From Eunapius fragilis (taxonomy: Eukaryota > Porifera > Demospongiae > Spongillida > Spongillidae): a stretch of 64,000 nt of DNA. The stretch spans positions 1,205,715 through 1,269,714 of the forward strand of contig OY811976.1 in NCBI GenBank assembly GCA_963681505.1, given 5' to 3'. Positions 1 through 64,000 of this stretch are shown here, piece after piece (positions within the stretch are counted from its first letter, which is position 1; the number at the start of each line of letters is the position of its first letter). The position numbers were made by a program, and so were the translations under genes. The notes under the pieces were generated by a model, which made no database searches, had not been told where the DNA came from, and saw only the letters and a program-made list of their open reading frames with translations.

Positions 1-1439
1 TTATAGTATTTAATGCACTGACAGGGTAGTACAATCTTGCATGTATGATTATCAAAAGTAATACATCATACCTACATGTATTATTAGGACACCAAGACAC
101 ATTTAAATAAAGTGGCCATTACTTCCTCGTTGGTGTCATGTAACAGATACCTCATAGTTGTGAGACTGTGGAGCCAAGAAGGAACATTTAAGAGACCAGC
201 TACAATAGAAACTGCCTGTTGTAGTCGAAGCTCATATTGATCCATCACAGGACAGTTCAATAAGGTCGACGAAAGTTTCACCTCAATGTGCGTCCATTAA
301 GAATGAAAGAATACGGGAACAACTATGAAAGCCTAATTGTATCTGCCTTCATGGCGTCTTGTGAACGTTTGTGCCACTCCTGTCTCTGCTGTGCCAGACT
401 TTGATCATGGCTATTCAGCTCCATAAAAAAAGCATAATGCATTTGAGTGATATCTAGGCTTGACAGCGATGATTAGTGTTTATTAATAAGTTTCCAATCT
501 CTCTCCACAGCATCTCTGAAGTAACCAACTCCTCCAATTTGCTTAGTTTCACTGTCAAGCGTACACTTTTTCTGGAGAACCTTATTTATAGCATACTTCT
601 TTTCGGTCTCATACATATCATTTTATGTACAATAGTGTGTCAAGGAAATCAGTTTTTCTCCCTTGACCTGACAGCCCAAAATGTGATCGTTATGGGGGTA
701 GAGGCATCCATTGAGATGAACATACATGTATGCACATTAGAAATGACTAATTTGAACATCCTCTAGCTATAAACCTACATTATAGTGTCCACTATAACAA
801 GAAAACCACGAACGTTTTGTATTACCTAAACGAATGATTCAACTAGGTCGGTTGTATAAGGCCAGGACTCAATTGCTACTGAAACAATGTTTTCCCCAAG
901 GTTGTCTGGCAGGCGTTAATGGTACTCCAACAGACGTTCTGACAGCGACAGGCGTATACATTCCTTTAACAGAGGTTCTGACAGAGGATCATGTGTGTAT
1001 CACAGAATATGAGGTATTCATTATCATGTTCTTATGGTTGATTGACCACTTGATACAGCTGAGTGATAAAATAAGACCTTCTGCACTTCTCCCACAAAGG
1101 TCCTGACAAGCGTGTAGAAACGTGTATGCCTGTCAGAAGGACTGTAGTTTGTATTGCATCACACAATGGTTTGATCAGGCAACCTAGGGCATAGTGGTCT
1201 GGGCACTACCTAAGGCTACACATAGGTGTACAGCCTGCACCCTACGATGGCTACATCTGCTGGCCTAGGGCATGGTGGTCAGCTCTTGCCTCTCTTAGCT
1301 CCCTCTAACCATTTGGGCATGTGGTCTCACAGGGTGCTCTGACCCCCCCCCCCCCTCCCCCCTGGGGATGTGGTCTCACAAGATGCTCTGCCTGACCCCC
1401 TTGTACGGCATGCAGTTAACAGGGTACATGTACTGGGCT
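1..1439. other. No confident gene; possible minus-strand coding fragments
   Basis: I recognise no gene here. On the minus strand, 84-281 is open for 65 aa and about 300-420 is open for a short glutamine/lysine-rich stretch. They could be exons of an unidentified gene, but I found no convincing splice pair linking them. Around 1310-1400 a short phrase (ATGTGGTCTCACA) occurs twice, separated by a poly(C) run at about 1344-1358. Confidence 0.3.
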
Positions 1440-2236
1440 AGCTCCATCTTAGGTGGTAGCTCCATCTTAGGTGGTAGCTACATCTTAGGTGGTAGCTACA
1501 TCTTAGGTGGTAGCTCCATCTTAGGTGGTAGCTCCATCTTAGGTGGTAGCTACATCTTAGGTGGTAGCTACATCTTAGGTGGTAGCTCCATCTTAGGTGG
1601 TAGCTCCATCTTAGGTGGTAGCTCCATCTTAGGTGGTAGCTCCATCTTAGGTGGTAGCTACATCTTAGGTGGTAGCTACATCTTAGGTGGTAGCTACATC
1701 TTAGGTGGTAGCTCCATCTTAGGTGGTAGCTCCATCTTAGGTGGTAGCTACATCTTAGGTGGTAGCTCCATCTTAAGTGGTAGCTACATCTTAGGTGGTA
1801 GCTACATCTTAGGTGGTAGCTACATCTTAGGTGGTAGCTCCATCTTAGGTGGTAGCTACATCTTAGGTGGTAGCTCCATCTTAGGTGGTAGCTCCATCTT
1901 AGATGGTAGCTCCATCTTAGGTGGTAGCTACATCTTAGGTGGTAGCCCCATCTTAGGTGGTAACTCCATCTTAGGTGGTAGCTCCACCTTAGGTGGTAGC
2001 TCCACCTTAGGTGGTAGCTACATCTTAGGTGGTAGCTACATCTTAGGTGGTAGCTACATCTTAGGTGGTAGCTCCATCTTAGGTGGTAGCTCCATCTTAG
2101 GTGGTAGCTACATCTTAGGTGGTAGCTCCATCTTAGGTGGTAGCTACATCTTAGGTGGTAGCTCCATCTTAGGTGGTAGCTCCATCTTAGATGGTAGCTC
2201 CATCTTAGGTGGTAGCTACATCTTAGGTGGTAGCTC
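1440..2236. repeat. 18-bp minisatellite, about 44 copies
   Basis: Tandem copies of AGCTCCATCTTAGGTGGT, with one common variant base (TCC or TAC) and rare variants (AAGTGG, AGATGG, CCACC). The unit is a multiple of three and has no stop in some frames, so long ORFs exist on both strands (SSILGG/SYILGG repeats on plus, a YHLRCS/YHLRWS repeat on minus). Nothing suggests either is a real protein. A block of variants near 1840-1930 recurs near 2140-2220, a sign of internal duplication. Confidence 0.97.
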
Positions 2237-2980
2237 GCATTTGCTACCCAAGGAATTAATAGTGAATTACTCAAATGTGAGCTCACCAATGACTGATGTC
2301 CAGTAAATAACAAACATGATTCCATTCAGAGCCCAGCACTCCATGTTAATACTGAAGAGACAGAACAGATATTACAAAAAAATAGTCATGAATTTAACAG
2401 ATACCTTAAATACACAATTACATTTTTGGTCTCCATTTATGGGGTGGAGGTAATTGTTTACATGTACATTAGTCTCAACGGTGAATATGGATACACCAAA
2501 CAATAAACGATGTTGGCCTACAAATTAGGCCCAGCTCGAATAATCGGGTCGGTGATTAAAGCACTTACCTTCACTTCAATTATTGATTTCAATACATAAC
2601 CACCACACATATGCACAATATCTTACAAAGGATACGTCTCTAATCTTGCTGCTAGTGTATGTCGGGGTCGACAAAGTTGTGTTTGAAGCACGCTACTTTT
2701 TTTGGGAGGGGCCCAACTAGTCATGCACGATAACTATTGGCCACGTTCATGGTGTGAAAACATGATGCTTCATAAACCAAATACCAGGGCACATACCCAC
2801 TCCCCAATAAGAACTATTCCCCCCCCCCCCCCCCCCCCCCCCCCACACCAGAGATAATATAATATAGCCACACGCGCACACACGCACAGATACACTTACG
2901 CACGGCTGTTCTGGGTAGGCAGTTTGATAACACAGAGATTTTTTGTTGTTCCAAGCCTTTATTTACACAGCATAGAAATA
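2237..2980. other. Non-coding stretch with 26-bp poly(C) tract
   Basis: No gene seen. A run of about 26 C occupies 2819-2844. Directly after it, at 2848, is a copy of CCAGAGATAATAT, the same phrase that starts the inverted repeat of the element beginning at 2981, so this may be a relic of a related element end. Confidence 0.5.
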
Positions 2981-3865
2981 CCAGAGATAATATGTAGAGG
3001 GATTGGCAACGCGTCACGTGAGCCATAGATATTTGCAATTTTATGTGTGCCATCCGACCTGCTGTGAATCACACGTACATCGAAGTGTGAAAGGGGTACG
3101 AAAATTCGCTGGTGTTTTGGAACAAAGATGGATAGGCACGTTTCACTGTAGTACGCAAGCAGGTTATTGTGTATGTGTATTTTAACAAGTTTTTCAGGAT
3201 CGAGAGTTCTCCGCGTCATTTTATTTTTGTCCAAGTTAAGCGAAAATTTCCAATGTTGGGTGCGCTCTTTTTTGTGGGACAGTATCTAGTGAATCGACGG
3301 GTTGTTCTTTCTGAAATCCGTTACCCCAACTTAAAAATGGTTGTATTTTAGCGTGCCATTCTTGTTTTGCCAATAACGCGCTCAGAACCACCCGTATAAC
3401 ATATCGTGTATGCAAATCTTGTGGGACAGTGTAGTCATTGCTATGCAAGCTAGTACTATAAAACCTATACTGGCTTGTAGCACATTCCTTACATTTTAGC
3501 GTCCAAGTATAGTGATGTGCACCACGCGTTTGGTTGACAACCTGCATTTTTCGAAGGGAAGGTCAATTTATTCGCAAAAGAACGGCGAGCGCCCACAGCC
3601 TCGCGAGAATAGTCTGTTTCTTGATCGTTGAGTACTACCACTAGCCTGCTCTATCCAGCTTTTATTACCGTTGACAAGAGTGTGTTGTTCCCTTCTTGAA
3701 TGTGTATAAAAGTTTAGCATGCAACCACTACTGCTTAAAAGTCCAATTGGTTTCAAACGATCCTACTCTACTCCTCACACCCATCTCGAATGTAACCTTA
3801 AAATACCCCCTACACAATCCCATTTGTCATCTGTGGTGAGGGGATGGGATTTATTGTTGCTTGGA

Positions 3866-3897
<32 letters not shown>

Positions 3898-4829
3898 TGG
3901 GACAAAGGGATTCAACAGGAGCAGTTGTGATGTAATGGAATGGGTTCAGGAGCTGGTGCACTGTGAAGGGGGGTCTGGATCGAGTGGAATTTGGATAATG
4001 CATGGCTGCACAAAAGGAAAAACAGTCCTGTGACTCTCATCTTCCCTCCTCCCACTCTTTACTGTAACTATAAATACCGCCAAATTAGCAACCCCCCCCC
4101 CCCCCCCCCGCCCCCCCCCCCAACACCTCCACATGCCCAAACCCCACTTCTTTTACTGGAACAGGCCACTACATGTTAGTAAGGTTCATAGTGCACCAAG
4201 TTATGGTGGCTCTGTATCAATGCAATTAGTGCTGCATGGTTGTGAAGCCTCCAGGATATAAATATGACTTTTGTAACTTGTAAGTTAGCAAGGATTAAGC
4301 TAGTAAACCATATCACACAAAGGTCAATGCCAATCCATTCCTATAGGATTATAGTTGATTGAGGAATAAAGCAAAACTGGTTGTCAGATCAGTGGACTTA
4401 TGCAAGGGCGGACGCAGGGGGGGGGGGGGTCCGGGGGGTCCGGACCCCCCCCCCCCCCCCCTCCGCCTATAACACGTGACGTGTACAGTTAACCTCATTG
4501 CGTGCCTTAATCGTAATATCAGGTGCACATGGCCACAAACAGCTTCAGGCGTCAGACAGTCTGTGTCACGGACCCCCAAAAGCTTCCGCGCTTCGCGCGG
4601 GAGGGGGCACATCCCCCTCCCGCACCCTCCCCCTTATTAGTTATTCATGTCGGAACCCCCCCCCCCCCCTTTTAGAATTCCTGTATCCGCCCCTAACTTA
4701 TGTCTAGCTTTTCATACTCAAAGTGCCTGTACAAGGCTACAGGAAATTTCTATGGATTCACGTGCGAATGGCACGCGTTAATTAGCGTTAAGTGAACTCG
4801 TTGCCAATCCCTCTATATATTATCTCTGG
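2981..4829. mobile_element. Unclassified TIR DNA element, 1.85 kb, 5-bp TSD
   Basis: Near-identical terminal inverted repeats of about 31 bp (CCAGAGATAATATRTAGAGG, continuing GATTGGCAACG) stand at 2981 and, inverted, ending at 4829. They are flanked by a perfect 5-bp direct repeat AAATA (2976-2980 and 4830-4834), which supports a transposition event. The interior has only short ORFs without recognisable domains (for example minus 3236-3547, 103 aa), so it looks non-autonomous. It contains poly(G)/poly(C) runs at about 3883-3897 and 4091-4120 and the nested MITE at 4403-4695. I cannot assign a superfamily. Confidence 0.75.
4403..4695. mobile_element. Poly(C) hAT-type MITE nested in the TIR element
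   Basis: The ends read CAAGGGCGGACGCAGG on the left and, inverted, TAGGGGCGGATACAGG on the right, followed inward by long G/C homopolymers. A 7-bp direct repeat ACTTATG flanks it (4396-4402 and 4696-4702), close to the 8-bp duplication expected for hAT elements. No coding capacity. The copy at 40770-41157 has the same right end (GGGGCGGATACAGGAWTT), so this is a family. Confidence 0.7.
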
Positions 4830-4834
4830 AAATA

Positions 4835-7800
4835 CTTTCCTCTACCAATAATATATAATATGGGTTGTGATTAGGGAAAAGTCGACGCCATGACTCAGCG
4901 CAATATTGAAATTACAATTATGCGTATTCGGTATGCGAGAAAAACATTACACAACCAATTATTTTCAACCTGTTCCAGGGTTGTTAACAACCTGTTCCGA
5001 CCCTAATTATCAGGGTTGTTTTGACCCTGGCGGGCAATACCCTGGACCAGGGAAGAATTGATCGGGCCCGAACCAACCTGAATCACCCCTGTACCAGGAC
5101 TGGTATGGCCATTCAAAACGTGGTCTCTATGCTATAGCATAAAATTTATGTGCAACTGAGAGTTTGTGTCATGTATGTGTGCATGAGTGTTTGAAAGTTT
5201 GAGTATGCATGTGCATGTACCTAAGTTTAATCTGGGGCATCTCATTGTTGCAAGTTCTCTACATGTATATCCCCACATTCCTGCTGCTTGCCCTCATGGT
5301 TGCATCTCCATGTGTCTGGATCTTCTGAGCAGAAAACAACATTGTAATGTTTAACACCCAAGGTCCTCCACATTGTGACATCACCTCACTATTACATCAC
5401 CCTCATCACTGAGACATCACCCTCCAATCTTCTTACTCCTCCTCCCTAGGTCCCTGATACTATTCCTCCTTTCCCATCCCCTCCTCCCCCTCCTCCTCCT
5501 CCCACTCCTCCTCCTCCCACTCCTCCTCCTCCTTCCTCACTATATTGCAATCACAATACAATAAGATTTCAATATCTTCTAAACAAGCTTTTGGTCAGCT
5601 CTGTGGGCTATTACTACACTCAAATTTGATGGCTCTTCACAATATACTCACACCGACCCTTTGCACTCTCACACAAACACACCATTTTGATCACTGGATG
5701 CAGAACTCGGTGTCATTCGCTTGGCATTTCTGACCACTCCCATATGCTCCTCCCCTGCAGAGAACATGTGATGGGATGTGCCCATGGGGTAGACCACACC
5801 CCCACACCTGTTCCCTCTTTATACATGCTGCTCCAAGGACCCTGCCATCGTGTGCGACACTAACATGACAATCAGTTATCTTTTATGCCCTTTGCTATAG
5901 TTTCTCCTGTCTAGATGACCGTGCAGCAGGTAATGGGACTAATTGATTAAGAAATTAATTGAAAACAATACGATTACCCAACCGTCTACCCACTGGGAGT
6001 TTACTCTAGGGATGCATTTAGCTAACAATGTATTACTAGTGGTTGTAGTACAGCATTAAATAGAACCTTTCTGTTTGGCATAGTGCACAGCTGATAGTGC
6101 AGTATACACACGCTCATGTTGAGCTAGGTTCCTGCCCTCTGCAGTATTGGAACCTATGGGAGTAGGTTCCATATAGGAATTCTGCAGTATGATGAATGTC
6201 ATTTTTTAAAACATCATAGGTAAAGGGTGAATTGAGCAGTATATGTAGTTTAATGGGCACACACATACACACACACATGGGAGCATAGTGTATGCGGTCA
6301 TGTCTTATGAGTACATGTGGCATTTTTGAATATAGCATTGTGAAGAACATGAGGTGTACCAAAGATGGGAGAATCGAGTCCATGGGATTGATCATATCCC
6401 CTATCTCCATGTCATCTCATACTGCCTGGAGGGCATTTCTCTGTCCTTCACATTGCTTGAGGCAGCGCTCAGTTCCTCAACCCCTTCTAGGTTATGCAGC
6501 CAGACTTCTGCTGGACCAGCTCTCCCTTCTAAGCTGTGCTGACATCCTCTCTGTGCATCCTCCTCAGTGAATGTGAACACACTATTGTGGAGGGATGAAC
6601 ATGCCAAGTGTGTGTGGTGCTAATTATAATGTGTTGCATGTGTTAAGCATGGTGTTTGTGTGTGCGTGTGTGACAATTTGTGAGAATGTGATGGGATGTA
6701 GATGGTGCAAGTATGATTGTATATGAAACATAACAGCGCCACTGAATTTGATTTGTGGATCCATGAAACATGTACTCATGCAGTGAATGTATGTGGGTGT
6801 GGGATGGTGAGTGTGTGTGCTGGGTAACCTTAATTTACTCCTGCTCCTGGCATTTCTACTGTCATCAACTTTGTTCTGCTTACCAGGTATGGCAAAATTT
6901 TGCTATGTGAGCAACCGACAGTACTTGCTCCCTTTTCCAAAGTAGCTAGGTTTGGGATTTGGATGAATACTGACTTTACTAACCTCACCCTGACTGCAAA
7001 AGTGTTGTGCCCAGTTGGATGCTATAATCACTTTCCCATTTTCTCAGAGTTCAGAGTCCTAAACCGAATGGAAAGTACAAACACATGATTTAGTGAAAGA
7101 CAACACATGTCAGTTCTGACTGTAACCCCACTTTTTAATGAACCAGTTTTAATTTGATGGGTTATCATCTCACTGCGTATTTAAAATTCCATTTTTTCCA
7201 TGCATTATTTGGATGGGTGATATATCATGCACACCTTTGTTGCATACATGTGCCTGCCTCGTAGATCATCCATGAGTGCGCTCAGTGCCCAGTTTTCACA
7301 AAAATAAATTAAGTTAAGGTCACGGAGGACAGTTATTGGCGAGGTGCTTTTCTCGGATCTGTACCTCCACCACTGTTCTACAATGATTTATAAGTAGGTT
7401 ATAACTCTAATTAGACAGCTATGCACAATTTGCACATTCTGATAATTGCAGGTACATATATCAAAACACAGTAGAAATTCTATAATTAAGAGAAGATTCC
7501 CCCCCCCCCCCCCCCCCTGCTGGCACCTATAAAATTCTAATGTGTAGTATTTCGTATCAGCCCGGCAGAGCTTTTATTCGTACACCATATGTGATTATAT
7601 GTTGAACTTCTGCATGAGTCCTTGGTGCTGTAAACATTCTATTGTAACGGGTTACTGCCTGGTTATAATAATGGTTTGGATCCTTTATGTCACCACACCT
7701 TAACATGCAAGTACAGGGAGATGTCACATTAGAGCCAGGGATTTCCTGTTAGAATCTTGCCAATGGACTAGCCTGGGTCCTCATGTTGAAGCAGAAAGTG

Positions 7801-10800
7801 GTCTGGGGTTTGAAGGGCCTTTTCTCCTTGTGGTTAGCACGCACACCCTTTAAAAGTAATACCCCACACAAGAAAATAAGAGGTACAATGATTCACCATT
7901 GCATGTGATTTCTTGTTTTGAAGGGCTTTTAAAAAAACAAATGTAGTATCACACGGCGCAGCTGGTATGAAAATCGTGAAAGCATCATTGTACAAAGCCA
8001 TAGTCAGGGGTGGGGTGGGGGGTTGAACAACACCCATCACCCCCCCCCCACACACACACACATACACAACTTAAAGAAAAAATGTTATTGTTCAAACCTG
8101 ATTTGATAAACAGATTATAATACAAACACTATATATGACCATTCATGGGAAGATATATAAAAGCACTTCATTCATTGTACACATATGCCTTAAAAACCTG
8201 ATTTGTGAAAATTGCAATGGAATTGGCGTGAAAAATATTGTGTTACAAGTTGAATTCATTACCATGGTGTTTGGTATTGTTGTCTGCCTTTTAATACCTA
8301 TCTGGTATGCATTGTAAGTGGTGTATTAGAAAATTATTTATATCAAAGCATTCATTACCTGGTTGACTATATTGCACCATAATGCTGAGTGTTCCACATC
8401 AGCGAAAAATAATTATTATTTATAAAAACATTCTGTACTTTTCATATAATACTAATCACTTTCAGAAAAAAAGTATCATGCAATTAAATCACAGGTGAAT
8501 TGATAAAAGTTAATTAACATTAATACTGACAGCAAGTTAATTTTTGGAAACCTAAACTGATGGGAATCTTGAAATTAAAGAAAGAACTTTTTTCCCACTG
8601 TGGGGTTGATCAAAAGCACTTCATATATTTGATCTGGGCAGGAGGAGGTTGATAATAATCTGCATGGCCATGGAGGAGGAGTGGCAGAATATTTATGTTT
8701 AACTAACATTACGTAGTAGGAATGTGGTTTCAACAATATAATCTGAAGTCATGAGCATGAGTGACTTTAAATTGACCAAAAATGAGACTAATCCTATATT
8801 TAGTACATGTGAATGTACAAAAGAAGTGCTACGCTAGCTTATAATACTGAGCCAGTACTTTTGGACCACATTAATTGTCCATAATACTTCAGCAGACAAC
8901 TCTTTATTTCCAGAAGCAAATTGTCGTATTCTCAGGGTGTTTTATAAGGAAGTTCTGACTCCCCCCTGAATGAACTTTGCTCGTGAAAATTTCTGAGGGA
9001 GCCTAACGTCTAATTTTACCTGTATAGCCAAGTATAACATCATGCATCTTAACTCTGATCAACCTAAGTATTGGCCCTTTCTTTGGGTCTGGATTAAGAG
9101 ATACAGTACACACAGGAGTTTAGTGTTGAAATTAACATTAGCATGATAGGTTATTGCAACTATTTTATATAGGTAAGTGGGATACTGTGGAAAAAGTATT
9201 GTTTTCTGTATCACGGTTATGGTTGTATGTTCTCTCCAATTAAAATGAAGGTAGGTCTTTGGGTTTTATATACTACTATGCAAGCTGGAAATGACTTCAC
9301 TGAGTCCCCATCATGCATCAGTTACCACCCCCCCCCCCCCCCCCCCCCCCCCAAAATAAATAAATATCCTTGTCTTGATCTACCATTGGCGAGTGTGTAT
9401 TTTTTGAAGTGGGTCCCTGAAAACATCAAGTCCATGCAACTTGAATAGGTTGATGTCTCTCGCACAGTCCTCCACACAGTACAGGAGCTAGCTACAGGTG
9501 CAGACAGTATGATGGAGTATGCTTTCATGTACAACTGAGTCCTACATGAATGACCTGAAGAAAGATGCATTGATGGATTCATGGAAATGAGAGACTTAAC
9601 TGAGACCTTTCAATTGCTAATCCAACTCCAGACACACCAGGCAGTGTTTGCATTCCATCAAATAAGATGAAAAACAATAAGGACATAAAGACGTATTAAA
9701 ACAAGCATTTTCACAGACTAGGTACGGATATACAAAAACAATCACACCAAAAAAAATAACCTATGCAAAAGTGTTCCTCGACTGAACAATGTCCAGATTA
9801 ATGGTGTGACGTGATTGTGAAGGGTAAAAAAATCAAAAATATTGCAGGCTAACTCCCCGGGCCCAGATTAACCGTAGGACTGACTAGGCTAAAATCTGGG
9901 GCTAAGCTACAGTCTATAGTCTATGGCCCCTGGCATTAGGTGGGCCCCTCATGGCCAGCAATACTATGCCAGATGATGCAATAACTGATTTAACGGTTCT
10001 AACTCAATTTATGCAGTAGAATCTTTATTTAAAATAAGATCATTCAAATGCATTGGTGGGTGGAGATGGGGCCTCATGCATATATGTTTTTAGTCTAGTG
10101 CCCAAGTATCTTAATTGGGCACTGACTATCCCAATTAATTGCTAGCTACAAATGCTATAACTATACTGTGACTTTTTCAAGAAGTTTTTGGGGCCGCCCT
10201 TCATCCCCTTAGCTGGACTGTTAACAAAAGCACTGTATCTGCCCTTGCAGTGTATATCTTTAGAGCCAATCTTTCGCTGTCTCAGCATAGATTATATAAT
10301 CCATGGAGTCAGTCAGGTACATGCATTGTCTCACTGTCTTTTGTTTTGGTCCATGCATGCATAGTTTCCATATAAACCTATCGCTGAACTAACAATGGCA
10401 GTGGGGGCAATTGAACTCCCATCTATCTCAGAGGACCCGAGCTTCCCTCCCACCTCACCTTTATTACATAAAGGGGGAGGGGAGTGCTACACAAAACTGG
10501 CCCCCCACTCCCAGCCAATAGATACGCCGTATTACAACCCCCCCCCCCCCCTCCCCCACCACCCCCCCCCCCCCCCAACACGTAAGATAACTGATATACT
10601 TCTACCAGTTTACTATACAGCAAGATGAACCTCACCTTGACAAGGTCCATTGCTCGAGCTATCAGAGTTAGGGGTTTTGGTGTGTGACCTTTAGCATGAA
10701 CATAAATACGTGCATCCTTTGTGTTCATAATTGTAAATGTATAATTACATTGCGTGGGTGTCACAACACAATAAAAATCATGCATAATTCCTGGGTACGA

Positions 10801-12722
10801 AATTCTGTTAAGTTGAGCAGTAAGCACAATGTAACTATGACACTGCCTGAGTGCCAAATAATACTGTAACCACAAAATCGATCACCTCAAATTCATCATC
10901 ACAATGGGGTTGCCTCTCAAAAAGAACTACAAATACATGGATGTTCATCAAATAGAATAATACACAGACGTACCATTATTAGTATCTCTTTGTTATGACC
11001 TGTAGCGGGAGTGTCCAGTTAAGGCCTCCCATGCAGTTACTGGTAACCTATATTAGCAGCATGTTGTCATATTTAACTGTGTTTGTTAATATAGGTCTAT
11101 TTCATTTTTACTTTTCAATCAGAAGCCTCTTTTTACACCACTATCACCTTTGATTCAACCTTCTCATATAGAGAATTTTTATCACTTGTGTACTTATAAC
11201 TTTACAGGGAATACACAAGTAACCCACCATCGCAAGGATATATACTACTAAAGTTCGAGTTTATTACACTATGAGATGATGGCGCTTTAATGGTATAAGT
11301 GTTTAGTTTTAGCCTGCTATGTATATGCATGCATGCACAAACTAACGTTCCAATCTGCTTTGTTGCTATTCAGAATGAACACTGCTCTTAATCTAGAGTG
11401 CCTCATTGAAGAATAAAAAAAGTATCTGAGTGAGCATGGTGCTCGTATAATAAGAAATGGGTTAGTTTTTGACAACCCAAATGAAACACCTACATGTACT
11501 AATACAGATCAGTTGCCCATATGATAGTATGTAGTTTTTGGAGCAGCTGGTGGAATAGGTTGGCTCTGTGGTGTATGATACTCCTCTCTCTTTATCAACA
11601 ACTGGGCTGGAGAGAGAGACTTCGAATTCATTGGTGGAGTGTCTGGCATTCCTGTAGTGAATTAGGAATCTAGCTATCCTATGTGATAGGGACATGGCCT
11701 CCTTATGCAAGTTTTGGTATGGCTCACTTAGGACTTGGCCACACCCTCTTATCTATGATGTCATATTATATTGTCAACTTTTACAATTAGTGCCCCCCCT
11801 CCCTTTCTGGCCCCTCATCCTCATTAAAGAGGACATGAGGAGAAGCTAACTGCAGTGTTCCATGGTGACCACACCCACCTGCTCTCAATGTCTGTGCATA
11901 ATATTGAAGAATCATAGAACTAAATTAATAATATGATATAGGCATGGCAATGCTCTGCAGGGTAATTTCATTGGCTGCATGGTTTGAATTCCAAGCAAAT
12001 GGAATGCTTAAGCTCTGGATGGATGGTTTGCTATGTTGGAGCAGGACAGCCACATAAACAAAACAAAGTGGTGCTATATTGACATATTTGGTTTTGCCTG
12101 ATGGTCGCACCAGACCCCTCCCTCCCACACACACACTGTGTTAGTTTTGTAGATTTGCTTTCAAAGTAATCAGTGATATGTAATAGTTAGAGCTGTGATA
12201 TGCATTGCCTAACTAACACTATTCCAGCTCTTTCTCTGTTAGAGCCACCACTCCTAAATGGTACTGTGCACAGAGAGTCCTTGGTCAGCACATGTTTGCA
12301 ATCCATAAAACTGGACAACCTTGCTTGTATAGTACCTTCATTTGACCTTCAGCAGCAGTCAGCTAGTTGCCACTGACACACCCATGCAGCAATTGTTGCA
12401 TACGAAATCCATCCCCTGTGATGTATACTATGTCATTGTGTGTTATAGATTAATTCAACTCATGTCGTGGGGAAAGAAAAAAACGGCTGTTCTAGTGCAT
12501 GTATTTTGGTTCTTCTGCCCGATGGTTATCATAGGAAAATATGTCTAATCTCCAGGGATTGTTACCTGTATACGGCTAGTCTTTGGAATCAAACGTCACA
12601 TGGGCTAGCTTGTGTATACGTAGCGGGCATTTTTTACGATTCTAACCTACAGAGGTGACGGCCTGAAATAAGGTTTGTCTTAATCAATAGAATTAATGGC
12701 ATGATTTATAAATTAAAAAACC
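4835..12722. other. Long intergenic region, no gene recognised
   Basis: Only short, unconvincing ORFs. Contents seen: GTT/CCAGGG-rich inverted motifs at about 4970-5105, TCC/CCT-rich tracts at 5460-5545, and poly(C) tracts at about 7500-7517, 9329-9352 and 10540-10577. A stretch at 11131-11200 resembles 18004-18070 (TTTTACACCAC, GATTC, AGAGAAT in the same order), probably two copies of an interspersed repeat. Confidence 0.4.
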
Positions 12723-15700
12723 ATATGATCTAATTTCAAAACCAAATATCCTACCGGGGAAGCAGCTTAATTATTTATACACCACTGAGTGTTAAGCGTT
12801 TCCACTTGTACAGATTAGCTATAGGCGGAATGATGTTCTTGCTCTGCCTCGCTATCTGCTCATTTGTGATCCCAGCATGTTACAGCGGTAAGGTAGAACT
12901 CCCGCTCCGGGCTATTAGCGATATTGCCTTCCGTGTGTTCAATGCTTATATATATATATAAACTGGCCAAGTTGAAAAGATGTCATGATCATGCCTTTAC
13001 CCACAACGTGCATGTGGAAGTGCATGTCTTCATGAAAAGTTGCTTCAGGTTTAGCTAGCGACATCCGATCCTGAACTGATTGGATAGTTTTACAACATCT
13101 ACTTACTACTTATGAAATGGCTTCATATTTACGGCATGCATGGCTCTATCCCTCAGCATTTATCCAGACTCCCGTTAACACCACAGTGTGTTTGGGATCT
13201 ACTGCACAGTTTGTGTGTTCAGCTACTGATGTGATATCTATCTTCTATAATGTGGACTACATGCCCTTCTCAGCTGTGGCATCTCGTGGAGTCAGTGTAT
13301 CTGCTGCAACCTATAGCGGAAATACAAAAATACTGTACCTCACTGTTATGGGTGCAGGGGTTAACAATAATTCTCTGATAACATGTGTGGCTCCCGTGCC
13401 AAATGGAACTGCCATGACCAGTTCAGCATATCTGAGCATACAAGGTCAGTCTACCATTATATGGTATGTACTCATACAGTATGTTGACTGAAGGGTATGT
13501 ATTGTGATCTTTTGACCCCACCCATCAGGCCCTCCATCTGCTCCCTCTGATATCAACATTACTACATACAATACTACTGCCACCAAACTGGCCTGGGGAC
13601 TACCCCCTGGTACCCAGTCCCCATCCCTCCTCTCCTATGCTGTGGTGATCAGGAATGGAAGTGGAGCACCAGTGTATAATGAGACAGTGAGGGAGCCACT
13701 GGTGACCATCTCCTCCCCAGACCCATGTGACCATTATGAGGCAACTGTTACCCCAATGTGTGGAAGTACAAGAGGTGTTCAGACCACCCCAGTGAAGATG
13801 GGAGGTGAGTGATTTATATACAACATCAACTTAGCAATCATAATTCATGAAATGTGGTATTTGATGATTAATGAATGATGCTAGTAGTGATTAATTAATG
13901 CAGATTAACCAAAGTAATAATAGTTTTCCACGTATGTCATTCTTCAGATCCCCCCTCCCCCATATCACATGACCAAGTCCACACCTCCCTTGTGTATCCT
14001 CTGTCTCCACGTGATGATGTGACTGTGAACATCAGTCTGCTGGTGAGTACAATAGTGATAATGTTGACGATTTCATTGCATTAAGCTAATCATGGGAAGA
14101 TTGTAGTTGGTGATGGAATTGAATAAAAAGCTTGACAGGATTGGAATAGTTGTTATGAAGAATTAGCAACTTTAAACCATTCTTAAATAATCTGATCACA
14201 ATCATACTAATGCGCGTTCAGACACTGAAAAATGATTCCCTGACTTATTCTCATTTATTATACGTTTAAGTAGCAGGATATATATATATAATAAAAAATA
14301 AATTTATCTATATGTTTATGGCAATATTAATTTGGGATAGGTCATGATTAAATGTAAAAGATTATTTGCAAAATGGTGTTACTTATTCTAAGAATCACAT
14401 TGTGTAGCAATCTCTGTTACACTCTTAATGAATTCATAGATACATTAGCATAAATTCAATCACAAATTAAAATTAATTCTACTTAAAATTCTACTTAAAA
14501 TTAATTCATTATTCTAATGGACACTTTGAATTCTCAACACTATTTTCTTAGACCTCTCCAAAGGTGTGCTCCTACAAGATGGTGGCTATAGCTGGATATG
14601 AGGTGTTCTCATTTCCACCTGTGAAGCCACTCCCACCATCATATGGAGACACCTCCACCATCACTGTTTCCATACCTCCCAACAAACACCTCAACCTCAC
14701 CATCACTGCATACAATGGTTATGGAAATACAAGTACTACTGTTGTCATAAGTGAGCCTATTCAGAAAACAGAGACCAGTTTGTATATTTGATCATGTACA
14801 CACATCCTTTCTTGGTAGGTACATTTGATGTTGTTGGTGTCTCTGTCAACACCTCATCTCCCACTGGACTGGTGTGTCTCTTCAACCCTGGGTCCCTGGC
14901 CAGAGGGTGTTTGGTGTATCTAACAGACACAGCCACAGGTGTAACATACTGCATGGTGGTTGTGAGATCAGTGGACACACCAGGGAACATGTCTTCATGT
15001 CCCTCCTCCCCCTCCTCCCTCAATGGTCCTCTGAGTACAGGGGTGTACTCTGTAGAGGTGTATGACATTGAGAGTGATGGAGGTGTGTCATCAGTACCAG
15101 CATTTGCTGGAGAGGTGGTGACTGTGTATGGACCATCTAGTACCTATGGACCATCTAGTACCTATGGATCATCTAGTACCTATGAACCATCTAGTACTCA
15201 CAGGCCTTCTGCAGGTAGTGGACACATGTGTATCATGGACCTTCTGTACTTAGAGCTACACACTGCACCATGGTACCATATACACCAGCAAGGAAACTAG
15301 TTTAGTTGACTAATGGTAATCATTTTCACATGAATAACCTATTTCACACCCCTCCCTCATGCATTAGATGCCAAGTGCTCATAGTGTGCAAATGCAGTGT
15401 ACCTCAATAAAGTGATGTTGTCACCAAAAACTCTTACAACATTGTGCCAAACATGATGCTTTGAAAGCTACATCTCACAATTGTAATTAATCATAAAAGC
15501 CATATGTACATTTTATGTTGAGGACTGTCCCTGATGGTTTCCTCTCTGAAAACCAGCTGATTTTAAAACTCACATCTCTTCCTTTTCATTTCCCTACAGG
15601 TGATGTTCCCACCAATGTCATCATTGGTATTAGTGTTGGGTCTGCTGTACTGCTCATGGCTGGACTACTCATTGTCATGGTGACAGTGAACACATATTCA

Positions 15701-16680
15701 AAGAGAAAGAAAGGAAGTTGCTACGACACAGGTATGCCTACACCACCAGCAGCTTGTACCATTGGGATCAGGTGTATGTATTGATCACTCTTGCTTTTTG
15801 GGGTCTATTCTAAGAGTTCTCATTTTAGATGTAGCATAAATCTCTCTTATATGGTATCTCTCTTACATGACATCCATGACCCAAGCCTAGGCTTTGTGGT
15901 TTGTAGTTAGATACATCATTTGTGTTTAAATTAAGATTCTCCAACTTCACAGATCCAAAAACTACACCAAATTCTGTGTATGGCATTGTGATGTTTTCTC
16001 CTGACCCCATCACAGCTGATAATCCAGTTTATGGTGTTAGAACAGATGCTTGTATTTGTACAGATTGACATGTTCATTATACTCTGTGTGCTTGCTGTAC
16101 TAAGCTTCTGTCTGTTTGTGTTTGTAAAGATGTCCCTCAGTTACTAACACGATGTAAAGAGCTGATTTATTCAACTTGAATTCATGAAAAGCATTCATAC
16201 TCAGCACTACACCAGCTTGTTTAGATCCTCCACGTTCTTCATATGGTAGTAACAGAGATGGTGTTATTTGTACCAGATTGGATAGCAAGACTTTCAGCTT
16301 GCTTGCAGTGTTTGCATATGTTTCCATGGGAAAGCCACTGATGAACAGAAGCATAGCTGCCTTATAAGGATACAAACATAGGATATTGTTTGGTGTCTGG
16401 TAGTTTGTTTAAAACAACATTGCTGAATGTATTTTAACATATTATGCACCTGGGACTAGATTTGGGAGGATGGACAAAGCTGTTGCTGGTAAGATATAAT
16501 TTCATTGCTCACTTGTACAGTCCATTTTCCCAAACAGTGCCCACCATCACCAGTGTGTACTCTCTGTAGGTTACTAAGTTAGTACATAATGCACATGACT
16601 ATCCTGCTTTACCCAATGTATGCAATTTTGCCATACTCCTTAATATGTCTACAGTTTGGTCAAGTACTCACTAAGGAAAT
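12723..16680 (+). repeat. Segmental duplication, copy 1
   Basis: This block matches 32047-35595 in the same orientation, from upstream of the first receptor exon (shared ATGATCTAATTTCAAAA) through all eight exons and about 600 bp of 3' flank. Exons are the most alike. Introns vary in length (for example intron 4). The match ends at GTACTCAC (about 16664-16671). There copy 1 runs on into TAAGGAAATACAAG while copy 2 is interrupted by the gypsy LTR. Confidence 0.9.
12830..16068 (+). CDS. Ig/FN3 single-pass receptor, paralogue 1 (8 exons, 519 aa)
   Basis: Exons 12830-12887, 13157-13444, 13529-13804, 13948-14042, 14552-14750, 14819-15214, 15600-15731 and 15953-16068 join to 1560 nt without a stop. 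All introns are GT-AG, and six of the seven are phase 1, typical of shuffled extracellular modules. Residues 1-19 are a hydrophobic signal peptide. Residues 20-115 form an Ig-like domain with the CLGSTAQFVC...ITC cysteine pair. Residues 116-207 form an FN3-like domain, and 208-305 a second one split by the only phase-0 intron. Residues 306-437 form a membrane-proximal domain ending in a stalk of GPSSTY-like 6-residue repeats. About 444-466 is the TM helix, followed by KRKK. The tail holds SVYGIV, which fits the ITIM pattern, and NPVY, which fits the NPxY adaptor/endocytosis pattern. Role as a cell-surface recognition or adhesion receptor is inferred; the ligand is unknown. Confidence 0.88.
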
Positions 16681-16784
16681 ACAAGACCTAGATACTGTTG
16701 TGCAGCAAGTGGATTCCTTTACTATTTTGGAGGGACTGATCAAGCACTGACCACACAACATTGGTGGATAGATGTTCACATCAC

Positions 16785-17233
16785 GTCACCCTCCTCCCTC
16801 ATATTCCACCATGTCACCCTCCTCCCTCACCCCTCCCTCATATTCCACCATGTCACCCTGCTCCCTCACCCCTCCCTCATATTCCACCATGTCACCCTCC
16901 TCCCTCACCCCTCCCTCATATTCCACCATGTCACCCTCCTCCCTCACCCCTCCCTCATATTCCACCATGTCACCCTCCTCCCTCACCCCTCCCTCATATT
17001 CCACCATGTCACCCTCCTCCCTCACCCCTCCCTCATATTCCACCATGTCACCCTCCTCCCTCACCCCTCCCTCATATTCCACCATGTCACCCTCCTCCCT
17101 CACCCCTCCCTCATATTCCACCATGTCACCCTCCTCCCTCACCCCTCCCTCATATTCCACCATGTCACCCTCCTCTCTCATGGTCCACCATGTCACCCTC
17201 CTCTCTTACTCCTCCCTCATGGTCCAGCATGTC
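16785..17233. repeat. 39-bp minisatellite, about 10 copies
   Basis: Unit of 39 bp built of CCCTCCTCCCTCACCCC and TCCCTCATATTCCACCATGTCA. It is regular to about 17165 and degenerate to 17233. Because 39 is a multiple of three, ORFs stay open in several frames on both strands. They are low-complexity and not considered genes. Confidence 0.95.
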
Positions 17234-17806
17234 ATATGCAGCCTTAATTTTTATCATGCACAATTACACAGATGCTCAAAGGACGATCCTCAGGAAGCAA
17301 CTACAACATTGCATTTGCCATCTGGTGAGTGTGATTAAGTGTTTTAAAATTCAGACTTACTTAAAATCACACATAATTAGATGGATGCTCAAAGGACTAT
17401 CCTCAGAACAACAGATTTAAAGTCCCAATCAGGAACTACGATAGTAGTTCCTATATAGGAATTGACCCGGGTCGTGAATATCATTTAAAAAACGCGACCC
17501 GCGTATAACTCACATACAGAGAAACGGATAGTGTTGCTCTTTGTTGCTATCGAACCAGAAGGCAATGATGGTCATTTAAATGTCTTGTTCCAGTCTTCAA
17601 CTGTTTGCTTCAAGAGAACAAAGAAGTTCGTGTTTTACCTCGTTCCCAGGCCAAATCTTCTCCGTCGTCAAGGAGGTCATATTAGTAACCCTCTGGATGG
17701 TGTAGGACATACCACACATTATGAGAAATGCTTAACAACATTATTCATTCTGCATTCTTACTAACTAGCACAACTCTTAAAAAATATCTACAAACCCTTT
17801 GGTAAG
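17234..17806. other. Non-coding stretch
   Basis: The phrase GATGCTCAAAGGAC.ATCCTCAG occurs twice (about 17271 and 17385), the remains of a small tandem duplication of roughly 115 bp. No gene recognised. Confidence 0.4.
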
Positions 17807-17857
17807 TCTTCTTCTTCTTCTTCTTCTTCTTCTTCTTCTTCTTCTTCTTCTTCTTCT
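17807..17857. repeat. (CTT)n microsatellite
   Basis: About 16-17 uninterrupted CTT units directly abut the left arm of the fold-back element. Confidence 0.97.
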
Positions 17858-18008
17858 AAAAAGGAAGGGAACAAGGTTTTGGGAAAAGATAAATGATACT
17901 AAAATCCTATATTTTGCACTTCATTTGGTTCTGTTACATCTACACGTGCTAAATATAGGATTTTAGTATCATTTATCTTTTCCCAAAACCTTGTTCCCTT
18001 CTTTTTTA
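17857..18008. repeat. Fold-back element with about 60-bp arms
   Basis: The left arm (17857-17919, containing GGGAACAAGGTTTTGGGAAA) is repeated almost perfectly in inverted orientation at 17946-18008, with a loop of about 26 bases. Only two mismatches were noticed. No target duplication was found, possibly because the left side is the CTT microsatellite. Confidence 0.85.
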
Positions 18009-19330
18009 CACCACCTTTGCCTCCGATTCCTATATCCCACCAACTTTCTCGTTAGAGAATGTTTTTCTTTACTTGTTAAATGAGGGGTCATATATAGAGT
18101 GATAAGATGAAAATGCATCCTTAAACCATATGCTTAGATATGTGCTGTGAACAAGAAAGTAAAAAGGCAAAGAGGACTGTAAAATCGAATGAAGTAAAAA
18201 TGTTTATTATTTGCCTTTTTAAAATCATGCCTTTTTCTCAGTGTTCTCCTTGGATCTTTGGAATGAATAATCATCATAAGAGAATTTTAGAACAAGGAGG
18301 CTTGTCGGATGATCTTGTAATCTATGCTGCTTTAATGCTTCTTCGAGATCAGTTTCTCACAATGTCTTGTTTTCAACCCACTGTGCTATGTCTGGTTAAA
18401 GGCTTCAAACCAATGAATACAGATGGTATGTTGTAATTACATAATCATGGCTGCTACCATGTGCAATGACTAGCTATAGGCATACAGACTCATTACACTG
18501 GCGAGGAGCATTGGGTTACAACAGCCTTAAGTGATGGCAGTGTCTTCCTTTATGACAGTCTTGTGGGTAATACAGAAACGTTACCATTGAGTCTAAATGA
18601 GCAGTTTAGCACTGTGTATAAGTGTGAATACTGAACTCAGGGCCAGCAATGCACAAGCTGTGGGATAGTAATTAGCATAAATGTCACTTCCAACAAATCA
18701 ATATAGTACATGTTAATGAAGAAATAAAAAAAGGGTAAATAACTTTTGCTCAACTAATGAGTGTATAGTTTGTACCCTTTTGATCCTGTAATATAGACTC
18801 CATTGTTAGAATAATCCACAGTATCAAATATGAGCATGTGGGCAGTCTGCAATCCATTTGTGTATGGACTACAATTTGTAAATATTCAACAGAACACATA
18901 TATGTTTGCAGTGTGGTACAGCATGGAGGCTAAGTATATACCATGAATGAAGCATGCCTAAATGCTTGTCTGATGAGTTTTTTATTTATTTTTAAATTAA
19001 GTTATGCATGTGTCCATTCTATGTAGTGTTGCAAATGGAAGCTCTGAATATTACATGTCAGATGATCTTTTTATAATCCATGTCAGTATTACTGTATTTG
19101 GTATAAAACATCTGGTTCCCATACAAATTAAATGACATATGGCAAGCTGGAATAGAATAAAAGGACGCCAAAAATCATTTCTATAAAGATTAATGTGAAA
19201 TCCTATCCATAGTGGTGTAACAAACTTTAATAGATTATGCAGACCTAAACTTATGGTTCTATATATTTATTTTTCATTGCATTTTTTTTTTCTTCCTTTT
19301 TCCTCCCAAACCTTTTTTAAGTAATACATT
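18009..19330. other. Intergenic, no gene recognised
   Basis: Contains a 98-aa ORF (18140-18436, plus) with no recognised domain and ordinary AT-rich sequence. I see nothing that supports a gene. Confidence 0.3.
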
Positions 19331-19351
19331 CCGTCATGCAGGCAAAGGCGG

Positions 19352-19630
19352 ATGACAAACAGGGAAGATCAGATTATGGAAAGACAAAGGGCTACATTGC
19401 GTTGGGGCTCGATTGTCTCATACTTTGCAATGATTATTATCATTGCTGCAGTGAGTGCAAGTAGCACTGTCAGTTCGAGTGGAAGGGGACGAGGATTATT
19501 CGAATGCCGATACTGCTCAACCACCCACTATGGTTACTATAATTACCAGGTCTGCTATACCTCTTATCGATACTATGGATACAGCTACGCTTCCCAGAAT
19601 GAACGTCTTACATGCACGTTACTGAAGTGA
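19352..19630 (+). CDS. Hypothetical small Tyr/Cys-rich protein with one hydrophobic segment
   Basis: A 92-aa ORF. Residues about 20-36 are hydrophobic (SIVSYFAMIIIIAAV), preceded by basic and polar residues, so it could be a signal anchor. The mature part holds a Ser-rich, Gly/Arg-rich patch and then a tyrosine-rich region with four cysteines (CRYC, CYTSY, CTL). A good acceptor (CATGCAG) lies just upstream at about 19341, so it may be a last exon. I recognise no family. It could be a small secreted protein or a chance ORF. Confidence 0.35.
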   Translation: MTNREDQIMERQRATLRWGSIVSYFAMIIIIAAVSASSTVSSSGRGRGLFECRYCSTTHYGYYNYQVCYTSYRYYGYSYASQNERLTCTLLK

Positions 19631-19639
19631 TACTGCACT

Positions 19640-20307
19640 ATATATGCCATGCAGTAGTTAGATAACTAGGAAGCACTTACTCTGAATGCACAAGAATCTG
19701 TGTGACAGTGTTTGCATGCATTCCTCAACCTCTGTGAAGCGTATTATTAAAATTAATTGAACTCATTAATAACTTGAGTTCAAACTTTGATTAGAGTGTG
19801 TAATCTTTTTGAAAAATCAAAATCGATTGTTTTGACTATGAAATAATTAAGTCTTGTCGATTATAGCACCTGGCTAATCGGTTATTAGAAACATTAAACC
19901 AATTTGGGGGATTAATAGACTATTAGTTTCCCAACAATTACCTAGGTTTATCCGATTTTTAATATTGGCACGATAAATCACTGTTTCTCAAGTCTGCATG
20001 TGTAGTGTTGCCTACCTGAGACCCAAACATGCGGCGTTGAGCCGAGGGTCAGTACGACTGCCAAGACACTTACAGCACAGTAAGATGGGACAATGGGTAC
20101 AATATAAAATAACCGGTTTAGCAAGCAGTCACAAACACTATACAGTATGCTCGTTTTTTGTCGCTATTCCTTCTAGCTTATCAGCTTACAAATTCACATG
20201 CCCTATAGTTACAATCCAAAGTTCAACAGCATGTCCCCCAAGAATTGAAAAAGCGGCTGACAACCACAAAAGCAATGGCATATCTGGTGAAAAAGCTGGC
20301 TAGCTAA

Positions 20308-20338
<31 letters not shown>

Positions 20339-21921
20339 CATGGCTGGCTGGCTGGCTGGTGTGGGAGGGGTACCTTGGCTGGTGTGGAGGGGTACCGTGG
20401 AGCAAAAAGACACACCATAGTCCAGGAGCATGGTCTACACAGTGTGCTCCTATCACCCATGTGTTCAAATCCATGAAATTTTACTTCATACAAAACCAAA
20501 ACTAAAAAAGCATTGGGATATGTAGTGTGAGGTGAGTGATGAGTTGATGGATGGTACTGACAGATGGATTGGTGGTTTACCTGTAAGAATTACATTGATT
20601 TGCTGCCCATCTTCTACCTGCCTATATGTAGTCAGTAGTAAATCAATATATTTTCCCCATTTTGTACTATAAATCTGCAGCTAATCTATGTCAGACATTT
20701 TCAGAACATCTTTAAAGACCAACTCTATAGACCTTTGCCATCATTGATATTAACTTCACGGGAATAATTTCCTACATTCACAAGCAGTTTTGGCCATGGT
20801 GATGATGTATCTGAAAGAGGATGAGAGGAGACCAGTGGATAATTTAAAATAAGTAGCAAAAATCATTCTATAAAAGAAAGTTGGTGATATATAGAATTAT
20901 AAGGCAGCCGTGGTGAAAAAAGAAAAAGCACGGGAACAAGGTGGACTGAGGAGAAATGCACCTATATAAATCCACATGTACGCATCTATATGCATTGCAT
21001 TGCAATTTAAACTGCAATGATAGAAAATTAGCATCTTCCACTAGTTGAAAATAAGTACTATTCTTTGAGGAGCTGAGCAAATATGTGGTTTACAGGGCCT
21101 TATGTGACATTAGTTTCATTATGGTTGTGGGCTACGTACCTGTGCACAGCATCTCATTAACGGCGTGCATCAAATTACCCGGTACTATGTTTTGATTTTG
21201 TTACCAAATATTGCCCTGAAGTATGAGCCAGTGAAGCACGCATGTCAACCCATGCATTGTACGCAGTGCTTAATTAATATTACCTTTCTCCCCACTGAAC
21301 CAGCAAAAGGTTAACGGGTAGGCTCAGCCCCCAGTGAAGCCGTAGCGAAGCAGGAAGTAGTACCTTGATGAGGGAGGATGTTTGGGCTATCCTTGCAAGA
21401 TCCTACCATCTTGTTATTTGACCTATCCTTGTGTTTCTCTGTATATTACATATAAATTTCTTCTAAAGATGAGAATTTTGACTACTACTCCACTGAACAC
21501 CAAAGATGTTACTAAAGCACGTCTTCTTCAATTCCAGGAATGGTTCATGTATGCAACTTGCAATTCCAGTGTAGAGTGATGTATGCATTTACGTGTAGTA
21601 CACTCAATAAACCTCCTCTTGACCTGGTGTCAAGGGAAGCCCTTCTACTTGCACAATGGATTCTCATATTTTTGTTTCCTTTCGTTTTAATTTATTGATG
21701 TGAATTGTTTGTTTAATGTACATATTGATGTACCTTTTTTAATTTAAATTTTTTTACATAAACCACGTGAATGGGATATCCAGAGAGCGCAGTATTTTAC
21801 AAAAGTCATTGCGTAATTTGCGTCCTAACTGTGCTCTATACAACAATTGCGCGGTGCTATGAGCGGAATTCCTTTACATGTAACATGCACCACAATTCAA
21901 TGACACACCGGCCTCTAAAGG
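19640..21921. other. Intergenic with (GGCT)n repeat
   Basis: No gene recognised. A (GGCT)n array with one TGCA interruption lies at 20309-20359. The remainder is AT-rich. Confidence 0.4.
20309..20359. repeat. (GGCT)n microsatellite
   Basis: About twelve GGCT units, interrupted once by CTGCATGG. Confidence 0.95.
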
Positions 21922-22609
21922 CCATTTTGAATTGCAATGTTGGTTCCCGTCCCGGCCCGCTTAATATTTCTAATTCGTCCATTATTCTATTTATTCGCAT
22001 AGTTCGCTAATTTTTTTCCATTTTTTGAAAGTTGTTCGCAAGTGAAAGCCGCGCGTAATGTTTACAAACGAAGAAACTCTTGTGAATAATTCCATCTTTG
22101 ACTCGAACTGTGGAAAACTATAATATCCTGGAAAGTATATTGTCTAGAAGATGAAAAACTGACCACGTAGTATTTGTAAGATCAATGAATTGTGGGGAAC
22201 CAATTGAAACTTTGTACTATTCAGCTAATTATGTAAACATCTGTGTTTATTGTTCAGCAGACTTTCCATTAACAATGTCAAAGAATGAACATTTTCCTCA
22301 GTGTGATGACTGCAGTTCGAAGCCAAAGATTCCTCGCAGTAGTACTAAGAAGTGATTGTTAGTATATTGAGAATGTATATTTCCTGCGAATATTGATTAT
22401 TTTACCCGGCAAGTAGGCTATGCTATACATATTCACACACACACACACACATTACCGTCCACGTAATAACACGAGGCGTCTCGCATTTAGTATGGTAGAA
22501 TGATTCGATAAATTGTGACGTCACTTCCTTATAATGGATAATGAAAATGGAGCCCGCATCCTCTTCAGTGCGTAGACCGGACGGGAACCAACTTTGCAAT
22601 TCAAAGTGG
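21922..22609. mobile_element. Candidate 688-bp non-autonomous element with 30-bp TIRs
   Basis: The arm at 21922-21951 (CCATTTTGAATTGCAATG, then TTGGTTCCCGTCC) is repeated inverted at 22580-22609 with two mismatches. The interior has no ORF of note and includes a short (CA)n. I found no clear target duplication, so the outer limits are approximate. Confidence 0.5.
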
Positions 22610-23625
22610 GCTGATATATGATATCATTTGCATTTTATATGACCCGCCGAATCCGAACTTGGTCAAACTGCAAACGAACAATAGAGCTAACAGGCCGTCA
22701 TGATTGAAATCATACTTTGAATTTTCGTCAGGACCAGCCCTTCCTTTCAGAGTTATCGTATACTTCTCCGACTGCTCCGCGCACTGCATTTTCTCAACCA
22801 CTTGGTAATATGGTCGAAAATGAATATAGTACTACGTGCAGGCTGTATGTCCTGAAATCGTCTCATATGCTTTTAGATTCAGTATAGAGCTCTTTCATCG
22901 CGTGACTTAATAGCATTCATCTTCTAATTAGTCCGCCATATTGGTGCTCGGAGAAGTATGGGATTACTTCAAAGTGTCGTTTAAATATATAATATTGTGG
23001 TCTAACACATGACTAACATTTGTAAAAATACTTGTGCCCACGGAGCGCGAGTTATACGTATAATTTGACTCCGCCCTCACCTGCACACTACAGACTGAAC
23101 CGAGATATCGCCGGCATAACTTTTACGCGTGATTAAAAGAGCTAGTGTATGTCCTTTAGATTGCACTTCAGTTGCATGCACGCTGTAAAAACGTATACCT
23201 TTGACCTCGACCACGTGTATATATTGTATGTTGTGTCGTGCTGTAAAATTCCATAAATACACTGACTGAACATTATGCAGAATGAACTGAGCACCAATTC
23301 AGAATGGCTTTGGCTTCATAAATCTTTTTTTCCGTATGGTATGTATGTTGTAATATACACAACAGCCAAGTACGATTACAAACTTACTATTACACGTTAA
23401 GAAGGCTTACATGTATATACATATACCCTTCACAACAATCTACATAAAACCCAGTAGTTACAATCCTCGCGTGCGCTTCAAGGTTCGGCCTCATCAGACT
23501 TCCGTACTTTGGGGGCCTCAGAGGCAGCTTCCAGGGAATTTATTATGTCCCCCTTACGTGGCAGAGGAAATACGGCTCTGACTTATCGGGTCACTCCCGA
23601 GGTCGACTTGTCCGCTTTGTTGCCT
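22610..23625. other. Intergenic, no gene recognised
   Basis: AT-rich sequence without convincing ORFs, leading into the large minisatellite. Confidence 0.35.
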
Positions 23626-26600
23626 GTCCACTAGTCCATCCTTCCAACTAGGTGTCCACTAGTCCATCCATCCAGCTAGGTGTCCACTAGTCCATCCATC
23701 CAGCTAGGTGTCCACTAGTCCATCCATCCAACTAGGTGTCCACTAGTCCATCCATCCAGCTAGGTGTCCACTAGTCCATCCATCCAACTAGGTGTCCACT
23801 AGTCCATCCATCCAGCTAGGTGTTCACTAGTCCATCCATCCAGCTAGGTGTCCACTAGTCCATCCATCCAGCTAGGTGTCCACTAGTACATCCATCCAGC
23901 TAGGTGTCCACTAGTCCATGCATCCAGCTAGGTGTCCACTAGTCCATCCATCCAGCTAGGTGTCCACTAGTCCATCCATCCAGCTAGGTGTCCACTAGTC
24001 CATCCATCCAACTAGGTGTCCACTAGTCCATCCATCCAGCTAGATGTCCACTAGTCCATCCATCCAGCTAGGTGTCCACTAGTCCATCCATCCAGCTAGA
24101 TGTCCACTAGTCCATCCATCCAGCTAGGTGTCCACTAGTCCATCCATCCAACTAGGTGTCCACTAGTCCATCCATCCAGCTAGGTGTCCACTAGTCCATC
24201 CATCCAGCTAGATGTCCACTAGTCCATCCATCCAGCTAGGTGTCCACTAGTCCATCCATCCAACTAGGTGTCCACTAGTCCATCCATCCAGCTAGGTGTT
24301 CACTAGTCCATCCATCCAGCTAGGTGTCCACTAGTCCATCCATCCAGCTAGGTGTCCACTAGTCCATCCATCCAACTAGGTGTCCACTAGTCCATCCATC
24401 CAGCTAGGTGTCCACTAGTCCATCCATCCAGCTAGGTGTCCACTAGTCCATCCATCCAACTAGGTGTCCACTAGTCCATCCATCCAGCTAGGTGTCCACT
24501 AGTCCATCCATCCAACTAGGTGTCCACTAGTCCATCCATCCAGCTAGGTGTCCACTAGTCCATCCATCCAGCTAGGTGTCCACTAGTCCATCCATCCAGC
24601 TAGGTGTCCACTAGTCCATCCATCCAGCTAGGTGTCCACTAGTCCATCCATCCAACTAGGTGTCCACTAGTCCATCCATCCAGCTAGGTGTCCACTAGTC
24701 CATCCATCCAGCTAGGTGTCCACTAGTCCATCCATCCAGCTAGGTGTCCACTAGTCCATCCATCCAGCTAGATGTCCACTAGTCCATCCATCCAGCTAGG
24801 TGTCCACTAGTCCATCCATCCAGCTAGGTGTCCACTAGTCCATCCATCCAGCTAGGTGTCCACTAGTCCATCCATCCAACTAGGTGTCCACTAGTCCATC
24901 CATCCAGCTAGGTGTCCACTAGTCCATCCATCAAGCTAGATGTCCACTAGTCCATCCATCCAGCTAGGTGTCCACTAGTCCATCCATCCAACTAGGTGTC
25001 CACTAGTCCATCCATCCAGCTAGGTGTTCACTAGTCCATCCATCCAGCTAGGTGTCCACTAGTCCATCCATCCAGCTAGGTGTCCACTAGTCCATCCATC
25101 CAACTAGGTGTCCACTAGTCCATCCATCCAGCTAGGTGTCCACTAGTCCATCCATCCAACTAGGTGTCCACTAGTCCATCCATCCAGCTAGGTGTTCACT
25201 AGTCCATCCATCCAGCTAGGTGTCCACTAGTCCATCCATCCAGCTAGGTGTCCACTAGTACATCCATCCAGCTAGGTGTCCACTAGTCCATGCATCCAGC
25301 TAGGTGTCCACTAGTCCATCCATCCAGCTAGGTGTCCACTAGTCCATCCATCCAGCTAGGTGTCCACTAGTCCATCCATCCAACTAGGTGTCCACTAGTC
25401 CATCCATCCAGCTAGATGTCCACTAGTCCATCCATCCAGCTAGGTGTCCACTAGTCCATCCATCCAGCTAGATGTCCACTAGTCCATCCATCCAGCTAGG
25501 TGTCCACTAGTCCATCCATCCAACTAGGTGTCCACTAGTCCATCCATCCAGCTAGGTGTCCACTAGTCCATCCATCCAGCTAGATGTCCACTAGTCCATC
25601 CATCCAGCTAGGTGTCCACTAGTCCATCCATCCAGCTAGGTGTCCACTAGTCCATCCATCCAACTAGGTGTCCACTAGTCCATCCATCCAGCTAGGTGTT
25701 CACTAGTCCATCCATCCAGCTAGGTGTCCACTAGTCCATCCATCCAGCTAGGTGTCCACTAGTCCATCCATCCAACTAGGTGTCCACTAGTCCATCCATC
25801 CAGCTAGGTGTCCACTAGTCCATCCATCCAACTAGGTGTCCACTAGTCCATCCATCCAGCTAGGTGTCCACTAGTCCATCCATCCAGCTAGGTGTCCACT
25901 AGTCCATCCATCCAACTAGGTGTCCACTAGTCCATCCATCCAACTAGGTGTCCACTAGTCCATCCATCCAGCTAGGTGTCCACTAGTCCATCCATCCAAC
26001 TAGGTGTCCACTAGTCCATCCATCCAGCTAGGTGTCCACTAGTCCATCCATCCAACTAGGTGTCCACTAGTCCATCCATCCAGCTAGGTGTCCACTAGTC
26101 CATCCATCCAACTAGGTGTCCACTAGTCCATCCATCCAGCTAGGTGTCCACTAGTCCATCCATCCAGCTAGGTGTCCACTAGTCCATCCATCCAACTAGG
26201 TGTCCACTAGTCCATCCATCCAACTAGGTGTCCACTAGTCCATCCATCCAGCTAGGTGTCCACTAGTCCATCCATCCAACTAGGTGTCCACTAGTCCATC
26301 CATCCAGCTAGGTGTCCACTAGTCCATCCATCCAACTAGGTGTCCACTAGTCCATCCATCCAGCTAGGTGTCCACTAGTCCATCCATCCAGCTAGATGTC
26401 CACTAGTCCATCCATCCAGCTAGGTGTCCACTAGTCCATCCATCCAGCTAGGTGTCCACTAGTCCATCCATCCAACTAGGTGTCCACTAGTCCATCCATC
26501 CAGCTAGGTGTTCACTAGTCCATCCATCCAGCTAGGTGTCCACTAGTCCATCCATCCAGCTAGGTGTCCACTAGTCCATCCATCCAACTAGGTGTCCACT

Positions 26601-29600
26601 AGTCCATCCATCCAGCTAGGTGTCCACTAGTCCATCCATCCAACTAGGTGTCCACTAGTCCATCCATCCAGCTAGGTGTCCACTAGTCCATCCATCCAGC
26701 TAGGTGTCCACTAGTCCATCCATCCAACTAGGTGTCCACTAGTCCATCCATCCAACTAGGTGTCCACTAGTCCATCCATCCAGCTAGGTGTCCACTAGTC
26801 CATCCATCCAACTAGGTGTCCACTAGTCCATCCATCCAGCTAGGTGTCCACTAGTCCATCCATCCAGCTAGGTGTCCACTAGTCCATCCATCCAGCTAGG
26901 TGTCCACTAGTCCATCCATCCAGCTAGGTGTCCACTAGTCCATCCATCCAGCTAGGTGTCCACTAGTCCATCCATCCAGCTAGGTGTCTACTAGTCCATC
27001 CATCCAGCTAGGTGTCCACTTGTCCATCCATCCAGCTTGGTGTCCACTAGTCCATCCATCCAGCTAGGTGTCCACTAGTCCATCCATCCAACTAGGTGTC
27101 TACTAGTCCATCCATCCAGCTAGGTGTCCACTAGTCCATCCATCCAGCTAGGTGTCCACTAGTACATCCATCCAGCTAGGTGTCCACTAGTCCATCCATC
27201 CAGCTAGGTGTCCACTAGTCCATCCATCCAGCTAGGTGTCCACTAGTCCATCCATCCAGCTAGGTGTCCACTAGTCCATCCATCCAGCTAGGTGTCCACT
27301 AGTCCATCCATCCAGCTAGGTGTTCACTAGTCCATCCATCCAGCTAGGTGTCCACTAGTCCATCCATCCAGCTAGGTGTCCACTAGTCCATCCATCCAAC
27401 TAGGTGTCCACTAGTCCATCCATCCAGCTAGGTGTCCACTAGTCCATCCATCCAACTAGGTGTCCACTAGTCCATCCATCCAGCTAGGTGTCCACTAGTC
27501 CATCCATCCAGCTAGGTGTCCACTAGTCCATCCATCCAGCTAGGTGTCCACTAGTCCATCCATCCAGCTAGGTGTCCACTAGTCCATCCATCCAGCTAGG
27601 TGTCCACTAGTCCATCCATCCAGCTAGGTGTCCACTAGTCCATCTATACAGCTAGGTGTCCACTAGTCCATCCATCCAGCTAGGTGTCCACTAGTCCATC
27701 CATCCAACTAGGTGTCCACTAGTCCATCCATCCAGCTAGGTGTCCACTAGTCCATCCATCCAGCTAGGTGTCCACTAGTCCATCTATACAGCTAGGTGTC
27801 CACTAGTCCATCCATCCAACTAGGTGTCCACTAGTCCATCCATCCAACTAGGTGTCCACTAGTCCATCCATCCAGCTAGGTGTCCACTAGTCCATCCATC
27901 CAGCTAGGTGTCCACTAGTCCATCTATACAGCTAGGTGTCCACTAGTCCATCCATCCAGCTAGGTGTCCACTAGTCCATCCATCCAACTAGGTGTCCACT
28001 AGTCCATCCATCCAGCTAGGTGTCCACTAGTCCATCCATCCAACTAGGTGTCCACTAGTCCATCCATCCAGCTAGGTGTCCACTAGTCCATCCATCCAGC
28101 TAGGTGTCCACTAGTCCATCCATCAAGCTAGGTGTCCACTAGTACATCCATCCAGCTAGGTGTCCACTAGTCCATCCTAACAGCTAGGTGTCCACTAGTC
28201 CATCCATCCAGCTAGGTGTCCACTAGTCCATCCATCCAGCTAGGTGTCCACTAGTCCATCCATCCAACTAGGTGTCCACTAGTCCATCCATCCAGCTAGG
28301 TGTCCACTAGTCCATCCATCCAGCTAGGTGTCCACTAGTCCATCCATCCAACTAGGTGTCCACTAGTCCATCCATCCAGCTAGGTGTCCACTAGTACATC
28401 CATCCAGCTAGGTGTCCACTAGTCCATCCATCCAGCTAGGTGTCCACTAGTCCATCCATCCAGCTAGGTGTCCACTAGTCCATCCATCCAGCTAGGTGTC
28501 CACTAGTCCATCTATCCAGCTAGGTGTCCACTAGTCCATCCATCCAGCTAGGTGTCCACTAGTCCATCCATCCAGCTAGGTGTCCACTAGTCCATCCATC
28601 CAGCTAGGTGTCCACTAGTACATCCATCCAGCTAGGTGTCCACTAGTCCATCCATCCAGCTAGGTGTCCACTAGTCCTTCCATCCAACTAGGTGTCCACT
28701 AGTCCATCCATCCAGCTAGGTGTCCACTAGTCCATCCATCCAGCTAGGTGTCCACTAGTCCATCCATCCAGCTAGGTGTCCACTAGTCCATCCATCCAAC
28801 TAGGTGTCCACTAGTCCATCCATCCAGCTAGGTGTCCACTAGTCCATCCATCCAGCTAGGTGTCCACTAGTCCATCCATCCAACTAGGTGTCTACTAGTC
28901 CATCCATCCAGCTAGGTGTCCACTAGTCCATCCATCCAGCTAGGTGTCCACTAGTCCATCCATCCAGCTAGGTGTCCACTAGTCCATCCATCCAGCTAGG
29001 TGTCCACTAGTCCATCCATCCAACTAGGTGTCTACTAGTCCATCCATCCAGCTAGGTGTCCACTAGTCCATCCATCCAGCTAGGTGTCCACTAGTACATC
29101 CATCCAGCTAGGTGTCCACTAGTCCATCCATCCAGCTAGGTGTCCACTAGTCCATCCATCCAGCTAGGTGTCCACTAGTCCATCCATCCAGCTAGGTGTC
29201 CACTAGTCCATCCATCCAGCTAGGTGTCCACTAGTCCATCCATCCAGCTAGGTGTTCACTAGTCCATCCATCCAACTAGGTGTCCACTAGTCCATCCATC
29301 CAGCTAGGTGTCCACTAGTCCATCCATCCAACTAGGTGTCTACTAGTCCATCCATCCAGCTAGGTGTCCACTAGTCCATCCATCCAGCTAGGTGTCCACT
29401 AGTCCATCCATCCAGCTAGGTGTCCACTAGTCCATCCATCCAACTAGGTGTCTACTAGTCCATCCATCCAGCTAGGTGTCCACTAGTCCATCCATCCAGC
29501 TAGGTGTCCACTAGTCCATCCATCCAGCTAGGTGTCCACTAGTACATCCATCCAACTAGGTGTCCACTAGTCCATCCATCCAGCTAGGTGTCCACTAGTC

Positions 29601-31721
29601 CATCCATCCAGCTAGGTGTCCACTAGTACATCCATCCAACTAGGTGTCCACTAGTCCATCCATCCAGCTAGGTGTCCACTAGTACATCCATCCAGCTAGG
29701 TGTCCACTAGTCCATCCATCCAGCTAGGTGTCCACTAGTCCATCCATCCAGCTAGGTGTCCACTAGTCCATCCATCCAGCTAGGTGTCCACTAGTCCATC
29801 CATCCAGCTAGGTGTCCACTAGTCCATCCATCCAGCTAGGTGTTCACTAGTCCATCCATCCAGCTAGGTGTCCACTAGTCCATCCATCCAGCTAGGTGTC
29901 CACTAGTCCATCCATCCAACTAGGTGTCCACTAGTCCATCCATCCAGCTAGGTGTCCACTAGTCCATCCATCCAACTAGGTGTCCACTAGTCCATCCATC
30001 CAGCTAGGTGTCCACTAGTCCATCCATCCAGCTAGGTGTCCACTAGTCCATCCATCCAGCTAGGTGTCCACTAGTCCATCTATACAGCTAGGTGTCCACT
30101 AGTCCATCCATCCAGCTAGGTGTCCACTAGTCCATCCATCCAACTAGGTGTCCACTAGTCCATCCATCCAGCTAGGTGTCCACTAGTCCATCCATCCAAC
30201 TAGGTGTCCACTAGTCCATCCATCCAGCTAGGTGTCCACTAGTCCATCCATCCAACTAGGTGTCCACTAGTCCATCCATCCAGCTAGGTGTCCACTAGTC
30301 CATCCATCCAGCTAGGTGTCCACTAGTCCATCCATCCAGCTAGGTGTCCACTAGTACATCCATCCAGCTAGGTGTCCACTAGTCCATCCATCCAGCTAGG
30401 TGTCCACTAGTCCATCCATCCAGCTAGGTGTCCACTAGTCCATCCATCCAGCTAGGTGTCCACTAGTCCATCCATCCAACTAGGTGTCCACTAGTCCATC
30501 CATCCAGCTAGGTGTCCACTAGTCCATCCATCCAGCTAGGTGTCCACTAGTCCATCCATCCAGCTAGGTGTCCACTAGTACATCCATCCAGCTAGGTGTC
30601 CACTAGTCCATCCATCCAGCTAGGTGTCCACTAGTCCATCCATCCAACTAGGTGTCCACTAGTCCATCCATCCAGCTAGGTGTCCACTAGTCCATCCATC
30701 CAGCTAGGTGTCCACTAGTCCATCCTTCCAGCTAGGTGTCCACTAGTCCATCCATCCAGCTAGGTGTCCACTAGTCCATCCATCCAGCTAGGTGTCCACT
30801 AGTCCATCCATCGAACTAGGTGTCTACTAGTCCATCCATCCAGCTAGGTGTCCACTAGTCCTTCCATCCAACTAGGTGTCCACTAGTCCATCCATCCAGC
30901 TAGGTGTCCACTAGTCCATCCATCCAGCTAGGTGTCCACTAGTCCATCCATCCAGCTAGGTGTCCACTAGTCCATCCATCCAACTAGGTGTCCACTAGTC
31001 CATCCATCCAGCTAGGTGTCCACTAGTCCATCCATCCAACTAGGTGTCCACTAGTCCATCCATCCAGCTAGGTGTCCACTAGTCCATCCATCCAACTAGG
31101 TGTCCACTAGTCCATCCATCCAACTAGGTGTCCACTAGTCCATCCATCCAACTAGGTGTCCACTAGTCCATCCATCCAGCTAGGTGTCCACTAGTCCATC
31201 CATCCAACTAGGTGTCCACTAGTCCATCCATCCAGCTAGGTGTCCACTAGTCCATCCATCCAACTAGGTGTCCACTAGTCCATCCATCCAGCTAGGTGTC
31301 CACTAGTCCATCCATCCAACTAGGTGTCCACTAGTCCATCCATCCAGCTAGGTGTCCACTAGTCCATCCATCCAACTAGGTGTCCACTAGTCCATCCATC
31401 CAACTAGGTGTCCACTAGTCCATCCATCCAACTAGGTGTCCACTAGTCCATCCATCCAGCTAGGTGTCCACTAGTCCATCCATCCAGCTAGGTGTCCACT
31501 AGTCCATCCATCCAACTAGGTGTCCACTAGTCCATCCATCCAGCTAGGTGTCCACTAGTCCATCCATCCAACTAGGTGTCCACTAGTCCATCCATCCAAC
31601 TAGGTGTCCACTAGTCCATCCATCCAACTAGGTGTCCACTAGTCCATCCATCCAGCTAGGTGTCCAATAGTCCATCCATCCAGCTAGGTGTCCACTAGTC
31701 CATCCATTCAGCTAGGTGTTC
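23626..31721. repeat. 8.1-kb minisatellite array of a 28-bp unit, about 289 copies
   Basis: Unit of 28 bp starting GGTGTCCACTAGTCCATC and ending CATCCAGCTA. The line-to-line phase (15 units per 420 bp) holds throughout, so there are essentially no indels. Main variants: AGCTA or AACTA at the end, AGATGT for AGGTGT, GTTCACT for GTCCACT, AGTACATC, TCTACTAG and TCTATACA. Each unit carries an SpeI-type ACTAGT. Variant order shows higher-order duplication: the rare CCATGCATCC unit at 23916 recurs at 25288, exactly 49 units later, within a matching context, and TCTATACA units recur every 140 bp at 27645, 27785 and 27925. The unit length is not a multiple of three, so it is not coding. Confidence 0.98.
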
Positions 31722-32046
31722 GTCTCCAAATAAGAGCGCACAAAAATTTATATTGTGTACATTATGTGGTTCAATATCAAGGCTGGCAGTGACGAGAGAT
31801 CAGAAGTTTATCAAAGCCGTTTGCAACCATAGAGGTGGGCGTGGCCAGGGCTGGTGTATCATTGACTTCCTCCACATTGAATTGTTACGCTGCCGTACAC
31901 GATAATTTGTGTACAGCAATATTAATTTTAAAAAACCAATGACATAAACACTTCAAGTGAATCGCTCAGAACTTTTTATTAATTCATTTCTGGAGGGTCA
32001 AAAGTCACGTATCGCATTTGCCCCCATGATGTATAAAGATACCGTA
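31722..32046. other. Short spacer between minisatellite and duplicated block
   Basis: No gene or repeat recognised. Confidence 0.4.
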
Positions 32047-35000
32047 AATCCCGTATGATCTAATTTCAAAACGTAATGTCCTGCCGGGGACAGCCGTGAA
32101 TGTAATTGATTTTTAAGCACATACATGAGCTTTATTATTTATACAGATAGCTAGATGTTCCTGCTTTGCCTCGCTATCTGCTCATTTGTGATCCTACCAT
32201 GTTACAGCGGTAAGCTGTACACTCGCTCCGGACTATTAGCGATAGTGTATACCATTGCGTTATGTATGTTCAATGCAACTGGCCAAGTTGAGACATTTTG
32301 TCTGGCTCAGTGAGTTCATTTACCACAACACGCATGCGGAATTGGAAGTGCGTATCTTCATGAGAAGTTGCCTCAGGCTAGCTAGCGACATTTTACTAGA
32401 TGTACTGATTACTCATGCATGGCTTCATATTTAATTACATAACTCTATCCCTCAGCATTTATCCAGACTCCCGTCAACACCACAGTGTGTTTGGGATCTA
32501 CTGCACAGTTTGTGTGTTCAGCTACTGATGTGAAATCTATCTACTATACTGTGGACTACATGCCCTTCGCAGCCGTGGCATCTCGTGGAGTCAGTGTATC
32601 TGCTCCAATCTTTAGTGGAAATATGATAATACTGTACCTCACTGTTATGGGTGCAGTGGTTAATAATAATTCTCTGATAACATGTGTGGCTGCAGTAGTG
32701 TCAGATGGAACTGCTATGACCAGTTCAGCATATCTGAGCATAGAAGGTCAGTCTACCAGTATACTCATACATTATGTTGACTGAAGGGCATGTATTGTGA
32801 CCTTTTGACGCCCATCAGGCCCTCCATCTGCTCTCACTGATATCAACATTACTACATACAATGCTACTGCCACCAAACTGGCCTGGGGACTACCCCCTGG
32901 TACCCAGTCCTCATCCCTCCTCTTCTATGCTGTGGTGATCAGAAATGGAAGTGGAGCACCAGTGTATAATGAGACAGTGAGGGAGCCACAGGTGACCATC
33001 TCCTCCCCAGACCCATGTTACCATTATGAGGTAACTGTTACCCCAATGTGTGGAAGTATAAGGGGTGTTCAGACCAGCCCAGTGAAGATGGGAGGTTAGT
33101 GAAATATAACATTTTACACAACCTTTACATCATTACTCTCTAAGTAAAAATGAAATAACTTTCATGTTTACCACTGGCTGCAATCAATGCATACTTGACC
33201 ACCTTCAGATCCCTCCTCCCCCATATCACATGACCAAGTCCACACCTCCCTTGTGTATCCTCTGTCTCCACGTGATAATGTGACTGTGAACATCAGTCTG
33301 CTGGTGAGTACAATAGTGATGTTTTTTTTTTAATAATGATTATTATAGTAATAAATAACTGATGAGATGATTAAATGTGATCAATTGTCTAACCAAAGGA
33401 CCAGTCAAACATTGTGCTGTGGTCTGTGCCGATCTCAATTATTATTTTTTAAAAATTTAATTCTACCAATGGATGCATTGTATTCTCAACACTATTTTCT
33501 TAGACCTCTCCAAAGGTGTGCTCCTACAAGATGGTGGCTATAGCTGGATATGAGGTGTTCTCATTTCCACCTGTGAAGCCACTCCCACCATCATATGGAG
33601 ACACCTCCACCATCACTGTTTCCATACCTCCCAACAAACACCTCAACCTCACCATCACTGCATACAATGGTTATGGAAACACAAGTACTACTGTTGTCTT
33701 AAGTGAGCCTGTTCTGAATACAAAGACCAGTTTGTATATTTAATGATATACACACATATTTTCTTGGTAGGTACATTTGATGTTGTTGGTGTCTCTGTCA
33801 ACACCTCATCTCCCACTGGACTGGTGTGTCTCTTCAACCCTGGGTCCCTGGCCAGAGGGTGTTTGGTGTATCTAACAGACACAGACACAGGTGTAACATA
33901 CTGCATGGTGGTTGTGAGATCAGTGGACACACCAGTGAACATGTCTTCATGTCCCTCCTCCCCCAATGGTCCTCTGAGTACAGGGGTGTACTCTGTAGAA
34001 GTGTATGACATTGAGAGTGACGGAGGTGTGTCATCAGTACCAGCATTGGCTGGAGAGGTGGTGACTGTGTATGGACCATCTAGTACTTATGGACCATCTA
34101 GTACCTATGGACCATCCAGTACATACAGACCTTCTGCAGGTAGTGGACATATGTGTATCATGGACCTTCTGTATTTAGAGCTACACACTACACCATGGTA
34201 CCATATACACCAGCAAGGAAACTAGTTTAGTTGACTAATGTAATCATTTTCACATGGATCCAACACCCCTCCCTCATGCATTAGTTGCCTAGTGCTCATA
34301 GTGTGCAAAAACACCTGTGGGATAATGATAAATAATAAAATAGAAGGTGAATATGTTTCAGGCCACACACTACTCTCAATTCACACTGCTATGATACTAC
34401 ATTGTGCCAAACATGACGCCTTTGAAAGCTACATCTCTCCATTGAGAGTGAGAAATAGTTATTCATAAAAGCTGTATGTACATATTGTGTTGAGGTCACT
34501 ACCTCCAGTCACTGATGGTTTCCTCTCTGAAAACCCTAAGACCTGGCTGACTTTTAAAACTCATGTCTTTTCCTTTTCCATTCCCCTACAGGCGATGTTC
34601 CCACCAATGTCATCATTGGTGTTAGTGTTGGGTCTGCTGTACTGTTCATGACTGGAGTACTCGTTGTCATGGTGACAGTGAACACACATTCAAAGAGAAA
34701 GAAGGGTTGCTACAACACAGGTATGCCTACTCCACCTGCCCCTTGTACCATTGGGACCTTGCTTTTGGGGTCTATTCTGAGAGTTCTCATTTTAGATGTA
34801 GCATATATAGCATTCATGACATGCCTAGTAGACATTGTGGTTTGTAGTTAAATACATCATTTGTGTTTGTACATGTACTTTCTTACTTAAATTAAGAGGT
34901 CTATACTATTCCAATTGAGAGCATTTCCAACTTCACAGATCCAAAAACTACACCAAATTCTGTGTTGGAGTTTTCTCCTGACCCCATCACAGCTGATAAT

Positions 35001-35595
35001 CCAGTTTATGGTGTTAGAACAGATGCTTGTAATTGTACAGATTGACATGTCCATTGTACTCTTCTGTGCTTGCTGTTCTAAGCTTATGTCCTTGTTTGTA
35101 AAGCTGTCTCATCTTGAATTCATGAAAGCATTCAAATTCAGCACTACACCAGCATGTATAGATCCTCCACATTCATTATATAGTAGTAACAGAGATGGTA
35201 TTATTTGTAGCATATTATATAGCAAGACTTTCAGCATGCTTGCACTTTTTGCATATAGTTTCCATGGGAAAGCCACTGATGAACAGAAACCTAGCTGCCT
35301 TATAAGGGTACAAACATAAGATATTGTTTGGTGTCTGGTAGTTTGTTTAAAACAACATGGCTGAATGTATTTTAACATATTATGCACTTGGGGCTAGATT
35401 TGGGAGGATGGACAAAGCTGTTGTCTGTATTTCAGTGTTGTTCTGCCACTTTTACAGGCCAATTTCCCAAACAGTGCCCACCATCACCAGTGTGTACTCT
35501 CTATAGGTTATTAAGTTAGTACATAACCCTAATGCACATGACTTTACAATTTTATCATGCTCCTGGAAATGTTTACAGTTCGGTACAGTACTCAC
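32047..35595 (+). repeat. Segmental duplication, copy 2
   Basis: Same content and orientation as 12723-16680. It ends at GTACTCAC, where the 3' LTR of the gypsy element begins, so the original downstream continuation is displaced or lost. Confidence 0.9.
32155..35045 (+). CDS. Ig/FN3 single-pass receptor, paralogue 2 (8 exons, 506 aa)
   Basis: Exons 32155-32209, 32456-32746, 32819-33094, 33209-33303, 33504-33702, 33771-34139, 34592-34720 and 34939-35045 join to 1521 nt without a stop, with the same intron phases as paralogue 1. Order: signal peptide (1-18), Ig-like domain (19-115), two FN3-like domains (116-305), membrane-proximal domain and shorter GPSSTY stalk (306-428), TM and basic stop-transfer (429-471), tail (472-506). 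Every indel against paralogue 1 keeps the frame (exon 2 +3, exon 6 -27, exon 7 -3, exon 8 -9 nt). The 9-nt loss in exon 8 removes the ITIM-like tyrosine (SVYGIV becomes SVLEF) while NPVY is kept. Most changes in the Ig domain are substitutions. Function inferred as for paralogue 1. Confidence 0.88.
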
Positions 35596-35728
35596 TGTAA
35601 CAGACTTGGCGGTAGCAGCACACAAAAGATCATTGAAGGTAACAATATATGCACATATATAGGACACAACACGCATGCGCACACGATCAAGGTTCAAGGT
35701 TCATATTAATCATACAATGGGTGCTACA
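35596..35728 (-). repeat. Candidate 3' LTR (133 bp)
   Basis: On the minus strand it starts TGTAGCACCC, right after a purine tract, and ends CTGTTACA, giving TG...CA ends. Its last 28 bases (plus-strand TGTAACAGACTTGGCGGTAG, then CAGCACA) recur at 44426-44453, next to the primer-binding site. Beyond that the two ends do not match, so either the 5' LTR is rearranged or the LTR limits differ from what I propose. Confidence 0.6.
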
Positions 35729-35749
35729 CCACTCCCTCTCTTCTTTTCT
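35729..35749 (-). other. Polypurine tract
   Basis: Minus strand AGAAAAGAAGAGAGGGAGTG directly precedes the TG of the proposed 3' LTR, the expected position of the plus-strand primer. Confidence 0.6.
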
Positions 35750-35759
35750 GAGTGTGTCC

Positions 35760-36902
35760 TCACACCCCAATACTGTCATCCACAGGAATGCTGTCTGGTA
35801 TGCTCACTCGCTCCCCATACCATGCTGGGGGTCGTGTGTTCTGTGTTGTGCGTCTGAGTGGTGCAGGAACAGGCCTATCTTCCAGAGGGGCAAGAGCCCC
35901 TGGTGGTGGTACTTCATTTGGTGCCGGTTCTGTTTCCAAGTGTGGGTCTGCCGGTGCCGTCGTTGGCATATCCAGAGGTGTGGCTTGTATGTCCTCATTC
36001 TCTGGATAAGTGAATACCATGTCCTCAGCATCATCATCATCCTTGTTTGACTCCACAGGGGTAGATTCCTTAGGTATGGTTTCATCTGGTAGCAGGTCAT
36101 CACACTGGTCTAAGCTGCCTGGTGCAGGCTTCAGTCGATTAAAGTGAACCATCTGTTTCCTCCTGGGATTGCTGCAATCCACAATCCTATAAACAGATGG
36201 GCTAATAACCGTGGTAACTCTAAAAGGCCCTTGCCAAGGTCTTACGAACTTCCTTGAGCATCCACTTGGGACCGCTGAGCTATGAAGAAACACAATATCA
36301 TCTACCTGGTATGGGTGACCCTTGATTGTTTTGTCATACACCTCCTTCTGGTGATTCTGTTTTCTTTTGGCCTTCTCCTGGACCAGCTGGTAAGCTCTCC
36401 TCATCCTCCCTACCAATGTCTGGCTGTAGCGCTCAGGTGACTCATATGTTTCAGGTGGGATACTACCATACATGACATCCTTTGGAAGGCGTGGATCCCG
36501 CCCAAACATTAAACTGAAGGGTGTCGCACCTGTTGTTTCATGAACACTGGTACGATAAGCCAAACAAAGAGATGGCAATAGTAGGTCCCATTTGTCTTCA
36601 TCCTGCTGAACAGCCAAACTCAGCATTTCCAGCACCGTCTTATTAAATCTCTCAACCAATCCATCTGACTGTGGGTGGTATGGGGTTGTTCGTGTCTTCC
36701 GCACACCAAGTAGTTGGCATATTTCTTTTATCAAGGTGGACTCAAAGTTCCTTCCTTGGTCTGTGTGGAGAGACTCTGGCACACCAAATCGACACACAAA
36801 GTCATTAACAAACACCCGAGCAACCGAGCTAGCTTCCATATTCTTCAATGGGTAGGCTTCCTTCCACTTAGTAAAGTAATCACCCACCACTAAAATATCC
36901 AT
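35760..36902 (-). pseudogene. Integrase catalytic core and C-terminal region (gypsy)
   Basis: An open frame of 380 codons. The DDE core shows TDQGRNFES (second D) and GLVERFNKTV (E), about 35 residues apart. A GPF/Y-type module (WQGPFRV) follows, then an acidic, Pro-rich tail. The first catalytic D (VAMDILGPLP) lies in the neighbouring frame upstream, so a frameshift near 36890 splits the integrase. Confidence 0.9.
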
Positions 36903-37503
36903 GTGGAGTCTCCGGTAAGGGCCCCAGAATATCCATAGCTACCCGTTCCAGTGGTCTATCTACCTTGCTGACCTCCAAAGGTGCCCTCCTCTTAGGTGGT
37001 GACTTGGGTGAATTACACACTAAACACTTACTACACCATTGCTCCACATCATGTCGCTGCCCTGGCCAGTAGAACCGATGTTGAACTTTCTCCAGTGTCT
37101 TTCTTGTTCCCAGGTGTCCTCCAATAATGGAGTCATGCAGTCCGTACAGGATGTCAGGTACCCAGACTGATGGAAGAACCAGCTGAACACGTCTATCTGC
37201 CCCCCCCCCCCCTTCTGGAATGTCTTCCCATTGGCGATATAAAATGCCGTCTGTCAACACCAAGTTCTTTTGTTGGGTCCACAGAGACTGGAGTTTCCAA
37301 CTGGCACTAGGTGGACACCTGTCTAGAAAAGTATTATTCTGCAAACAGTCAATTACTGTTTTCAAATCATTATCTTCCCCTTGGTGCTGCTTAATCTCAT
37401 CCCTGGACCACACGGGTAGGATGATCTCAGTTGACGCTACTCCTACCGACCCCATTACTGAATCCTCCCCCTCTCTCAACTGTGTCCCACACTGCCCACA
37501 CAT
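36880..37503 (-). pseudogene. Integrase zinc-binding region (gypsy)
   Basis: Carries the H-H-C-C zinc-binding domain (GGHLGTRKTL...CSKCLVC) and the start of the catalytic core, ending in a shifted frame (HGYFSGG*). A run of 13 C at about 37201 encodes a glycine stretch not expected in this protein, so the homopolymer may itself be a mutation. Confidence 0.88.
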
Positions 37504-37539
37504 GCTGCGTGACAGAGCATCTGCATTACTGTGCAGTTA

Positions 37540-38167
37540 ACCTGGACGATGTATGACTTTATAGTTAAACTCAGCAAGTGCTTCCAGCTACCTGGCCACT
37601 TGTCCTTCTGGCTCTTTAAAACTAAGAAGGAAGCCACTTTAAGCAGTTGTGATCCGTCCGGATTTGCAACTCTTTCCCATAGAGGTATGGCTTGAAGTGG
37701 TGGACTGCCCACACCATAGCCAGCATCTCTCGCCGGGTGGCATAATACTTCCGCTCATTCTTTGACAAGACCCTACTTGCATAGGCCAACACATGCTCAC
37801 AACCACCAACTACTTGTGAAAGTACAGCTCCCAACCTTTCCCCACTTGCATCTGTATCAATCACAAACTGTAAATGAAAGTTTGGAAATGACAAAATAGG
37901 CGCAGATGATAACTGCTTCTTCAATTCAAAGAAGGCCTCGCTACACTCCTGGGTCCATATCCATTCCCTTCCCTTGTGTGTGAGGGCATGGAGAGGGGCA
38001 GCTACTAGAGCAAAACCCTTGATGAAGCGTCGGTAATATGAGGCTAAACCCAGAAAGCATTGTAGCTGCTTCTGACTCGTAGGCACAGGCCAGTCTGCAA
38101 TACATTTCACTTTCTCAGGATCAGTTGAAATTCCCTGGTCTGATATCACATGCCCCAGATAGGACAC
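37540..38167 (-). pseudogene. RT connection and RNase H domain (gypsy)
   Basis: Begins SYLGHVISDQGIS (end of RT) and continues through FLGLASYYRRF into the RNase H domain with DTDASGERLGAVLSQ, YATRREMLAMVWA and RTDHNCLKWL. The frame stops at 37622. Family-typical sequence (ARWLEALAEFNYKVIHRPG) continues in another frame to about 37540, where a TAA interrupts it. Confidence 0.88.
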
Positions 38168-39027
38168 CCGACTCTGCAGCAGGTGGCATTTGGTTGGGTT
38201 ACCTTTAAACTAGCACCCCTCAAACGAGCTAAAACATCCCTCAACTGCTGGAAATGCTCATGGACAGTATGACTAAATACAATTATGTCATCCAAATATA
38301 CCAGACAGGATGTCCAATGAAGCCTTGCTAGAACGCGTTCCATTAATCTTTGGAACGTGGCTGGGGCATTGCACATCCCGAAGGGCATAACCTTAAACTG
38401 GTAGAGGCCACATGGGGTTATAAATGCAGTTTTTTCCTTGTCCCCAGGGTTAACTGCCACCTGCCAGTAGCCACTAGCTAAATCTATTGTTGAAAAATAG
38501 CGAGCACCCCCCAGGGCATCCAAAGTATCATCGATTTTAGGTAGAGGCTGGGCATCCTTACGGGTGCAGTCATTCACCTTCCAAAAATCTACACAAAACC
38601 GGGTAGACCCATCTTTTTTCCTGACTAGCACAATGGGTGATGCCCAGGGACTATGGCTAGGTTCAATAACCCCACGTGACAGCATATCATCCAGTAACTC
38701 ACGAACCTCCTGCTTCTGGTGAACTGGTAGTCGTCTGGCTTGCTGACGTACTGGCCGACTGCTCCCTGTGTCAATCGAATGGTACACTAGGCTGGTGTGG
38801 CCCAAACTGTTCTCCCCCACTGCAATTACATCCTTGAATTCCAGCAATAGTGATGCTGCAGCATCCCTTTCCTTTTCAGACAGTTTGTCAGCACCACGTA
38901 GCATGAGGTGGACCACATCTTCCACTCCAACATTTGCTGTGATGTTTACAGCCTCCTGTATCACACTGCACACAGTATGGCTGGTGGGCCTTGCAACCGC
39001 CACCTTCTCACCCTTGTGGACCATCAC
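38146..39027 (-). pseudogene. Reverse transcriptase (gypsy)
   Basis: Shows the conserved RT blocks in order: GVIEPSHSPWASPIVLVRKKDG, FCVDFWKVND, LPKIDDTLDALGGARYFSTID, the GMCNAPATFQRLM block and the catalytic YLDD. After GASLKV the frame shifts by one base and ends at 38146, while the correct continuation is found in the next frame. Confidence 0.92.
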
Positions 39028-39188
39028 TGTTTGTGCTGAAGGATTAAGAACTTAAATTACTGTCTGTGAGGAACTTGCCTGAGACAAGGAATGTGCCACA
39101 ACAAGGCAGTGTTGTTCCATGAAATTATTAAGTGGCTCCAAAAGGACATCTGTCTGGTGTGTCAGCTGACTCGTCTGCACATCTATTG

Positions 39189-39800
39189 TTACTGGAAGAC
39201 GTATCTGGCAATAGGGGCCATGGACACAAAGCAGACAGCATTATCAACATGCTCTCTTGTACACATGTGCACCTGTTGCCCACCCGCATACAACACCTTT
39301 TGCTGCATGTCCAGAACACAACCATATTGAGACAAAAAATCAGCCCCAAGAAGGCACTCCTGAGTAAGGCTCGTGGCTATAAACACCATGTGTACAACTG
39401 ACAAGCCCCCAACTTTAATCACCAATGCACACTGCCCAACTAATCCCAATTTTTCACCATTCGTTGTTACCACTGCTCGTACTGGTGCTTCCAAAATGTA
39501 CCCCCTGTTCTTTACCTTTAATTCCTTCCATACTTCCTCCCTTCTCAGTGTAACCGCTGAACCAGTGTCCAACAGCAGTTTGGTGCTGCGTCCTGCAACA
39601 GAACCTATCACCATCAACGTTGAGCTCACCGCTGCCACACTGTCCTTCCCCTTCCCTGTCCTCCGATGATGAGGGCAGTTCCGCTTGAAGTGTCCACGTT
39701 GACCACATGACCGGCAGCAGGTACTGTTACACACCCTTTTTTCCGTAGTGGTGTACTCCTTCCTGTGCCTCGTGGCTGCTAGTCCTGCAGGCATTTTCAA
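39189..39800 (-). pseudogene. Gag zinc knuckle and aspartic protease (gypsy)
   Basis: A CCHC knuckle (CCRSCGQRGHFKRNC) lies about 28 residues in, followed by the retropepsin motif LLLDTGSAVTL and a GADFLSQYG block. A stop (TAG) separates this frame from gag upstream. Confidence 0.88.
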
Positions 39801-39919
39801 TAGCTCTAGCTGTTCCTATAATTGTCGTATTGCAGCCTCCGAATCCTGAAGTTGCCTATATTCAGCTCCTTGATAGTGGGAAGTGTGCTCTTGACAGGTT
39901 CCAGAGCAGATACAGTAGC

Positions 39920-40474
39920 TTATATCTCCCCCTCCAGGCGTCCGACAGCGAAGAACTCGTGCACACTCCTTTCTTTGTGCAACCTTTTCTGCGCAGATTC
40001 TACAGTTTCCTGTTGCGTGGCTAGCTGTAGCGCCTCAGCAAGCGTCGCCGGCATTTTGCGCATTAACTTCAACTGGACAGTGGGAGAGCGAACGCCTCGA
40101 TTTTTCACCATTTCCTGCCGCTGCTCCGTGGACCATTGAGGATACGCCTTATCGGCTAGCTCAGTCAGTACTCCGACAAATTCGCCCAATTTTTCGTCAG
40201 TCCTCTGCGTACGCTGCTGCAACTTACTCGAGCTCGTTTCCGTCGGGGTGGGTCCTTCAGACAGTGAACAACTGCTTCGTAGTCTGTGGAGACAGCCAAC
40301 CGGCGGTTGTGAAACAATACGGAAAGGAGCGTCCTCCAGTAGTGAAACAAGCTCACAGTGACACGTCCACTGGTCTTCGGGTATCTTTACCTGGCGAACG
40401 TATAGCTCAAACCGCATTAGCCAGAGTGGAAGGTCCGCCTTCTCTGAGAACCGTGGAGGTGGGCGCCGACTCAT
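39920..40474 (-). pseudogene. Gag-like capsid region (gypsy)
   Basis: Starts MSRRPPPRFSEKADLPLWLM, typical of gypsy gag. A central piece (STDYEAVVHCLK) is in another frame (about 40270-40330), so at least two indels are present. A short internal deletion is likely before RGVRSPTVQLKLM. The 1.18-kb element at 40485-41667 sits 10 bp upstream of this ATG. An alternative start (MRAEESATSENAE) lies by the primer-binding site at about 44399. Confidence 0.75.
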
Positions 40475-40484
40475 CCTTACTACC

Positions 40485-41667
40485 CAGGGCCGGCGCCGCA
40501 GGTCCGGTTGCACGGTTTTAACCGGACCACTTTTTATAACTTGAGGCCTTTTTTAATTACATCATTGTATATTTTCTTGCACTACGTCACTTTGCGCAAT
40601 CCGTTATGCGTTAATTAGTACATGAACATGCTATTACTTTAACATGATCAGATGTGGCGACCAAAGTCTGATCTGTTATTAGCTATACATGTATAATAAA
40701 GTTAACAGCATTCAGTAAAAAATGGCTACTGTTGTCAAAGTGCGAGATTCGATTCCCAGCTTACCCATGCAGAGGCGGATCCGGGGGGGGGGGGGGGGGT
40801 TTGGGGGTTGCAACCCCTCCTTTCATATAAGGTACTGCCCCCTCTTCTGCTAAACCCCCCCCCCCCCCCCCCTCCCCGCTTTTGGTATCGGGCCTTAAGT
40901 TGGACAGCACCCCCCCCCCCCGCTTTTCGTGTCGAGCCTAAAGCCGACAGCACCCCCCCACCCCCCCCCCCCCCCCCCGCGTTTCGTATCGGACCTAAAG
41001 CGGACCCCCCCCCCCGCTTTTCTTGTCGGACCTACAGCGGACAGCCCCCCCCCCCCGCTTTTCGTATCGGACCTGAAGCGGACACCCCCCGCATTTCGCA
41101 TCGCGGGTCTCAAACCCCCCCCCCCCCCCCTTTTGGAAAATCCTGTATCCGCCCCTGTTACCTGATGAGCCCCACCATCCTAAATCCTTTGCTTTTCCGA
41201 AGCGAAGCTTTGGAAAGACAAAACCTGTTTTTTGCTCAGCAAAGAGCCAGTGGTTCGATACTTGGCCTTTTCTCCATTACGATGAAGACAGGATGTGATG
41301 TTCTGCCCACTTGTCACTGCCTTTAAGCTGGGCAGAATTAAGTCAAGTAAAAACGCTGCAACTGCATTTGTAAGTTTATACGCGAGCAAGTAATATATGG
41401 TCATGCTTAGTGAGTGACAAATGTTTTTGTGTCTCATGTAAATTCAGGATAACTTCGCGCGCGCTAAGATATCATTTCTGCCTCCGTTTCATGCAGTTAT
41501 GTTGGCGTAAGTCTTGCAGGGTTATTTAACGCAAAAACCTGTGCTTCTGGGGCGGAGCTCCAGACCCCGATGGGGGAGCTTACAGCGCTCGCCATACCCC
41601 CTAGCTGGGCTGGTTTGGGTCACTACTGCACAACCGGACCACTCTTTTTACCGCGGCGCCGGCCCTG
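40485..41667. mobile_element. 1.18-kb non-autonomous DNA element, 5-bp TSD, nested in gypsy
   Basis: Perfect 15-bp terminal inverted repeats CAGGGCCGGCGCCGC, both followed inward by GGTCCGGTTG motifs. Flanked by the direct repeat CTACC (40480-40484 and 41668-41672). No transposase is visible. It carries the nested poly(G) element at 40770-41157. hAT-like by its CAGGG ends, but the duplication is 5 rather than 8 bp, so the class is uncertain. Confidence 0.78.
40770..41157. mobile_element. Poly(G)/poly(C) hAT-type MITE, second copy
   Basis: Left end CAGAGGCGGATCC, right end inverted CAGGGGCGGATACAGG. The middle is a tandem repeat of roughly 40 bp, each unit a poly(C) run followed by GCTTTTCGTRTCGGACC, present about six times. 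The flanks share TTACC but no perfect 8-bp duplication. Related to 4403-4695. Confidence 0.65.
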
Positions 41668-42149
41668 CTACCTGCTGTTCTCTTACCAGCGGTGACGGAA
41701 CTCACGGAAGGAATTAAAAAGTGTAGCCGCCATTATGATGAAATAATTAACCACGAGTAAAGTGGGTCCGAATTAGGGGGAAACTAAAAAACTAAAAGAT
41801 CCGCTAGCAACAGAATCACAGGTACTAGTTGTAATAAAAGTAGAGTAACCTTTTACACTATGTTCACATTATAATTTATAACAGCTGCAACTATCACAGT
41901 TTTGATGCACGCACTTTAAATAAACTAGTTGGGCCTGTTCGGTACTACGCTTATCATTTTATCATTTTACACCCCTTGCCTTCTTTACTGTAAATTCATA
42001 AGCATGCATAAGCCATCTATATCAATGCAGCTCTTGGTTTCCCTGAAATAAAAATTACATATGCATGCAGACTCGCAAAGCAGCGTGCAAAGCAGCAAAG
42101 TTAAACCGCATGCGGTAATGTATAGCGTTCTATAGACATGACAGAACAC

Positions 42150-42215
42150 TAGTCTGGGGACCCGACTGATGGCTGTACTATCGATAGTACAACCATCAGT
42201 CGGGTCCCCAGACTA
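42150..42215. mobile_element. 66-bp near-perfect palindromic insertion with 9-bp TSD
   Basis: Two 33-base arms with a single mismatch and no loop (centre ATCGAT). The ends are TAGTCTGGGGACCCG. It is flanked by the perfect 9-bp direct repeat ACAGAACAC (42141-42149 and 42216-42224), so it behaves as a mobile insertion although it is essentially two inverted ends joined. Confidence 0.85.
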
Positions 42216-42488
42216 ACAGAACACATGCACACAGTTTAAAAAATACATTGCGTACGACTGAAAATCAATTGAAATGTGTAAAAGTGCAACTTGGCTTATA
42301 CAATGTGATTACTGCCGTTTTTCGACGATGATGAATTAAGGTTTCATCGGAACAGACCCCTTTTATATCGCCGCATTTGTAGCATCCAGCTGAATGATCT
42401 CTCACAAAATGCATCCAATGTCGTCTCAAGAGTTGTACTTTCACATTCCTGTTATTGAAAACAAAAATACTCATCAGCGGACCTTTTA

Positions 42489-43067
42489 TGCACCTATCAT
42501 TGGTAACTGCAACCCCCCCCCCCCCCCCCCCCCATCCGGGACATATGGGGGATTTGACATTTATTAAATCAAATGCCCCACTGTTGGGGACTAATAACTG
42601 GTCAAATGACCCCTCCTCGACCCAGTCCCGTTACATGTGTGATACCTTTTATAACCTACGGTTTCGTTCCTGCTATTCAAAACGAACGCGCGTTAGCCTT
42701 TGTAGGTATACCGCTGATATTGTGCCGCTATAAGAGTTGTAGTTATAATTGTACTAGTAGTTTGGTAAAGCGCATGTTCTTGTTTCCGGTGAGGTACAGG
42801 CTAGGTATGATGTTGCGTACCTACCGTGAACGTGCCAAGGTCGTCACAAGTTTTGAGCTGCAAAACACGCCGATAGGGGGAGGTCACATGCTGTTATACG
42901 ATTAAAATTCATTTTCGCGGTCGAGGTCAAATCCCCGTGTACGGTCAAATGCGCACCGCAATAATCTGATTAGCCTGTCAAATCCCCCACTAATCCCCTA
43001 TATGTCCCGGATTGGGGGGGAGGGGGGGGGGGGGGGGGGGGGGTTGCAGTTACCATTGATAGGTGCA
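42489..43067. mobile_element. 579-bp Harbinger-type MITE with TTA target duplication
   Basis: The ends read TGCACCTATCAWTGGTAACT, continue GCAACCCCC, and after a poly(C) run of 20 or more share TCCGGGACATATRGGGGATT. TTA stands on both sides (42486-42488 and 43068-43070). A 3-bp TTA/TAA duplication is characteristic of PIF/Harbinger elements. The interior 110-codon ORF (42573-42905) has no recognised domain. Confidence 0.7.
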
Positions 43068-43176
43068 TTAGTTTTTTTACTTCCCCCCAAAATGGCCTAA
43101 ATTTACCCACTTTACTCGCGGACGCGCGCGGTATTAATAATATGAAATCACACGTGAGTTTACACTATAGTACACG

Positions 43177-43950
43177 TCAGTCATTGCTACTAAACTTTCC
43201 AAACAAGGTAAGCCTATGCCCTGAACCGAAAATAAAATCGTTACCAAAATCGATCAAATTGAGGCTTTTGGTCATATGTGAAGTAGCATGGTCGTAGTAC
43301 GTACTTCTTAAAAAGGTTTTAATTCTTCGCAGCGTACGCGCGTGCTGAAAGAACGTTCGCTTGTAGCATTTGTTGCAGGCAGGACCAAAATCAGCAAATG
43401 GAATACTAATGTGCAAACTTGTGAAACAAGCACTCTTTGGATGGGTGTGAGGTCCCGTAGAATTATCACAACACAATGTAGAGTGTACCTTCCATTGGAT
43501 TTAGGCAGATTTTGGGACATTATATCTCAACTGATCTATGTTCATATCATCGCCGTAAAATTCAGTCACAAACTGCAATTCTTCTTCGAAATTTTCTTTA
43601 TTTGCTGCTTTCAAAGCTTATTACAATAAACCTGATATCCAGGCTGGTCAAATCGAGTTTGGATACCACAGATTATCAGGTCTCAGTAGTTCTTCAAAGA
43701 AAATACGACGGTATATATCTTGTTCCTGGATGATCTCCTTCACTTGAACCAGAATCATATCGTCTACGTGGCCTTCTTTTGCGTGGTAGTGTGGGATATT
43801 CCACTTCAAGTTCACAGCAGTCTGGTAAACTCTTCAATGACTGAAGAGTTTTACTATCATTGCTGTTATTGATTGGCCTTCTGCTGCAGACATGCTCGGG
43901 GATTAGAGTGTCTAACTTAGATTGTCACTGTGTTGTAGTAGCATGCAATT
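43177..43950 (-). pseudogene. hAT transposase relic (C-terminal half)
   Basis: On the minus strand a broken reading gives FDQPGYQVYCNKALKAANKE-like text, then EEELQFVTEFYGDD, then the hAT dimerisation signature LPATNATSERSFS, and, after one more frame change, LRRIKTFLRST. Stops and shifts are frequent. The wording is typical of animal hAT transposases of the ZMYM/TTF-finger type. The N-terminal part is missing. Confidence 0.8.
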
Positions 43951-44406
43951 GACCTAACAACATCAAACACCAAACAAGAAATCAAACGATTCCATACATG
44001 CTATTACGCCTATTATACAAGATTTCATGTCTGTTTCTTTAACGTATTGCAGCAATTCCTCCCATATATTGTAAACAACACTTCATAATTTAATTTAGAC
44101 AAAATCCTTCCAAGGCACTCTGCATTGGTGGTCCACCTAGTAGCTTGAAGCCATTTTTTAACACAAATCACGTGGAGAGCAGCAGGTATACAGTAGCAGC
44201 TGTAAGCTGTTCACAGTGTTTGTATACCTCCTGCTCACCAGCGATTTAACTGCTATGAATAATTAATGACATCATGAATAACTGATCATCGGTACAAAAA
44301 GTGGAGCCGCGCCATGGCGGCTCCGGCGGCCACGGTTCCGTCGCCGCTGCTTACGACGGCCGGTGTTTCTGCGTTTTCCGAGGTAGCGGACTCTTCGGCC
44401 CTCATG
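43951..44406. other. Remnant 5' region of the gypsy element and flanking insertion DNA
   Basis: Contains an imperfect hairpin at about 44176-44245 (arms AGCAGGTATAC and GTATACCTCCTGCT). From 44310 upward it is GC-rich gypsy sequence with the short minus-strand frame MRAEESATSENAE, which ends soon after because of the insertion boundary near 44290. Confidence 0.45.
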
Positions 44407-44424
44407 ATCCCACTTCTGACACCA
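44407..44424 (-). other. Retrotransposon primer-binding site
   Basis: Minus strand TGGTGTCAGAAGTGGGA begins one base after the LTR end (...CTGTTACA). TGG start and position fit a tRNA primer site. The tRNA is not identified. Confidence 0.65.
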
Positions 44425-44831
44425 ATGTAACAGACTTGGCGGTAGCAGCACATATTCTGTAGTGCAGCAGAAGTTGTTTGGTGTAACCTATGTTCATGTG
44501 CATATGTTCATGCAATGGCCACAAGACACATCGATTATTCATAAGATACACTTGAGACAAAAGTGGTTCATTAATTCTATGTTTGGGCGTACGAAAAGAC
44601 TAGTCTTACCTCCAGCCTTTGTGCAGGAGGGCTGCAATATCGGATCTTGTACCCGCCCTTCCAAATAAGTGCCGCGTGGCAATGTAAACACTGCTTGCGC
44701 ATAAATTTGCTGCGCAATTTAAAGAATGCGTGGTCGTTCTAAAGAAAAAAAGATGAACTGACTCTGCTGTGTTGTACTACTAGCTGTTCTGAGGAGTTAT
44801 GAGGTTTGAAACTTGGAAATTAAGACAGGTA

Positions 44832-44846
44832 CACAACCAAAATTTT
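44832..44846 (+). repeat. Left TIR of element 1
   Basis: CACAACCAAAATTTT preceded by TA (44830-44831). Inverted partner at 55520-55534. Confidence 0.75.
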
Positions 44847-45474
44847 CGGCAAATTATCAGTACCGGGGCAATTTTATAACCCGTACGAGTACCGATAAAT
44901 GGTTACATCCGAAATCGGGCATGATATAACACAGTTAGTACCGGGTGTACACTACATGTTGGAGCGATGTGTTTACGTGCCCGAAGTAGGCTACTACCCT
45001 AACCGTAACGACATGTTATAGTTATCGCGGCGTATAAATAATAGGAAGGACTTCAAAGACAAAGTGGAGGGGGGCAAAATTCGGCACCCTCGCAAAGCGC
45101 TGCAATCTTCCGTACCGAGGTTCAGGCCTCACCATAGAAGCCATGCAACGCTTTGACATTAGTAAGAAATACACAGGCTCACCCCGATCTTTCTCGAGTA
45201 AAGTCTTAAATAGCGAGTTTCATGCTAACTTCACTGATTCCAGCACTGTTATAATTTGAGGTACGGTATGCAACTGCCCCCCCTCCCAATCCCTTTACTA
45301 CGCCTATATGAATAATAGTTTGAAAACATCATATATGATTGGAATTGTTTATGCAAGAAATCATAAATGGGATTAAAAGCAATTGAGTATAACATGTCCT
45401 GATCAGCAGTTGCGTGCATGCAGTTGTCGGCATCTTATGAGAGAGGGAGAACAGTAGAGGCCAAAGAGGTCTCC

Positions 45475-46603
45475 TCAGGTGATGAAGTGGTAAGGGTACT
45501 GCATGGTAGTAGGAGGGAGGAAGTAATCGAACTCTCCATCAACGTAGACAACTTCTTCTAAGTCTGCAGATGGTGGTAATGATTCACCATATATCCCCTT
45601 CAGCCATTTCCTAAATTCTTTGAACGTGTCCTTTTTTGATTGTGGGGCTGTTCTTACAAATGTTCGCTGGATTATATGGTAAATCAGTTCTGAATCGTAA
45701 TGGCACATTCAGGTAAATTGATAGTACTTACCAAAACCAGGCTGCAAGGTTAGTTCTATATTCAGGAAGGACATTTATGTCTACCTTTAATGACATAATG
45801 AACTTTTCGGCAAATTCCATTGTTGGGAGCTTTGCATAACCCCCACATGGTTGTATGCCAAACAACTATAGAATACATCTATAAACTGATATCTCACTCT
45901 GCGCCTTTCTTCAGATCGGATGTCAGTAAGCTTTTTCTTGCAATACTGCCTGGCCTTTTCTTTTAATGAGGTGGATAACTGGTCTCCAAGGACTGATCCA
46001 ATCATATCCTTTTTTTTTTTAAAGGTACTTGTAATCTATACTGATAACAAGAATGCAATATAATACTGATAAAAAAACTAACAAGATACCCCTGTTGGAC
46101 GGTTGACAGGTCAAGCTCCTGCAATAAAGGGTAGCAATACCCTTGTTAAGGGGCATAAAAAAATTATATATATGTCAGAAAGAATATTAAAATGGCTATA
46201 CCTTGAACGGACTTTTCTCGATTGTAAGTAGCAGTTCGGTGAGAGTTTCTACCGCTCGTTTTATTGCACCTAGATCAGCGGTCTGCATGTTAGCTATTGC
46301 CTGTTTCACCTCCTTTCTCATCGCACTCAACTCCCGGAAAACACCTTGTAGATCGACAGTTGGGGGAGTGGTTGCAACGCTGGGGGTTGCAAAATTTGCT
46401 GTGGTCGAAGGAAAGGAGGGCGACAGTTGAGTGTCTTGGATTCCACTGGTTCTAATTGGCCGATCATCCCTTGGCCTTGGCCTTGCGGAATCTGAATGGG
46501 TTGAGCTCCTACCACGAAGCAAAGGGTTCTGCACACTTCCAGAGGGTTCATTTTCCGTCCTTGAATGCCATGGAAGAGAAGTACTTGTGAATGTTGTGCT
46601 CAT
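45475..46603 (-). pseudogene. Element 1 partner gene (coiled-coil accessory protein)
   Basis: Exons 46202-46603, 45898-46008, 45732-45865 and 45475-45666 correspond one to one with the four exons of the element 2 partner. Exon 2 has the identical length, 111 nt, and ends at the same EERRR codons. The first exon is Ser/Thr/Pro-rich, then helical and likely coiled coil (FRELSAMRKEVKQA...VETLTELLLTIEKS). Exon 3 has LFGIQPC...EFAEKF against LLGLRPC...EFVEKF. Exon 4 has RTFVRTAPQSKKDTFKEFRKWL. Exons 3 and 4 do not join in phase in my reading (exon 3 is 2 nt longer than its homologue), so a small indel or altered splice site is likely. Start chosen at the Met that leaves 54 bp to the transposase ATG. 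Confidence 0.7.
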
Positions 46604-46657
46604 GACTGTGTAAACACTCTGTGTAAACAAAGCCACGTGCAGCAGATTACTTTGATT
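46604..46657. promoter_or_regulatory. Bidirectional promoter region of element 1
   Basis: Only 54 bp separate the two divergent start codons. It contains CACGTG at 46634-46639 next to GTGTAAAC. The equivalent 51-bp interval in element 2 also holds CACGTG. Promoter function is inferred from geometry and this shared motif. Confidence 0.45.
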
Positions 46658-49600
46658 ATGGCGGAACCGTTGTCAGAAGGTAAAAATCAGTGAAATAATG
46701 AACAGAGCTTACGGGAATGAGAAATAACCCTTTGTGACTATTTCGTCCGTACCATATTCTGCAGTGTTTCATTGTGAGGTCTGCAAACAAAGCTTTGCGC
46801 AAAGTTGGAGGCTAACGAGGCATCTTCAAACGCAGAAGCATCTGTCAAACGTTGAGGCGCTTGCGATTGATGATCCATCCCATACTGACTCGCAGCGAGA
46901 GGTATACTTTGTGTTATTAGCTCTTGGCCAATGCTGTTACAATTTCCTTGTTCTTATAGGATGAAAGTGATGGTTACAAGGTAGAGGAGACCTTTATGTT
47001 GAGAAGCGACATGTATTCTGAATCTGATTCAGATGTTGAGCTTGAAACAGGCAAGCTAATTGGCTGCATATCTGTGTACTATAATAAGGGTATATGGTTG
47101 TAGACAATGAAGTGTGGCATGGGAACTCTCTGATTCATCACACTGAAAATTATTACCTATGCATTTCCAAGTAAAACGTTTGCACTCCTTTTCTTTCACT
47201 TGCACAGTCCTTGTCCAATGGTATGTACAGCATGCATATGTATATAAATATATATATACAATACATGCAATATGTATATCTGCATGTTGGGTAAATGTTT
47301 CATAATTTATTGTAGGGAGAGACTAATCTCCGCTTCATGTGGGCTACATTGAAAGGTGCTGGAGTAGAAGTACCAAGTCTCCATAAGGTTAAACAGTTTC
47401 AATTACCAGATTTTGTTCCTCCAAAAAGGGTATGATGTACATGTAGCAAAACTTGTAGCATACCTATATTGCAGTGACTATACTTACAGGTTCCGTCTCT
47501 TGTAAATACGCCATTCAATAATTTCTCACTGCCTTGGAAGCAGCAAGTTATCTCACCTTCTTGTCCGTTATCCAGTGGTAAATAACATATATACGTAAGT
47601 TGACCAACTGTACTCTGTGTAGAGACGTAGATTTTGAATTTGTTTTTATTTAAGTGAGACATTTCATGGGAAAAAGTGGAACACCGATAGCCGATTTGCA
47701 TCTCCAATGGCTGTATTTGATAATGGAGTGGACGTCTTTGTTCGAGATTACATTTATTTCCAACATCCTAGACTGGGTCTTTCCAAGGGTGTGATTGTGA
47801 AGTTTTTTCAAATGGTATGTTTATGTTTTGATAGGGCCACACCACAAGTATAATTTACTGCAATTACTATTAGGAATCTTGCAAGGAAGCATACTGTGAA
47901 ATTGACACGTTGGTTGATATCAATTGCTTTAATCAACTAGTGCTAGACACAGAGGCTTATATTCATAATCATGTTGAAATCATATTTGATATGATAGCGA
48001 TACCAATTTCAGCTGTGCATGGCGTATGTGAAAAACCTACTGAGGTGATTAAGTGGGATGAAGGTACTCATTCATACGGCCTAGTCATGAGGTATCTTTG
48101 TGCTTATTTAATTGCACCTTATGTTAATCTACTATTTCTATTATCCTTAGGATTCTTGCAATTATTTAAAAGTCAATCCTATCAAAATATAGGCAGCTGG
48201 AAGAAAGGTAGTAATGCTACCTCTCATCGTGTTCACAGACGACTTAAGTGGTAACAAAAGTAAAAAGTGGCATAAGTTTGAATCCTGGTACATCATGCTA
48301 GCTGGTTTGCCAAGACATGAAAATGCAAAGCCTCAAAACATTCATTTTGTGTCATGTACTGACCTTATGATGTGCTTGATATGACAGAATGTGTTGCACA
48401 ACAACTTCAACAGCTTGAACTTGATGGCCTCATGGTTTATGACTCGTAATACAAGCAAACTGTGTTTGTGATTGCTCCTCTTCTTTGTGTCATATGTGAC
48501 AACCCTCGTGCATCTCAACTGCTTAACCATCTTGGGAGCTCAGCTAATAAATTTTGCCGTTTTTGCATGGTGAGTGCAGCTGAAATTGATTTGTATGGGT
48601 TAATAAGAAAATTTTATTTAGGCTGACAGTGCTACACCATGTTCGATCTGTGAAGAAAGAACAAGGGACAAATCTTTGCTGCAAATACAGGAAATACAAT
48701 CCCGGCATACCGAAAAGGACAAATCTGAAAAGAGCACTGAGGTAGGATTGTGGGATGTCCCAAATTCATTACTCTACATCCCAGCAGACCTCTACAAGTA
48801 AGTTAGCTGTAAATTATAACTGTACCAACATATTCATATACATTCATTATTTTACAGATGCATTCCTGTTGAAGTGTTACATACAATGTTACTGGGTGCA
48901 TGCAAATACTTCTTGAGCAATGTGATGCCTACGTTGTCAAAAGAACATAAACAGCAAGTTCTTGCACAAGTTTCTGCTTTTAACATGTCTGGATTTAGTG
49001 TGAAAATACATGGCAATGTGTGCAGACATTATAAGTCATTTTTTGGTAGAGATTATAAGGCATGGGCACAAATGGCCATTTTCATTCTCCATCCGTATCT
49101 ATCTTCTGGCCAAAAAAAAGTGCTGCTGAGCCTTTCAAAGGTAGTTCATGATAATGAGTGTTTTCAGCCCCTCAGTTTTATTTTCATGCAGGTATTTCAT
49201 GCTGCATATTGTTGCCATTTTGAGCCATCGCAAGCTGAAGAACTGCGGCACATTTGCCAGGAGTATGTGGATAATTGCATGGCTCACATGCCAGAGCCGG
49301 TTGGTCCATAAACAGAAAACACACTACCTTCTACATCTGGTTGACTGTATGCTTAACTATGGACCATCATCTGCATTTAGTGCAGAAAGGTAATGAATGA
49401 TCATTAAAACCCTGTCTAATATATTCTCATTATGCTGTGGTGTAGGTGCCAATCATTCAATTCCATGGTTCGGCTGCAGAACATCTATGGAATAAACTTG
49501 CTCCCAGCAGAGATATAGCTATCCACTTTGCTCATGTGGATCACGTTCGTTATATCTGTGAAGGTGGCCTCTTCAACATGAATGAACAGTAAATATTGTA

Positions 49601-50340
49601 ATTGTATTCAGTGTTAAAATCTATATACAATGCATGCTGCTTTTATAGATGTGGCAGTGGGTTGCGTGAGCTGTACAACACAAATGATGTTCAACATTTC
49701 TTCAACTCTGTCCCCATGAAGGTTTAAAAAAATGCGAAGAAAATTTATCAACCAGGCTGTGGACGAAAGGTTTGAACTGTATGGCTCTTAAATTCATGGG
49801 GCACATTCATATCCTTCACAGGTTTCCACACATGTTCTATACCTTTTGATTTAGTCAAAATTGACACACAAGATCTCCAATCTGTAACTTTCAGCCAACT
49901 CCTTAAAATGGATCCTCCATTTCAAATACTCGGCCTGGACTTAGGTGATGTACGTCATCAAGCTGTTGTGCAGTGCGAAGCCGTGTTTTCTAATAATGAG
50001 CTCATCCACTCTGGTGATTATGTTAAGTTCCGTTCTCCTGTTAATGAGGTATAACAGTACAATGATAATGTCTGCTAAGTATGCAATGCATTTTATCTAC
50101 CTGTAGTTCTTGTATGGTCAACTCCTTACAACACTCCAGCTAACATCTAGTGGTGCAACTATGTGCTTCGTGCAAGGGTTCGAAGCAATGGCTCTGGTTG
50201 ATGGAACACCACTTTTGAATGAGTTTGACTGACTGTCCATTGTCTCATTGGCACGAACCATTCTCTCAGTGGATAGCAGCAACATACTTGCAGCAGTCTC
50301 CTTCGTCCATGAATGTGATGAAGCACTGATGTAACTTTGT
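46658..50340 (+). pseudogene. Element 1 C2H2-finger transposase-like gene (broken)
   Basis: Exon 1 is 46658-46679 (22 nt, MAEPLSE). Exon 2 is 46765-46901, with a C2H2 finger CEVCKQSFAQSWRLTRH...H. Later recognisable pieces, in order and homologous to element 2: FPSKTFALLFFHLHSPCP (about 47160-47220), GETNLRFMWATLKGAGVEVP (from 47316), VFVRDYIYFQHPRLG (about 47730), PISAVHGV (about 48000), FTDDLSGNKSKKW (about 48230), CDNPRASQLLNHLG (about 48500), IPVEVLHTMLLGACKYFL (48850), HYLLHLVDCMLNYGPSSAFSAER (49320-49390), APSRDIAIHFAH (about 49510, shifted frame), HSGDYVKFRSP (50000) and LLTTLQLTSSGATMCF (50120). Defects: frameshift and stop near 48370-48450, frameshift before APSRDIA, stop near 50231. 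Compared with element 2 it is clearly a different lineage, not a recent copy. Confidence 0.82.
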
Positions 50341-52271
50341 GGAAAGGAATGTGCAGCTCACACATGAAAGAGAAGAAACCGCATGGCCAGAAATGGAGGA
50401 CATGAGTGAATATGTAAAGTTGTGATAGAGATTTGAGAATTCTGATTTCACCAATAAATTTGTCACCTTTTTAAATGAATTATTATGTTTCAAGACAAGA
50501 AATTATTAATTCAAATGAATTAACTAAAATTAATTTTTTCAAATTGAATTCCAAACACGTTCAGAATTCGCTAAGAATCGGTCTGATTATAGTGTACGTG
50601 TATCATGAAAAGAATATCAAGCATCCATTAACTAAATTCAAGACAAATTAATTAATTACAACCGAGTATAATTAATTATATTCATAAACGTATGTCATTA
50701 TGTAATACCTTGCGTCATCTTATTGATGTGTCGTCTGCTCACGAGACTAACATTAAAATAGTACGATACATTGTGCTAAACCTCCGTTTCTGCAAAGATA
50801 AAAACGAGTCTTCACGTTACAACTACGGTACGCCCACGCTTATGTGGATTGATGCAGCGCAAGTGCGCAAATTAAAAATTCTGCGTGCCAGACTAGTGTA
50901 TAATAACAACAGGTCCTGACATGTTTTTGTTGTTGCCGAAGCACTATCAAAACTATATCCTACATACCATGCGCAAATTTAGTTGAGCTCCCAGATACTA
51001 AGTCATTTCGTGCATTGCTCACATACACAATAGTGGAACTAATCGTGATAACCGATTGAGTATTTTAACACGAGCTAGGTGTCGCCGCTACATCAAGCGG
51101 GAATGAGAATGGTAGTGGTGTTTTACCGTTTCGTTCGAGTACGTTTTAAGCCAAAGCGTTTGAGCTATCGAACAGTATATGGAGAATTTTCTGTTGATTT
51201 GTATACATGTAGCACGATTATTTCCCCATCTGTATCGTTTTTAATGTGCTAGTGCAATTTGGTTATATCAGCAAAAAACCATAGTGAGTCTTAATAATCG
51301 TGGGATTCGGGGATAAAAACACGAAGTTAAAGCAAGATCACACAATACACATTTTACCATACAGCAAATGTATAGTATATAATTATATGGGTCAATTCAC
51401 GAGAAAATGACCCTTCGCTATATTTTTTAAAGTTATAAAAATGACTCACGTTTGAATCGCTATAACTTCGGAACGGTAAACGCTACTGACTTCCTATTTT
51501 CAACACTTCATACTGCATCATTTCCCTCTGGTAAAACAGATTATGGGCTCTTGCATTAGCTTCGTGCCAGTGTTACAACGTCCGATACCCCTTGGGGTTC
51601 AAACCCGCCATATCTTTCGGCAGGAAGATTCAATTCACTCCCAGTTTGGTTTACACGTAGAGGGATCCTGTACCTATTGATTTGTTCTGTTCGTTAATTT
51701 TTTATTTATCCGTTACGGGGATACAACTCTGCAAAGTAAATGCATATTTCCCGGTCGTTTTGCGCCATTTACCTATTACGACTGACATCGAGGACATGAA
51801 ATTCAATTACTTCCTGTTAAATAACTATGTCTCCGCCCATCCATACATTATACAACAAGTACGGCGTTATCGCTTCTTGCAAACGTCTGGTTCTGTTCCC
51901 CTTCAACATAGCGAGCAGAAGCTAAAGATTCGTAATACATGGATTCAGCTGCCATCAGCCTGCGCAACACGGTACGTATTCTGTAGCGCATGCACGTAGA
52001 AATCGAGAGTGTTGGCTCGGTCAAACTGCTTCATTTATGCATGCACAACGCTGCAGAGCATGAAAGTGCACGGTGTCTAAGGCTAGCTTAATCTGAAACG
52101 CACCCGTCCTTTTTGACTTTTGCACACGCACAGATATATCAAACATGCATGCACCCACTTGTAGCTACTCTCAATCATTGGCCTACTAAAACCTCTTTCT
52201 TGTTTAATTTTTCTTCATTTGTGAACCAATTATATTTGGTTCTACAAAATAATATCCATACAAAATATAAT

Positions 52272-52272
<1 letters not shown>
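50341..52272. other. Right arm of element 1, no gene recognised
   Basis: No recognised coding sequence. A 105-codon ORF at 51682-51999 (plus) has no family I know. Confidence 0.4.

Positions 52273-52336
<64 letters not shown>
52273..52336. repeat. (CA)n microsatellite
   Basis: About 32 uninterrupted CA units. More CA-rich clusters lie at about 52950-53010, 53215-53240, 53360-53460 and 53690-53760. Confidence 0.97.
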
Positions 52337-52348
<12 letters not shown>

Positions 52349-52974
52349 TGCACACACTCACATTCATACACAACCTCAGATCAGAGCAATTGGTGTCATT
52401 TAATTCTGTCAGAATGCTCCCTCATGCTTAGTTTCCAATTGGTGGTGTGCATGGCATAGTTGATTGTTTGCCCAAAAGGGGTCAGGCGACTGTGGGTTTG
52501 CTGTCCCCCTGCCCTGAGTGTGACTGGAACTAAGGTTACCATTTGGTTAGCCCACACCTTGACGCTGGTCAAAGTAAGGTGGATAGGCTAGGGTAGAAGC
52601 CAAAAGGGTGCTACCTGCCATTGATGTATAAACAATAACACCTGTAGCAATACATGTATAAGTACAGCCATGGTAAGCAACGCAGCAGGCATTTAGCTGG
52701 AGTGATTGCAGCCCACCTCTACCATCCTTTATACATACATGTGTGACCTGCAACCATACCAGGTGTCAATATTTTGGGGACAGTGTGTTAGATGGGGTAT
52801 GATCAAAAGTGAGGGAATGAGTTAAATGGAGGGTTAAATGGAGGTGAGGCTTTCCCAGACATTTAGGCTCAGGGTAGAATGAAAGTGAGGTTTTCCCTGA
52901 AGATACTCCAGGCTAGAATTTAGCTGGGAATTTAGTGTTGCCATGTGCACTTATACACACACATGCACACTCGC

Positions 52975-53011
<37 letters not shown>

Positions 53012-54558
53012 TGTACACACACACCATGGGCAGTCAGTCACATCAATGCTTTGCTATTGCAATTTATTATATTTCCTAATTGTCGACCCACATACAAAAC
53101 ATTAAACTGTTTTTAGCTGTCATCCTATTCATCACATGCTTCTCTTTTGTATTTCTATTGGAGCCGTACCTTTGTCTTAATTGTCTTGTGTATCAATGTG
53201 CACGTTTATGCATGCACACACATACACACCACACACAGGCACTAGCATACACTTGCAACTGCAGTCACATGTTTATTGTTTGTGTAAATGTGTGTTTCCT
53301 TGCTCTGGCAATTACCAACAGGTCTTCTAGTTGCCTTTTGCACTTTCAAACATAGGCATGCACATACACACACACACACACACTAACACATACACACACA
53401 CATGGACACAAACCCACATGCACATGCACGCACATTCATTTACACACACAGGATTCATGCTTCAATCACAAACGTGCATATGTACACATAAAAATGGCTT
53501 TGGCAGTCATCCATCACACACACACATGCACCCACACACTCACGTACATAGAACTGGCCTCTGCTTTGTAAAATTATTATCTAATTTTCCTGTTGTCTCT
53601 TGTTGCTATGAGCACACTTACTAGATGTGAGCCTGCACTACAAGAATGCACACTTATGCACACAGGCATGCATGTACAAACACATACACACTCACACAAA
53701 CAAACAAACAAACAAACAAACACACACACACACACACATACACACATACACAAGTGCAAACCACCCGCACTCTCCATTCTGCCTGGTACACTCACATTTG
53801 TCCATTAGAGCTTGTTGGTCCTTAATTCACCATTTTGATTTTTTTTTCTTCTGCTGCTCCTGTTTGGCTTCCACTGATGTACCCATGGCCTCCACTAGAT
53901 GCTCATGTCCCATCACCTACACTAGATGCTCATGTCCCACGATTCTAAGTACTAACTTATCCGGTTGAGTAGCGCCAGCAGCTAGGTAGGTGCACAAGCA
54001 TGCACCATCACCCATAGCCGTTAAGGTTTTTAATATACAAGACATGTATCCAGGTTAAGAAGTATCTCCGATGCTATGGAGAGATAGTTTCTGAGCTAGC
54101 TTTCTGTGATTCCATTAATTGCCTTTCACCTTGACCCATCCATGTCTGTGTGGGCTCATCTCATGCCATCCCCCACCATCATGATAAACCTGCTAACCAA
54201 AATAGGCTCAGTGACTTAAGCTCACCTCAGTGTATTGCTGGAAGCTTTGGTAAGGCTCATGGCTCTAGACCTGTCCACCACCTATCCAAACCCCTAACGC
54301 TATACACAGCATGGGCCACAAAGATCGAAAATATGCCTGTTTTATGACACCAATTATTATGGTCTGGGGTGAGTGTTTCCACTTGTTGCTGAGTTCTATG
54401 GATAGAGGCATTAGCTATAGACTGGCCTCTGCTTCACCTCCTTACACATAGCTAATGGATTTCCAGATGTCATTTAGAGATTGATTGTGTATGTGCTTGT
54501 GTGTGTGTGCGTGTCTATGTGTATTTTGTATGTGTTGTGTGTGTACATGTGAATGAGT

Positions 54559-54564
<6 letters not shown>

Positions 54565-54629
<65 letters not shown>
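54565..54629. repeat. (GT)n microsatellite
   Basis: About 32 GT units with one C interruption. A CA-rich stretch lies 200 bp on (54826-54900), so the two could form an inverted pair. Confidence 0.95.
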
Positions 54630-54631
<2 letters not shown>

Positions 54632-54906
54632 CCTGTGTGGTGTGATTGAAACGTGTATTCTGGAAAAGGGCTTGGGTTGGAAGCCTTGCATACCTGGCAG
54701 TGAATATCATTGCTACCCTATCACTACTGATAGTGGTTAGACTGGGCCTCTGTAAAGTTTGGATTGGATTGAGTGTAATAGTATTCACATCCAACTGCTC
54801 CCATGTACCCATGAGTTCTAGCAACACACACCTACACACACACACACACACACACACACTCATGCACACACACTCATGCACATACACACACAACACGTAC
54901 AAAGCA

Positions 54907-55032
54907 CATACATACATACATACATACATACATACATACATACATACATACATACATACATACATACATACATACATACATACATACATACATACATACA
55001 TACATACATACATACATACATACATACATACA
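54907..55032. repeat. (CATA)n microsatellite, about 31 units
   Basis: 126 bp of perfect tetranucleotide repeat inside element 1. A second (CATA)n array lies in element 2 at 58356-58519. Confidence 0.97.
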
Positions 55033-55519
55033 AATGTATAAACGAGATGGAGTAAATGGAATTTAGAATTCTGAGGCAGCTTATAGCTGATGCCTCTGTG
55101 CATGTACCTTAGCAACAAGTGGAAAATTGGTGTCATTATAAAACAGGTTCATGTTTGGCATGCCAGCTCTGCGGAAATGTCAAGGCTTGTTTTGGAACAT
55201 AACTGGAGTAATATTTTGTTCTGTAATAACCTTTTCTGTGTACAATAAATATCATCCGACTATTCAAGTAAACTGCATGAGAAATATTTAGCGATTACGA
55301 ACCAGCCCAGGCCACACGCAATGTATTGCAACCCGATAACAGACCTTATACGCCCTCGGTACGATCTGTTTACGGCACGGAGAAACACGATGGCCCGTCA
55401 TAAATACTGGCACCCGACGCAACCATAAAGGGTTAAATTCGCCATCGTTACAGTATGCATGGTTTACCTATTACGACATACCATAACAGGAAATTTACGG
55501 TAACCGTAGATCGAGGGCC

Positions 55520-55534
55520 AAAATTTTGGTTGTG
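55520..55534 (-). repeat. Right TIR of element 1
   Basis: Inverted copy of CACAACCAAAATTTT followed by TA (55535-55536). Confidence 0.75.
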
Positions 55535-56011
55535 TACCGTAATGTTCTAATTATGTACGTGTGTTTTACGGCCCTCTTGGGCGAGGTTGACTTATGAAGC
55601 TAGCTAGGCCCCTGCGACGAGATAAAACGACGGAAAAAGGAAGAAACTAAAAGGAAATCAAAAGGAAGATTAATAAAGGTACGGCTGTCGGAGATGCTAT
55701 TTTAGAAGGACGGGCGGTGGTATAGATAAATGAGCCGTAGAGTGAAGTGTTATTAATGGACTCACAGCGATTCAGGGCTTTGATTCCGGGCCCGTGACAG
55801 CACGCAATATCACCCGGAAGAGCGTGCTTTCGAATTTTGCGCGCCATGTGCTCTCGAAATTGTGAGTGGACCGATTTCATATGAATGATTTCTCGGTCCC
55901 GGAGGATTATTTGTATGCGCACGGGGTATTTCGAGAGCAACGTCGCGCGCGAACGTGCATTTTTGTACGTGACCAAGGAACCTACCGTGTACGCGTAATA
56001 GAATTATCGTA
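55535..56011. other. Spacer between the two transposons
   Basis: 477 bp, no gene recognised. It contains two nearby inverted GC-rich phrases (CGCGCCATGTGCTCTCGAAAT and ATTTCGAGAGCAACGTCGCGCG, about 55838 and 55927). Confidence 0.4.
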
Positions 56012-56024
56012 CACAGCCAAAAGT
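56012..56024 (+). repeat. Left TIR of element 2
   Basis: CACAGCCAAAAGT preceded by TA (56010-56011). It shares CACARCCAAAA with element 1. Confidence 0.75.
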
Positions 56025-56030
56025 TATATA

Positions 56031-56200
56031 TTGGTACATTGGATGTTACGGTATTGTTACAAGATGATATCATTGTTGTAAGCCATCTTGATATCAATGA
56101 TTGGTACGCACCCGTTGGACAAAGTTGGTACAATGACTGTTGAATTAATAACCGTACAAACATGATAACAACCTGTACCATGGCATGTTACAATATTGGA
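56031..56200. repeat. Subterminal motif cluster, left end of element 2
   Basis: TTGGTAC occurs at about 56031, 56101 and 56125, and GTTACAA-type motifs at about 56055 and 56187, with ACAACCTGTACC at about 56169. In En/Spm-like elements such motifs are binding sites of the accessory protein. That role here is inference. Confidence 0.5.
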
Positions 56201-57309
56201 TCACTGCATGATGGGTAGGAAAATTAATCCTAATAACTGTGTCTATAGATCCATATCCGTATATTCTTGTTCTCATATCTTGGATAGGTACGTTGCCATT
56301 AAAAATTAATAAACTTAACAATTACAAATTATAACGAATGTGTCCAGTACTCTCTTCAGTTGATTCGGGCCCATAAACACCAGAACGATGACGAGCGCGA
56401 GCGTTGGTCATTCAATGTTCCATGTCCTATCGCAACTGCCATAGAGTAACCTAACAAAGTGATACATACACATGGTGAAAATGCACACATGCAGCTATCC
56501 AGAACGCAGAGGCCTACATGGTTTACGACGCCAAGTGAACCATCACGAGATGCAAGTTAGAACTTCATACGACAATGCATCTCTAGAATGGGCCAAACAT
56601 ATTGGTTAAAAATGGATGATCAAGATTTAAGCCTTTACCTGTAACGGTGGCAAGCGTGTAGTCATAGCGAAGCCCCGCTCCGCTACTTCACGAAGGCCAA
56701 AAACCTCCCGTGTATCCAATCATCATTCTGTCAACAGATGTTACATGTAGTGAGTTATGAATGTGAATTTAAAAAAAAAAACACTTACCCTCAAACTTAA
56801 TTCTTTAGTTCTCTGACATGCCTGCAAGATAACAACACCATGATTCCAATTGGTGCTCACCTCAACTAAACATACCTGTAGTTAAACACCCTCTGCTGAA
56901 CGTGGAACGATGAAAGGATGGGCGCAAAGGATGTGGCACTTAACATGTTTCGCTCTGATGTGAAAGTAATATCACTTCGTTGTTGTAAAGACACCGCCAT
57001 TAGAACCAGCAGACAATAGAATTGCAAAAGACGCAGCACCGATAAAAATAATACACTGTGTTCCTTATTCTATCTGTACCTTTGAGTTTAACCTAGCCTG
57101 ACCAGTGAATCGGAGTGTTTACAACCTGGCGCACGTCAACTCGATTGCAAACGCAACGCGGCAAATTATTTTTAATAACCACTATCTGGTGATTTATAAA
57201 CCAACTTTTATTCAATACAATCATATCTACGATACACCGTTGCCTAAAGTTCCATTCTAATAGGTGGTGAGGTTTCTAGCTAGGTTACACCACATTTATA
57301 CACATTATA

Positions 57310-60300
57310 TTAACACATACAATATACATTGTAGCAGTACATATAATTCCTGTAGTCATGTATAAAGTGCAGTCCAGGTGCATCTACCTCTTCTTGCTCC
57401 AGCAGTACAGATGCAGAGGCCTCCTCAAATTTGCAACTGTCTGCACACAGGTGGACAAATGACACTGATTTTGATACATTTGTCGCTTCAGTTGTGAAAA
57501 TCGTCTTTGTTAGTTCAAAAATAGGACAGTCGTGGTGACTAAGAAGTGGTACAGCATTGCTGATGCAAGGTTGAAAGCCCTGTATGATACAAAATACAGT
57601 GCCACCAGTTGACTTGCAGGTGGTGAGCAATACCCCAAACTTGAAGTTCTGAAAGAAATATAAATATGTAAACAACGAGAACAATTTGAGCTTTGAGTCC
57701 ATACCTCAAAAGGGACACACAATTCCACGTATTCACCACTATGTACCAGCTGCAACGATTTAGAGATTACACCTCGATACTGCAAAACCTTCTCAGAAAC
57801 ATGCGTGTGGTTCAGGGTAACATCAAAAGGTGGCATGAGGTTTTGCAGCTCCGTAAGACAGCACTCTTCATACCCTACTACACCAATTGCAATCGATTTT
57901 AAAACTGAAATCTTGGTTCTGTGACACAACTGAAGGTTGTAATGATTATACATGTACAAGGAATATATCGACATACCAATCGTGGTGATCCATGCTGATA
58001 TATTTGCTTTCCACTAAAGAGGACACTTTTTGATGTGCCATAGAGATATGCCTGAGCACAGTTAGATGAGTACAGGTCTCTGAGAGCTCCTCCACACCTA
58101 TAAGAATCAAGCAAAAATGACTTATATGTCAAAAAGTGCATGCATGCATCTACTTTTCAGAGTCGCCATAGCAGCCTCCATCTGTAATAGCACGGATGTG
58201 TTGCAGGATAGCAAAATGTTTAGCTATATCACGGCTGGGAGCCCGTCTATTGCTAAAAATATTTTGCTCCCTAACCTTTGAATTATAGTACTCAAACCTA
58301 CAAAGCAAGCAAGCAATATTCAATGGATAGTTTAATAGCATGCACACAATACACTCACATACATACATGCATACATACATTCATACATACATGCATACAT
58401 GCATACATACATACATACATACATACATACACACATACATACATACATACATACATACATACATACATACATACATACATACATACATACATACATACAT
58501 ACGTACGTACATACATACAACAACTATCAAATGCAGACATGAAACACTGGCATGTACCTTGTATTGGTACAATTCATTGTATAACATGCATGTTTACCTT
58601 TCAGCACTGAAGGCAGCTGTTGGTCCATACTGCATAAAACACTGGGGAATGTGAAGGACAAGATGGATCTTCAGTTTATGTATAAGTTCTGGCATGAATT
58701 CATTCACAGTGTCCACAAATGACTGGCATATTGCCTGCCATTCATCGAATAAAGATGGTGCAAAACTATCACAGTACATCATCTTGAAGACCTGAAAGAA
58801 TGGAACATTAAAAGTACTGGTTATTTATTTCATTGCATGTACCTTGGAATAGCTCAAAAGTACTTTTTTGTGACCCTCACTAACATATGGATCAAGAATA
58901 AATGGTGCCATTTGTGACCATGCTTTAAAATCACGGCCAACAAATGATCCATAGTACCAGCACACATTTCCGTACATTTTTGTCTCAAAACCAGACGTGT
59001 TAAAAGCCTTTACACGGGCAAGGATCTCTTTTTTCTGATGCAAAGAAAATAATGGCATAACTTGCTTCAGTATGTACTTGCATGAACCAAGTGGTACTGT
59101 ATGAAGAGGTTCAACAGGAAGGGCTCTGTAAAGAAGCAATTGTAATCCTCATAACAAAACATTTGAACTCACATATAGATATTCAGTTTTAAACCACAAA
59201 GAAACGGATTTGGTGTAGCCCTCAAGCCATACAAAGTAGATAGCTCTGCTTTACGTTCATTTGTCCTTGCAGACTTAATTTCAGCTATTTGAGCAATTGA
59301 TTTTTCCAGTGACCTGATCTCTGCAATTACTTTAGGAGACTCAATCCTGTCAGCCTTTAAAAGGGATGTTAAACTTAAAAGGTTAAGTTGAAAAACTGTA
59401 AGCACATAGCACTTACCATACAAATGCGGCAATATTTATTAGCAGTAGCTCCAAGATGATTTGCCAGCTCCGAAGCACGTGGATTATCAGCAACAATGCA
59501 CATTACTGGGGTAATGACCAAAACATCCGTTTTTTGATGTGCATCATTGGCCTGAACCCCTTCATTCTCAAGTTTTTCCAATTCAGCCACAATGGGTGTA
59601 CTCATGTCCAATGGAGAAACCTTATCTGATGTGCAAAGAAACACCAAATTGGGCAATTTGGCATTTTCCTGGTGGGACAGGCCAGCAAAAACAAGATACC
59701 AGGAATTGAAGGCATGCCACTTTTTGCTCCGATTGCCACTAGTGTCGTCGCAAAATAAAACCACAGGCATCACTACTACTGGCCTCCCAGCGGCTTTCAT
59801 CTTCAATGGATGAGGAGAAAAGTAATCTGTAGTTTCCTGCAAAAGTGAAGAAACGTATGTCATTCTACATACAAGAAGTAATGATTATTCACCTGCAAAC
59901 CAAATCTTTGGAATCCTTGTTCGCGCCATCTAATGATTGATGACGGTGGAGGTGATAGACATTCAATTGATGATATGGGCATGGTTACAGTATGGTAAAT
60001 GACAAAGCAGTCATTCGGGATAAAACAATCAGACGAATACTCAGGTGTGCTACAGAACTGCTCATTACTAAGGAGAACCTCAATTTCACTGTAGAGTTCA
60101 TTAGGCAAGTTCTGAGTATATAAGACCACACAAGATAAAACCACACAAGATAGGAATTATATTTTAAAAACTAACCATGGCAAAAAACCTCAGTACAACT
60201 CCTCTAACTGTCCCAAACTGAGCATGGTTGAAGTTAACACAATCACGAACAAACACATGAGTACCATCCATCAGAGTAACCATAGGTGTGTGGTAGCGTG

Positions 60301-61368
60301 TGTCATTTCTCCAACAATGCGCATGATAGATTTCTCTAAACATGCAGTATTTACAGAACTACTGACCAAAAAATTCAAGTAATAAAATAACTGACCTATA
60401 AGGTCCTGTGGTACACACAGGGTAGCGAGCAATCATGGATGAAACCTTTGGATTACCAATGAACTGCTGAACAACTCGTGCCAAAGATATGCAGTAAAAT
60501 GGTGTTCCGTCTGGTGAAAGGTGCTGCACGAAGAAACAATACGCATAAAGAACTAGGACTTAGTCTAGTGACAATTCTTACCTTGGATGGCAATGTTAGC
60601 CCTGGTAACTTCCATAATTTAAGTGTGGTAATGCTGGGTATGTCAACACCACACTGTTTTATGATATGCCATATAAAAGCAAGACTAGTCTCTCCCTTAA
60701 ACAAGAGTATATTAAAAATACTACAATACATTAGTAACATTACTCACAATGGGATGTGGTCCATGAAGTAGTAAATATAGCATAGCAAATTGCTTGTTAG
60801 GGAATGGACTAAAATCACCACTGGAGTGGGATGTCAGTTCATTAACAAGGTCATCCACATCTTCACTTTGCCATTCATCAGAACTGTTTTCATTCATCTC
60901 ACGGTCATCATTGTCAACTCTCTGCACCTCCAAATTGTCCTATATAATATGCACCATTATGAATCATTATTAAAATACCTATCGACATGACCACTTCCCG
61001 CAAAACGTGGATTGCATACAGCTAATAACATTCATTGCTGGGTTTGTAACGATGTATACATGTGTATCAAATCACCCCCCGCCCCCTCAAAGTATCGTTC
61101 ATAAAGGTACCAACGCACTGAGGATACTTCAGTTGGACTGCTTTTCGGAATGGGCTGACGGTGTTTCCTAAACGTTGCTTCCATTATTCGATGAGCAGCA
61201 GTGTTTAGGTGTCGGATTAACCGGCTTTGGAACGGAAAGTTTTCCTTGCATACATCGCAATGAAATTCACCTTTTATCACGGTAAGATGAAAGTAGTGAT
61301 AGAATGCCTTATACATGTATATAACATCAGCGAATCCATATTATACCTCGAAATATTTCAGAAGCCAT
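57310..61368 (-). CDS. C2H2-finger transposase-like protein, element 2 (15 exons, 961 aa)
   Basis: Exons, 5' to 3': 61347-61368, 61128-61270, 60748-60939, 60582-60695, 60396-60523, 60176-60335, 59893-60111, 59417-59836, 59173-59354, 58843-59125, 58598-58791, 58154-58297, 57977-58097, 57705-57929, 57310-57648. They total 2886 nt with all phases matching and no stop. C2H2 finger: C12, C15, H28, H34. An acidic linker lies in exon 3. Candidate catalytic core: FCDDTSGNRSKKW (D356/D357), VADNPRASELANHLG (D443) followed by YCRICM, LPVEPLHTVPLGSCKY, HLVLHIPQCFMQYGPTAAFSAERFEYYN (E near 685-688), and NRRAPSRDIAKHFA. A C-terminal domain has VHSGEYVELCVP and LLTTCKSTGGTVFCIIQGF. It probably binds the element ends and cuts DNA in the nucleus. 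The family resembles Tnp2/EnSpm-type proteins and uncharacterised basidiomycete proteins with DDxSGN and APSRDIA motifs, as I recall them. The catalytic residues are my proposal. Confidence 0.88.
58356..58519. repeat. (CATA)n microsatellite in intron of the transposase gene
   Basis: About 40 units with GCATA and CGTA interruptions, lying wholly within the intron between the exons at 58154-58297 and 58598-58791. Confidence 0.95.
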
Positions 61369-61419
61369 GTTTAACTTTTAACCCCGGCCTGTGTTTAATT
61401 TCAAAACACGTGCTCAGAA
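61369..61419. promoter_or_regulatory. Bidirectional promoter region of element 2
   Basis: 51 bp between the divergent ATGs. Contains CACGTG at 61407-61412 and TGTGTTTAA nearby. Element 1 has CACGTG and GTGTAAAC in its 54-bp counterpart, although the flanking genes have diverged strongly. Confidence 0.5.
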
Positions 61420-62511
61420 ATGAATCGCGCGCTGCTTCCGGGTGCCAGCTCCAGGATTTCAACCCCACAACGTCCATTAGCTGCACAGCAGATCAACAGT
61501 GCAACCCCTGCCACCAACGCGGTACTGCCAGCTGAATCCCATCCTTTGTACCCCATACTGAAGGCTATCAAAGAAGAAGCAATAGCTCATAAAGAAGAAA
61601 TGAAAGTGATGAAGGCTCAGCTGCACCAGTTCAATGGATTGCTGTGTGGATTACAAGATGAAGTTAAAAAGTTGACAAACACAGTGAAAACTGCAAATGA
61701 AAAAGGATTCACTATTGAGGATAGTGGCTACAAGGTTATGTAAATTTGTGTGACAAATTTTGTTTTACTATATGTATAATATTTGTAATAGACCGAATTA
61801 AGCTTAGAAGTGTCCCTTCTATTTTGCAAGTCTGTTTCAAGGAATCCTGCCAAAGAGGATATTGGGGTTGGTTATTATAAATCATTGTTGCCACTAAAAT
61901 TATATAATAGAATAGAATGCCATTGTGAAGGTCCTTAAGAATGATAAGGAAAACTACAAGCTTAAAAAGGCTCTTGTGTACTGCAATGGCTACCTTACAA
62001 TGTTGAGAGCTGAAGAAAGACGAAGGGTATTTAAATTAATTAATTATCTAGTTATTGTGATGATGATTGCTGTGTTCATCAGCTATTAGGTCTTCGGCCT
62101 TGTGAAGCATACCTGCATTATACCACACATGAGTTTGTAGAAAAGTTTGATGCTATCCTAAAAGTGAATGATCCTGCTATACGTTTGCAGTATGAACACA
62201 GCGTTGCATTTTTGGTATGTTTTTGCATACTATGCAATCATTTAACATTTATCTGTTGTGCATTTTGATAGCGGACGTATCTGAGGACACATGATGATGC
62301 AAGGAAAAATACCTACAAAGCATTCGAGGAATGGCTGTCCAGGCGTTATGAAGGGGGCCAACCGCCAGCTGCTGTACTGGAGGAGCACTACCATGCAGAC
62401 CATTTGTACAACTATAGCACTGCCCCATCCCATGTTACCGGTGCAGAGCCAGAGCCTATGGAAGAACAACTTGATTTTGGCGTTGGAGAGCACCATTTTG
62501 AAGCACACTGA
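61420..62511 (+). CDS. Partner (accessory) protein of element 2 (4 exons, 265 aa)
   Basis: Exons 61420-61734, 61916-62026, 62083-62214 and 62272-62511 total 798 nt. All introns are phase 0 and no stop interrupts. Residues about 1-40 are Ser/Ala/Pro-rich and probably disordered. Residues 45-98 are charged and heptad-like (IKEEAIAHKEEMKVMKAQL...LQDEVKKLTNTVKTANEK), a likely coiled coil. Residues 106-142 carry KKALVYCNGYLTMLRAEERRR. Exon 3 gives LLGLRPCEAYLHYTTHEFVEKFDAIL. Exon 4 gives RTYLRTHDDARKNTYKAFEEWLSRRY and an acidic tail. The element 1 partner aligns along its whole length with the same introns, so purifying selection on this protein is likely. No known family recognised. A TnpA-like role (binding subterminal motifs, bridging the ends) is a hypothesis from position only. 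Confidence 0.82.
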
Positions 62512-63615
62512 AGTAAGACAAAAACAAAGTGAACAACAGTAATAAGCTGCTGACCAAATTGTATCCTCGCTCAAAAACTCTTGCACTCATTATTCATATT
62601 CTCCAGCTTATGCTTATCCAGTTATCATATGTATTCTCATAGCCCATGCATTTGAGGCAGTGTATAACATCTGATCTTGTATCACATATGCCAATTTGAG
62701 ATTGCGATATTTGCATATAAGCATGAGCATGTACGTACATATCTGAAGGCTCAGGAAAGGGTTAAATGTCACTAGAATGATTTGTTTTGTTCACGGCACG
62801 GGTCCGCTTTCCGATGTCTTCTATTCACAATCCTTAATTAAGAAGCATAAGCGATACTTGGATGTCATTGACATTGCGAAGACCAATCATTCATAAAGTA
62901 ATGTAAATGCATCTGTGACTATCTCTTGCGCAGAAATTAACTTGATGTGCTTCAATCAGAAATCTGTGTTTACATGTGTACTGACGTAACGATTTACTCG
63001 GGTACCGAGAGTACGCATCGGGACCGACTGGTACCTGTAGGGTCTACTAAATCTCTAGCATCCAAAGAAGGTGGAGGTGTGTTTGATCTGGTCCGATGAT
63101 GCCAAACGTAGGGACAAGAAATACCCTTTCAGCGTCGTAGACAAGGGGCAAAGAAACGCCCCTAAGACGTGACATTCTAGCGAGGCTTGACTGCCTCATT
63201 TGTACCGGTTGAAGGTGTGAAGTAATAACTACTTCCTCTAATCAGTAGCTAGACCTAGAGGAGTTCGTCGGATGAAACATGCATCACTTCAGTCTGAGTC
63301 ACTAACTTACCGTTCCTCCTCTCAAGCTCAGTGACAGCTACATTAAGTTACGCGACGCTGTTGTGGCCCAAGAGTGAGGTTGTGAAGCTTTTAAAATAAA
63401 ATAAACCCCTCTATATTAAAAAGGGCACGCAATGCATCACGCGATGCTACATCATGTATCAATAAATTTTTATCAGGAATGATTATGGCTGATATGGAGA
63501 AACAAGTAACAGGTTGTACCGTCATGAATTGTAACAACATGTAAAACTGATACAATTATTGTATCAATGAGCGTTACAGGTTGTAAGCGCTATCATTATT
63601 GGTACAGTCATGTAC
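62512..63615. other. Right arm of element 2, subterminal motif region
   Basis: No gene recognised. The last 150 bp contain AACAGGTTGTACC (about 63508), TTGTAACAACATGTAA (about 63528), GTTACAGGTTGTAA (about 63574) and TTGGTAC (about 63599), matching the left-end motifs. Confidence 0.5.
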
Positions 63616-63628
63616 ACTTTTGGCTGTG
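63616..63628 (-). repeat. Right TIR of element 2
   Basis: Inverted copy of CACAGCCAAAAGT followed by TA (63629-63630). Confidence 0.75.
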
Positions 63629-64000
63629 TATGACGTAAGGAAAGTTAAAGATACTAGTTAATACTATTATTAGTTAGTGATCACAGTCAAAAAATTTAAT
63701 GTTTCAAGTTTACAAATATAAATCTATAAAACATACAAAGTTGATAGAGAACAAACCTGTTCGTAAAAAAGAAAGCATAACTGAAACAACACTTTCACCA
63801 AACATGGCCTTACCTCCCAGCAGTTGATTGTGAAGTTTTAACATAGACTGGGTCATTCTATGGCAGATCACCCGATGGACATGCTATTTTTCCACCACAC
63901 CCCCTCAGATTTGAATTATAGTTTGCAGATCTGTTTAGTATATTAGGGAAAGTACGGCCACCAATTATCACATCTGTGTCTTTATCAAATCTTGAGAATC
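63629..64000. other. Flank after element 2, nothing recognised
   Basis: AT-rich, no ORF or repeat of note. Confidence 0.4.

Follow-up and report, generated by a model that had tools for sequence, protein, structure and literature searches.

EnSpm-like transposons that duplicate a TA dinucleotide are described from fungi. The name ESTA is used for such elements in rust fungi (Kojima 2025, PMC12730594), and the accessible text of the same source characterizes the CMCT clade by C(2)C and H(3-4)H motifs between the second D and E and by ends that are mostly CA..TG. CNEST of Cryptococcus neoformans has TA duplications and CACGG ends and, in the available portion of its description, falls into a clade with unclassified animal transposases (PMC12810828). 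Plant CACTA transposases are reported, in the sources as available, to have 1–6 exons (64 examined); a 24-exon CACTA gene is reported from soybean. In the accessible accounts of plant En/Spm, transposition requires a second protein, TNPA, which binds to the subterminal repeats; among TNPA-like proteins from different elements there is little sequence similarity.

The transposon considered here is located in a stretch of 64,000 nucleotides from the sponge Eunapius fragilis (contig OY811976.1), referred to below as the window. It is very probably a complete cut-and-paste element of the CMC (wider CACTA) group, with TA insertion, an intron-rich transposase and a conserved partner gene on the opposite strand (Table 1). 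The original prediction, made from the sequence alone, was that of an intact two-gene DNA transposon; two open genes, exact ends, empty sites and a 99.6% identical copy with both genes open agree with it.

Table 1. Features of the Eunapius fragilis transposon (positions within the window)
Feature	Position	Strand	Basis or remark
Whole transposon	56012..63628		7,617 bp; ends common to other copies; empty sites with single TA
Left TA of target duplication	56010..56011		Single TA in empty paralogues L021, L022, L023
Right TA of target duplication	63629..63630		Single TA in empty paralogues L021, L022, L023
Left 13-bp terminal inverted repeat, CACAGCCAAAAGT	56012..56024	+	Adjoins TA
Right 13-bp terminal inverted repeat, CACAGCCAAAAGT	63616..63628	-	Reads inward; adjoins TA
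Left subterminal region, TTGGTAC / TGTACC motifs	56025..56250		Motif listing and pooled six-mer enrichment
Right subterminal region, TTGGTAC / TGTACC motifs	63390..63615		Motif listing and pooled six-mer enrichment
Transposase gene, 15 exons, 971 aa	57310..61368	-	Spliced model; ten internal intron positions kept in 45/50 comparisons
Transposase exons 1–5	61368-61347, 61270-61076, 60917-60748, 60695-60582, 60523-60396	-	Spliced model
Transposase exons 6–10	60335-60176, 60111-59893, 59836-59417, 59354-59173, 59125-58843	-	Spliced model
Transposase exons 11–15	58791-58598, 58297-58154, 58097-57977, 57929-57705, 57648-57310	-	Spliced model
Exon 2, C2H2 finger (C12, C15, H28, H34)	61076..61270	-	Pfam zf-C2H2 and six-member alignment
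Exon 8, D367 (DDTSGN), D453 (DNPRAS), C472, C475	59417..59836	-	Alignments; hhalign for D453, C472, C475
Exon 11, HxxxH (H674, H678); E695 near exon end	58598..58791	-	Alignment and hhalign
Exon 12, likely catalytic Glu E698, then APSRDIA	58154..58297	-	Alignment and hhalign
CATA microsatellite within transposase intron 11	58357..58519		Length varies between copies
Partner gene, 4 exons, 265 aa	61420..62511	+	61420-61734, 61916-62026, 62083-62214, 62272-62511; spliced model, no stops

The inverted repeats expected at 56012 (plus strand) and 63628 (minus strand) both read CACAGCCAAAAGT and adjoin TA. The termini are CACAGCC..GGCTGTG with a TA duplication, that is, the CA..TG ends and 2–5 bp duplication used as the CMCT criterion. 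With at most one mismatch, the end pattern TACACAGCCAAAAGT was found 176 times genome-wide (85 + 91; 219 Mb, 24 contigs searched) versus 14 times for the reversed control pattern. The ends are common to other copies: L009 and L010 have both, and L011, L012 and L013 have the right one. TA is present on both sides of all eight elements compared, the ends of L017–L020 having been located by a pattern that included TA (two mismatches allowed), and the sequence beyond it is unrelated.

The search suggested by the original prediction, for further copies with conserved terminal repeats and for empty sites, returned both. When the flanks of eight insertions were joined and searched for, matches with one TA were obtained for four (the window element, L010, L018 and L019) and no match for L009, L017, L020 and the decayed neighbour. 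Eight of the 41 joined-flank matches were fetched, and all eight have a single TA and no element. The three empty paralogues of the window's own site are 98% (two) and 94% (one) identical to it; the matches for L018 are the weakest, extending only about 28 bases beyond the junction. Because empty paralogous sites keep one TA, the element duplicates TA. Two other arrangements were seen at diverged loci: only a single TA separates L017 from a neighbouring CACAGCC end, and the fragment L016 has CA where TA is expected before its end.

The clustered subterminal motifs that had been reported were recovered by pooling the end 237 nt of six elements (the window element, its decayed neighbour and L017–L020). 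ATGATA (18 seen versus 2.0 expected), GTACCA (18 versus 2.3) and GGTACA (17 versus 2.0) hold the top ranks among the 1,218 six-mers seen in these pooled ends. Taken by itself, the window element gives low numbers, its 600 nt of terminal sequence containing 5 GTACCA versus 0.75 inside, and a 7-mer motif search in single elements gave nothing in five of six.

L009 (contig C18; 7,822 bp) matches the window element from end to end and is 99.6% identical outside the microsatellite, with differences at 4/3714 coding and 8/3701 non-coding positions. Both of its genes are open, and its transposase could be read as 973 aa without a stop. L012 is 96–98% identical to the window element and retains the right end; the left 1.2 kb is missing, its transposase has one stop and its partner gene is open. 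L010 (contig C7), a deletion derivative of 1,977 bp, has lost the gene block and kept both ends, and L011 and L013 lack the gene block and keep the right end. Such gene-less derivatives probably move in trans. A single deletion shared by L010 and L011 was considered and rejected, as their junctions differ.

Under predicted splicing, the transposase gene has 15 exons and no stops. Intron 2 has a weak junction (GGG/GTGATT..GAGAG/TTG) and lies within a poorly conserved linker, so the length of the protein there is uncertain, and the 961 aa originally given are compatible with the 971 aa of the present model. The spliced-alignment script seeded with the 971-aa protein returns identical junctions, which is not an independent check of them. 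Introns of this genome are about 50–60 nt long. The spliced models (971 and 265 aa) reproduce the reading of both genes without a stop, and the model together with the alignment supports an N-terminal C2H2 finger and about 15 exons, as first suggested. That so many exons are unusual for a transposase holds against the plant CACTA set, the reported soybean gene being an exception.

The finger gave 16.3 bits with zf-C2H2 (Pfam), under the cut-off of 25.2; C15, H28 and H34 are invariant in six transposases, and C12 in the five having residues there. D367, D453 and C472 are invariant in 14 exon-8 sequences, where D367, not D366, is the invariant aspartate. In the six aligned transposases D367 and D453 are likewise invariant, C472, C475 and H678 occur in all, and H674 in five (P in L019). 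Position 698 is E in five of six and Q in the decayed neighbour; E695 is invariant in the six.

A six-frame search gave at least 112 exon matches at several dozen places in the genome. Full alignments comprised the window transposase, four fetched relatives (L017–L020) and the decayed element inside the window, all of the relatives compared coming from one genome. Identity to the window transposase is 53% (L017), 42% (L018), 43% (L019), 44% (L020) and 42% (decayed neighbour). In spliced reading, L020 is free of stops and frameshifts, and L018 is interrupted by one stop. L017 has four frameshifts and one stop, L019 has frameshifts only (six), and the decayed neighbour has six frameshifts and four stops. 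Among 74 pattern matches in IMG/VR and 61 in prokaryote genomes, none was a relative by tblastn.

Ten transposase introns (residues 129 to 744) are found at the same residue and in the same phase in 45 of 50 comparisons with the five relatives: all ten in L018, L020 and the neighbour, eight in L019 and seven in L017. The outermost two introns at either end lie elsewhere or are matched only within a few residues, L017 being an exception that has the last two in common with the window. Between the window and L017 transposases, pS is 0.74, pN 0.30 and dN/dS about 0.11, with silent sites near saturation. Against L012, dN/dS is 0.43 for the transposase (21 silent and 33 replacement changes) and 0.07 for the partner (dS 0.047, dN 0.003; 8 silent and 2 replacement). 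The L009 transposase differs by 0 silent and 2 replacement changes, too few to use. Replacement changes lag behind silent ones, which suggests purifying selection on both genes. Both genes look real, because the introns recur in relatives and because of this lag.

The divergent partner gene of 265 aa was predicted earlier, and the present spliced model agrees, with four exons. It is open in the window element, L009 and L012. It stands head-to-head with the transposase gene at all eight loci considered (window, L009, L012, the neighbour and L017–L020), of which only L019 and L020 were chosen blind; for the neighbour, L017 and L018 a match to the partner was known in advance, and L009 and L012 count as close copies of the window element. 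Three loci were reached starting from the partner, and two of them (L045, L047) have a decayed divergent transposase. The same three partner introns were found in 14 of 15 comparisons, and L019 shows two extra.

By eye, the partner protein seems largely helical, with a coiled-coil stretch. Profile searches (Pfam, solved structures) gave no convincing family, the best match to a solved structure being a designed helical bundle (E 0.079). NET2A_C (Pfam, 27.4 bits versus a cut-off of 27) was rejected as an identification, since it was matched by one of six members only and five relatives have no match; by eye, the match rests on the coiled-coil stretch.

The partner could be a captured or passenger gene outside the transposition machinery, as would be allowed by the locus L046, where a partner is present and the 7.5 kb of fetched sequence shows no recognisable transposase. 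This reading is improbable, given that the head-to-head pairing is found in elements 42–53% identical, that the introns are kept and that replacement changes in the partner are few (2 versus 8 silent). The best guess for the partner is instead an accessory end-binding role like that of TnpA, on the strength of the enriched end motifs and the head-to-head pairing. By analogy with plant En/Spm, it would be a probable accessory protein binding the subterminal repeats.

Placement of the transposase relies on profiles. Transposase_21 (Pfam) gave 18 bits in the window protein, under the cut-off of 28.6. In the Pfam check proposed in the original prediction, Transposase_21 is matched by four of six members (best E 2.7e-5) and Plavaka by two of six (best E 1.7e-5), and all bit scores shown for the transposases are under the curated cut-offs. 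In the profile search against solved structures, the matches were weak and fell mainly on the zinc-finger region, with none to RAG1/Transib. A few structure matches were to unrelated proteins, e.g., the trifunctional enzyme alpha subunit.

Comparison by hhalign of the six transposases with three canonical EnSpm transposases of the same genome gave a probability of 98.3% (E 1.4e-14, 329 columns). It pairs D453, C472/C475, the LHT..LG.CK block, H674/H678 and E698, the last with the glutamate of FERFN, and on this pairing E698 is likely the catalytic glutamate in preference to E695. D367 lies outside the hhalign block and was paired with the first aspartate of EnSpm by gapless count from WYL/LYL. 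The features of CMC/CMCT, a DDE triad and C(2)C and H(3-4)H between the second D and E, are present as a layout, and the EnSpm/CACTA-like general plan noted earlier is supported by this layout and by the hhalign match. The DDxSGN, DNPRAS and APSRDIA blocks had been thought to fall outside the named superfamilies. This claim fails, since DDTSGN holds the first aspartate, DNPRAS..CRIC the second aspartate and CxxC, and HLVLH..ERFE the HxxxH and the glutamate, i.e., the blocks carry the CMC catalytic residues.

An atypical-looking member of canonical EnSpm/CACTA (Transposase_21, 3-bp duplication) would share the CAC..GTG ends and the remote profile similarity; it is nevertheless very unlikely, as the duplication is TA and not 3 bp in 8/8 empty loci, the Transposase_21 score is under its cut-off, and an abundant separate canonical set exists in the same genome. 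That set was represented by 150 scored of 305 candidate Transposase_21 matches (40–95 bits, all above the cut-off), none of the 150 falling inside the six aligned transposase genes, and BLASTP of exon 8 versus a canonical EnSpm transposase gave no match. One canonical family (two copies) starts with CACTGTGG, preceded by AC or AG instead of TA, and its frame of 954 codons is open without splicing; neither its right end nor the length of its duplication could be established. The window element is thus not canonical EnSpm, because of its TA duplication, the lack of BLASTP similarity and its transposase in many exons.

Assignment to Plavaka could be derived from PF18759, matched by two of six members (25.2 and 21.8 bits). 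It is equally far-fetched: both scores are below the 26.3-bit cut-off, the window protein has no match at E 1, and CAC..GTG ends differ from the TGT..ACA of PlavakaA and the CATCA..TGATG of PlavakaB given in the available text of PMC12730594.

The window element most likely belongs to the TA-duplicating EnSpm-like branch, ESTA and CNEST being compared by description. According to the accessible text, ESTA resembles it in an EnSpm-like CMCT transposase, C(2)C/H(3-4)H and TA duplication; it differs, compared by description, in being fungal and in that the three families described encode a TET/JBP dioxygenase (PMC12730594). A divergent partner, a C2H2 finger and many introns are not mentioned in the available part of that description (Kojima 2025, PMC12730594). 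CNEST, as far as the available text of PMC12810828 goes, is similar in its CMC transposase, length of about 7.2 kb, TA duplication and CAC-starting ends, and dissimilar in its 33-bp ends and the one gene mentioned, again compared by description. Sly1-1 of Neurospora crassa also combines a CMC transposase with a neighbouring, divergently read gene whose function is not known, and in the accessible account this pair is kept together in Chaetomium; Sly1-1 is 11.5 kb long, and a third duplication base is discussed, so its duplication is not TA alone (PMC4592977).

Canonical EnSpm/CACTA, as described in the sources available, shares remote profile homology, CAC..GTG ends, subterminal repeats and a transposase with a second protein; it differs in its 3-bp duplication and in the few exons of plant genes. 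In Spm, unlike in the window element, tnpA and tnpD belong to a single transcription unit according to the accessible text. Among animals, SmTRC1 and the TRC elements carry Transposase_21, and a 2-bp direct repeat is described for some of them; they differ in CCC ends and one alternatively spliced unit (available text of PMC1636069). Groups already in print are thus the TA-duplicating EnSpm-like ones (ESTA, CNEST) and the divergent two-gene CMC element Sly1-1; in the accessible text on ESTA and CNEST, no partner was found described.

A separate superfamily in or beside CMC is conceivable, though the less probable reading; it would be marked by CAC..GTG ends, duplication of TA, a divergent partner and a C2H2 transposase rich in introns, with ESTA/CNEST as possible members. 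This reading draws on the head-to-head partner at 8/8 loci (two chosen blind, L019 and L020), on the divergent transposase at two of three partner-first loci and on a partner that fits no convincing family; CNEST, moreover, has no Repbase hit, groups with unclassified animal transposases and is assigned by its authors to a new superfamily (available text of PMC12810828). Against it, the published TA-duplicating groups probably cover the window element, judged by description, and the relatives come from one genome. Slightly more doubtful still is a TA-inserting CMC lineage of superfamily rank with an obligatory, so far undescribed end-binding partner, expressed divergently out of an intergenic region shared with the transposase, and an old exon map (~15 + 4) kept over deep divergence. 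CMC accounts for most of what originally suggested an unnamed superfamily and leaves space for a named sub-branch, and the element is a good example of a recently named group, not a new class of element.

Judged from its conserved residues, the transposase most likely works as CMC DDE transposases do. It would bind the element ends via its N-terminal C2H2 finger and could cut and join by way of an RNase H-like domain that contains D367, D453 and E698 and, in CxxC and HxxxH, a putative zinc site.

In the literature found, as far as it is accessible, TA-duplicating EnSpm-like elements were named only in 2025–2026, from fungi. Here one genome offers a complete two-gene element together with a near-identical copy, derivatives that have lost the genes, matched empty sites and numerous diverged relatives. 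This parts list allows asking whether a second protein is required in the TA-duplicating branch, as in plant En/Spm, and bears on why its transposase retains many introns while plant CACTA transposases, in the accounts available, tended to lose them.

The window element, an intact two-gene transposon, has a decayed relative as its neighbour, whose termini (CACAACCAAAATTTT) adjoin TA and both of whose genes are damaged. Long inverted repeats, overlapping and clustered, occur within this neighbour at window 52258-54944; their arms measure 73-121 nt among the 25 listed.

Coordinates of the decayed neighbour and of the right-side resumption points in the gene-less derivatives
Feature	Position	Strand	Remarks
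Decayed relative	window 44832-55534		10,703 bp; 477 bp left of window element
Its transposase	window 46740-50413	+	4 stops and 6 frameshifts (spliced reading)
Its partner gene	window 46471-45507	-	2 frameshifts
L010 resumption	7129		
L011 resumption	6998		
L013 resumption	2452		

Three derivatives (L010, L011 and L013), all without genes, share 67-97% identity with the window element, depending on the segment. Their right-side resumption falls within a few bases, at window 62937-62941, a breakpoint recurrent among the three; despite this near-coincidence, the junctions of L010 and L011 are not alike. In L012, a nearly identical copy truncated on the left, the CATA microsatellite of intron 11 (3648-4424) far exceeds in length that of the window copy (58357-58519).

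A partner homologue is present at L046 (C1:8811500-8819000), close to a CACAGCCAACAGT end adjoining TA; no recognisable transposase was found in the 7.5 kb examined at this locus. At L017, which carries a more distant relative, two transposon ends are joined back-to-back with one TA between them (6971-6974), and a match to canonical Transposase_21, the family of ordinary EnSpm/CACTA transposases, lies ~1.4 kb onward in the abutting stretch. Genome-wide, canonical Transposase_21 has at least 150 matches, many of which lie in unbroken frames of 800-1000 codons; the two copies compared are 99.6% identical.
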